Below, one piece after another: positions 1 to 42,307 of a stretch of DNA of 42,307 nucleotides (the stretch's first letter is position 1; each line of letters starts with the position of its first letter). The stretch covers positions 1 to 42,307 of IMG/VR virus record IMGVR_UViG_3300010389_000039; one strand, given 5' to 3'. The notes below the pieces were generated by a model, which saw nothing but the letters and a program-made list of their open reading frames with translations, had not been told where the DNA came from and ran no database searches. Made by a program: the position numbers and the translations under genes. This DNA is from a virus.

Positions 1-578
1 AGGGCGTTTGGGTTTCGGCAAAGTCGATTCCTGGACGCGCTTTTTATTTTGAGACATATTTGCCAAAGTATGGTGCAATGTTTGATAAATTACCGATCAG
101 TGCATTTTTAAGTCGTCCTGAGACACCAACACCAGATTTAGATTTACCAAACTTACAGTTTTGGAACTGTATGGACTATGGAGTACGTTGTATTGAGAAG
201 CAATTCATAGGAAGTATGGATTTTGAGTTACGAACACGTAATTTTGGTAATATGAAAGGGGAATATTTGTTTACTTTAGACAATTTTCATCCTGATATTG
301 ACACTACTAACTGTAATGTAAGTGAAATTCCTGATGAACATAAGTCACATAACTGCATTGAACTTGAAAATGGACAATTTGCACTGTATCCAAACAATAG
401 AATGAGAATTTATGACCTATCCATCACTCCAGAAACGCCTCTTACGCCCGATTTCAAGGTCTCTACACGGTATTATCAAGTTGAAAATGGAGTTAGATGG
501 GGAAGATTGGGGGATTGTGACGAATATTACTGGAAAACTGACGAAGAAAGAGAAAAAGACGAAAATACAGGCACTTGA
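1..578 (+). CDS. Conserved T4-like phage protein of unknown function, 5' end cut off
   Basis: The reading frame is open from the first complete codon (base 3), so the gene begins before the window. The TTG at 60 is an internal codon, not a convincing start. The visible part is about 192 residues with no membrane segment, and has motifs such as FETYLPKYGAMFDKLP and LQFWNCMDYGV near its start. From memory, similar proteins of unassigned function lie just upstream of gp25 in marine T4-like phages; I cannot name a role, though the position suggests a baseplate or tail-assembly part. The frame stops at TGA 576-578 after an acidic, Lys-rich stretch. Codon composition suggests the true C-terminus continues in the next frame to about 687 (see the separate entry), so the stop may come from a frameshift or a sequence error. 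Confidence is high that it is coding and low on function. Confidence 0.75.
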   Translation, partial: GVWVSAKSIPGRAFYFETYLPKYGAMFDKLPISAFLSRPETPTPDLDLPNLQFWNCMDYGVRCIEKQFIGSMDFELRTRNFGNMKGEYLFTLDNFHPDIDTTNCNVSEIPDEHKSHNCIELENGQFALYPNNRMRIYDLSITPETPLTPDFKVSTRYYQVENGVRWGRLGDCDEYYWKTDEEREKDENTGT

Positions 579-687
579 AGCACCAATTTTTGAGTGTGGA
601 CCGAGTCATTTTACTCAAGGATACGGTTTTTTTGGATTTCCTCAAGAAAGTAGTCTAAATAAAGCAGATAAAATGACTCAAAAGTAG
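554..687 (+). other. Probable frameshifted C-terminal continuation of the first gene
   Basis: In the +1 frame relative to the preceding gene, codons from about 560 to TAG 685-687 are open. Among the 35 codons from 571 to 675 only 4 end in G or C, while 19 begin with G or C; this is the codon bias of real genes here. The peptide includes EAPIFECGPSHFTQGYGFFG. Removing one A from the AAAAA run at 552-556 would join the two frames. A sequence error, a strain-specific frameshift or a programmed frameshift are all possible. Confidence 0.5.
655..662 (+). promoter_or_regulatory. Candidate late promoter (CTAAATAA) before gp25
   Basis: The octamer CTAAATAA resembles the T4 late promoter core TATAAATA, which is read by the gp55 sigma factor. 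It ends 24 bases before the gp25 GTG. Related octamers precede several other operon heads in this window. This copy lies inside the suspected frameshifted continuation of the first gene. Confidence 0.4.
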
Positions 688-1085
688 TGCCTCAAGCAAT
701 CTCTAAAGGGTTTAAAGACATTTCTCTCTCATTTTTGAAGCATCCGATCACGAATGATCTATCTGTTGTATCAAATGCCTCAGCAATTGCAAGATCTGTT
801 CGTAATTTGATCTTAACTTCATTTGGAGAGAGATTTTTTGCACCTAATTTAGGTTCTAGAATTAATAAAAGCCTTTTTGAGTTATTAGATTATGGTTCAG
901 CAAGTATTATTCAAACTGAAATCGAAACTACGATTAAAAATTTTGAACCTAGAGTGATTTTGTATAGTGTTGTTGTAACTCCACAGTATGATGACAATGG
1001 ATATAACGTTGTAATTGCTTATTATATTGTAGGGCAACCAAATTCACTACAAAACGTAGAGTTTATCCTCCAGGGCACAAGATAA
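687..1085 (+). CDS. 25: gp25 baseplate wedge protein (lysozyme-like fold family)
   Basis: The product has 132 residues, the same length as T4 gp25, a wedge component at the baseplate inner ring beside gp6 and gp53 that helps nucleate the sheath. Family features visible: an ARSVRNLILT-F-GERFF-P-LGSRI region (about residues 34-59), LFELLDYGSA, and IKNFEPRV (about 83-90) followed by V-V-P-YDD, matching the T4 NYEPRI and PVYDD segments. The annotated start is GTG at 687, sharing its G with the TAG of the upstream frame; no good ribosome binding site is seen. An ATG at 673 would give an N-terminus MTQK in another frame, and one extra A in the CAAAAG at 679-684 would fuse it in frame as MTQKVVPQA. 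The gp25 start is therefore uncertain. The stop overlaps the gp6 start (TAATG). Confidence 0.93.
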   Translation: MPQAISKGFKDISLSFLKHPITNDLSVVSNASAIARSVRNLILTSFGERFFAPNLGSRINKSLFELLDYGSASIIQTEIETTIKNFEPRVILYSVVVTPQYDDNGYNVVIAYYIVGQPNSLQNVEFILQGTR

Positions 1086-3106
1086 TGCCATTAACTCAAT
1101 TTTCCAATCTTGATTTTGATCAAGTAAAAGAGCAGATTAAAGATTATCTGCGTGCAAATTCCAATTTTACTGATTTTGACTTTGAAGGGTCAAACTTTTC
1201 GGTATTAATTGACATTTTAGCGTATAATACTTACATCTCATCATATAATGCCAATATGTTGGCAAATGAGGTGTTCATTGATAGTGCAACATTAAGAGAA
1301 AATATTGTAGCACTGGCAAGAAATATTGGATATCTTCCAGATTCAAAAAAAGCAGCAAAGGCAACGGTCAGTTTCTTTGTTGATACGAATTCTTTATCAA
1401 CAAACCCATCTACGTTAACCTTAAGAGAGGGATTAGTTGCAGTATCGGATCAATTTGGTGGATCTAACTTCACATTCTGCATTCCTAAGAGTATTACGTC
1501 AAATGTAGTTGATGGAATTGCATTTTTCACCGACGTTGAGATTTATGAAGGAACATTTTTAAGAAATACATTCACTTATAACAGTTCACTCACAAATCAA
1601 CAGTTTATTATTCCAAATACTGATGTTGATACATCTACACTAAACATTGACGTTAAAACTTCAGAATTTTCAAATGATAGGGAGTATGCAAAGTATACTC
1701 TTATCGATAATATTGCTGATGTCGATAATAATTCTTTAATATACTTCTTAAATGAAGTTGCAGATGAAAGATATGAGATTTTATTTGGTGATGGTATTTT
1801 TGGCAAGAAACTTGAAGATGGAAATGTGATTCGTGCTTCTTATATCATTACAAGTGGCGAAGATGCAAATGGAATTAGGAATTTTACGTTTGCTGGAAGA
1901 TTATTTGATAATTTAAATCGAGTTGTCACTACTGGTGTCTCTGCAATCTCTCTTACCAATGAATCTACCGGTGGTGGGCAGATTGAAAGCGTCGAATCAG
2001 TTCGTAGTTATGCTCCAAAGAATTATGCCGCACAAAATCGTGCCGTAACTACTACAGATTATCAAACAATCGTAAAAAGAATATTTCCAGAGACAGAATC
2101 ATCAATTGTATTTGGTGGAGAGGAGTTAACACCTCCTCAATATGGAAGAGTTATGATTGGCATTAAACCAATCAATGCAAATTACATTTCTAACTTCATT
2201 AAGAATAATATTGAGTCTAGATTAAAGCAATATTCTGTTGCTGGCATTGTTCCAAAGATTATTGACTTGTCTTATCTCTTTATTGAGATCGACTCAGAGG
2301 TTTATTACAACACAAACAAGTTTAGTTCTCCTGACTCTTTGAAAACTCTCGTAACTAATACTGTAGATCAATATGCAAAAGAAAATATCAATTCTTTCGG
2401 TTCTAAATTAAAATACAGTAAGTTATTATGTGCCATTGACAATACAAATTCTGCGATCACATCTAATATTACAAATATTACGATGAGACGCGATTTAAGA
2501 CCTGTTTTGAATTCTTTTGCAGGTTACGAAATTTGTTATGGCAATAAAATGCATATTCAAAGAAGTGAATTATTTAAAACTGAAAGATTTGAAACAGCAA
2601 CTCAAATTCTGCCAGGAAATGATGGTACACTCACTGATGACAATAATTCATCCATTAATTTTACAAAATCAAGTCTTGTAAAGCATACAAATATTAAATC
2701 ATCCGGTTTTTATATCGATGGTTATGCTGGTGAATTGTATTTGGCAGATAATCCAAATGCTGATGGAAAAACTGGTGTTATTAACTTCATTAGAAAAATC
2801 TCAGAGACTGAAGGTTCCGTTGTTAGGAGTAATGCTGGAACAATTGACTATGAGCGTGGAGAAATTAAATTAGGTACTGTAAATATCGTAAGAACTGAAA
2901 AAATTGATGGTGAAACTCCTATTATTGAAATTTCTGCGACTCCAGAATCAAATGATGTTATTGGATTACAGGATATATTTTTACAACTAGATATAAGTAA
3001 GAGTTCTATTAATATGATACCAGACACTATCTCTTCTGGAGCAAATGAGTCTGGTTCAAATTATTTGGTATCCTCAAGTTATACTTACAGATCTATAACG
3101 AGATAA
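1085..3106 (+). CDS. 6: gp6 baseplate wedge subunit (baseplate J-like)
   Basis: The product has 673 residues, close to T4 gp6 (660). gp6 forms the dimeric inner ring of the baseplate and binds gp25, gp53 and gp7. The N-terminus (FSNLDFDQVKEQIKDYLRAN, about residues 6-25) and the following ILAYNTYISSYNANMLANEVF segment with SATLRENIVALARNIGYLP (about 50-88) are the gp6 signature. The middle has the J-like stretch ESVRSYAPKNYAAQNRAVTTTDYQ (about 305-328), which is common to gp6 and phage P2 gpJ proteins. It starts at ATG 1085 in a TAATG overlap with gp25 and ends one base before gp7. No internal anomaly is seen. Confidence 0.95.
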   Translation: MPLTQFSNLDFDQVKEQIKDYLRANSNFTDFDFEGSNFSVLIDILAYNTYISSYNANMLANEVFIDSATLRENIVALARNIGYLPDSKKAAKATVSFFVDTNSLSTNPSTLTLREGLVAVSDQFGGSNFTFCIPKSITSNVVDGIAFFTDVEIYEGTFLRNTFTYNSSLTNQQFIIPNTDVDTSTLNIDVKTSEFSNDREYAKYTLIDNIADVDNNSLIYFLNEVADERYEILFGDGIFGKKLEDGNVIRASYIITSGEDANGIRNFTFAGRLFDNLNRVVTTGVSAISLTNESTGGGQIESVESVRSYAPKNYAAQNRAVTTTDYQTIVKRIFPETESSIVFGGEELTPPQYGRVMIGIKPINANYISNFIKNNIESRLKQYSVAGIVPKIIDLSYLFIEIDSEVYYNTNKFSSPDSLKTLVTNTVDQYAKENINSFGSKLKYSKLLCAIDNTNSAITSNITNITMRRDLRPVLNSFAGYEICYGNKMHIQRSELFKTERFETATQILPGNDGTLTDDNNSSINFTKSSLVKHTNIKSSGFYIDGYAGELYLADNPNADGKTGVINFIRKISETEGSVVRSNAGTIDYERGEIKLGTVNIVRTEKIDGETPIIEISATPESNDVIGLQDIFLQLDISKSSINMIPDTISSGANESGSNYLVSSSYTYRSITR

Positions 3107-3107
3107 A

Positions 3108-6100
3108 ATGTTGCAAAAGAGAGTAAAAATCCAATCCGTAGTTGAAAATCAACTGCCAGAGTTTGTTTTATCTGAATCTCAAAGATCTGTAGATTTTTTA
3201 GAGACATATTATCGCTCAGTTGAGTTTCAGGGTGCTCCTGTCAATATTTTAGAAAATATTGATCAATATGTAAAGGTTGGAACTTATTCCTCTATTGTTG
3301 GATTTACTTCTATCACTGAGGACGTTCAAGAATTTGATGCTACCATTCCAGTTGGTAGTACAAGTGGTTGGCCTGATAGATATGGTCTGTTGCAAATTGA
3401 AGACGAAATTATTACATACACTAGCAAGACAGATACAGCATTTACAGGATGTATTCGTGGATTTAGTGGGATCACTACTTATAGGAGTGTAAGCAATCCC
3501 AGTGAACTTGTTTTTGAACAAAGTGAGGCAGAATCTCACGTTAATGGTAGTACTGTTAAAAACTTATCTGCAATTTTGTTGAATGAGTTTTTAAGAAAAC
3601 TCAAAGTTCAATTTTTGCCTGGATTTGAAGATAGAGAGTTAGCAACAGATTTAAACGTTGTAAACTTTATTCGTCAAGCAAAAGATTTTTATACTTCAAA
3701 GGGAACGAAGGGATCTTTTGAGATTTTATTCAGATCAATCTTTGGAGAAGATGTTGAGGTCATAAAACCTCAAGATGATCTCTTTATCCCATCAGATGCT
3801 GGATATAGAAGAACAAAGCAACTAACTGTAGTTCCAGTTACTGGAGATTTAAGAGATCTTAAGACAAAAACGATTTATCAGGATAATGATAAGGGTGAAA
3901 ATATTTCATTTGGATCAGTTGTTGATGTTCAAGAAGTAGGCAACAAAAACTTTTACAGGATTAATGTTGATTATCTCTTTGATGCAGATACCAATGTATT
4001 TGGAACAATCTTTGGTGAATTTAGTATGGATTCAAATACCAGAGTGATAGGAAACGTATCTTCTGGTTCTACGGTCATTAATGTAGACTCTACTGTTGGT
4101 TTTGGAACAACAGGAACATTGAGTGTTGATTTCTCTAATGGTGTTAATGGATTAGTTGAATATACTTCAAAATCAAATACACAATTTTTTGGATGCTCTG
4201 GAATTTCATCGATAATTTTAGATAAAACTGAGTTATTCAATAACACTTCAAGTTATGGTTATGACGATGATGGAAATAAAATTGAATTCAAAGTAAAGGG
4301 ATCTCTTAACGAATTCACTCAAGTATCTAATGATGTTCCTTTCTATGAGAAAGAAGATATTATTACTTTGAAATCTCTTGGTTCTATTAGAGATAATTTG
4401 GTAGAAGATTCTTTAATTTATAACAATTCTTTTACTTTAGATGTAGAAAAAATTGAAGCGATCTTCAATGGTTATTCAATTCAAACATATGACGCCCATA
4501 TGTTTAGATCTGGTGATTCTATCACAGTTACAGATGGAAGTGGAAATACATTTACCGGAACCATTCAAAAAGTCAAAAGCAATAATATTGTCGAATCAAA
4601 TAAACTGACTGGAATTAATTTAGCAAAAGGACCATTTATTGTAAGAAGAGACATTTCCTTTGTCGATTCAAAGCAATCAAATTTAAATGTATTCCAACCA
4701 GATGTTTTGGCAGCGTATCGTGATTTGGATGACAATGTTTACATTGCATCAAACTCTTTGCCAAAATACAGAGATCCAATTGAAACAGAATCTGGTAAAA
4801 TTGAATTAAAGAATACTGCATTCAGTGGAGATACTTTTAATATTAATAATCATGGTTTATATACTGGTGAGAGAGTACATTACACTCCAGATATCACTCT
4901 TGACATTACCAGAGAGAATGGAGTGATTGTAGACATTGCTCGTTTTACAACTCCTTTAGGAACGCTTGATGAAGGTGAATATTTTGTAAAGAAAGTCAAT
5001 GATAATCAATTCAAATTAGCTGCTTCAAGAGCAGACATTTATTTTGAAAAATATCAAACTATTACTGGTTTTGCAACCGATCAATCTATTGATCCATCTT
5101 TAAGTTTTAAAAATAGACTTGATGCTACAAAACAATTAACGTTTATTCCAGGAAGTCCTGAGACTATCTCAACTAAAGTATCTACAAAACAAGGACTAAC
5201 TGGTATTCTTGTAAATGGCGTCAATATTATCAATTACAAATCAAATGATTTCATCTATTATGATAATATTGAGTCATTTAATCAATTGAGCGGTGGAGAA
5301 GATTATGATGTAATAAATCCACCGAAAGTTATTATTGGCGATCCTGTTGGATCTGGTGCTACTGCAACAGCAGATGTCATCGGATCTCTCCAATCAATTG
5401 ATGTTTTAAATCCTGGTAGTGATTTCATAGAGAATCCAGTTGTTGAGGTTCGTGGTGGTGGCGGACAAGGGGCAGTAATTAGAGCAAACTTAAAATCAGA
5501 AATTATTGTCAACTTTACAGATACAAGTGAAAGTGCAGGATATATTAGCACTTCTTCAAATACTATTGGGTTCTCAACTTATCATAGACTTAGAACCGGC
5601 GATCTCATTGTTTATAATAGCAATGATCAAACACCAATTGGAATTGGTTCAACAGCATTATCCGAAGTTCGTGATGACATCCTTAGAGATAACGCTTCTT
5701 ACTTTGCAAGAGTAATTGATTTACATAATATCAGTTTACACACAAACTCAGATGATTCCTTTGTTGGTATTGGAACTATCAATATCACTTCTTTTGGTGT
5801 AGGTAATCATATATTCAAAACAGTAGAGACAAAGAGGGTATTAGCATCTTTGTCTGTAGAAAATGCTGGTTCTGGATATAGAAACAATAGAATAGAAGTC
5901 CCTTCATCTGGAATTAATACTGCTTTAAACACTATTTCTTTCAACAATCACGGATTTGTAGATGGTGATATTGTAAAATATTCATTTGAAGGGACTTCGG
6001 TTTCTGGTTTATCAACCACTCAAAAATATTATATTTTAGATAGCGATAAAGATAGTTTTAAATTAGCAGTTGCTGGAGTAGGGACAACTGCTACAACAGT

Positions 6101-9100
6101 TAACTTTGATAGAAAGATTGTCAACGAACTATACTCAGTTGGTGTTGGAACACATATCTTCAACTTCCCAGAAATCGAAGTTATCATTAAAGGAATTTCG
6201 GGCATTGAAACGTCTAATGTCGAAACTTTTGCGGCGAATATTAAACCAAGGTTCAGGGGATATATTAATAAACTTAATCTAATTTCAGGTGGACAGGACT
6301 ATGGTAACGAAGAAATTATTAATTTCAATCGTGAACCAAACATTACCTTTGAGTCTGGTTCTGGAGCACAACTAAAACCAATCATCTCTAAAGGTCAAAT
6401 TAGTGAGGTTTTAATTTTAAATCCAGGATATGATTACAATTCTACACCCAGTTTAACACTTTCTGGACTTGGCACAGGAGCAGTTTTAACACCTATTATT
6501 GAAAATGGTCGTTTTGTTTCCGTAACAGTAAATCAAGGTGGAGCTGGATTCACTACGGATACATCGTTTGTGCATGTTACACCCGCTGGTAAGGGTGCCT
6601 CAGCGAGTGCTAATATTAAGACGTGGAATATTAATGATACACAAAGAAATACAGAGAGAGTAACGAATTCAGATACCTTTATTCATGAAAAATTAAATGA
6701 TTTTTCTAGTGGATCTCTGGGATCTTATTATGTTCCCAGAGATCTTAGAAAGAGTATTAATTCAATCTCACCTAATGGTAATCCTATAATTGGTACTTTT
6801 GATCTTACCTTTGACGGTTTTGAGAGAAATAGTTCAAATCACTCTCCAATTATCGGATGGGCATATGATGGTTGTCCAATTTACGGACCATATGGATATG
6901 ACACACCAGAGGGTGGAACAGTTAGATCCATGGTTTCTGGTTATGAAGAATCCACTAGTTCCAGAAGACCCTCTAGTTATCCAGTAGGTTTCTTTGTCGA
7001 AGATTTTGCATTTACAAAATCAGGAGACCTTGATGAGCATAATGGTAGATTCTGCAAAACACCAGATTATCCAGAAGGAAAATATTGTTATTTTGCAACA
7101 ATAGACTCTGGATCTCCATCTGTAGATGGTAAGTTTAAAAATTACAAACTTCCAACTTTCCCATATTTTATTGGAAACACATATAATGCAAAACCAACCT
7201 TTGAAAATGATGATAAAGATGCAAACCAAGTCTCATTTAAGAGATATGATGATTTGTACAGAAATACCAAAGCGACTGCGGTCAATAATAAGAATGGTAC
7301 AAATGATTACTTGGATTCTTCTATCGATGATCCAAAACAAATTTCAAAAATTAAAGTAATCAAAAAAGGGAAGGTAACTGGTGTCGATATTGTCTCCGCA
7401 GGTTCTAGTTTTAGAATTGGAGATTTTGTTGTATTTGATCAAGAAACTCCAACTTTAGGTAAAAAATCTATTGCAAAAGTTACTAAGATTGAAGGTAAAA
7501 AAGTAGTTTCTATTGCTTCCTCATCAAAAACTTTTGAAAATATTGAACTTTTCTCTGCAGATGGTGGACATATTGTTGGATATGGAACAACTGCACATAA
7601 TCTAGAGAATAGAAGATCGGTTTTTGTCAGTGATTTAAACTCCAATGGATATAGGAATCACCTCGGTATCACTATTAGAAGATTAAACACCAAATTCTGG
7701 TCTCTTAATCAAACAATTGGTGATGTTTCTGCAACTGGTTTAACTACATCCATAAGAATATCTGGTGATTTTAATAAACTTGTTCTCAGAGAAAATAGTA
7801 TCTTAGGTTTTGGAACTGCTGGAAACATAGGAGAACAGATTAAGGTATTAAACGTAGACCCCCTCAACAGCAGAGTAAAAATACAAAGAGAATATAATGG
7901 AACTGTTGGTGCTGCTTATTCAACTGGTCAATTAATAACAGAAGTTGAAACTAGATTCTATTTAGATAATGATAGCGGTGTTTCTACTTCCACAAATCCT
8001 CCAACTTTCCAGAGATATTTTAATCCATCCGAAGTTGTTGGTTTGGGAACAACAACTAGTAATGGTGTTGCTGGTATTGGAACAACAGTTACTTATGAAC
8101 AGTTTAATAATATTACTCCTCCACATCTCAATAATATAAACTATAGTCAAGGAATAGGAAGAACATCTAGAGTTATTCCATTCAGTTCAATACTTATTCC
8201 AAATCATTCCTTTGAAACAGGAGACAAGTTAGAGTATTCTGCAAATGGAGAGACACCCATTGAGGTATCTAATTTATCTTTCAGTTTTGATCTGCCAGTT
8301 GGAATTGCTACGACAATCTACGCTATTAAGATAAGTGATGATCTTTTAGGTATTTCAACAGAATCAGTTGGACTTGGATCAACAGGTCTTCAGGTAGGAA
8401 CTCGACTTTCATTTACTGGAGTTGGTGCAGGCACCACTCATTCATTCAAAGCATTAACAAATCCATTAACTGCTACTTTAAAAACTCATGAGGCAACATT
8501 TACAACATCTGAACCACATCTATTGAAATTTGATGACCTTATTGATATCGAAGTAGAACCAGCAACAATCAATGAGTCATTTGTTCAATATAATAATTAT
8601 CACAGAAGAATTGTTTTTGATAGAGCACTGATTACCGGTGTTACATCAACAACAGATAGTTTGACAATTCCAAATCACAAAATAGACAGAGACGGTCAAA
8701 AAGTTATATTCACAACAACTGGAACAGCTCCAGGTGGACTGGTAGATAATGGAATATACTATGCGATCATCATGGGCGATAATACTATAAAACTTGCCTC
8801 TACATTCCGCGATGCACGAAATAATGTTGGTATTTGTACTCCAATTAACATCACCTCCAGTGGAAGTGGTGAAAACTTTGTATCCAAGATAAATCCGGTT
8901 GTTTCTGCTTACAAAGGTTCTAAAGTTTCATTTGCACTTACAGACACATCTCTGAGTAATCTTGTCGGTGGAGTGAGAATAAGTGCTTTTGATATGAACA
9001 TCTATACAGATGAGTTATTTGAAAATAAATTTTTGACTACCAAAAATAATTCAACTTTCAATGTTCAGAAAGTAGGAACTGTTGGTGTCACAACTGATGC

Positions 9101-12100
9101 AGCACTGACAATAAGAATTGACTCTAATGTTCCTAAAACTCTGTATTATAAATTTGAAAATGCAAATATTGGTTTAATCTCAAAAGAGCAATCTGAGTTA
9201 ATTATTGATGAAGAGCAGAACAAATACAACCAGATTGTAGTTGGCGGTAGTCTTTTTAACTTCTCTGCTTATCCTTTAGGGATTGGAACAACAACCTTTA
9301 CTTATGATATCGCAAGAAAAACAGAAGCAACTGAATATACGACAGACAATTCCATACTCAAATATTCTAGTAGAAAAACTGACGCTATGGGTTCCATTGC
9401 AGGAATCGATATTGTTCAAAGAGGAAGTGGATATACATCTATTCCTGGCATAACATCAGTTATCACTGAGAAGGGGACGGGGGCAAATCTTACTCCCATT
9501 GGGGACATGGGTAAAATTCAAACAGTTCTCATTGAGGATAATGGATACAATTACCCTTCTGATCCAACTCTTAAGGTATTTGCAAATGCTCCTCAAGTAT
9601 TGATCTTAGATGAATGTTATTCAATTGGAGAAATTGGAATAACATCTGGTGGTAAAAATTATACCACACCACCAACATGGTTGGTCAAAGATTCAACGAC
9701 TAATTTAGTAAAAGATGGTGTAAAGATTTACTCCGAAGTCGAGAATGGAAGGATTACTAAGATTGAAGTTCTTGAGAACACAAATACTTTATCAAATAGT
9801 CAACCTATATTAATTCCAACACAGAATTCTAATGGCATTGGAATTCAAACCATTACTTATGATTCTTCGAGTAGAATAGTTTCTGTTGGTTTTGATACTG
9901 GTTTCTCAGATTCCTTCCCATTTGCTGTTGGAGATGAAGTCTATGTAGAAAACGTTGGTCTCGCCACTGCTGGATCTGGATATAATTCATCTGACTATGA
10001 TTATCAAAAGTTTAAACTTATTGAAATTAATGCCAATGTTGGCGGTATTGGAAGTGTTAAGTATCAACTTCCATCAACTGTAACAGATCCAGGAGGATAC
10101 TCTGTAGATAAGGGTTATGGCAAGATGATTCCAGCATCTTATCTGCCAACATTTGATATTAGTTTGTTCTCAGTTGATTTTTATGATGGAGAGGATGTTT
10201 CAAACGGCGAAACTAAAGGTGTAGTTTCTAAATGGAACAATAATTCCAAGACTCTTAAAGTTACTGGAGGCGACTTCCAAGAGGGAGACGTTGTTAATGG
10301 AGTATCTAGTGGAAAGTTTGGAATAGTCATCAAAAAGTATGATGATGAATCGTATTTTTATATTGCAGCAGATCCCATCAGGTCATCTGGATGGACCAAA
10401 GAAACAGGAAAGACAAGCATCAATACTCAAAGAATTCATGATAGTGACTACTATCAGTATTTCTCTTATGCTCTCAAATCAAAGATTCCATATTCTTCCT
10501 GGGATGAACCAGTTTCTTCTTTAAACCACACTTCAGGATTTAAGAAGTTTTCAAATATGGTTGTTGAGAGTGAAATTGAGGAAAATGTAAGAACTAAACC
10601 TAATGTAGATAGTGATGTTACTACAAATGTTGAACTTTCATCTGTAACACCATTATATTGCTACAATGATTTTGATTATGCTACTGAAAAGACCAAAACA
10701 GTTTCAGATAGCACTTTCTCTTATCAAGTGATATTTGAAAATAAAGAACTTATAGATCATACTAAGTCTATTGGAAACAGAGTTCTAAGCATCGATGATT
10801 TTAGTGGTGAATTTAATAGTCAACCAAGATCTGAGAGATTCTCTGTTGTTGATACCTTTAAACTAGATGAAGTAAGAGCTAGAAAGTATGTTTTAGAGGC
10901 ACATGATTCTCAATTTACTGCTGATGTTTCTATGGGAATTGTTGAATTGATTATCAATGATTCTGGTACGGCACATATTCAAGAATATGGAATTCTCAGT
11001 AATGGATTTGATTCTTATTATGATTTTTCAATTTCCGGCGATGAAGGACAACTTATATTCTATCCAGAAAAGTTTAGTTTCAATAATTATGATATTCAAG
11101 GACAAGTCTTTAGTTTCTCTAAAGATACTTTCTCTGCAGTTGGCATATCCACTTTAGTTGGTGCCGCTACTACTTTATCCGACATTGCACAAATTGAAAA
11201 TAGAGGTGGACAAATTTCTTCTGGTGTTGGTACTGCCGTTAACATCTTCAGTTTTGATACTGCAGAATATAATGCATTTAAACTATTAGTGGTAGCAGAT
11301 CAAGACGGAATTCAAGAGATGAGCAATGTCAATATTATTCAAGATGGTAGTGATGTTTATCTTCTTGATTATGCAAGAATAACAAATGATACTTCATCTA
11401 CAACATTATCCTACCCTGGCATTGGAACATTTGGAGCAGAACTAGATTCTTCAATTGTATATTTAAATTATACTCCAGCAACTGCTGTTGGTGCCGCAGT
11501 TACTTTCAATATACTCGCGACAGGACTCAAATCTGGAGTTAGTACTGTTGGAATTTCTACAACTCAGATAAAGAATGGTAGAATAATTGCAGGATTTACT
11601 TCAATTCCTGCATCTGGATCTCCTGGAATTACCACTATCATTCAATTTGTTGATCCAAATGATGGTGGATATTCATTTGTCGAAGTTACTGATGTAACAA
11701 ATGGATACAAATATGGTGTAGAAATTAATGGTATTGGCAACACGGCAACTCAAATTGCCGTAGACTATGCAATTATTGACACTACTCCATCACAATCGGG
11801 ATTGGGGACATTTGGTATTCAAACTGATTCTGATGGAGTTATATCGATTTCATTTGTGCCTAATCCAAGTATAATCACAAATGTTAGATCTATTACACAT
11901 ACAGCAGAATTTGAAAATATAACTCAACCATTTGAGATAGAGGTTGGTGAAGATGCAATTCAATCTGTAGATGGTTTTTATAGAGGAACAGAGGCTGATG
12001 TTAGAAGATCATTTGGTCTTTATCATGATGGTCTTCAAATCTTTACAAGAAATTTCAACGCTGAGGACACTAGCATTGTTTCACTTTCAAGTAACTTTGT

Positions 12101-15100
12101 TACCATTCCAAATCATTTCTTTGTGACTGGAGAAAGACTCACATATTCTTCTCTTGGAACTGGCACAACTTCAAATATTGGCATCGCCACAACAACTGTA
12201 TCTGGCATATCTACAGATAAACTTCCGTTTGATTTATATGCTGTCAAGATTGATGATCAAAGACTTGGATTTGCTGGTTCTGCAGAAGATGCTTTGATAC
12301 TTAAAACTTTCAACTTTACATCAGTTGGTATTGGAACTTCACACGTACTGCAGGCAAATGATCAAAATAGTAAGGTATTGATTGCCCTTGATAATAACAT
12401 TCAAGATCCTGTAGTTTCTGTTGGAATCACAGAGGCATTGACTACTGATTTAGTGTTTGGTGTATCAGGAGTAAACTTGACTGGAGTGACATCCATATTT
12501 GGTGCAGATTTATTACGAATAGATGATGAAATTGTAAAGGTAAGCTCTGTAGGTATTGGAAGCACTAATAGAATTGTTGTTGAGAGGGGATGGATGGGTA
12601 CTCCAATCGTATTCCATGCGACTGGATCTGTAGTTACTAAACTTGAGGGGGCGTACAACATTGTTGGAAACACCCTTAATTTCTATACTGCTCCTAGAGG
12701 TCCAATTCCAGTTGTAGATACCAATGATCCAAATGCTCTTGATTGGACAGGTATCCAAACCCATACAACCTTCAGCGGAAGATCATTCATGAGAAACTCG
12801 GCACTGGGTCTCTCTACTCACACATATTCAACTAACTATGTGTTTGATAATATCAATAGAGGATTTAATGGAATCAACAAAACGTTCTCATTAACGGTAG
12901 ATAATCAAGAAGTTGCTGGATTCAGCACTGATAATGCACTCGTTCTTGTTAATCAAATTGCTCAGATTCCATCAATGGGATCAGATACAAACAACTTTAC
13001 TCTCACTGAAAGTTCAGGGCAGACTGACATTGTATTTACTGGTGTTGCTGCTTCTGCTACCAGTGACGTAAATTCTAGTGGTGTGCCAGTTGGTGGAGTT
13101 ATCATTTCCGTAGGTTCTAGTGAGGGATTTGGTTATCAACCATTAGTTGCAGCTGGTGCAACTGCCATTATCTCTGGCATTGGTACGATTGAGAGTCTTG
13201 GATTAGGAAATACTGGATCTGGTTATCGAGTAGGTGTTGAAACAAGTGGAGTAGTATATGATGTAGTATATAATGTTGGTATTAAGTCCGATACAGAAAC
13301 TATATCTATTGGCACTGCTGTTGTCTCTGGAGGACACGTAACTCAACTTGTCTTGGACGCACCATACACTGCTGGGAGTGCATTTACTTCGACAAATCCA
13401 CCAAAAGTAGTTATTGACTCTCCAATATCTTACAGCAACATCCCTCTTCACTATGATTCTGCTTCTACCGGTGCTGGTCTAGGAACAGAGGCAAGAGTTG
13501 ATATTCAAGTTGGTCAAGGTTCTAGTGTTATCAACTTCACCATTAGAAATACTGGATATGGATATCTTGAGAAAGAAATCCTTACTGTTCCAACAACGGG
13601 ACTTGCAGGAATTCCAACAGATATAACTGCTGGTAACAATTTTGTTCCCTTCAATATCAATATTGAATCAGTTGCATTTGATGAGTTCTCTGCATGGCAT
13701 TTTGGTGCTTTAGAAGTTCTTGATTCGTTTGCTGACGAATTTGATGGAACAACCAAAACATTCCAAATGACAAGAGAAGGAGAACCATATTCCATTAATA
13801 CCAATAAAGGTTCATTGATTGATCTTGAACAAACACTTATTGTCTTTATAAACGATATTCTTCAAGTTCCTGGAGCAGGTTATATTTTCAATGGTGGTTC
13901 TCAAATTAGATTTACAGAAGCACCAAAAGAAGGCGATACAGTTTCCATCATGTTCTATAAAGGAACGGAAGGTGTTGATGTCGAATTCTTTGATATCTTA
14001 GAAACAATTAAAGTTGGTGACACTGTAAGACTTGAAGATGGTGATTACGCACCATTCTATCGTCAAGATCCAAGAACGGTCACAGAGATAGAATCAGTTA
14101 ATACTGTTGATACAAATCCTTATATTGGCGTTGGCGTGGTTACTGACACTACTTTCTCTAGACCTGTAACCTGGTGTAAGCAACAGGAAGATATCTTTAT
14201 TAATGGAACAGAAGTTACTAAAGATAGACTTCTTTACGAACCAAATATTTTCCCATCATCATACTTGATTAATAATGTAGGTATTGGTTCGACATTCATC
14301 TATGTCGATAAACTCAGACCATTGTTTACTGCTACCAATGAAGCAGAAGAAGATAATGATAAAATTACCTTTATCAGTCAAGAGAATACTTATTCGGGAG
14401 AAATCAGTGCAACTGTCTCTGGATTTGGTACGGTAACATTGAGTATTGATAATTCTGGATATGGACACACAGTAGCACCCACAGTTACTGTCGCAAGTCC
14501 TTTAGGTGTAACATCAACAGCTACTGCTACTGCTACTATTGGCGCAGGCGGAACAATTTCTGTAGTAACTGTCACTGGACCAGGTGCTGGTTATACAAAT
14601 ACGAACGTACCACAAGTGCTTGTTTCTCCAACTGGACCAACAACTTTAGATATTGAAGCAGGTGTAATTGAAGGTGACTCTGGAATAATTGTTGGTATTG
14701 GATCTACTGGAAATAATATGGTGAACTTTGATCTCTTTATTCCAATGAATTCTGCTTTTAGAAATGCTGCACTTGTTGGAACTGCTATTACGATTAGTGG
14801 TATTTCAACTGGAGATTACTTCGTTGTTACCGATACAAGTGTCGGTGTTGCAGAGACCTCTATTAATTCTCTGGATAGTGCAGATAATATTGTTGGAACT
14901 GGTATTTCATTCTTTGACAATGTATACATCGTTGATTCATTATCAATTGTTGGTGTTGCAACAACGGCAATTGGTCTTTCTACAGATGTTTCTGTTGGAA
15001 CTGCTGTTACTTATGTAACAAGAGTAAATGTAAAGGTAGAAGAATTAAATGGCGACTCCACGGTTGGTATTGGAACTTCATTCTTTGCAGGTAATTACAG

Positions 15101-15233
15101 TTGGGGCAAAATCACAATGGGCGAAATCACTAAGGAATTTTCCGCTCAAACATTAGAGGGTATTGCTGGATTGACAACATCAACATTAGTAAATAGGACC
15201 ACAAAACTAAAATCAAAAGGTTATGTGGTGTGA
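3108..15233 (+). CDS. 7: Giant gp7-type baseplate wedge initiator with YHYH-like domain and many repeat modules
   Basis: The product has 4041 residues, against about 1032 in T4 gp7, and sits between gp6 and gp8 as T4 gene 7 does. The first 250 residues (start MLQKRVKIQSVVENQLP; NVVNFIRQAKDFYTSKGTKG near 180-200; SFEILFRSIFGEDVEV) resemble the gp7 N-terminus of marine T4-like phages. The rest looks assembled from beta-rich modules. There are at least seven 'H-x-F-x-TGD-x-V-x-Y' units, at residues about 464, 582, 826, 948, 1700, 1857 and 3003. Many 'G-x-GY-xxx-PT' units occur, densest at about 725-1165 and 3770-3840. A YHYH-like domain spans about 1190-1365 (HSPIIGWAYDGCPIYGP at 1245; FPYFIG near 1350). 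Related VxDGxDVY units lie at about 2590-2820. The job is inferred: wedge nucleation, with extra modules probably exposed on the baseplate rim. The gene is unbroken over 12.1 kb. Confidence 0.85.
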   Translation: MLQKRVKIQSVVENQLPEFVLSESQRSVDFLETYYRSVEFQGAPVNILENIDQYVKVGTYSSIVGFTSITEDVQEFDATIPVGSTSGWPDRYGLLQIEDEIITYTSKTDTAFTGCIRGFSGITTYRSVSNPSELVFEQSEAESHVNGSTVKNLSAILLNEFLRKLKVQFLPGFEDRELATDLNVVNFIRQAKDFYTSKGTKGSFEILFRSIFGEDVEVIKPQDDLFIPSDAGYRRTKQLTVVPVTGDLRDLKTKTIYQDNDKGENISFGSVVDVQEVGNKNFYRINVDYLFDADTNVFGTIFGEFSMDSNTRVIGNVSSGSTVINVDSTVGFGTTGTLSVDFSNGVNGLVEYTSKSNTQFFGCSGISSIILDKTELFNNTSSYGYDDDGNKIEFKVKGSLNEFTQVSNDVPFYEKEDIITLKSLGSIRDNLVEDSLIYNNSFTLDVEKIEAIFNGYSIQTYDAHMFRSGDSITVTDGSGNTFTGTIQKVKSNNIVESNKLTGINLAKGPFIVRRDISFVDSKQSNLNVFQPDVLAAYRDLDDNVYIASNSLPKYRDPIETESGKIELKNTAFSGDTFNINNHGLYTGERVHYTPDITLDITRENGVIVDIARFTTPLGTLDEGEYFVKKVNDNQFKLAASRADIYFEKYQTITGFATDQSIDPSLSFKNRLDATKQLTFIPGSPETISTKVSTKQGLTGILVNGVNIINYKSNDFIYYDNIESFNQLSGGEDYDVINPPKVIIGDPVGSGATATADVIGSLQSIDVLNPGSDFIENPVVEVRGGGGQGAVIRANLKSEIIVNFTDTSESAGYISTSSNTIGFSTYHRLRTGDLIVYNSNDQTPIGIGSTALSEVRDDILRDNASYFARVIDLHNISLHTNSDDSFVGIGTINITSFGVGNHIFKTVETKRVLASLSVENAGSGYRNNRIEVPSSGINTALNTISFNNHGFVDGDIVKYSFEGTSVSGLSTTQKYYILDSDKDSFKLAVAGVGTTATTVNFDRKIVNELYSVGVGTHIFNFPEIEVIIKGISGIETSNVETFAANIKPRFRGYINKLNLISGGQDYGNEEIINFNREPNITFESGSGAQLKPIISKGQISEVLILNPGYDYNSTPSLTLSGLGTGAVLTPIIENGRFVSVTVNQGGAGFTTDTSFVHVTPAGKGASASANIKTWNINDTQRNTERVTNSDTFIHEKLNDFSSGSLGSYYVPRDLRKSINSISPNGNPIIGTFDLTFDGFERNSSNHSPIIGWAYDGCPIYGPYGYDTPEGGTVRSMVSGYEESTSSRRPSSYPVGFFVEDFAFTKSGDLDEHNGRFCKTPDYPEGKYCYFATIDSGSPSVDGKFKNYKLPTFPYFIGNTYNAKPTFENDDKDANQVSFKRYDDLYRNTKATAVNNKNGTNDYLDSSIDDPKQISKIKVIKKGKVTGVDIVSAGSSFRIGDFVVFDQETPTLGKKSIAKVTKIEGKKVVSIASSSKTFENIELFSADGGHIVGYGTTAHNLENRRSVFVSDLNSNGYRNHLGITIRRLNTKFWSLNQTIGDVSATGLTTSIRISGDFNKLVLRENSILGFGTAGNIGEQIKVLNVDPLNSRVKIQREYNGTVGAAYSTGQLITEVETRFYLDNDSGVSTSTNPPTFQRYFNPSEVVGLGTTTSNGVAGIGTTVTYEQFNNITPPHLNNINYSQGIGRTSRVIPFSSILIPNHSFETGDKLEYSANGETPIEVSNLSFSFDLPVGIATTIYAIKISDDLLGISTESVGLGSTGLQVGTRLSFTGVGAGTTHSFKALTNPLTATLKTHEATFTTSEPHLLKFDDLIDIEVEPATINESFVQYNNYHRRIVFDRALITGVTSTTDSLTIPNHKIDRDGQKVIFTTTGTAPGGLVDNGIYYAIIMGDNTIKLASTFRDARNNVGICTPINITSSGSGENFVSKINPVVSAYKGSKVSFALTDTSLSNLVGGVRISAFDMNIYTDELFENKFLTTKNNSTFNVQKVGTVGVTTDAALTIRIDSNVPKTLYYKFENANIGLISKEQSELIIDEEQNKYNQIVVGGSLFNFSAYPLGIGTTTFTYDIARKTEATEYTTDNSILKYSSRKTDAMGSIAGIDIVQRGSGYTSIPGITSVITEKGTGANLTPIGDMGKIQTVLIEDNGYNYPSDPTLKVFANAPQVLILDECYSIGEIGITSGGKNYTTPPTWLVKDSTTNLVKDGVKIYSEVENGRITKIEVLENTNTLSNSQPILIPTQNSNGIGIQTITYDSSSRIVSVGFDTGFSDSFPFAVGDEVYVENVGLATAGSGYNSSDYDYQKFKLIEINANVGGIGSVKYQLPSTVTDPGGYSVDKGYGKMIPASYLPTFDISLFSVDFYDGEDVSNGETKGVVSKWNNNSKTLKVTGGDFQEGDVVNGVSSGKFGIVIKKYDDESYFYIAADPIRSSGWTKETGKTSINTQRIHDSDYYQYFSYALKSKIPYSSWDEPVSSLNHTSGFKKFSNMVVESEIEENVRTKPNVDSDVTTNVELSSVTPLYCYNDFDYATEKTKTVSDSTFSYQVIFENKELIDHTKSIGNRVLSIDDFSGEFNSQPRSERFSVVDTFKLDEVRARKYVLEAHDSQFTADVSMGIVELIINDSGTAHIQEYGILSNGFDSYYDFSISGDEGQLIFYPEKFSFNNYDIQGQVFSFSKDTFSAVGISTLVGAATTLSDIAQIENRGGQISSGVGTAVNIFSFDTAEYNAFKLLVVADQDGIQEMSNVNIIQDGSDVYLLDYARITNDTSSTTLSYPGIGTFGAELDSSIVYLNYTPATAVGAAVTFNILATGLKSGVSTVGISTTQIKNGRIIAGFTSIPASGSPGITTIIQFVDPNDGGYSFVEVTDVTNGYKYGVEINGIGNTATQIAVDYAIIDTTPSQSGLGTFGIQTDSDGVISISFVPNPSIITNVRSITHTAEFENITQPFEIEVGEDAIQSVDGFYRGTEADVRRSFGLYHDGLQIFTRNFNAEDTSIVSLSSNFVTIPNHFFVTGERLTYSSLGTGTTSNIGIATTTVSGISTDKLPFDLYAVKIDDQRLGFAGSAEDALILKTFNFTSVGIGTSHVLQANDQNSKVLIALDNNIQDPVVSVGITEALTTDLVFGVSGVNLTGVTSIFGADLLRIDDEIVKVSSVGIGSTNRIVVERGWMGTPIVFHATGSVVTKLEGAYNIVGNTLNFYTAPRGPIPVVDTNDPNALDWTGIQTHTTFSGRSFMRNSALGLSTHTYSTNYVFDNINRGFNGINKTFSLTVDNQEVAGFSTDNALVLVNQIAQIPSMGSDTNNFTLTESSGQTDIVFTGVAASATSDVNSSGVPVGGVIISVGSSEGFGYQPLVAAGATAIISGIGTIESLGLGNTGSGYRVGVETSGVVYDVVYNVGIKSDTETISIGTAVVSGGHVTQLVLDAPYTAGSAFTSTNPPKVVIDSPISYSNIPLHYDSASTGAGLGTEARVDIQVGQGSSVINFTIRNTGYGYLEKEILTVPTTGLAGIPTDITAGNNFVPFNINIESVAFDEFSAWHFGALEVLDSFADEFDGTTKTFQMTREGEPYSINTNKGSLIDLEQTLIVFINDILQVPGAGYIFNGGSQIRFTEAPKEGDTVSIMFYKGTEGVDVEFFDILETIKVGDTVRLEDGDYAPFYRQDPRTVTEIESVNTVDTNPYIGVGVVTDTTFSRPVTWCKQQEDIFINGTEVTKDRLLYEPNIFPSSYLINNVGIGSTFIYVDKLRPLFTATNEAEEDNDKITFISQENTYSGEISATVSGFGTVTLSIDNSGYGHTVAPTVTVASPLGVTSTATATATIGAGGTISVVTVTGPGAGYTNTNVPQVLVSPTGPTTLDIEAGVIEGDSGIIVGIGSTGNNMVNFDLFIPMNSAFRNAALVGTAITISGISTGDYFVVTDTSVGVAETSINSLDSADNIVGTGISFFDNVYIVDSLSIVGVATTAIGLSTDVSVGTAVTYVTRVNVKVEELNGDSTVGIGTSFFAGNYSWGKITMGEITKEFSAQTLEGIAGLTTSTLVNRTTKLKSKGYVV
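6650..7200 (+). other. YHYH-like domain inside gp7
   Basis: Residues about 1190-1365 of gp7 contain HSPIIGWAYDGCPIYGPYGY, LDEHNGRFCKTPDYPEGKY and FPYFIGN in the order typical of the YHYH protein family (from memory). The eponymous Y-H-Y-H position reads Y-C-Y-F (residues 1326-1329), so both histidines of the name motif are missing; H1245 and H1311 remain. This suggests a structural or degenerate metal-site version. Confidence 0.7.
6712..6744 (+). repeat. Perfect 11-bp inverted repeat (hairpin) in gp7
   Basis: GATCTCTGGGA (6712-6722) is the exact reverse complement of TCCCAGAGATC (6734-6744), with an 11-base loop. It lies within the gp7 coding sequence, just before the YHYH-like domain. No T-run follows, so it is not a classic terminator. 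Confidence 0.7.
10870..11550 (+). repeat. Two tandem VxDGxDVYxxxY-type domains in gp7
   Basis: Two successive units of about 90-100 residues each carry a 'V/I-xx-DG/DS-x-x-x-Y/I-xxx-Y' core: IINDSGTAHIQEYG (about 10,950-10,990) and IIQDGSDVYLLDYA (about 11,335-11,375). A third, more diverged unit may follow to about 11,910. The same unit ends the fibre-like protein at 29,095-31,218. Confidence 0.5.
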
Positions 15234-15239
15234 TAAATA
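15232..15239 (+). promoter_or_regulatory. Candidate late promoter (GATAAATA) before gp8
   Basis: GATAAATA overlaps the gp7 stop codon and ends 21 bases before the gp8 ATG. It differs from the T4 late consensus TATAAATA at one position. Confidence 0.55.
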
Positions 15240-15260
15240 GAAAAAAACTGTTCCAAGTAA

Positions 15261-16826
15261 ATGGCTGCTATCATAACTGATCAATTGAGAATTTTGAATG
15301 CCGCTAATTTTAGAGCGGGAATTGCAACTACAACTAGCAATTACTATACCTGGGTTGGTTTGCCTAACCCAGCAGATTTAGAATCGAATTGGGACAGTGA
15401 TCCTCCATCTCCAAAAGATAGTTTTGATGATGAAAATTATTATTGGGATACTATTATTAGTCTCAAGAAAATAAATTCAGATGATATAAGAAGAGTTGTT
15501 TCAAAAAACACTTGGACATCTGGAACAAAGTATGATATGTATCGTCATGATTATAGTAGATCAAATATTTCTCCAGTTTCTGGTGCTACTAATTTATACA
15601 GTGCAAATTATTATGTAATTAACAGGGACTATAGAGTCTATATCTGTCTTAAAAATGGAATGGACCCAGATAATACTTCTGGAAGACCCTCACTCGACGA
15701 ACCTTTATTTACAGACTTAGAACCAAGATCTGCTGGAACTAGTGGCGATGGATATATTTGGAAATATCTTTATACATTAACTCCAAGTGAAATTATTAGG
15801 TTTGATTCAACAAACTTTATTCCTGTTCCAGAAGATTGGGAAACTAATTCTGCTGTCGCCTCAGTAAGAGACAACTCAAAAACCAGTGGTCAATTAAAGG
15901 TTATTACGATCACTAATGCAGGAACAGGATATGGAACTGCAACTTCATATTCTAATGTAGATATTCTTGGAGATGGTCGTGATGCAAAAGCGACTGTTAC
16001 AGTTACTCCAGATGGCAAAATTGGTTCTATTGACGTTTCTAGTGGTGGAGAAGGATATAGTTACGGAACAGTAGACCTTGAGGGTTCTGGAATTACAAAT
16101 TCAACATCTTCAACTGATGCTGTTTTTAATGTAATTATTCCTCCACAAGGCGGACATGGCGCTGATATCTATAGAGAACTTGGCGCAACCAGAACAATGA
16201 TTTATTCCAGATTAGAAAATGATGTTACTAATCCAGATTTTATTACAGGAAATCATTTTGCAAGAGTTGGTATTGTAAAGGATCCAGAAGTATATGGTTC
16301 TGTAAAATCATCACCAACATATTTGACTGCAAATAGAGCAAGTGGAGTTGGAGCTTTAAAGGTCACGTCTCCAATCTTAAGTTCTATTGTTTTCCAACCA
16401 GATGCTGTTATCACACAAACAGTTGGACTTGGATCTACAGCAATTGGTAGAGTTATCTCTTGGGATAGCACGACTGGTGTTTTGAAGTACTGGCAAGACA
16501 GGCAGGTTTCTACTTCGTCTACAACAGGAGTCTCTCCTCAATTTGGTTTTGAAAGACTTGAGTTTAAAAATACTCTTACGGATCCATCAAATAGCAGTTT
16601 TAACATTACTGGAGGTAATGCTGTAGTTGCTATTGACACAAACTTTAGCGGTGTCTCTACTACTCTAAATAATAAGACCTACTTCTTAGGTCTAACATTT
16701 GATGAAGGGATTGCTAGTCCCGAAGTCAAAAAACAGAGTGGAGAAATTATTTTTGCTGACAACAGACCATCTGTTTTGCGTTCAGAAAACCAAAAAGAAG
16801 ACATCAAGATCGTATTAGAATTCTAA
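15261..16826 (+). CDS. 8: gp8 baseplate wedge subunit with C-terminal repeat extension
   Basis: The product has 521 residues, against 334 in T4 gp8, a wedge protein that binds gp7 and gp10. The first ~200 residues carry the conserved pattern: start MAAIITDQLRILNAANF, YYTWVGLPNPADLESNWDSD (about 28-47), KNTWTSGTKYDMYRHDYS, NYYVINRDYRVYICLKNG and GDGYIWKYLYTLTPSE. After about residue 205 come 'G-x-GY' units (ITNAGTGYGTAT, SSGGEGYSYGTV) and a segment with 'GRVISWDSTTGVL', modules also seen in gp7, gp14 and the next protein; this accounts for the extra length. The ATG start at 15,261 lies 27 bases after gp7 and downstream of a GATAAATA late-promoter-like motif. It ends four bases before the next gene. 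Confidence 0.92.
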   Translation: MAAIITDQLRILNAANFRAGIATTTSNYYTWVGLPNPADLESNWDSDPPSPKDSFDDENYYWDTIISLKKINSDDIRRVVSKNTWTSGTKYDMYRHDYSRSNISPVSGATNLYSANYYVINRDYRVYICLKNGMDPDNTSGRPSLDEPLFTDLEPRSAGTSGDGYIWKYLYTLTPSEIIRFDSTNFIPVPEDWETNSAVASVRDNSKTSGQLKVITITNAGTGYGTATSYSNVDILGDGRDAKATVTVTPDGKIGSIDVSSGGEGYSYGTVDLEGSGITNSTSSTDAVFNVIIPPQGGHGADIYRELGATRTMIYSRLENDVTNPDFITGNHFARVGIVKDPEVYGSVKSSPTYLTANRASGVGALKVTSPILSSIVFQPDAVITQTVGLGSTAIGRVISWDSTTGVLKYWQDRQVSTSSTTGVSPQFGFERLEFKNTLTDPSNSSFNITGGNAVVAIDTNFSGVSTTLNNKTYFLGLTFDEGIASPEVKKQSGEIIFADNRPSVLRSENQKEDIKIVLEF

Positions 16827-16830
16827 GAAA

Positions 16831-19800
16831 ATGCCACAGGAAATTAACCTCAACGTTGCACCATACTATGATGATTTTGATGCGGAAAGCAATTTCCACA
16901 AGGTTTTATTCAAACCAGGAACTCCTGTTCAAGCAAGAGAGTTAACTGGTTTACAGTCAATTTTACAAAATCAAATTGAAACTTTTGGCACTCACATCTT
17001 CAAAGAAGGTGCGAAGGTTATTCCTGGCAATTTATTCTTACAGCAAGATTATAGTTGTGTAGTACTCAATAATAGTTTTAACGGCATTCCACTATCTCTT
17101 TATGAAGATCAACTTATTGGCAAAACAATAAGAGGAGAGCAGTCTGGTTTTGAGGGGAAAGTTGATTATGTTCTTTCCGCAGAAGATTCAGAATTAGGTT
17201 TAACAACCCTTTATTATACGCCAGTAACAGGATCTTTAGATAGAACTGGTTTTAATTTTACTGAGAATGAAGTTTTAGTTACTCTTGATGAAATTACATA
17301 CGGCAATAGTGTTATTGCTGCGAACCAACAATTTGCAAGAACGAATGAAATAACCACGAATTCTTCTGGTGCTTTATCGCATATTGAGGAAGGTATATAT
17401 TTTATTAGAGGTAATTTTGTAACTGTACCTACTCAAACAGTTATTGTAACGCAATACGTTCCATTTCCAACAGCGAGAGTTGGTTTAAGAATCGATGAAG
17501 AAATTGTAACATCTTTTGACGACGACAGTCTATCGGATAATGCTCAGGGATTTAGCAATTATGCTGCTCCAGGTGCAGATAGATTGAAAATTTCTGCTGT
17601 TCTTGATGTTCGCTTTCCTAAGAATGTTACTCCGACCACATTTTTAGAAGAAGATGATACTAGTTTCATCGAACTTTTAAGAGTTGAAGACGGCGAGATT
17701 CAAACTTTTGTTAAAAATACTGATTATAATCACATCAAAGCAGAATTTGCCAGAAGAACATATGATGAATCTGGAGATTATTATGTAAAACCCTTCAATA
17801 TAATTGTTAAAAATCAACTTAATAATTTTGAAGGTAACAATGGAACATTTAATCCAGGTGATTTTTCTCCAATTAGTGGAGACTTGGTAAATGAAGACAA
17901 TATGGAGTATGTCATTACTCCAGGTAAAGCTTATGTTCGTGGATTTGAAGTACAGAAAACATCTAATTTTACTCTAGAAGTTCCTAAACCAAGGCAATCT
18001 GAGACTGTTACTAATAGACCAATTCCTATTAACATTGGACCTGAGATTAGGATCAACAATGTCCATGGATCTCCTGTTGTTGGTTTTGGTACAACTGTTT
18101 CTGCAAGTTTAAGAAATGCTGTAGTTAAGAACGTTGGTGTTGGTTCAACATCTCCAGCTGGTGAAGAAATTGGACAGTGTAAAATCTATGACTTCAATAT
18201 GGAGTCTGCCAATGTTAGTGGAGAAGAAACAGAATATACTATTCGTCTCTTCGATATCTCTCCATTTACTGGTCTTTCAGTAAATCAGGCATTTTCATCT
18301 TTGGCAAAAGGATCACATGTAAAAGGGAAATATAGTGGTGCTTCTGGATTTGTTGTTTCAGATGCATCAAGTTTAACCACTTTTAATTTGAGTGGAGTGA
18401 GAGGCAAGTTTTTAGCAGGAGAAAAACTTGTTATTAATGGAGTCGATAATAACACAACGGTTGCCATCGCCACAGCGTATAGTTTAACTGATGTTAAATC
18501 AATCTATCAGGGAACAACTGTAGGTATTACTACTTTTAATGCAAATTTAAAATTTACCACTAAGCAAAGGGTAACTTCCAATAGTAGTGGACTGCTGCAA
18601 ATCACTGGCAGAAGTGGAGACAATGGTATTAGTACCATCACTGGTCCAAGGGGAACTTTTGTAGGTATTCTCACTGATACTAGCCTGGTTAGATTTATTT
18701 CTACAGAAAGCACGGATCCTAAAGTTCTTCAGGTCAATAATGTAGGTCTTGCTGGTACGTTTATTGAAGTTGTTGGTATTGAAACATGTAAGAACGTATT
18801 TGATGGTGCCACCCCATTGGCAAGTCAACAAATTCAGTTAGAGGTTCTTTCTGCAGACTCTATTAATATTGATGAAAATACTTTATTTACTCGTATTGAT
18901 GAAAGGTATATTGATTCTGTAAATCTTACCGACTCTAGAATTGTCATTAGAAAAACTTATAAAAATTTATCGTCATCTGATTTTTCAATAGCACTACCAA
19001 TTCCAGGAGCAAATGAAACTTATAATACTTTTGATCAAGACAGATATAACTTAGTTTATTCCGATGGCACCACACAACCCCTTACTGCTGATATGTTTGA
19101 TATCAGCAGTGATGGTAAAGTATGCAACATCGATGGTCTCGACAGAGAGAGTGAAACTGAAATAAAAGTCATCGCTACTCTCACTAAAAGCAATTTAATT
19201 GAGAAAAAGAAAAATCTCAATACAACTTCTTCAATTGTTATTAATAGATCTATCAATCCATCTTCTGGTATTGGTACAACGACTCTTGGAGATGGATTAG
19301 AATATAGCACGGTTTATGGAACAAGAGTTCAAGATGATAAAATTTCTCTCAACAAACCAGATGTATTGAGAGTCATTGCGATATATGAATCTAATACTAC
19401 CAGTGATCCACAGGCTCCAACAGCAACCTTAACTGCAATTGATGGCACTACTTTATCAACTGCCGATTTTGTTCTTGGAGAAAAATTGATAGCACCAGGC
19501 ACCAAATCAGCTGCTGTTATTACAAACATTATTTCACCAACAACCATTGAAATTGTTTATCTAAATGATAAAGTATTTGAACTGGGAGAACCAATTACAG
19601 GTCAGACAAGCGGTGTTAATGCTAATGTAAATGCTTTAACGTATGGTGATAATAATATCACTAGAAACTATGATTTAGATAATGGACAACGAGGTTCTTT
19701 CTATGATTATGGAAGAATTATTCTTAAGAAGAATAGAACAAAACCTAGCAGAAAAATTAAAGTATATTTCCAAAATTTTGTTGTAAATTCAAATGATACT

Positions 19801-22800
19801 GGAGATTTCTTCACATCTGAGAGTTTTGATAATAGTTTGTATAGCAATGGTATTCCAGAGTTTGAAGGAGTTAGAAATACAGATATTATTGATATTAGAC
19901 CAAGAGTTGGAACATATGATTCATCTAGTAACCTATCACCTTTTGATTTCTCTTCAAGAAGTTATGTTCAGTCAGGACAATCTGTTAACAATACATTAGT
20001 TTCTGGTGAAGAAGTTTTCATTGATTATGATTATTATTTGGGTAGAATTGACAAAATTTTCTTAGATTCTTTTGCGAAAGTATCTGTGGTTAGAGGTGTA
20101 TCTTCTGATAATCCACAACCACCTAACGACCTTGCTGGTGCAATGAAGATTGCGGAAGTCACTTTGCCGCCATATCTTTTTAGCACATCATCTGCACAAG
20201 TCCAAAGAGTGCAGCACAAGAGATATCAAATGAAGGACATTAGTCGTCTTGAGGCAAGGATTACTAATCTTGAGTTCTACACAGCGTTATCTCTCTTAGA
20301 AAAAGAAACCGAAGCATTTACGATTCAAGATGCTAGAGGATTAGATAGATTTAAGGCAGGTTTCTTTGTAGATAACTTCTCTAGTTTCATCGTTCAGGAT
20401 CAAACTAATCCAGATTTGGCATGTGCAATTGATACTACAAATGGTGAACTGAGACCACCACATTGGACAACTAGTTTAGATCTTGTAGTTGCAACTACTG
20501 CTATTGCTGGAATAGGAACAACATCCAATAGTGCTGGTATTGGAACAACTTCAAATACACTTGACACTAGGTATAATGATATATTACCAGATCCTAATTT
20601 GAGAAAGACTGGTGATATTGTTACTCTTAATTATAACGAATCTGTTTACTTAGAAAACCTTTTAGCATCAAGAACAGAGAATGTTAACCCATTCTTAGTT
20701 ACAAATTGGGTTGGTAGACTTAAATTATACCCATCCTCCGATCTCTGGGTAGATCAAAAGGTTATTTCTACAAATGAAACAGATATTCTGGGTCCTGATT
20801 TTGTTGCATCAATTGCACATGTTGGAATTGATGAAGGATTGGGTTTTGACGAAATTGAGTGGGGTTCTTGGTCTGATAGAGTTATCGGAAGAGAAGATAG
20901 ATTTGTTGATAAAACAACTACAAAAACAACGAAAAAAAGACTGAATGCTAATGATGATGTTAATACCACAACGACTACGGTCACTAGAACAACTAACGAC
21001 ACAGAAATAAGAGAATTTACAAGACAAGGCACTGCTATTAAGAGCACTTCCCCTCATATTGAAAAAGTTGTTGTTGGTAATAGAGTTCTTAATAGAGATG
21101 CCATTCTTTATATGCGTTCTCGTAATATTGAATGGACAGCTACAAGGATGAAACCTCATACAAAGGTATATCCTATAATTGACAATGTTGACGTTGCGGA
21201 GTACATGACTCCAAAACTTCTTGAAATTGAAATGGAAAGTGGAGTTTTTGAAGTTGGCGAAACTGTAAAAGGTGAATTAGTAGGTGCTACTCCAGTGACT
21301 GATGCTCCTGCAGAAGGTACAAATAGTGAGAAGAGATATTCGATCACACCATCTGTTAATCCCTCTATTTTGTTTAGAGTAGCACAGCAGAATCACAAGA
21401 GTGGACCATTTGATCAACCAACCAAGGTTTATGATAGGAATCCATACGACTCTATTAACACAGGAGGAAACGTATCTATTCAAGGATTTGAACCACTGCC
21501 AACAAATTATACTGCAGCTGCAAAAATTTTAAACGTTGACACAACTTCATTATCTAAACAGTCTGAGGGCGATTTCGTTGGGTATATTAGACCAGCAATG
21601 GTTCTTAGAGGTCAAACATCTGGTGCAGTTGCAACAGTAAAAGAAGTTAGACTTGTCACTGATTCTGTGGGTTCTGTAGTTGGATCTCTTTATATTCCAG
21701 ATCCTTCATACAAACATACGCCAAAGTTTGAAAATGGAACAAAAACATTTAAACTTAGTGATTATAAAAATATAACCTTCGTATCTGCGATTAATACAAC
21801 TTCAGCAGAAGCGAATTTCCAAGCAAATGGTGTATTAGAATTTACAGAGGAAGATGTTCTTTCTGTAAGATCTACTGCTCTTCATCAGGTAGTATTTACA
21901 CAGACTGATGTCAAGGAAACTATTCTTAATAGCAGTCAGGCAGTTATCAGTGAAACAAGTGAGGATAAGATTCTTAGAAATGTTAGAAGACCATCTCCTC
22001 CTCAAGGAGGAAGATCAAGAAGATCACCATCTCCACCATCTGGTGGAGGCGGAAGATCATGGGTTATTGCTACCATCGGTGGTAGAGGTGGTACTCCACA
22101 AACAGTTTTGGTTGATACTGACGTTGTTCCAAATATTAGGAACGTACCTGGTTATCTAGGTTCACGAACTGTACGCACGCCAAGTGCTCCAGGAAATCCA
22201 CAGGGCGTTAGAGGTGGATATCGTGCAGTTATTGGTTGTCAAGCAGGGTGGGACCCTCTCGCACAATCTTTCTATGTAAACAGAGCAGAAGGATTATTCA
22301 TTACTTCTTGTGACGCATACTTTGCAACTAAGGATTCAACTCTACCTGTTACTATGCAGGTTAGAACCATGAAAAATGGTGTTCCAACACTAAATAAACT
22401 TGCTTTTAGTGATGTTGAAGTTTATCCTGAAGATGTAAAACTTTCACAGGATGCCACAGAACCAACTACATTTACCTTTGATGCACCAGTTTACTTAGAA
22501 GGTAATCATGAATATGCTATTGTTCTTCTATCTGATAGTAAAGAATATAATGCATATATTTCGAGAATGGGTGAGCAGGATATAACCGGTGCTGTTACAA
22601 ACCCAGATGTTCCAAGAAGAGTAATTGATAATCAACCATTATTAGGATCACTGTTTAAGTCACAGAATGGATCCACATGGGATCCAAGTCAATATGAAGA
22701 TTTGAAGATGACCTTAAGAAGGGCAGATTTCGTAACAAATACTCCAGGAACTGTATCATTCTATAATCCAGGACTTAGAGATGGAAACACCATTAATTAC

Positions 22801-24768
22801 AATCTTGGATATAATCCTCTTACAACATATGCTCAAGTAGTAAATGTTGGTTTGGGAACTACTTTGTCATCTGCACAGTCAACCATTTTGATCGAAGGGG
22901 TCAATGTATCTCAGGTTAATAACACAACTGCTAAAGGTGTAATTATCAATACTTATGGATCAATATCTCAGGATTCTGGTTCTACAACAATTGCCTATGC
23001 TGGTATTGGTTACACACCAAGTTCAGGAATAGCAACTTATGCAAATACAGATTTAACAACTCTCTCAGGAAGTGGTTTTGGTGCTAAGGCATCTGTCACG
23101 GTATTGAATGGCGAACTTACTTCGGTATCCATTACTGAAGGTGGATCTAATTATGCTGTTGGTGATGAGGTTGGAATTACAACTCTTGGTGTTACAAAAC
23201 TTGGTCGTGATGCAAGAATTAGTGTTGGTATTTTATCTGCTATTTCATCCTTTGACTTAGGTCAAGTTCAAGGTGTATTCAACACTGGAACTGCTGCCAC
23301 AATGGCATACATAGACCCACCAACGGGTGTATTTACTCCATTAACTGCATCTGGTGCTGCATTAGTTGATGTTCGTGCTGATTCTGTCACAATAGATACG
23401 GATAATGATGGATTGCATTTACAGGTAAGACATAGAAATCATGGATTGAATGCGCCAAATCAAAGAGTATTGATTGGTAACGTTCAGCCAGACAGAAATC
23501 CAACTAAGATTTCTTCTGATGGTCTAACCATTCAAACAACTAATTCAGTTATACTTGAAGATGCCAGTGGATTTGAAACATTTGAGAATGTTGGTGTTGG
23601 AACCACTAATCCTGGGTATGCAGTATGTAATGGAGAGATCTTCTCTTACACTAGAGTTGATGGAGGAACAACCTTAACTAATCTAACAAGAGGTATTGAT
23701 GGTACTACTCCAACTGTACACAAACCAGGAGATTTCATCAATAAGTATGAACTAAATGGTGTCTCTTTAAGAAGAATCAATAAACTTCATGTTCTTGGTG
23801 ATGCCACAGCAACTAATGGGATTACTCTTGATACATATAAAATTAAGGTTGATATGTCATTAGACGGTATTGATAGAAGTGTTAATACGAGTTTCCCCAA
23901 ACTCCACTTTAACACCGATAAGCAATGTGGTGGTGCCGGTGGTGCATTATCAGAAGGTAACCTTCAGTATCAAGCAGCAACTCCTAATGTTTCTACTGTA
24001 GTTCCTCCCGAAACTACACTGGACTTATCCTTAAAAACCGTCACTGGTAGTAGCATAGATGGTAATGAAGAGGCATTTGTTGATATGGGATTCACTTCTG
24101 TTGAAAACTTAGAGACTACTTATTTTGAGACTCCAAGAGCAATATACTCTGATGAAAATGAAATCTTCTTCTCTAATTTGAATAATATTATTGATCAAGG
24201 TCCAGAGGAAACTAGTTCCCTGGTTTTACATGCTACACTTGAAACCAGTAATTCCTATCTTTCCCCAGTTATTGACACCGATAGGGTCGGCGTAATCGTA
24301 ACTTCAAATAGGATTAATAGTCCTGTTGATGATTATACACAGGACAACAGAATTAGAGTTACTGGGGAAGATCCACATTCTGCGGTATATGTCTCCAAAT
24401 ATATTACTCTGCAAAATCCTGCAAATTCATTGAGAGTTGTTTGTAAGGCATATAGAGATGAATCATCTGATGTTAGAGTCCTTTATAAGATCTTCAATGA
24501 CACAAATGATTTGGATGATGTCCCATACAATCTGATGCCAGGTTATGATAATATTGATGACCTGGGTGCTGTTATTGACATTTCTAAAAACAATGGTCTC
24601 CCTAACGCCAAAACACCAGCAAGTAAAGTTGGCGAGTTTAGAGATTATGAGTGGTCTGTTGATGATCTTCCAGAGTTCACTGGATTCCAAATTAAAATCG
24701 TTATGTCTGGAACAAATCAAGCAAGACCACCAATTATTCAAGATCTTCGTGCCATTGCTGTGAGGTAA
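16831..24768 (+). CDS. Giant baseplate/tail-fibre-attachment protein (DUF4815-like), at the gp9-gp12 position
   Basis: The product has 2645 residues and directly follows gp8, where T4 has gp9, gp10, gp11 and gp12; none of those is present as a separate gene. The N-terminus (NLNVAPYYDDFDAESNFHKV; PVQARELTGLQSILQNQIE near 30-50) matches, from memory, the DUF4815 family of large virion proteins in marine T4-like phages. Further on are a Thr-rich stretch (residues about 1365-1395) and a low-complexity Arg/Ser/Pro/Gly linker (about 1719-1757). A conserved part follows the linker (DPLAQSFYVN, FITSCDAYFATKDSTLPV). The C-terminal third has 'GGSNY'-type, 'TRGIDGT' and cysteine-bearing segments. The likely role, by position, is an outer wedge or pin structure or a fibre platform. 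One ATG start is clear (16,831); the stop is one base from the next gene. Confidence 0.72.
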   Translation: MPQEINLNVAPYYDDFDAESNFHKVLFKPGTPVQARELTGLQSILQNQIETFGTHIFKEGAKVIPGNLFLQQDYSCVVLNNSFNGIPLSLYEDQLIGKTIRGEQSGFEGKVDYVLSAEDSELGLTTLYYTPVTGSLDRTGFNFTENEVLVTLDEITYGNSVIAANQQFARTNEITTNSSGALSHIEEGIYFIRGNFVTVPTQTVIVTQYVPFPTARVGLRIDEEIVTSFDDDSLSDNAQGFSNYAAPGADRLKISAVLDVRFPKNVTPTTFLEEDDTSFIELLRVEDGEIQTFVKNTDYNHIKAEFARRTYDESGDYYVKPFNIIVKNQLNNFEGNNGTFNPGDFSPISGDLVNEDNMEYVITPGKAYVRGFEVQKTSNFTLEVPKPRQSETVTNRPIPINIGPEIRINNVHGSPVVGFGTTVSASLRNAVVKNVGVGSTSPAGEEIGQCKIYDFNMESANVSGEETEYTIRLFDISPFTGLSVNQAFSSLAKGSHVKGKYSGASGFVVSDASSLTTFNLSGVRGKFLAGEKLVINGVDNNTTVAIATAYSLTDVKSIYQGTTVGITTFNANLKFTTKQRVTSNSSGLLQITGRSGDNGISTITGPRGTFVGILTDTSLVRFISTESTDPKVLQVNNVGLAGTFIEVVGIETCKNVFDGATPLASQQIQLEVLSADSINIDENTLFTRIDERYIDSVNLTDSRIVIRKTYKNLSSSDFSIALPIPGANETYNTFDQDRYNLVYSDGTTQPLTADMFDISSDGKVCNIDGLDRESETEIKVIATLTKSNLIEKKKNLNTTSSIVINRSINPSSGIGTTTLGDGLEYSTVYGTRVQDDKISLNKPDVLRVIAIYESNTTSDPQAPTATLTAIDGTTLSTADFVLGEKLIAPGTKSAAVITNIISPTTIEIVYLNDKVFELGEPITGQTSGVNANVNALTYGDNNITRNYDLDNGQRGSFYDYGRIILKKNRTKPSRKIKVYFQNFVVNSNDTGDFFTSESFDNSLYSNGIPEFEGVRNTDIIDIRPRVGTYDSSSNLSPFDFSSRSYVQSGQSVNNTLVSGEEVFIDYDYYLGRIDKIFLDSFAKVSVVRGVSSDNPQPPNDLAGAMKIAEVTLPPYLFSTSSAQVQRVQHKRYQMKDISRLEARITNLEFYTALSLLEKETEAFTIQDARGLDRFKAGFFVDNFSSFIVQDQTNPDLACAIDTTNGELRPPHWTTSLDLVVATTAIAGIGTTSNSAGIGTTSNTLDTRYNDILPDPNLRKTGDIVTLNYNESVYLENLLASRTENVNPFLVTNWVGRLKLYPSSDLWVDQKVISTNETDILGPDFVASIAHVGIDEGLGFDEIEWGSWSDRVIGREDRFVDKTTTKTTKKRLNANDDVNTTTTTVTRTTNDTEIREFTRQGTAIKSTSPHIEKVVVGNRVLNRDAILYMRSRNIEWTATRMKPHTKVYPIIDNVDVAEYMTPKLLEIEMESGVFEVGETVKGELVGATPVTDAPAEGTNSEKRYSITPSVNPSILFRVAQQNHKSGPFDQPTKVYDRNPYDSINTGGNVSIQGFEPLPTNYTAAAKILNVDTTSLSKQSEGDFVGYIRPAMVLRGQTSGAVATVKEVRLVTDSVGSVVGSLYIPDPSYKHTPKFENGTKTFKLSDYKNITFVSAINTTSAEANFQANGVLEFTEEDVLSVRSTALHQVVFTQTDVKETILNSSQAVISETSEDKILRNVRRPSPPQGGRSRRSPSPPSGGGGRSWVIATIGGRGGTPQTVLVDTDVVPNIRNVPGYLGSRTVRTPSAPGNPQGVRGGYRAVIGCQAGWDPLAQSFYVNRAEGLFITSCDAYFATKDSTLPVTMQVRTMKNGVPTLNKLAFSDVEVYPEDVKLSQDATEPTTFTFDAPVYLEGNHEYAIVLLSDSKEYNAYISRMGEQDITGAVTNPDVPRRVIDNQPLLGSLFKSQNGSTWDPSQYEDLKMTLRRADFVTNTPGTVSFYNPGLRDGNTINYNLGYNPLTTYAQVVNVGLGTTLSSAQSTILIEGVNVSQVNNTTAKGVIINTYGSISQDSGSTTIAYAGIGYTPSSGIATYANTDLTTLSGSGFGAKASVTVLNGELTSVSITEGGSNYAVGDEVGITTLGVTKLGRDARISVGILSAISSFDLGQVQGVFNTGTAATMAYIDPPTGVFTPLTASGAALVDVRADSVTIDTDNDGLHLQVRHRNHGLNAPNQRVLIGNVQPDRNPTKISSDGLTIQTTNSVILEDASGFETFENVGVGTTNPGYAVCNGEIFSYTRVDGGTTLTNLTRGIDGTTPTVHKPGDFINKYELNGVSLRRINKLHVLGDATATNGITLDTYKIKVDMSLDGIDRSVNTSFPKLHFNTDKQCGGAGGALSEGNLQYQAATPNVSTVVPPETTLDLSLKTVTGSSIDGNEEAFVDMGFTSVENLETTYFETPRAIYSDENEIFFSNLNNIIDQGPEETSSLVLHATLETSNSYLSPVIDTDRVGVIVTSNRINSPVDDYTQDNRIRVTGEDPHSAVYVSKYITLQNPANSLRVVCKAYRDESSDVRVLYKIFNDTNDLDDVPYNLMPGYDNIDDLGAVIDISKNNGLPNAKTPASKVGEFRDYEWSVDDLPEFTGFQIKIVMSGTNQARPPIIQDLRAIAVR
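20506..20559 (+). repeat. 27-bp imperfect tandem duplication in the 2645-residue protein gene
   Basis: Two adjacent 27-base units (20,506-20,532 and 20,533-20,559) encode AGIGTTSNS and AGIGTTSNT. They differ at a few silent or conservative positions. This looks like a small in-frame duplication of the 'GIGTT' peptide that is common in the baseplate proteins here. Confidence 0.75.
21985..22100 (+). other. Arg/Ser/Pro/Gly linker in the 2645-residue protein
   Basis: Residues about 1719-1757 read RRPSPPQGGRSRRSPSPPSG followed by GGG-R-S and, after a hydrophobic patch, GGRGG. It is a proline- and arginine-rich low-complexity hinge unlike the rest of the protein. It separates the DUF4815-like N-terminal two thirds from the C-terminal part. 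Confidence 0.8.
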
Positions 24769-24769
24769 A

Positions 24770-24982
24770 ATGAAAGTTGAAGGTTATCCAGATCTCAATA
24801 GAGATCCTAATACAGGCGCTGTTGTAAATAATAACGATAGCGCCTATCGTAATTACTTACTTAAAAAAAGAAGAAGTGAAAGTGAAATTGAAGATATGAA
24901 TTCTATGAAAAATGATATAGATAATTTGAAGAAAGACATTTCAGATATTAAAGACCTCTTAATTCAAATCGCAAACAAGTAA
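24770..24982 (+). CDS. Small coiled-coil protein of unknown function
   Basis: The product has 70 residues. The N-terminal part is polar (YPDLNRDPNTGAVVNNND), and the second half is a predicted coiled coil (SEIEDMNSMKNDIDNLKKDI and onward, about residues 37-66) with hydrophobic residues at heptad spacing. It lies one base after the giant protein, and its stop overlaps the next start (TAATG), so the three are probably co-translated. T4 has fibritin (wac), also a coiled-coil protein, just before gp13, but this protein is far too short to be fibritin. Its position suggests a small virion or assembly factor. Two inverted repeats fall within its first 76 bases. Confidence 0.7.
   Translation: MKVEGYPDLNRDPNTGAVVNNNDSAYRNYLLKKRRSESEIEDMNSMKNDIDNLKKDISDIKDLLIQIANK
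24791..24845 (+). repeat. Two adjacent hairpins at the start of the 70-residue gene
   Basis: The first hairpin pairs GATCTC (24,791-24,796) with GAGATC (24,801-24,806) across a 4-base loop. The second pairs AGGCGCT (24,814-24,820) with AGCGCCT (24,839-24,845); with G-T pairs its stem extends to 12 pairs around an 8-base A/T loop. There is no T-run, so these may be RNA-processing or translation-control structures rather than a terminator. Confidence 0.6.
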
Positions 24983-25368
24983 TGGACGCTAGTTTTACCT
25001 TTGACCCCACATCTGGTGTTTCCCACGCAGTCAACCAAGTTATTTCTACTGGTGCTAGTTTTGTTGCAAATTACTCTGTAACAACTATCGGCGGCACATC
25101 TTTCAATTTTACAGGATATACTGGTGCAGCAAGTTTAACTAAATCGGTAAGTATTGGTTCATCATTATTTGCTATAAGAACTTTCAACGTAGGTGTAGGA
25201 AGCACTGGAGATGATCCTAACATAACTCTTGGTTTAGGGGCATCTATGACCCAAGGTCTTAAAGAAGGCAGATATAAGTATGATGTTCTTGTAAGTAGCG
25301 GAACGACTGTTTATAGACTTGTTGAAGGAGATGTAATGGTTAGGGCTGGTGTTACTTCTTCTGTCTAA
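24982..25368 (+). CDS. Small virion-like protein of unknown function
   Basis: The product has 128 residues. It is rich in Gly, Ser, Thr and Val with alternating hydrophobic positions, as in a beta-sandwich. No signal peptide or membrane segment is seen. The C-terminal part, YKYDVLVSSGTTVYRLVEG followed by V-M-V-R-AGV, resembles the end of small phage tail or fibre-attachment domains, but I cannot place it in a named family. It starts at the ATG of a TAATG overlap and ends 22 bases before gp13, in front of a CTAAATAA late-promoter-like motif. Position between the baseplate block and the neck genes suggests a structural or fibre-related role. Confidence 0.65.
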   Translation: MDASFTFDPTSGVSHAVNQVISTGASFVANYSVTTIGGTSFNFTGYTGAASLTKSVSIGSSLFAIRTFNVGVGSTGDDPNITLGLGASMTQGLKEGRYKYDVLVSSGTTVYRLVEGDVMVRAGVTSSV

Positions 25369-25372
25369 ATAA
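25365..25372 (+). promoter_or_regulatory. Candidate late promoter (CTAAATAA) before gp13
   Basis: CTAAATAA overlaps the preceding stop codon and ends 18 bases before the gp13 ATG. A very strong ribosome binding site, AGGAGG, follows at 25,376-25,381. The short distance means a transcript started here would have a very short leader, or would begin inside the ribosome site. Confidence 0.5.
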
Positions 25373-25390
25373 ATCAGGAGGACTAATAGA

Positions 25391-26236
25391 ATGTCTCAAC
25401 CATCAAATCGTCAGGGTCTCATCGACTATTGTCTCAGGCAACTCGGTGCTCCTGTTTTAGAAATTAATATTGCAGATGAACAGATCGATGATCTGGTAGA
25501 TGATGCTATTCAATATTTTCAAGAGAGACATTATGATGGTGTCATACAGACACCCATGAAATATAAAATTACGCAAGACGATATTGATAGAGGAAGAGCA
25601 CCAGCAGGAAATGGTGGAACTGTTGGAATTACAACAACAACTGTAACTCAAACTGTTGGAGTAACCACACAATTTGATTTCCAAGAAAACGGTAATTATA
25701 TTCCTTTACCAGATTCCATTATTGGAGTAAATAAAATTTATAGATTTCCAGGAACTCAAACAATGAGTTCTGGAATGTTCAACCTCAAATATCAGTTGAT
25801 GTTGAATGATGTATACTTTTTTGACTCACTTGAATTATTGTCATATTCAATGGTCAAGACAAAGTTAGAAGATATTGATTACTTATTAAATCCACTCAAA
25901 CAGATAAGATTTAATATTAGACAGGGAAGACTTTATATTGATGCTGATTGGTCAGATTTTGCTGCTGGGGATTATATCATTATCGACTGCTGGCGTATCC
26001 TTGATCCAAATGATTTCTCGAAAGTCTACAACGATCGGTTCATTAAGAAGTATTTGACTGCCACTATGAAGAGACAGTGGGGTCAAAATCTTATCAAGTT
26101 CCAAGGGGTCAAATTACCTGGCGGAATTGAACTCAATGGCAGACAAATTTATGATGATGCTGTTCAAGAATTGAAAGAAATTCAAGAGCAGATGTTATCA
26201 ACTTATGAAATTCCACCTCTTGATGAGATCGGGTAA
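25391..26236 (+). CDS. 13: gp13 neck protein (head completion)
   Basis: The product has 281 residues, against 309 in T4 gp13. gp13 and gp14 form the neck that closes the filled head and receives the tail. The signature N-terminus is NRQGLIDYCLRQLGAPVLEI with the DEQIDDLVDDAIQYFQERHYDG helix (about residues 7-45). Later segments GVNKIYRFPG, LNDVYFFDSLELLSYSM and DYIIIDCWRILDPNDFSKVY with YNDRFIKKYLTATMKRQWGQ fit the family. An AGGAGG site lies 9 bases before the ATG. The stop overlaps the gp14 start (TAATG), so the two neck proteins are translationally coupled. Confidence 0.95.
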   Translation: MSQPSNRQGLIDYCLRQLGAPVLEINIADEQIDDLVDDAIQYFQERHYDGVIQTPMKYKITQDDIDRGRAPAGNGGTVGITTTTVTQTVGVTTQFDFQENGNYIPLPDSIIGVNKIYRFPGTQTMSSGMFNLKYQLMLNDVYFFDSLELLSYSMVKTKLEDIDYLLNPLKQIRFNIRQGRLYIDADWSDFAAGDYIIIDCWRILDPNDFSKVYNDRFIKKYLTATMKRQWGQNLIKFQGVKLPGGIELNGRQIYDDAVQELKEIQEQMLSTYEIPPLDEIG

Positions 26237-27600
26237 TGGCACTTAATCCTTATTTCACACAAGGAACTGGAGGCGAGCAGGGTCTTGTTCAAGACTTGAT
26301 CAACGAACAACTTCGTATGTACGGAGTTGATGTTCATTATATTCCAAGAAAATATTTAACAAAGAATACAATCATCAAAGAGGTAATTCAATCTAAATTT
26401 GATGATGCATATCCTATTGAGGCATATGTTAAATCAGATGCCTATGAAGGTTCTGGCATTTTACTTTCCAAGTTTGGTGTTCAAGCACAAGAAGATATTA
26501 CGCTTGTCATTTCAAAGGAAAGATGGGAGACATACATTCAACCTTTGATGAAGAATGAGTCAAATGTTGAACTCGTTACAAGACCAAAAGAGGGCGACTT
26601 AGTATATTTTCCATTAGATGATAGATTATATGAAATCAAGTTTGTAGAACGTGCTGATCCATTTTATCAATTACAGAAACTTTATACCTATGAATTGAGA
26701 TGTGAAGTCTTCCGCTATGAGGACGAAGTCATCGATACGGGTGTTGATGAAATCGATGATAGCACTAAAGATGCTGGATACTCCGAGACTCTTACCCTGG
26801 TAGGAATTGGATCTACTGCAACTGCCAGTGCTACATTCGTCAATGGCGGTATTCAATTCATTAGTATTACCAACCAAGGTCAAGGATACACATATACTCC
26901 AACTGTCGCTATTTCATCTTCACCAGGAATAACTGCAACAGCTGTTGCCATCACAACATCCACAACTGGATTCTCAACTGCATCTTCTATTAGAGAAGTT
27001 CTTCTCACTAATCCTGGTGCTGGATATACTGTGCCACCAACAATTGCGTTCGTCGGTGGCGGAGGAGCAGGTGCTGCTGCAACGGTGGGCATTGCCACCA
27101 CAGGTGGTGTTGGTATTGTAACAATTACCAGCGGTGGTGCTGGATACTCCACAACTCCAACTGTCACATTTAGTTCTCCTGGAACTGGTATAACTGCCCT
27201 TGGTGAGGCAATTGTAAGTTCTGCTGGAACCATAACTGCGATTAGAATTTCAAATGCTGGTTATGGATATACAGTATCCCCAACAATTACGATCAGCGAT
27301 CCTTCTTTGATTGGATCAGGAGATTTTATTTTCAACGAAATCGTAACTGGTGGCAATTCTGGAACTCAAGCAAGAGTTAAAGAATGGGATGCTTCAAATA
27401 ACACGCTTAGGGTTTCTATTGCATCTGGAACCTTTACATATGGCGAAACAATCACTGGTTCAGAATCTGGTTCTTCCTATATTTTGAAGGTTACAAATAC
27501 AGATGATCTACTAGATACATTTGCAGACAATGATAATATTCAAAGAGAGGCAGATGCAATTATTGACTGGACTCAAAGAAATCCATTTGGCGAAGCATAA
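26236..27600 (+). CDS. 14: gp14 neck protein with inserted G-x-GY repeats
   Basis: The product has 454 residues, against 256 in T4 gp14. The first ~185 residues are gp14-like: MALNPYFTQGTGGEQGLVQD, EQLRMYGVDVHYIPRKYLTK, KFGVQAQEDITLVISKERWE and RPKEGDLVYFPLDDRLYEIK. The last ~25 residues (FADNDNIQREADAIIDWTQ, then RNPFGEA) also look like the family's C-terminus. Between them, about residues 190-425, is an insertion: four or five 'GAGYT-xx-PT' repeats and then a 'GEIVTG-xx-SG-xx-A' type module. The insertion thus splits the family fold near its end, and would probably project from the neck. The first gene of the gp13-gp14 pair provides the promoter and ribosome site. Confidence 0.93.
   Translation: MALNPYFTQGTGGEQGLVQDLINEQLRMYGVDVHYIPRKYLTKNTIIKEVIQSKFDDAYPIEAYVKSDAYEGSGILLSKFGVQAQEDITLVISKERWETYIQPLMKNESNVELVTRPKEGDLVYFPLDDRLYEIKFVERADPFYQLQKLYTYELRCEVFRYEDEVIDTGVDEIDDSTKDAGYSETLTLVGIGSTATASATFVNGGIQFISITNQGQGYTYTPTVAISSSPGITATAVAITTSTTGFSTASSIREVLLTNPGAGYTVPPTIAFVGGGGAGAAATVGIATTGGVGIVTITSGGAGYSTTPTVTFSSPGTGITALGEAIVSSAGTITAIRISNAGYGYTVSPTITISDPSLIGSGDFIFNEIVTGGNSGTQARVKEWDASNNTLRVSIASGTFTYGETITGSESGSSYILKVTNTDDLLDTFADNDNIQREADAIIDWTQRNPFGEA
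26800..27310 (+). repeat. G-x-GY-xxx-PT repeats in gp14
   Basis: The units NQGQGYTYTPTVAI, NPGAGYTVPPTIAF, SGGAGYSTTPTVTF and NAGYGYTVSPTITI occur at intervals of about 40 residues, separated by glycine/alanine-rich beta segments. Similar units occur in gp7, gp8 and the 2645-residue protein. Confidence 0.85.
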
Positions 27601-27604
27601 AAGT

Positions 27605-27612
27605 GTTAAATA
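27605..27612 (+). promoter_or_regulatory. Candidate late promoter (GTTAAATA) before gp15
   Basis: GTTAAATA lies in the 35-base gap between gp14 and gp15, 23 bases before the gp15 ATG. It matches the TAAATA core of the other gap motifs. It also overlaps a small inverted repeat (GTTAA-ATAG-TTAAC). Confidence 0.5.
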
Positions 27613-27635
27613 GTTAACATATAAGTTGTAGGAAA

Positions 27636-28667
27636 ATGTTTGAGTATTTTTACAATGAGGTTCTAAGAAGGACTGTTATTGCCTTTGGAACTTTGTTCAA
27701 CAACATCACTATCAAACATACTGACAGTAACGACAATACTGTAAGTGTGATGAAAGTTCCTTTGGCATATGGTCCAACTCAGAAATTTTTGGCACGTCTT
27801 GAGCAGCAACCAAATTTAAATAAACCAACATCTTTGTCTCTTCCAAGGATGTCATTTGAATTTACTGGTTTGACGTATGATCCTTCAAGGAAGGTTTCAC
27901 AAACACAAACATTTTTGTCAAAAAAAGTAGGTTCTTCACAAACGATTAAAAAGGCATATATGCCTGTGCCTTATAACATGGATTTTGAACTTAGTATTAT
28001 GACTAAGTTAAACGACGATGCTCTACAAATTGTAGAGCAAATTCTTCCATATTTTCAACCATCATATAATGTTACTGTAACTTTAGTGGGTGAGATTAAC
28101 GAAAAAAGAGATATTCCAATTATATTAGATTCTATAACTTTTACCGATGATTATGAGGGTGATTTTTCTACAAGAAGAGCACTGATCTATAATTTGAAAT
28201 TTACAGCAAAAACTTACCTGTTCGGTCCTGTTCCTGATCAAACAACTGGTGTTATCAAAAAGGCTACTCTTAATTATATGACTAACTTGGATACTAAGAA
28301 TCCAAAAAGAGAACTTCGTTACAGTGTAACACCAAGAGCAACAGTTAATTATGTTGGTGATGCATCAGCATATCTCGATGAAGACATTGATATAACTGAA
28401 ACCACTCTGACTCTAACGGATACTGCTCCATTTAGCGCAGAGACTTATGTTACTATTAACGATGAAGAGTTGTACATTGAATCTATTGAAGGCAACAATA
28501 TTAAAGTTCAAAGAGGTAAAGATGGAACTACTGCTGTTGCACACGTTAAGGGATCTGGTGTAAATATACTAGATGCTGCTGATGATGCTCTCATTGAAGT
28601 TGGGGACGACTTTGGATTCAATGAGACCATATCTTTCTTCCAAAACTTTGATGGTGACATGTCATGA
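27636..28667 (+). CDS. 15: gp15 tail terminator / sheath stabiliser with C-terminal extension
   Basis: The product has 343 residues, against 272 in T4 gp15, the hexameric ring that caps tail tube and sheath and joins the neck. Family marks: start MFEYFYNEVLRRTVIAFGTL (T4 begins MFGYFYN), VPLAYGPTQKFLARLEQQPN, and the highly conserved QIVEQILPYFQPSYNVT (about residues 131-147; T4 has QIVEQILPYFQPHFN), then EKRDIPIILDSI and a RRALIYNLKF strand. Residues about 240-315 form an added module (TINDEELYIESIEGNNIKVQ, RGKDGTTAVAH) that resembles modules in gp7 and the 2645-residue protein. The stop overlaps the gp16 start (ATGA). A 21-base near-perfect palindrome lies inside the conserved segment. Confidence 0.95.
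   Translation: MFEYFYNEVLRRTVIAFGTLFNNITIKHTDSNDNTVSVMKVPLAYGPTQKFLARLEQQPNLNKPTSLSLPRMSFEFTGLTYDPSRKVSQTQTFLSKKVGSSQTIKKAYMPVPYNMDFELSIMTKLNDDALQIVEQILPYFQPSYNVTVTLVGEINEKRDIPIILDSITFTDDYEGDFSTRRALIYNLKFTAKTYLFGPVPDQTTGVIKKATLNYMTNLDTKNPKRELRYSVTPRATVNYVGDASAYLDEDIDITETTLTLTDTAPFSAETYVTINDEELYIESIEGNNIKVQRGKDGTTAVAHVKGSGVNILDAADDALIEVGDDFGFNETISFFQNFDGDMS
28019..28039 (+). repeat. 21-base palindrome in gp15
   Basis: TGCTCTACAA (28,019-28,028) and TTGTAGAGCA (28,030-28,039) are exact reverse complements around a single base. It lies in the codons for DALQIVEQ, a conserved protein segment, so protein constraint explains part but not all of the symmetry. Confidence 0.8.
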
Positions 28668-29083
28668 AATTTGAAGAACTAGACGAGACATTTGATGTTG
28701 CTAGTGACATCGTAAAAAGCACAAACGAAGCAAAGATTGTAAAACCTCCTGCTGATAGAGATAAAAGTGAGGTGAGAAAAGATTATGAATATACAAGAGG
28801 CAATCTTTATAGCATAATTGAAAAGGGTCAAGAGGCAATCAATGGAATCATTGAACTGGCACAAGAAAGTGAAATGCCTAGAGCATATGAAGTTGCTGGT
28901 CAGTTGATTAAAAGTGTCTCTGATGCCACTGACAAATTAATGGATCTTCAAAAGAAATTAAAGGATGTAGAAGAAGAGTCTGTATCAAAAGGTCCTACTA
29001 ATGTGACAAATGCATTATTTGTTGGTTCAACTGCCGATTTAACCAAGATGTTAAAAGACGCGCAAAAAAGTCAAAATAAATAG
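28664..29083 (+). CDS. 16: gp16 terminase small subunit
   Basis: The product has 139 residues, against 164 in T4 gp16, which regulates the packaging motor and helps recognise DNA. The central helical hairpin is visible: DYEYTRGNLYSIIEKGQEAI (about residues 40-60), then LAQESEMPRAYEVAGQLIKS (about 65-84) and DKLMDLQKKLKDVEE. T4 has DYGVVRRN and NADSPRHMEVFATLMGQMT at equivalent places. The C-terminal NALFVGSTADLTKML matches T4 NATVFMGSPTELM. The ATG overlaps the gp15 stop (ATGA). Unusually, the large subunit gp17 is not adjacent: it starts 5.5 kb downstream. Confidence 0.93.
   Translation: MKFEELDETFDVASDIVKSTNEAKIVKPPADRDKSEVRKDYEYTRGNLYSIIEKGQEAINGIIELAQESEMPRAYEVAGQLIKSVSDATDKLMDLQKKLKDVEEESVSKGPTNVTNALFVGSTADLTKMLKDAQKSQNK
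29075..29082 (+). promoter_or_regulatory. Candidate late promoter (AATAAATA) before the fibre-like gene
   Basis: AATAAATA overlaps the end of gp16 and ends 12 bases before the next ATG (29,095). It is one base from the T4 late consensus. The leader would be very short. Confidence 0.4.
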
Positions 29084-29094
29084 ATAAAACTGTA

Positions 29095-31218
29095 ATGAAA
29101 ATGCCCGAAGAGCATAATAACGAATTACCATCTATTGAGGATATCGTAGGGCAGATCGAAGAACTTCCTTCGGTTGATGAATTTATTGAGATGGAAGAAG
29201 AGAAAGTAGAAGAAGAAACACAGATAATTGATGATGCCGAGGGACAACCAAAAATTGAAGTAACTGACGTTATTCAAGCACCCGAATGGGGTGAAGTTTT
29301 GCGTTTGATTAATGATGTACGAGAAAGCATTCCAGAAATACCTGAGATCAAAACATATGACAAAGAACTTGAAGCAATTTGTGAAATTATTGATAATGTA
29401 AGAGAATCAATTCCTGTCGTCCCAGAAGTAAGATATTATGAGGAAGAACTTGAAACGATTAGAGAATCGGTTCAGTCAGTCAAAGATTCGATTCCAACTT
29501 TTCCTACTTGGATTGAAAAAGTAAGCGAAGTTCCAGACTTTACTTGGGTTGGACAAACTTTCAATACGGTTGATGAAAGATTTAAATCAATCAAAGATTG
29601 TGTAGAGACACTTTCATCTCGTATTGAAGATGAATTAAATAGAATTCAAGAAGAAAAAGATACTTTTGTTTTTGAATCAAAAATAGATTTTAAAAGCGTA
29701 CATGACAGAGTAAGTTCTCTCAAAGATCAAATTTATGATCAACTGAAAGAACAATCTGATATCATTTGGAAGTTACAAAAGAAACTCAAAGAGAATCAAA
29801 AAGAATTTGAAATTGTAATTACTGATCAAATAGAAAATAAAATAGATCATTTAGAAGAAGTAACTGCTGAAACTACAAAACGACTTCAAACTTCTTTGAA
29901 TGAAAAGTTTGAATCTATTGGAAATAAACTCGATGAAGAGGTAGACTCACTCAAAACAAAACTCAGTGATCTCCCTAAACCAAAATATTATGAGGAAGAA
30001 CTCAATAAAATTAGAAAGGAACTCAAAAATTTCGAGAGTCTGAGAGAAATTGTTGAACAGATTCAGGTAAGACAAGAGAAGGTAGAAAATCTACAAGAGA
30101 ATTATCTTCTCAATGAACCACCTGAGGAATCTGAAAGCATTGGTTCTGGTCAAGATCCACTCACTCCGATGGATCAAAATTTTGCTACTCTAAAAGATCT
30201 TGCAAGTCATTACAGAATCTTCATCAATCGTATCCAAACCCAACTCTCAACGATGGGTGGCGGTGGTGCTGGATTTGTCAAAGATCTTGATGACGTTGAA
30301 ATTAATGATTCTGATTTGCAGAACCAAGATGTTCTTAATTATGATATTCTCACAGGAAAATGGAGGAATGGTAGACAAGCTGTTGGTGCTGCTGGTACGT
30401 GGGCAGTAACAGATGTTGGCATTAATACAACTAAGTCAGTTGGTATTGCGACAACTTCTGCAAAATCAGGAGTTTCTCTATATGTTGTTGGTGATGCAGA
30501 AGTAACTGGAAATATTTCTGTTGCAGGAACAATCACTTATGATGACGTAACAAATGTAGACTCCCTTGGAATTGTCACCGCGAGAACTGGTATTGATGTT
30601 TTAGCAGGTGGTATCAATGCAACTGGAGTTTCTACATTTAATGCTGGTATTGGAACAATCCATATGGGCATCGGTGCCACAACACTTTTAGTTGATGGTG
30701 ATGCTAGAGTAACAGGAATACTTACAGTTGGCACAGCATCCATTACCATTGATGGAGATAATGATAGGATTATTATTGGAGATGAAGATGATGTTGTAAT
30801 CAATAAGTCAAGTATTGCAATAGAAGGAACAAAAATAGATGGAGGTGGTAACGCTAACTTTACTGGAATTGTCACGGCATTATCCATTGATTTGTCGGCG
30901 GGTAGTTATTTCTCTGGTATAACGACAACTACAACAACCACTGGTACTTCTGTGGCTAGTATTCCTTATGTAACGTATAGATCTGCTTCATATCAAATAC
31001 AATCGACAGAGGGATCAAAATATCAATCAACTAATATACAAGTGATTCACGATGGAACAGATGTTTATATGACAGAATATGGAAAGTTAGAAACTTCAAG
31101 TGGAATAGCAACATTTGGTGCAACTCTTCAACCTGGTGGATCATTAGAATTGCTTGCATATGCTGCTAGTTCTTCATCAACAACGCATAAAGTGCTTTAT
31201 ACAGCAATAAAAGTCTAA
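29095..31218 (+). CDS. Coiled-coil fibre-like virion protein
   Basis: The product has 707 residues. Residues 1-65 are very acidic. Residues about 74-137 hold two to three units of about 27 residues around RESIPEIPEI, RESIPVVPEV and DSIPTFPTW, with YYEEEL-type links; a related LPKPKYYEEELNKI comes near 293. Residues about 150-340 are a long predicted coiled coil. After a glycine-rich hinge (STMGGGGAG) the C-terminal half has YVVGDAEVTGNISVAGTITY and DVTNVDSLGIVTARTGI, peptides typical of marine T4-like phage fibres (from memory). The last ~85 residues carry an IHDGTDVYMTEYG module shared with gp7. It is likely a trimeric fibre or whisker-like virion protein between the terminase genes. An ATG at 29,101 is an alternative start. 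Confidence 0.75.
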   Translation: MKMPEEHNNELPSIEDIVGQIEELPSVDEFIEMEEEKVEEETQIIDDAEGQPKIEVTDVIQAPEWGEVLRLINDVRESIPEIPEIKTYDKELEAICEIIDNVRESIPVVPEVRYYEEELETIRESVQSVKDSIPTFPTWIEKVSEVPDFTWVGQTFNTVDERFKSIKDCVETLSSRIEDELNRIQEEKDTFVFESKIDFKSVHDRVSSLKDQIYDQLKEQSDIIWKLQKKLKENQKEFEIVITDQIENKIDHLEEVTAETTKRLQTSLNEKFESIGNKLDEEVDSLKTKLSDLPKPKYYEEELNKIRKELKNFESLREIVEQIQVRQEKVENLQENYLLNEPPEESESIGSGQDPLTPMDQNFATLKDLASHYRIFINRIQTQLSTMGGGGAGFVKDLDDVEINDSDLQNQDVLNYDILTGKWRNGRQAVGAAGTWAVTDVGINTTKSVGIATTSAKSGVSLYVVGDAEVTGNISVAGTITYDDVTNVDSLGIVTARTGIDVLAGGINATGVSTFNAGIGTIHMGIGATTLLVDGDARVTGILTVGTASITIDGDNDRIIIGDEDDVVINKSSIAIEGTKIDGGGNANFTGIVTALSIDLSAGSYFSGITTTTTTTGTSVASIPYVTYRSASYQIQSTEGSKYQSTNIQVIHDGTDVYMTEYGKLETSSGIATFGATLQPGGSLELLAYAASSSSTTHKVLYTAIKV
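29320..29510 (+). repeat. RESIP repeats at the N-terminus of the fibre-like protein
   Basis: The peptides RESIPEIPEI (residue 76), RESIPVVPEV (103) and DSIPTFPTW (131) recur about every 27-28 residues, linked by E/D-rich helices ending in YDKELEAI or YYEEELETI. The units resemble short helix-proline-hinge segments of a rod. Confidence 0.8.
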
Positions 31219-31222
31219 ATAG
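31215..31222 (+). promoter_or_regulatory. Candidate late promoter (CTAAATAG) before the modular Lys/Cys-rich gene
   Basis: CTAAATAG overlaps the stop of the fibre-like gene and ends 20 bases before the ATG at 31,243. A purine-rich AGAAAGAGGA (31,221-31,230) may serve as ribosome site, with long spacing. The motif suggests that the island's second half has its own late transcript. Confidence 0.5.
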
Positions 31223-31242
31223 AAAGAGGATACCTTTTACAT

Positions 31243-32319
31243 ATGGCAAGCAAGAGCGGAGACTCATCTTTGCGTGATTGGTTCAGTAAGAGTAAGTCTT
31301 CTGACGGTAAACCTGGTTGGGTTCAACTTGGTGGTAAATATGCTGGAAAACCTTGTGCTAGGCAACCAGGACAAACTACCAAACCAAAATGTGGTTCTAG
31401 TAAAATGAAACGTGCTCTTTCTAAAGATGAGGAAGAGGCAGCATTCCGTCGTAAGAATCGTAAAGATCCAAATCCAAATCGTTCAGGGAAGGCAATTAAC
31501 GTGAAAACTGAGGAAACTGTAAACGAAGCAAAAGGCGAAAAGGACGCTTGTTATCATAAGGTCAAGTCACGTTATAAGGTATGGCCTTCTGCATACGCCT
31601 CTGGTGCCCTTGTAAAGTGCCGTAAGGTTGGTGCTTCTAATTGGGGTAATAGTACTAAGAAAGAGGGGTTTACGCCCTCACAGATTGCTGCTCTGGAAGC
31701 AATTGATGCCATTGAAATCAATGAAGCAGGTAAGAAGTGCTGGAAGGGTTATAAGAAGGTAGGCACGCAGAAACTCTTCGGTAAGACCTACAACCGCTGC
31801 GAAAAAGAGGAGGTTGAAAATGGATCTGGACAAGCAAATAGTTCACCTATCACTGAGGCTGTTACTGTACCCCGTGAAAATGGTCAGTTGATGAGAGTCT
31901 TCCTCACCTTTAGAGGAAAATTCTACATGGTTCAACTGTTCTTCCCATCACTTAAAACCCCAACGAAACAGGAAGTTACTGACGCTGTTCAGAAACTTTA
32001 TCCTGATGCTCGTGTAACTCAATACATAAAAGCAACAGTTGATTCAAATCAACCACTTATTAGAGTCAATGAGGCAGCAGCCTGGACAAGAAAGGAAGGT
32101 AAAAATAAAGAAGGTGGACTCAACGAAAAAGGACGTAAGTCCTATGAGCGAGAGAATCCTGGTTCTGATCTCAAAGCACCTTCTAAAAAAGTCGGCAATC
32201 CTCGTCGTGCATCATTCTGTGCAAGAATGAAGGGTATGAAGAAGAAACTGACCTCAAAGAAAACTGCATCTGATCCAGATAGCAGAATTAATAAAAGTTT
32301 GAGAGCTTGGAATTGCTGA
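31243..32319 (+). CDS. Modular Lys/Cys-rich protein with repeated [I/V]-x-E-A junctions; candidate internal head protein precursor
   Basis: The product has 358 residues, strongly basic, with about a dozen Cys. At least five segments are visible: (1) residues 1-92 (SLRDWFSKSKSSDGKPGWVQ, KPCARQPGQTTKPKCGSSK); (2) 96-158 (CYHKVKSRYKVWPSAYASGA); (3) 162-200 (KKCWKGYKKVGTQKLFGKTY); (4) 206-274, related to the next gene; (5) 278-358 (AWTRKEGK, GGLNEKGRKSYERENPGSDL), which resembles, from memory, the family DUF6321. Segments are separated by VNE-A (95/96), INE-A (161/162), ITE-A (205/206) and VNE-A (277/278). T4 prohead protease gp21 cuts after (L/I)-x-E, for example LTE-A in gp23, so processing is plausible but unproven. 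No enzyme motif is seen. A DNA-associated internal capsid protein is the favoured but uncertain idea; related modules occur as unknown proteins in other marine phages. Confidence 0.7.
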   Translation: MASKSGDSSLRDWFSKSKSSDGKPGWVQLGGKYAGKPCARQPGQTTKPKCGSSKMKRALSKDEEEAAFRRKNRKDPNPNRSGKAINVKTEETVNEAKGEKDACYHKVKSRYKVWPSAYASGALVKCRKVGASNWGNSTKKEGFTPSQIAALEAIDAIEINEAGKKCWKGYKKVGTQKLFGKTYNRCEKEEVENGSGQANSSPITEAVTVPRENGQLMRVFLTFRGKFYMVQLFFPSLKTPTKQEVTDAVQKLYPDARVTQYIKATVDSNQPLIRVNEAAAWTRKEGKNKEGGLNEKGRKSYERENPGSDLKAPSKKVGNPRRASFCARMKGMKKKLTSKKTASDPDSRINKSLRAWNC

Positions 32320-32320
32320 T

Positions 32321-32650
32321 ATGAAAAGTTTTAAACAGTTTCTTTCCGAGAGCGTAACTATTCACGGCGACTTCAACGGAACTCTTAATGTTGGAGCAGA
32401 TCCAGTTCGTCAGGAAGTCGAAGAACAAAACCAGTATGTTGCTGATGTAGTTTGGATGGGTAGTATCTATAGAATGAAACTTGAGAGAAAAGAGTCGCTG
32501 AGACTTCCATCAACTCAAGAACTGGCAGAACAACTTCAAAGAGAATATCCTGGTGCGATTGTTCAAAGAATTTATCCTGTGGAACCAAAACCAGAGGTTA
32601 AAATTACAGACGTAAAAAGATATCATCCAGGAAAGTTAAATTGGGAATAA
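32321..32650 (+). CDS. Small protein with capsid-targeting-like N-terminus, paralogue of a module in the preceding gene
   Basis: The product has 109 residues. It begins MKSFKQFLSESVTI. T4 internal protein III begins MKTYQEFIAEA, a capsid-targeting sequence cut by gp21 after FIAE; here FLSE-S fits the (L/I)-x-E rule. Residues 47-84 (G-x-x-Y-x-x-x-L, P-S-T-Q-E-L, YPGAIVQRI) align with residues 225-262 of the preceding protein with one single-residue gap and about 12 identities. The site itself also aligns (LSESVTI with ITEAVTV). The start is ATG at 32,321, one base after the previous stop. It is probably packaged inside the head with cleavage by gp21; the function after cleavage is unknown. Confidence 0.7.
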   Translation: MKSFKQFLSESVTIHGDFNGTLNVGADPVRQEVEEQNQYVADVVWMGSIYRMKLERKESLRLPSTQELAEQLQREYPGAIVQRIYPVEPKPEVKITDVKRYHPGKLNWE

Positions 32651-32653
32651 ATT

Positions 32654-34018
32654 ATGGCTCAGTGGAATAAGAATACACAAGATTATCTAAACCAAGAAAG
32701 AACACTCCACGAAGTTTTCATGTGTGCCGATAGGTACGGCAATATTGGAAATTGTGGTGTATCAACTGGTTCAAGTGGTGGTGGATATGATGCATTTGGA
32801 CGTTCAAGGACATCTGAACCATTTACTCTTGCAGATTATTCTCATCAATACGGACTGAACGAAGAGATTTTAAGTAAGACAGTTGGATCTGGATCCACGG
32901 TTGAATATCTTCAAAACAAAGCAGCGGCATCTCTTGTAGTTGGCGTAGGTTCAACTGATTATGTGATACATCAATCAAGAATGTATCACCATTACATGCC
33001 AGGCAAATCCCAGTTTGCTTTGTCTAGTTTTAACTTTAATGATGTAAGAGAAAATACTGTAAAAAGAACAGGATACTTTGATGATAGAAATGGAGTATTT
33101 GTCCAGCAGGAAGGTGACGGAACAGTCTCTCTTGTAAGAAGGGACTATGTTTCTGGTATTGCATCAGATACTGTTGTTAATCAAAGCAGTTGGAATTTAG
33201 ACACTATGAACGGTGTTGGTATTTCCAGCGTCAGTCTTGATTTTACAAAGACACAACTTTTTGCAACTGATTTTCAATGGTTGGGTGTTGGTAGAATTCG
33301 TTGTGGATTTGTAATTGGTGGCAATTTAATCTACTGTCACGAGTTTAACCACTCTAATGTAGAGGAATATGTCTATTGGAGTCAACCATCACTTCCAATT
33401 CGTTGTGAAGTAAGAAATACAGATACGGCTGTTGGTGTTACATCCATGCAGCAGATTTGTTCTACTGTGCTAAGTGAGGGTGGATATGAAGAGAGTGGTT
33501 TTGAATTCTCTGTTGGAGTAACAAGTGCTATTTCTCTTCCTGGTTCTAATAGTGCTCCAAATCATATCAAATGTGTGATGGCAATCAGAGCAAAAGATAC
33601 TGTTAATGGATATCCAAATAGAACAACTATTAGACTTTCAGATTTAGAACTTCTTTCTACATCAGCACCCTGTAAGTTTGATGTATACAGAATGCCAAGT
33701 AGTTCAAATATCATTGGCGGAACTTGGATAGATTTTGATGGTGACTATTCTGGTGTCCAATATAATGTTGGTGTTGGAACAAACTTCAACTTAACCGACG
33801 CATATTCAAAATCAACTGGATATCTTGCTGCTAACAATCCATCAGGCAAACAAGCATCTGGTACAATAAATCTTTCTCCATCATCAGCAAAGAAATCATA
33901 TATTGCACAGAATATAGATAGTGATGATAGTAATATTTTTGCAATTGTTGTTCAAAACTTAACAGCAAATACTGCAAATGAAATTTATGTCTCCGTTCAG
34001 TGGAGAGAAACTCGTTAG
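32654..34018 (+). CDS. Virion-like structural protein of unknown function
   Basis: The product has 454 residues and is soluble, with no membrane segment. It is beta-rich with many aromatic motifs: YDAFGRSRTSEPFTLADYSH (about 45-64), SRMYHHYMPGKSQF (about 107-120), GYFDDRNGVFVQQEGDG, WLGVGRIRCGFVIGGNLIYC (about 214-233), HEFNHSNVEEYVYWSQPSLP and IRCEVRNTDTAVG. A related set of motifs recurs in structural or fibre-type proteins of several phage groups (from memory), but I cannot assign a name. It starts at ATG 32,654, three bases after the preceding stop, and is followed by the longest clean gap of the island. The likely role is in the head or tail exterior. Confidence 0.65.
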   Translation: MAQWNKNTQDYLNQERTLHEVFMCADRYGNIGNCGVSTGSSGGGYDAFGRSRTSEPFTLADYSHQYGLNEEILSKTVGSGSTVEYLQNKAAASLVVGVGSTDYVIHQSRMYHHYMPGKSQFALSSFNFNDVRENTVKRTGYFDDRNGVFVQQEGDGTVSLVRRDYVSGIASDTVVNQSSWNLDTMNGVGISSVSLDFTKTQLFATDFQWLGVGRIRCGFVIGGNLIYCHEFNHSNVEEYVYWSQPSLPIRCEVRNTDTAVGVTSMQQICSTVLSEGGYEESGFEFSVGVTSAISLPGSNSAPNHIKCVMAIRAKDTVNGYPNRTTIRLSDLELLSTSAPCKFDVYRMPSSSNIIGGTWIDFDGDYSGVQYNVGVGTNFNLTDAYSKSTGYLAANNPSGKQASGTINLSPSSAKKSYIAQNIDSDDSNIFAIVVQNLTANTANEIYVSVQWRETR

Positions 34019-34097
34019 TGTAGTAATCAACACAAACAAATTGTTAAGAGATAGTGTATCATATAGATACTATTATAACTCATAGCTCTGTGCCTGA
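34019..34097 (+). promoter_or_regulatory. Intergenic gap with a sigma70-like promoter candidate
   Basis: TTGTTA (34,041-34,046) and TAGATA (34,064-34,069) are separated by 17 bases, which fits a host sigma70-type promoter. No TAAATA late motif is present, unlike most other gaps here. An imperfect inverted repeat (ATAGTGTATC / GATACTATTAT) overlaps the -10 region at 34,051-34,076. The site would drive the membrane-protein gene and possibly gp17 earlier than the late genes. Confidence 0.4.
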
Positions 34098-34310
34098 ATG
34101 GATCCATCTATCATTGGTCTTTATTTTACATTATTAATCGTAGTATTAATGATTGCATACGCAGGTGTCGAAGGCACTCTGCGTGTTTTTGTTTTCCTTG
34201 ACTTACAGTTGCGCTATGCTTGGGTCAGGACTAGAATGTGGTTTATGGCGAGAAGGTTGAAAAAACAATTCAATCTACATCTATCCAACTACGAGAAACT
34301 AAAAAAATGA
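34098..34310 (+). CDS. Small single-span membrane protein
   Basis: The product has 70 residues. One hydrophobic segment (IIGLYFTLLIVVLMIAYAGV, residues about 5-24) is followed by a second weakly hydrophobic stretch (TLRVFVFLDLQLRYAW) and a basic tail (RTRMWFMARRLKKQF) that should face the cytoplasm. The size and shape fit small phage membrane proteins such as holin-like or lysis-accessory proteins, but nothing specific identifies it. The stop overlaps the next start (ATGA). The upstream gap has a sigma70-like promoter instead of a late motif. Small proteins of this type next to gp17 are known from marine T4-like phages. Confidence 0.65.
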   Translation: MDPSIIGLYFTLLIVVLMIAYAGVEGTLRVFVFLDLQLRYAWVRTRMWFMARRLKKQFNLHLSNYEKLKK

Positions 34311-34606
34311 GAGACCGAGAAGATAGAGAGTATTCTGATCTATCAATGAGTAGAGCAGAGTGTCCCAAGTGTGGTGCTGTTTGGATTAACGGACAACACT
34401 ATTGGTCTGGCACAGGCAAGAAAGGAGATGAGTTAGACCTTGCTGGACTTGTTTGCAATAAACAGGGCAATCACCAATGCATCAATCCTAGACGTGGTGA
34501 AGATGGTGGAGATACTTGGGAAAAAAGAATGGGAGATTTAGAAACTGGATTTGGATCTCTTCATGAGAGAATGACTGATATGTTCAAAAAAGACGAAGAT
34601 ATATAA
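34307..34606 (+). CDS. Zinc-ribbon-like protein of unknown function
   Basis: The product has 99 residues when started at ATG 34,307, which overlaps the upstream TGA (ATGA). I prefer this to the in-frame ATG at 34,238, which would add 23 residues overlapping the membrane-protein gene. Residues about 16-58 hold CPKCG, then QHYW, VC and HQC, giving four or five Cys/His ligands of a possible zinc site. The first residues (MRDREDREYSDLSM) are charged. The C-terminal part (TWEKRMGDLETGFGSLHERM) is helical. Conservation beside gp17 in related phages is remembered, but no function is known. It is too small for an enzyme; a packaging accessory or nucleic-acid-binding role is only a guess. Confidence 0.65.
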   Translation: MRDREDREYSDLSMSRAECPKCGAVWINGQHYWSGTGKKGDELDLAGLVCNKQGNHQCINPRRGEDGGDTWEKRMGDLETGFGSLHERMTDMFKKDEDI

Positions 34607-34630
34607 AGTATATCTCCAGGTGAATTTTAT

Positions 34631-36280
34631 ATGGCACAAGAAGTATACTTAGGTAATCCCAATCTAAAAAAAGCAAATACAAAGATTGAGTTTACTGCTG
34701 AACAAATTGAAGAGTTTATCAAATGTAAGCAGGATCCAGTATATTTCGCTCAAAATTATATCAAGATTGTTAACGTTGATGAAGGTCTTGTGCCTTTTAA
34801 AATGTGGAAGTTTCAGGAAGGTTTAATTAGAAAATTCCACGAAAATAGATTTAATATCTGTATGATGCCTCGACAGACTGGTAAGTCTACCACGTCTGTA
34901 TCTTATCTGTTACACTACGCAGTTTTTAATGATAATGTAAATATTGGTATTCTTGCCAACAAAGCATCCACTGCTAGAGACCTTCTTGCACGTCTTCAAA
35001 CTGCATATGAAAACTTACCGAGATGGATGCAGCAGGGTATTCTTGCATGGAACAAAGGTAGTCTAGAGCTAGAGAACGGTAGTAAGATTCTTGCAGCGTC
35101 TACATCTGCTGCTGCCGTTCGTGGTATGACATTTAATATTTTGTTCTTGGACGAATTTGCGTTCGTTCCAAATCATATTGCAGACGACTTCTTTAGTTCA
35201 GTTTATCCTACGATCTCATCTGGTAAATCAACCAAGATTATTATTGTTTCTACCCCCAAGGGTATGAACCACTTCTATCGCATGTGGCATGATGCGGAAA
35301 GAGGTGCAAGTGAATATGTTCCTACTCAGGTTCACTGGTCAGAAGTTCCTGGTAGAGATGAGAAGTGGCGAGAACAAACAGTCAAGAACACCAGTGAACA
35401 GCAGTTTAAGGTTGAGTTTGAATGTGAGTTTTTAGGATCTGTTGATACTCTGATTGCACCAGGAAAACTTAGGAGTCTAGTTTATGATTCTCCTATAAAA
35501 TCAAACAAAGGATTGGACGTTTATGAAGAACCAATCAAAGATCATGATTATGTTTGCACAGTTGACGTTGCGAGAGGAGTTGGTGAAGACTATTCGGCAT
35601 TTATTTTAGTTGACATCACATCATTCCCTCACAAACTTGTAGCAAAATATAGAAAGAATGATATCAAACCAATGCTATTCCCAAATATTATCTGGGAAAC
35701 CTGCAAAGCATACAATGATGCATTTGTCTTATGTGAGGTGAATGACATTGGAGATCAAGTGGCGAGTATTCTACAATATGACCTTGAGTATCAAAACCTC
35801 TTGATGTGTTCTATGAGAGGTAGAGCAGGGCAGATTGTTGGACAAGGTTTCTCCGGTAAGAAGACACAGTTAGGTGTGAAGATGTCTAAAACTGTAAAGA
35901 AAGTTGGATCACTCAACCTCAAAACAATAATCGAAGCAGATAAACTACTATTCAAAGATTATGAAGTTATAAGTGAATTGACTACTTTTATTTCAAAGAG
36001 TAATTCCTTTGAGGCAGAAGACGGTTGTAATGATGACCTTGCTATGTGTCTTGTCATCTATGCTTGGTTGGTAGCACAAGACTACTTTAAAGAACTTACT
36101 GACCAGGATGTTAGAAAGAGACTGTATGAAGAACAAAAAAATCAAATTGAACAGGACATGGCACCATTCGGTTTTATGGATGATGGACTAGGAGACAGTA
36201 GTTTTGTTGACGCTGATGGTGACCGATGGTATGCTGATGAGTATGGTGATAGATCTTTTATGTGGGATTACTTATCATGA
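34631..36280 (+). CDS. 17: gp17 terminase large subunit (packaging ATPase and nuclease)
   Basis: The product has 549 residues; T4 gp17 has 610. It pumps DNA into the prohead at the portal and cuts it. Motifs: Walker A MPRQTGKST (residues 79-87, Lys85), Walker B ILFLDE (170-175), and the coupling motif VSTPKG (206-211) in the ATPase domain. In the RNase H-like nuclease domain the acidic residues are D312 (VDVARG), E369 (LCEVND) and D468/D469 (NDDLAM). All are intact, so the enzyme should be active. A ribosome site AGGTGA (34,618-34,623) lies 7 bases before the ATG. The last four bases overlap the next gene (ATGA). The small subunit gp16 is 5.5 kb upstream instead of adjacent. Confidence 0.97.
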   Translation: MAQEVYLGNPNLKKANTKIEFTAEQIEEFIKCKQDPVYFAQNYIKIVNVDEGLVPFKMWKFQEGLIRKFHENRFNICMMPRQTGKSTTSVSYLLHYAVFNDNVNIGILANKASTARDLLARLQTAYENLPRWMQQGILAWNKGSLELENGSKILAASTSAAAVRGMTFNILFLDEFAFVPNHIADDFFSSVYPTISSGKSTKIIIVSTPKGMNHFYRMWHDAERGASEYVPTQVHWSEVPGRDEKWREQTVKNTSEQQFKVEFECEFLGSVDTLIAPGKLRSLVYDSPIKSNKGLDVYEEPIKDHDYVCTVDVARGVGEDYSAFILVDITSFPHKLVAKYRKNDIKPMLFPNIIWETCKAYNDAFVLCEVNDIGDQVASILQYDLEYQNLLMCSMRGRAGQIVGQGFSGKKTQLGVKMSKTVKKVGSLNLKTIIEADKLLFKDYEVISELTTFISKSNSFEAEDGCNDDLAMCLVIYAWLVAQDYFKELTDQDVRKRLYEEQKNQIEQDMAPFGFMDDGLGDSSFVDADGDRWYADEYGDRSFMWDYLS

Positions 36281-36462
36281 CGGAAAACGACGGATATATA
36301 TCAATTGAATTGAACATTCATGGCATTCGCTGTATTCATAGAGGACTGTCTCTAGCATGTGAAAATTGGTCTGGTGGAGATCCAGAAGAGCAACAGAATC
36401 TTATTGCAATGAGAGATAATTTTTTTCGTTTAATCCTAGAGAATCAATTTGATGAATATTGA
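36277..36462 (+). CDS. Small protein of unknown function after gp17
   Basis: The product has 61 residues from ATG 36,277 in an ATGA overlap with the gp17 stop; an upstream TTG-like extension into gp17 is unlikely. The sequence (YISIELNIHGIRCIHRGLSL, ENWSGGDPEEQQNL, FFRLILENQFDEY) is acidic-amphipathic, with one predicted helix at its end. It has no recognisable domain. It is coupled to gp17 and overlaps the next gene's start, so all three are probably translated from one message. It could be a small packaging or regulatory protein. Confidence 0.6.
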   Translation: MTENDGYISIELNIHGIRCIHRGLSLACENWSGGDPEEQQNLIAMRDNFFRLILENQFDEY

Positions 36463-36682
36463 AGATCAATTTTCACTTGAACATGTTCTCTTCAATGAAA
36501 GAAAGTGCAGGACTTGTGGAGAGAAGAAAAATATATTAGAGGATTTTTATAGAACTCGAAAAGACAAAGGTTCTGTCCCTTCATCATATTCATATGAGTG
36601 TAAGGAATGCACTAAAAAGAGAGTACTAGAGACAAGAAAAAGGATACATTATCATAGAGAATGGGAATATCCAGACTGGTAA
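36452..36682 (+). CDS. Small CxxC zinc-ribbon protein
   Basis: The product has 76 residues from ATG 36,452; an in-frame TTG lies one codon earlier. Residues about 19-54 have CRTCGEKK and CKECTKK, two CxxC knuckles spaced about 27 residues apart with EDFYRTRKDKG between, the common small phage zinc-ribbon pattern. The C-terminal tail is basic (RKRIHYHREW). Similar ribbons are found in phage HNH-type nucleases and in transcription-related proteins, but no HNH residues are present here. It overlaps the preceding gene by 11 bases and is followed by the gp18 promoter region. Confidence 0.65.
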   Translation: MNIEDQFSLEHVLFNERKCRTCGEKKNILEDFYRTRKDKGSVPSSYSYECKECTKKRVLETRKRIHYHREWEYPDW

Positions 36683-36764
36683 GTCGTTCACGTCCAGTTT
36701 ACCCCCTCTAAATAACCATAATTTATAAATAATCTTAGACTTTAACAGATCTAAGGAGAAAGAA
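36683..36764 (+). promoter_or_regulatory. gp18 promoter region with two late-promoter motifs and a ribosome site
   Basis: CTAAATAA (36,708-36,715) and a perfect T4-type TATAAATA (36,724-36,731) lie 50 and 34 bases before the gp18 ATG. AAGGAG (36,753-36,758) is 6 bases before the start. This is the best late promoter in the window and fits the high expression expected for sheath protein. A weak hairpin (ACTGG/CCAGT) precedes the promoters, without a T-run. Confidence 0.75.
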
Positions 36765-38987
36765 ATGGCAGTAGCGTTATTGTCTCCTGGTGTACTTATC
36801 AGAGAGGTTGATCTCACTGTAGGTAGGGCAGAAAACGTCGTTGATAATATCGGCGCTATTTGTGGACCCTTCCAAAAAGGACCAGTTGACGATCCTTATA
36901 CCATTGAAACAGAGCAAGAGTTAATCGAAGTATTTGGAAAACCAATCAGCACTGATGCTCAGTATGAGTATTGGATGTCTGCTAGTTCTTTCTTGAGCTA
37001 TGGCGGTGTCCTCAAAGTTGTTAGAACTGACGGTTCATCTTTAAACAACGCCAATGCTGGTAACGATCAATATTCAGATCTATCTCTGAAGATCAAAAAC
37101 TACGACGATTATAAGGATAACTATCAAACTGATACCGGTTGGACTTATGCTGCAAAGAACCCTGGTTCTTGGGCAAATGGATTAAAGGTTTGCTACATCG
37201 ATGATATTGCTGACCAAACCGTTGGTGTTGGCACCACCAGTCTTGCTGGTATTGGTATCACTGTTGGTTATGGTGTTACCGTTGGACTGACTAATTTGGT
37301 TGTTCCTGATGTTGCCACTGGCACTATCTCTACGATCACCACTGGTTTTATTAAGGGTATCGTTACTGGCGTTTCAACTGACGCTGATGGTTCAGAATCA
37401 ACCTTCGATGTTAAGTGGATATCTCGCGTCAATGCAGTTGGTGCAGGTGCTACGGAAACTTTAATTTCTTACCAAAAGAATTCCGATTCTGCTTCAATCT
37501 CGATTGGTAGCACCTATCAAGACGACACTTCCCTGGTCTTTAAAAACAGTGCTGGCACTGTAACTGGATCTGGTGTTTCTGCTGTAACTGCTGTTGACTG
37601 GTATGATCAGCAAAAACTCCTGATCAACAATGGCGATGTCTTCTGGAAGAGCATTGCTCCAAAACCAGTTTCCAACAACTATGTTACTGAGCGTCAAGGT
37701 TACAACGATGGTATCAACATCTGTATCGTTGATGACGAGGGTGCTGTAACTGGTATTCAAGGCAATATTGTTGAGAAGTTCTCTTCACTGTCTAAGGCAG
37801 TTGACACGGTATCTTCTGTAAATGCTCCTCAGAAGATCTGGTATAAGGACTTCCTCGCAGACTTCTCTGAATACGTCTACGCTGGTGTTAATGCATCTTC
37901 CGATGAAGATACTTATTGGGGCACAGTTCCTAGAGCGACTGGTTTCTCAACTAATTTCGTTCCTTACACCACATCCGAAGGTCTCTGGGGTCAAAAAGCA
38001 CAGGGCATCACTTATTCCGCAATCGGTAACGTAGGTTATGGATTGAGTGTTGGTGTTGATTACTCTGGATCAAATGGAATGAAGGCAACTCTTGGTGATC
38101 TGATCACTTCTTACAACCTCTTCCGCGACAAGGAGAAAGAGGATGTAGATTTCCTGATCATGGGTCCATCGATCAACGGCATCGAAGAGTCGCAATCTAA
38201 AGCAAATAGACTTATCTCTATTGCTGAGCAGAGACAAGACTGTATGGCAGTTGTTTCTCCTCACAGAAGTGGTGTCGTTGGTGTAAACGATGATGACACT
38301 CAGACCGAAAACATCATCAAGTTTGCCAACAGCATTAAGTCTTCTTCTTACGGTGTCATCGACTCTGGTTATAAGTACACTTATGACCGCTTCAACAACC
38401 AGTTCCGTTACATTCCAACGAATGCTGACGTTGCTGGTCTTATGGTTCGCACTAACCTTAGAGCGTTCCCATGGTTCTCACCCGCTGGTCAGCAGCGCGG
38501 TGTATTGAACAATGCCGTTAAACTGGCATACAATCCTGGCAAGAACCAGAGAGACGAACTGTATCAAGCAAGAGTTAACTCTATTTCTTTCCAACCTGGT
38601 ATCGGCATTCTTCTCTTTGGTGATAAGACTGCCCTTGGTTATGCCTCCGCGTTCGATAGAATCAACGTAAGGCGACTCTTCCTGACTGTAGAGCAAGCCT
38701 TAGAGGGTGCTGCTAAAGCGCAATTGTTTGAACTCAATGATGAGATTACCAGAACCAACTTTGTTAACATCGTAGAACCTTATCTCCGCGATGTTCAGGC
38801 AAAGAGAGGTATCTATGACTTCCTGGTCATTTGCGACGAGACAAACAACACTCCTGATGTCATTGACAACAATGAGTTTAGAGCGGACATCTTCCTGAAG
38901 CCCGCCAAGTCCATCAACTATGTCTCCCTCACATTCGTTGCTACTCGCACGGGTGTCTCCTTTGAGGAAGTCGCTGGTAGAGTTTGA
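36765..38987 (+). CDS. 18: gp18 contractile tail sheath protein
   Basis: The product has 740 residues, against 659 in T4 gp18. It polymerises around the gp19 tube and contracts at infection. The N-terminus (LLSPGVLIREVDLTVGRAEN; GPVDDPYTIETEQELIEVFG; YGGVLKVVRTDG) and the C-terminal core (NNAVKLAYNPGKNQRDELYQ near 582; SISFQPGIGILLFGDKTALG; RRLFLTVEQALEG; NEFRADIFLKPAKSINYVSL) are the sheath signature. Residues about 145-300 are glycine/valine/threonine-rich (TVGVGTTSLAGIGITVGYGV) and probably form the variable outer domain that accounts for the extra length. Codons end in C (AAC, TTC, ATC) more often than in gp7, as expected for highly expressed phage genes. Confidence 0.97.
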   Translation: MAVALLSPGVLIREVDLTVGRAENVVDNIGAICGPFQKGPVDDPYTIETEQELIEVFGKPISTDAQYEYWMSASSFLSYGGVLKVVRTDGSSLNNANAGNDQYSDLSLKIKNYDDYKDNYQTDTGWTYAAKNPGSWANGLKVCYIDDIADQTVGVGTTSLAGIGITVGYGVTVGLTNLVVPDVATGTISTITTGFIKGIVTGVSTDADGSESTFDVKWISRVNAVGAGATETLISYQKNSDSASISIGSTYQDDTSLVFKNSAGTVTGSGVSAVTAVDWYDQQKLLINNGDVFWKSIAPKPVSNNYVTERQGYNDGINICIVDDEGAVTGIQGNIVEKFSSLSKAVDTVSSVNAPQKIWYKDFLADFSEYVYAGVNASSDEDTYWGTVPRATGFSTNFVPYTTSEGLWGQKAQGITYSAIGNVGYGLSVGVDYSGSNGMKATLGDLITSYNLFRDKEKEDVDFLIMGPSINGIEESQSKANRLISIAEQRQDCMAVVSPHRSGVVGVNDDDTQTENIIKFANSIKSSSYGVIDSGYKYTYDRFNNQFRYIPTNADVAGLMVRTNLRAFPWFSPAGQQRGVLNNAVKLAYNPGKNQRDELYQARVNSISFQPGIGILLFGDKTALGYASAFDRINVRRLFLTVEQALEGAAKAQLFELNDEITRTNFVNIVEPYLRDVQAKRGIYDFLVICDETNNTPDVIDNNEFRADIFLKPAKSINYVSLTFVATRTGVSFEEVAGRV

Positions 38988-39025
38988 TAACCCCTTTACG
39001 AAGATTCCACGGAGAGTAACGAACA

Positions 39026-39658
39026 ATGGCTGAATCCCCTCAAATTAAAACTATTTCAAACTTTAAGTCTGTACTTAAGGGGGGCGGTGCCCGCCCCAAT
39101 CTATTTGAAGTAACCATTCCTGAGTTCCCTGGTTATGTAACCAAGGACGGTGAAATGCTGAAGGATCTTACATTCATGTGCAAGTCTGCCAACCTTCCAG
39201 CATCTAACACTGCTTCTGTTGATGTTCCTTTCAGAGGTCGTATTCTGAAAGTTGCTGGTGATAGAACCTTTGATCCCTGGACCCTCACTATCATCAATGA
39301 CGAAGACTTTAGAATTCGTCATGCGATGGAACAGTGGATGAATGGTATCAACAAACTGTCTAACTACACTGGCGCATCTAATCCTAACAGTTACATGGTT
39401 GACGCTTATGTCTACCAGTTAGGTAAAGGATCTGGTGGTCAAATCGAAACAACTACTGCTGTTCCTGATGCTGGTGCTGGCAGAGTAGCTGGAACTAAAG
39501 CAAATGTATTGAGATCATATCGTTTCTACGATATCTTCCCAACGAACATTTCTGAGGTTGCCCTTTCTTATGATACAAGTGACACGATCGAAGAGTTTAC
39601 TGTTGAATTCCAAGTTCAATACTTTGAAATCGCTAATGGTCCTGGCGCACTTAACTAA
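39026..39658 (+). CDS. 19: gp19 tail tube protein
   Basis: The product has 210 residues, against 163 in T4 gp19, which forms the inner tail tube by stacking hexamers. The conserved parts are SVLKGGGARPNLFEVTIPEF (about 15-34), LTFMCKSANLPASNTASVDV (about 48-67), PFRGRILKVAGDRTFDPWTL (about 68-87), INDEDFRIRHAMEQWMNGIN (about 89-108), and the C-terminal YRFYDIFPTNISEVALSYDT. The insertion around 138-158 (KGSGGQIETTTAV and neighbours) is family-variable. GGAGAG lies about 11 bases before the ATG. C-ending codons are frequent, as in gp18. A strong GC hairpin lies 55-71 bases into the gene. Confidence 0.96.
   Translation: MAESPQIKTISNFKSVLKGGGARPNLFEVTIPEFPGYVTKDGEMLKDLTFMCKSANLPASNTASVDVPFRGRILKVAGDRTFDPWTLTIINDEDFRIRHAMEQWMNGINKLSNYTGASNPNSYMVDAYVYQLGKGSGGQIETTTAVPDAGAGRVAGTKANVLRSYRFYDIFPTNISEVALSYDTSDTIEEFTVEFQVQYFEIANGPGALN
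39081..39097 (+). repeat. Very GC-rich 7-bp hairpin near the 5' end of gp19
   Basis: GGGGCGG (39,081-39,087) and CCGCCCC (39,091-39,097) are exact reverse complements with a TGC loop. All seven pairs are G-C in an AT-rich genome, about 55 bases after the start codon. It encodes the conserved GGARP. There is no T-run, so it is not a typical terminator. Confidence 0.9.
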
Positions 39659-39662
39659 ATAG
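39655..39662 (+). promoter_or_regulatory. Candidate late promoter (CTAAATAG) before gp20
   Basis: CTAAATAG overlaps the gp19 stop and ends 25 bases before the gp20 ATG at 39,688. It matches the motif found before the modular Lys/Cys-rich gene. Confidence 0.5.
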
Positions 39663-39687
39663 TTAATAATCAAGTCACAACAATATA

Positions 39688-41364
39688 ATGGCAAAACTTT
39701 TCGGTTTTTCTATTGAAGATTCTGAACAAGAATCTAAATCAGTGGTCAGTCCTGTTCCTCCTTCAAACGAGGACGGGAATGACCACTATATTACGTCTGG
39801 ATTTTTTGGATCCTACGTTGACATAGAAGGAACATATAAAAACGAAGTTGAACTTATTCGTCGTTATAGAGAGATGGCACTTCATCCAGAAGTGGATAGT
39901 GCCATCGAAGATATTGTAAACGAAGCAATTGTAAGCGACCTTAATGACAGTCCAGTTGAAATTGAACTGTCAAATCTCAATGCTTCAGAAGGAATTAAGA
40001 AGATTATAAGAGAAGAGTTCAAATCTATTAAAGATCTTTTGGACTTTGATAAAAAGTCTCATGAAATCTATCGTAACTGGTATATCGATGGAAGACTTTA
40101 TTATCATAAAGTCATTGACTTAAAGAAACCAGAAGAGGGAATCAAAGAACTTCGTTATATTGACGCAACAAAGATGAAGTTTGTGCGTCATGCAAAGAAA
40201 ACATCAAAAGATTTTGGTGTAACCGCAAGAAAAGAATCTGTCAATTCTATTGACATGGCATTCCCAGAAATTGAAGAATACTTTGTTTATACTCCTAAAC
40301 TCAACTATCCTGTTGGAAATCCTGCTGCATCACAAGATCAGAAGGGTGTTAGGTTCTCAAAAGATTCTATCGCATATTGCACCTCTGGTCTTGTAGATAG
40401 AAACAAGGGTTCAACTCTTTCGTATCTTCACAAAGCAATCAAAGCACTCAATCAATTGAGAATGATTGAAGACTCTCTTGTCATCTATCGTTTAAGTAGA
40501 GCACCTGAGCGTAGAATCTTCTATATTGATGTTGGTAATCTTCCTAAGGTAAAAGCAGAGCAATATCTGCGTGATGTGATGTCACGTTACCGTAATAAGT
40601 TGGTATACAATGCCAACACTGGTGAGATCCGTGATGATAAGAAGTTTATGTCCATGATGGAAGACTTCTGGTTACCACGTAGAGAAGGTGGTCGTGGTAC
40701 AGAAATTACAACTCTTCCTGGTGGACAAAATCTTGGCGAACTGACTGACGTTGAGTATTTCAAGAAGAAACTCTACAAGTCACTGAATGTTCCTATCTCT
40801 CGCATTGAAGGTGATGGTGGATTTAACCTTGGACGTTCTTCTGAGATTTTGAGAGACGAACTTAAGTTTAGTAAGTTTGTTGGTCGTTTAAGAAAAAGAT
40901 TCTCAGCGATGTTCCTTGACATGCTGAGAACTCAATTACTTTTGAAAAACATTGTTACTCCCGAAGATTGGGAAATGATGTCGGAGCATATTCAGTTTGA
41001 TTTCCTCTATGACAATCACTTTGCTGAATTGAAAGAAGCAGAACTCATGGAGAATAGAATCAATCTGGCAGCTACTGCAGAACCTTATGTTGGCAAATAC
41101 TTCTCACAGGATTATGTTCGCCGTAAGATTATCCGCCAAACTGATGCTGATATTTTGGAAGAGGATGCAAAAATCGAACAAGAAATCAAGGATGGAATCA
41201 TCGTTGATCCTCTTGAAGCAGCAATGGCAGTTGATGGTATGCAACCAGGAATGCCACAAGAAGGGGCAGTTGGAACTGGTCCAGATTTAGGTCAACCTGT
41301 AATGGAACCAGACCTTGAAAAGCAAGGAAAGAAAACTGAAGCACCCGAAGGTGGAGAAATATAA
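39688..41364 (+). CDS. 20: gp20 portal vertex protein
   Basis: The product has 558 residues, against 524 in T4 gp20, the dodecameric portal at the head vertex that docks gp17 and, later, the neck. Signature parts are YREMALHPEVDSAIEDIVNE (about 60-79), YHKVIDLKKPEEGIKELRYI, YLHKAIKALNQLRMIEDSLV (about 246-265), IYRLSRAPERRIFYIDVGNL (about 266-285), NTGEIRDDKKFMSMMEDFWL and PRREGGRGTEITTLPGGQNL (about 331-350). The C-terminal ~45 residues are Met/Pro/Gly/Glu-rich and flexible. The gene lies 29 bases after gp19. A long hairpin spans its codons 18-34. Confidence 0.97.
   Translation: MAKLFGFSIEDSEQESKSVVSPVPPSNEDGNDHYITSGFFGSYVDIEGTYKNEVELIRRYREMALHPEVDSAIEDIVNEAIVSDLNDSPVEIELSNLNASEGIKKIIREEFKSIKDLLDFDKKSHEIYRNWYIDGRLYYHKVIDLKKPEEGIKELRYIDATKMKFVRHAKKTSKDFGVTARKESVNSIDMAFPEIEEYFVYTPKLNYPVGNPAASQDQKGVRFSKDSIAYCTSGLVDRNKGSTLSYLHKAIKALNQLRMIEDSLVIYRLSRAPERRIFYIDVGNLPKVKAEQYLRDVMSRYRNKLVYNANTGEIRDDKKFMSMMEDFWLPRREGGRGTEITTLPGGQNLGELTDVEYFKKKLYKSLNVPISRIEGDGGFNLGRSSEILRDELKFSKFVGRLRKRFSAMFLDMLRTQLLLKNIVTPEDWEMMSEHIQFDFLYDNHFAELKEAELMENRINLAATAEPYVGKYFSQDYVRRKIIRQTDADILEEDAKIEQEIKDGIIVDPLEAAMAVDGMQPGMPQEGAVGTGPDLGQPVMEPDLEKQGKKTEAPEGGEI
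39741..39787 (+). repeat. Long imperfect hairpin near the 5' end of gp20
   Basis: AGTGGTCA (39,741-39,748) pairs exactly with TGACCACT (39,780-39,787). After one mismatch, TCCTGT pairs with ACGGGA (one G-T pair). After a one-base bulge, CCTC pairs with GAGG around the loop CTTCAAAC. This gives about 18 pairs in 47 bases, starting 54 bases into the gene. Confidence 0.85.
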
Positions 41365-41371
41365 ATAAATA
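41360..41371 (+). promoter_or_regulatory. Candidate late promoter (TATAAATA) before gp67
   Basis: A perfect TATAAATA (41,360-41,367) overlaps the gp20 stop codon, and a second overlapping AATAAATA follows (41,364-41,371). The ATG of the gp67-like gene is 23-27 bases downstream. Confidence 0.65.
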
Positions 41372-41393
41372 TAGTATTAATACATTCTAGAAC

Positions 41394-41573
41394 ATGGAAG
41401 AATTAATGGATTTGATGGTGAGTGGTGAGTCTCCATCTGATGTTTCTGACAAACTCAAAGAAATTCTGTATGCAAAAGCAGCAGAAAGAGTTGATAGTCT
41501 GAGACCAGGTGCTGCCAATTCCCTCTTTGGTAATGATGAAGTTGAAACCGAAACCGAATCAGAGGAGGAGTAA
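41394..41573 (+). CDS. 67: gp67-like prohead core protein (59 residues)
   Basis: A 59-codon gene lies between gp20 and the next gene, starting at ATG 41,394 and ending with TAA 41,571-41,573 that overlaps the following ATG. The product is MEELMDLMVSGESPSDVSDK, then LKEILYAKAAERVDSLRPGA, with an acidic C-terminus (NDEVETETESEEE). T4 gp67 has the same shape: a short helical N-terminal half and a very acidic tail, in the same place between genes 20 and 21. It is a prohead core component. The assignment rests on position and composition, not a detailed alignment. AGGAGGAG at its 3' end provides the next gene's ribosome site. Confidence 0.75.
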   Translation: MEELMDLMVSGESPSDVSDKLKEILYAKAAERVDSLRPGAANSLFGNDEVETETESEEE

Positions 41574-42145
41574 TGGCTCATAATCCAATTGTGGGCACTG
41601 GTACATATTTTGCTAGTGCAAATGGAATTAGTACATCCGAAGCATTTTCTGTGAGATGTGATTCTCTTAGAATTAGTGCAGTTGGGACAGAAGATGTCAA
41701 TGTTGCTATTGGAACAGATCCAACAGCAACTGATACGGATTATGTAATTCTTAGCAATACATCTGATACTCTTTCACTAACACCTAAGTCACAACCAGTT
41801 ATTGGTTTGACTACTGGAACCTCAACCACTCTTCATTTTCCAGAAGGAACTGGTTGCACTTTCAATGTTGGTGATACTGTTACATTAACTGGTGTCACTC
41901 CAAGTTCTCTCAACTTCTCACACGCTGCGGTAGAAAGAATTTTAGTTAACGCTTCCTCTCAACCAGGATATTTTTCTACTCGCGCCGTCATTACTTATGA
42001 TAGTTCTTCTGATACTGTAAGTGGTGCATCAACAGCAACATTCAGCGGTGCCGAAATAAGAAACTCGCTCAAAGTTTCTGCCAAAGCTGGTGGAACAGGA
42101 ACAAACATTCAACTCATTCAAGTCCAAACAAGCGGTATTTCCTAA
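41573..42145 (+). CDS. Virion-like protein of unknown function at the gp68 position
   Basis: The product has 190 residues. It is Ser/Thr/Gly/Val-rich with alternating hydrophobic residues and should be beta-structured. Motifs are GTGTYFASANGISTSEAFSV (about 8-27), TLHFPEGTGCTFNVGDTVTL (about 86-105), FSHAAVERILVN and GYFSTRAVITYDSSSDT. It does not look like T4 gp68, a helical core protein that occupies this slot in T4. A head decoration or other structural role is possible. A very strong ribosome site (AGAGGAGGAG, 41,561-41,570) lies just before its ATG. The stop overlaps the gp21 start (TAATG). Confidence 0.65.
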   Translation: MAHNPIVGTGTYFASANGISTSEAFSVRCDSLRISAVGTEDVNVAIGTDPTATDTDYVILSNTSDTLSLTPKSQPVIGLTTGTSTTLHFPEGTGCTFNVGDTVTLTGVTPSSLNFSHAAVERILVNASSQPGYFSTRAVITYDSSSDTVSGASTATFSGAEIRNSLKVSAKAGGTGTNIQLIQVQTSGIS

Positions 42146-42307
42146 TGAAACTCATCACAGAAGAAATCGAATCAGTTGAGTTTCTTGTCGAAAACAAAGG
42201 TGGCAAGAAGCAACTTTATATTGAAGGTGTTTTCTTGCAAGGAAACATCAAAAACCGCAATGGGCGTATGTATCCTATGGAGACACTTCGCCGTGAAGTT
42301 GGAAGAT
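42145..42307 (+). CDS. 21: gp21 prohead core protein and protease, 3' end cut off
   Basis: Only the first 54 codons are in the window. The peptide QLYIEGVFLQGNIKNRNGRM followed by YPMETL matches T4 gp21 LYIEGIFMQAEVVNRNKRLYP. gp21 is the serine-type protease that matures the prohead by cutting core and capsid proteins after (L/I)-x-E. The catalytic residues lie beyond the window. The gene starts at ATG 42,145 in a TAATG overlap. Its presence supports the idea that the LSE and [I/V]-x-E-A sites seen in the accessory island could be processed. Confidence 0.93.
   Translation, partial: MKLITEEIESVEFLVENKGGKKQLYIEGVFLQGNIKNRNGRMYPMETLRREVGR

Follow-up and report, generated by a model that had tools for sequence, protein, structure and literature searches.

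The internal head proteins of bacteriophage T4 (IPI-III and Alt) are CTS-targeted and processed by gp21. The internal proteins are encoded by single genes in a head-gene neighbourhood, are mostly cut once, and give small basic products. The leader of IPII and IPIII reads MKTYQEFIAE/A (the slash marks a known or predicted cut here and below). In IPIII, processing is governed by leader residues 8 and 10, that is P3 and P1, and Asp at position 10 is inhibitory (PMC9026906). Several hydrophobic-x-E/[ASG] sites per precursor are found in the T4 core proteins gp22 and gp67; gp22 acts as a scaffold and is broken down into short peptides. In phiKZ-like phages, the ejection proteins of SPN3US that are substrates of gp245 are packaged in the head and matured by the prohead protease after x-x-E, with Ala, Ser or Gly as the consensus at P3; a propeptide is removed from one large protein (PMC5694885). 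Polyvalent proteins, known from phages and plasmids (Iyer et al., 2017; PMC5512222), combine many modules, have been likened to viral polyproteins, and are proposed to be co-delivered with the DNA; they contain enzymatic domains and often an embedded metallopeptidase.

The window analyzed here is the whole stretch of 42,307 nucleotides of a virus record from IMG/VR, and the closest cultured relative of its large terminase belongs to Synechococcus phage Bellamy (84% identity). The predicted polyprotein gene, at positions 31243-32319 of the + strand, has an ATG start and encodes 358 aa. It matches phrog_727 in a profile search (E=7.3e-147) and contains the Pfam domain DUF6321 (PF19846) at residues 286-356 (E=5.3e-23). 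Relatives are found in 489 phage records, chiefly of Synechococcus and Prochlorococcus phages, and this family (phrog_727 / T4-GC119) is annotated as hypothetical in most of them. T4-GC119 was described as a hypothetical protein of the zwf/gnd/petE/PTOX cassette (Sullivan et al., 2010; PMC3037559), and that genome paper is the only match of a literature search by family name. The sections of it that bear on the family do not propose modular cleavage of T4-GC119, and literature searches on polyprotein plus prohead protease and on capsid targeting plus cyanophage returned no earlier claim of this kind for the family.

The ORF sits within the T4-like structural region of the window. Upstream are gp14 (head closure, 454 aa, 26236-27600), gp15 (starting at 27636), the small terminase gp16 (starting at 28664) and a fibre-like gene (starting at 29095). 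Downstream are the phrog_1742 gene (32321-32650, + strand), a virion structural gene (starting at 32654), the large terminase gp17 (starting at 34631) and, after it, the sheath gp18, the tube gp19 and the portal gp20. The family also lies near gp16 in P-RSM4 and S-SM1, the window having one fibre-like gene in between. Two other features of the window were observed: the C-terminal part of gp14, from about residue 175, matches fibre and virion structural families (the gp14 of P-RSM4 has about 310 aa), and a 4041-aa protein of the baseplate/fibre region (3108-15233) contains a YHYH domain (PF14240).

Cuts at the four sites discussed below would divide the protein into five products of 95, 66, 44, 72, and 81 aa, all basic and all encoded on the + strand. 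Predicted product 1 (residues 1-95, 31243-31527, net charge +11) carries module M1, which begins SGDSSLRDWF and has Cys38 and Cys50; product 2 (residues 96-161, 31528-31725, +4) carries M2, which begins KDACYHKVKSRY and has Cys103 and Cys126; product 3 (residues 162-205, 31726-31857, +4) carries M3, of the form CWKGYKK...C, with Cys166 and Cys186; product 4 (residues 206-277, 31858-32073, +4) carries M4; and product 5 (residues 278-358, 32074-32316, +15) carries M5, which is DUF6321, with Cys326 and Cys358. These eight cysteines are invariant in a 40-sequence alignment, exactly two in each of M1, M2, M3, and M5. It is possible that each pair forms one disulfide in the extracellular virion; such bonds are only inferred. 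The fetched loci were searched with profiles of the five modules and of five more taken from relatives; the M1 profile matches 169 ORFs and that of M3 172. Since 59 distinct module orders occur among 136 non-redundant multi-module relatives, the 358-aa protein is shown to be a chain of independently mobile units, and both its modularity and the shuffling are established at the level of sequence. The only Pfam domains in the family are DUF6321 and, as an extra module in some relatives, DUF192.

The AF2 model of the protein (mean pLDDT 61) comprises small folded units, among them M4 as a confident beta-beta-alpha-beta unit, which alternate with stretches of low confidence. Each of the four sites falls in a segment with pLDDT<50 (residues 79-99, 157-164, 190-209, and 273-293); such residues number 113 of 358, and the chance of all four sites falling among them is about 1%. 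Searches of Pfam, PDB sequences and Foldseek gave no function for the protein, and the PDB sequence search found no relative at E<=1. T7 Gp2 and other weak Foldseek look-alikes were not significant (best E=0.21) and were set aside.

The dipeptide E-A occurs in the 358-aa protein at residues 65, 95, 152, 161, 205, and 277. Exactly four of these have a hydrophobic P3, and all four lie between modules: VNE/A (residues 93-96, 31519-31530), INE/A (159-162, 31717-31728), ITE/A (203-206, 31849-31860) and VNE/A (275-278, 32065-32076), all on the + strand; EEE/A at 65 and ALE/A at 152 do not fit the motif. This count within one protein is suggestive only. In the 40-sequence alignment, E205 and A206 are almost invariant (39/40 and 37/40) and E277 is kept in 36/40. 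E95 and E161 are kept in 14/38 and 21/38, often with other E-containing junctions close by; because neither is a fixed column, cuts at these two points are less certain than at E205 and E277. The original prediction, made from the letters of the window without database searches, had named these four [I/V]-x-E-A sites as lying between distinct modules, and both points held when the ORF was re-read and when separate profiles recovered the modules. Its claim that one module is paralogous also held, since residues 206-277 and the phrog_1742 gene share the M4 profile. Of the small basic peptides it had foreseen, the charge held and the peptides themselves remain predicted. Junctions conserved amid drifting neighbours were confirmed for E205, A206, and E277, not for E95 and E161, and the weakness it had seen in Val at P3 is eased, since conserved junctions often have Val there.

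At the level of the family, the enrichment of the junction motif is strong. Among 553 unique inter-module linkers, 278 contain [ILVMF]-x-E/[AGS], as against 97±8.6 in shuffles that preserve composition; 150 contain the reversed motif. In the whole proteins of 63 dereplicated homologues, the motif occurs 234 times vs 100.9±10.6 after shuffling, and its reverse 119 times vs 102. The shuffles ignore shared ancestry, and related sequences are not independent, so the shuffled values are a guide rather than probabilities. At P1 of the linkers, Glu is used 307 times where 125 are expected and Asp 60 times where 63 are expected, which shows that Glu is selected at this position and Asp is not. This choice agrees with T4, because Asp at P1 of IPIII inhibits processing (PMC9026906). 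The junction before M4 is the clearest: in its 61 unique contexts P3 is hydrophobic in all, P1 is Glu in all, P1' is Ala or Ser in 98% and P2 is free, the strict motif being met in 60. Many AAWT junctions carry Q or H at P3. When the proteins of P-RSM4 were ranked by density of the motif, the family did not stand out, the number of motifs in any one protein being too low; the family member of P-RSM4 has a single strict motif. In favour of the proposal, gp22 and gp23 of phages with this family carry the junction motif too. As separate observations on the linkers, an element F[SDN][ND]WRx[DE][FL]...PTDYE(F/T)xDLI of unknown function recurs between modules (26 unique linkers vs 0 expected), and internal targeting-like FQ[DEQN]F peptides appear in a few (8 vs 0.3 expected), too few to build on.

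For several of the modules there are also single-gene forms that begin with a T4-like leader. The gene directly after the 358-aa ORF, phrog_1742, starts with the capsid-targeting-like decamer MKSFKQFLSE (32321-32350, + strand), followed by Ser and a single M4 module; the spacing of residues 4, 7, 8, and 10 is that of T4 IPII and IPIII. With 135 phage records, this gene is conserved among cyanophages, and its product is likely a single internal head protein. The leader MK[STNDE][FY]..F[LIM].E/[SA] precedes single-gene M4 in 44/44 unique decamers from relatives, always with F or Y at position 4, F at 7, L, I or M at 8, E at 10 and Ser or Ala at 11. Single-gene DUF6321 forms have leaders as well, MKNYKEFKELAE/AAWT, MKSYSDIKNLTE/AAWT and MIDYKEFKRLSE/S (at L203, L230, and L217, respectively). 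In ACG-2014e, the gene directly after gp16, which is the position of the phrog_727 family in P-RSM4 and S-SM1, reads MRDYKELKELCE/A, then a GLYANI module, TTE/A, and DUF6321, with E/A at both joints. These leader-bearing genes are established by sequence comparison and, since their modules follow the leader at the same junction, so is the coincidence of the T4-type leader-removal point with a module joint of the polyprotein. The 358-aa protein itself starts with MASKSGDSSLRDWF, and the capsid targeting sequence MKx[YF]xx[F][ILM]xE is absent from its N-terminus; two polyprotein relatives do begin with such a leader, MKTFQEFILE/A (L075) and MKTFSQFFLE/A (L080). Outside the family, the T4-GC190 cytidyltransferase of P-RSM4 (L087:13173-14333), one of the virion-tagged proteins, has MKKFNAFLIE/A at its N-terminus and is a candidate leader-targeted head protein.

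Bare module genes of 47-84 aa, often adjoining capsid or scaffold genes, are present in P-SCSP1g, HTVC168P, P-GSP1, HTVC115P, Pag-Yong1, and CRP-7, and HTVC034P also has a bare DUF6321 gene. Most of them start at a codon no more than a few residues from the predicted cut; the gene of Pag-Yong1, for instance, starts MAKSPAWTRKEGK, compared with E/AAAWTRKEGK in the 358-aa protein, and the free-standing M5/DUF6321 genes of podoviruses (81-84 aa) start near the start of product 5. DUF6321 and GLYANI genes are adjacent in P-SCSP1g, HTVC168P, and P-GSP1. In Roseobacter phage CRP-7, M2 is a free 47-aa gene (E=1.4e-13) adjacent to an M5 gene; the match of M1 to CRP-7 gp63 is not significant, and only M2 and M5 are claimed in this phage. 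Another module, GLYANIHAKRKR, of 45 residues and with no Pfam family, was also observed; it lies next to the DUF6321 gene of T7-like marine podoviruses (L241:5917-6335, L246:2995-3389, and L247:2399-3147) and inside T4-like virion-region proteins. The DUF6321 gene is not mentioned in the relevant sections of the P-SCSP1u cryo-EM paper.

The presence of the protease follows the fusion of the modules. Fourteen phage records with the fused form were considered (10 IMG/VR contigs, P-RSM4, S-SM1, S-E7, and ACG-2014e), and Peptidase_S77 was found in 13 of them; the one record without it is a 107-kb contig and possibly incomplete. Neither Peptidase_S77 nor S78 was found in the six phages named first above for their separate module genes, and S78 was absent from all seven bare-gene phages searched. 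Both halves of this association, S77 in relatives and separate genes without the protease, are shown by sequence, and it is ranked here as the strongest argument for cleavage. The window stops before gp21, so a Peptidase_S77 gene of the source phage itself would lie outside the sequence.

Regarding the virion, 41 proteins were detected by mass spectrometry in S-SM1 (PMC3037559). In the GenBank record of P-RSM4, around 30 genes bear a note that reads "similar to Synechococcus phage S-SM1 protein". Almost all of them are of structural type, and gp18, gp19, gp20, gp21, gp23, T4-GC190, and the phrog_727 / T4-GC119 gene are among them; all nine proteins named in PMC3037559 as newly found in S-SM1 virions bear it as well. 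The note is missing from gp22, gp16, gp17, polymerase, nrd, and psbA, and no replication gene is tagged. Because this pattern matches the S-SM1 virion proteome, T4-GC119 is inferred to be among the 41 proteins. The S-E7 record labels its family member "structural protein, T4 GC0119".

Taken as a whole, the 358-aa protein is likely a prohead-protease polyprotein giving about five small basic internal proteins, with the cleavage itself unproven. The precursor would be packaged with the scaffold into the core of a T4-like prohead, an inferred step. The activated gp21-type serine protease (Peptidase_S77) would then cut after the Glu of [hydrophobic]-x-E at the module junctions, yielding up to five proteins of 44-95 aa. 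These may remain associated with the DNA, with a role in the head or, like T4 internal proteins, after ejection into the host. General cutting at least before M4 (E205) and M5 (E277) belongs to the best explanation of the data, and cuts at E95 and E161 are probable in the source phage; no peptide data show a cut at any of the four. The polyprotein reading of the original prediction is thus mostly supported with the cutting unproven, and its expectation of separate genes for each module in related genomes held for several modules, leader-bearing or bare. Its worry about the missing N-terminal targeting peptide stands for the 358-aa protein, the two relatives mentioned above having one. How the precursor is recruited into the prohead without that leader is the main gap of the model; its entry remains unexplained.

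Two other explanations can be considered. The protein might remain uncut in the virion, the modules being joined flexibly like beads on a string, with linkers rich in E that serve only as spacers and recombination points. The low confidence and variable length of the linkers are compatible with this view, and presence in the S-SM1 virion would fit it equally well. However, a spacer has no cause to prefer Glu over Asp with a hydrophobic residue exactly two positions before, and this reading leaves unexplained both the single genes whose T4-type decamer ends at the same junction and the separate genes in the protease-less phages examined. It is therefore considered unlikely. Alternatively, the protein could be a scaffold-like core protein that is cut and whose pieces are mostly degraded and expelled, as is most of T4 gp22. 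The multiple sites, as in gp22, speak for it, and the lack of a tag on gp22 among the virion proteins suggests that degraded core proteins escape detection. Nevertheless, the virion tag is carried by phrog_727 / T4-GC119 and not by gp22. In addition, conserved units with two invariant cysteines (M1, M2, M3, and M5), some of them independent genes beside capsid genes, are unlike a disposable scaffold. This second alternative appears very unlikely.

The prohead-protease polyprotein, as the preferred reading, can now be placed among the described systems. It resembles the T4 internal proteins in its predicted small basic products and its head-gene neighbourhood, and the spacing of decamer and E/[AS] in the phrog_1742 gene and the single-module relatives is identical to that of IPII and IPIII. 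It differs from the T4 internal proteins in joining several modules with a site between each, and in lacking the N-terminal decamer. Like gp22 and gp67 it has several sites per precursor, but these part conserved modules that are also found free-standing. Compared with SPN3US, several small proteins would separate instead of one propeptide, and P3 is hydrophobic. The feature of polyvalent proteins of having several domains in varied order is met by the 59 architectures; in contrast, neither enzymatic domains nor an embedded metallopeptidase were found with Pfam in the phrog_727 family, whose tiny modules have no known function; as protease, a separate head protease is proposed here. The novelty would consist of the known prohead-protease processing of internal head proteins in polyprotein form, provided that the cleavage, still unproven, takes place.

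A bolder reading, for which the evidence does not tip the balance either way, is that this is a general strategy of tailed phages, a shuffling platform of host-acting or DNA-binding mini-proteins behind gp21 sites. Through one gene, a variable set of mini-proteins would reach the capsid and, from there, the cell; phages without the protease would have to keep the mini-proteins as separate genes. The variation of gene fusion with protease presence represents in this respect a natural experiment. T4-like cyanophages rank with the most abundant viruses of the ocean. The targeting decamer is conserved from the T4 of E. coli to cyanophages, and it would provide a simple pattern to find other internal proteins of marine phages. 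If the proposal is true, a polyprotein mode would be added to capsid maturation, and a set of uncounted internal virion proteins, one per junction product, would be revealed.
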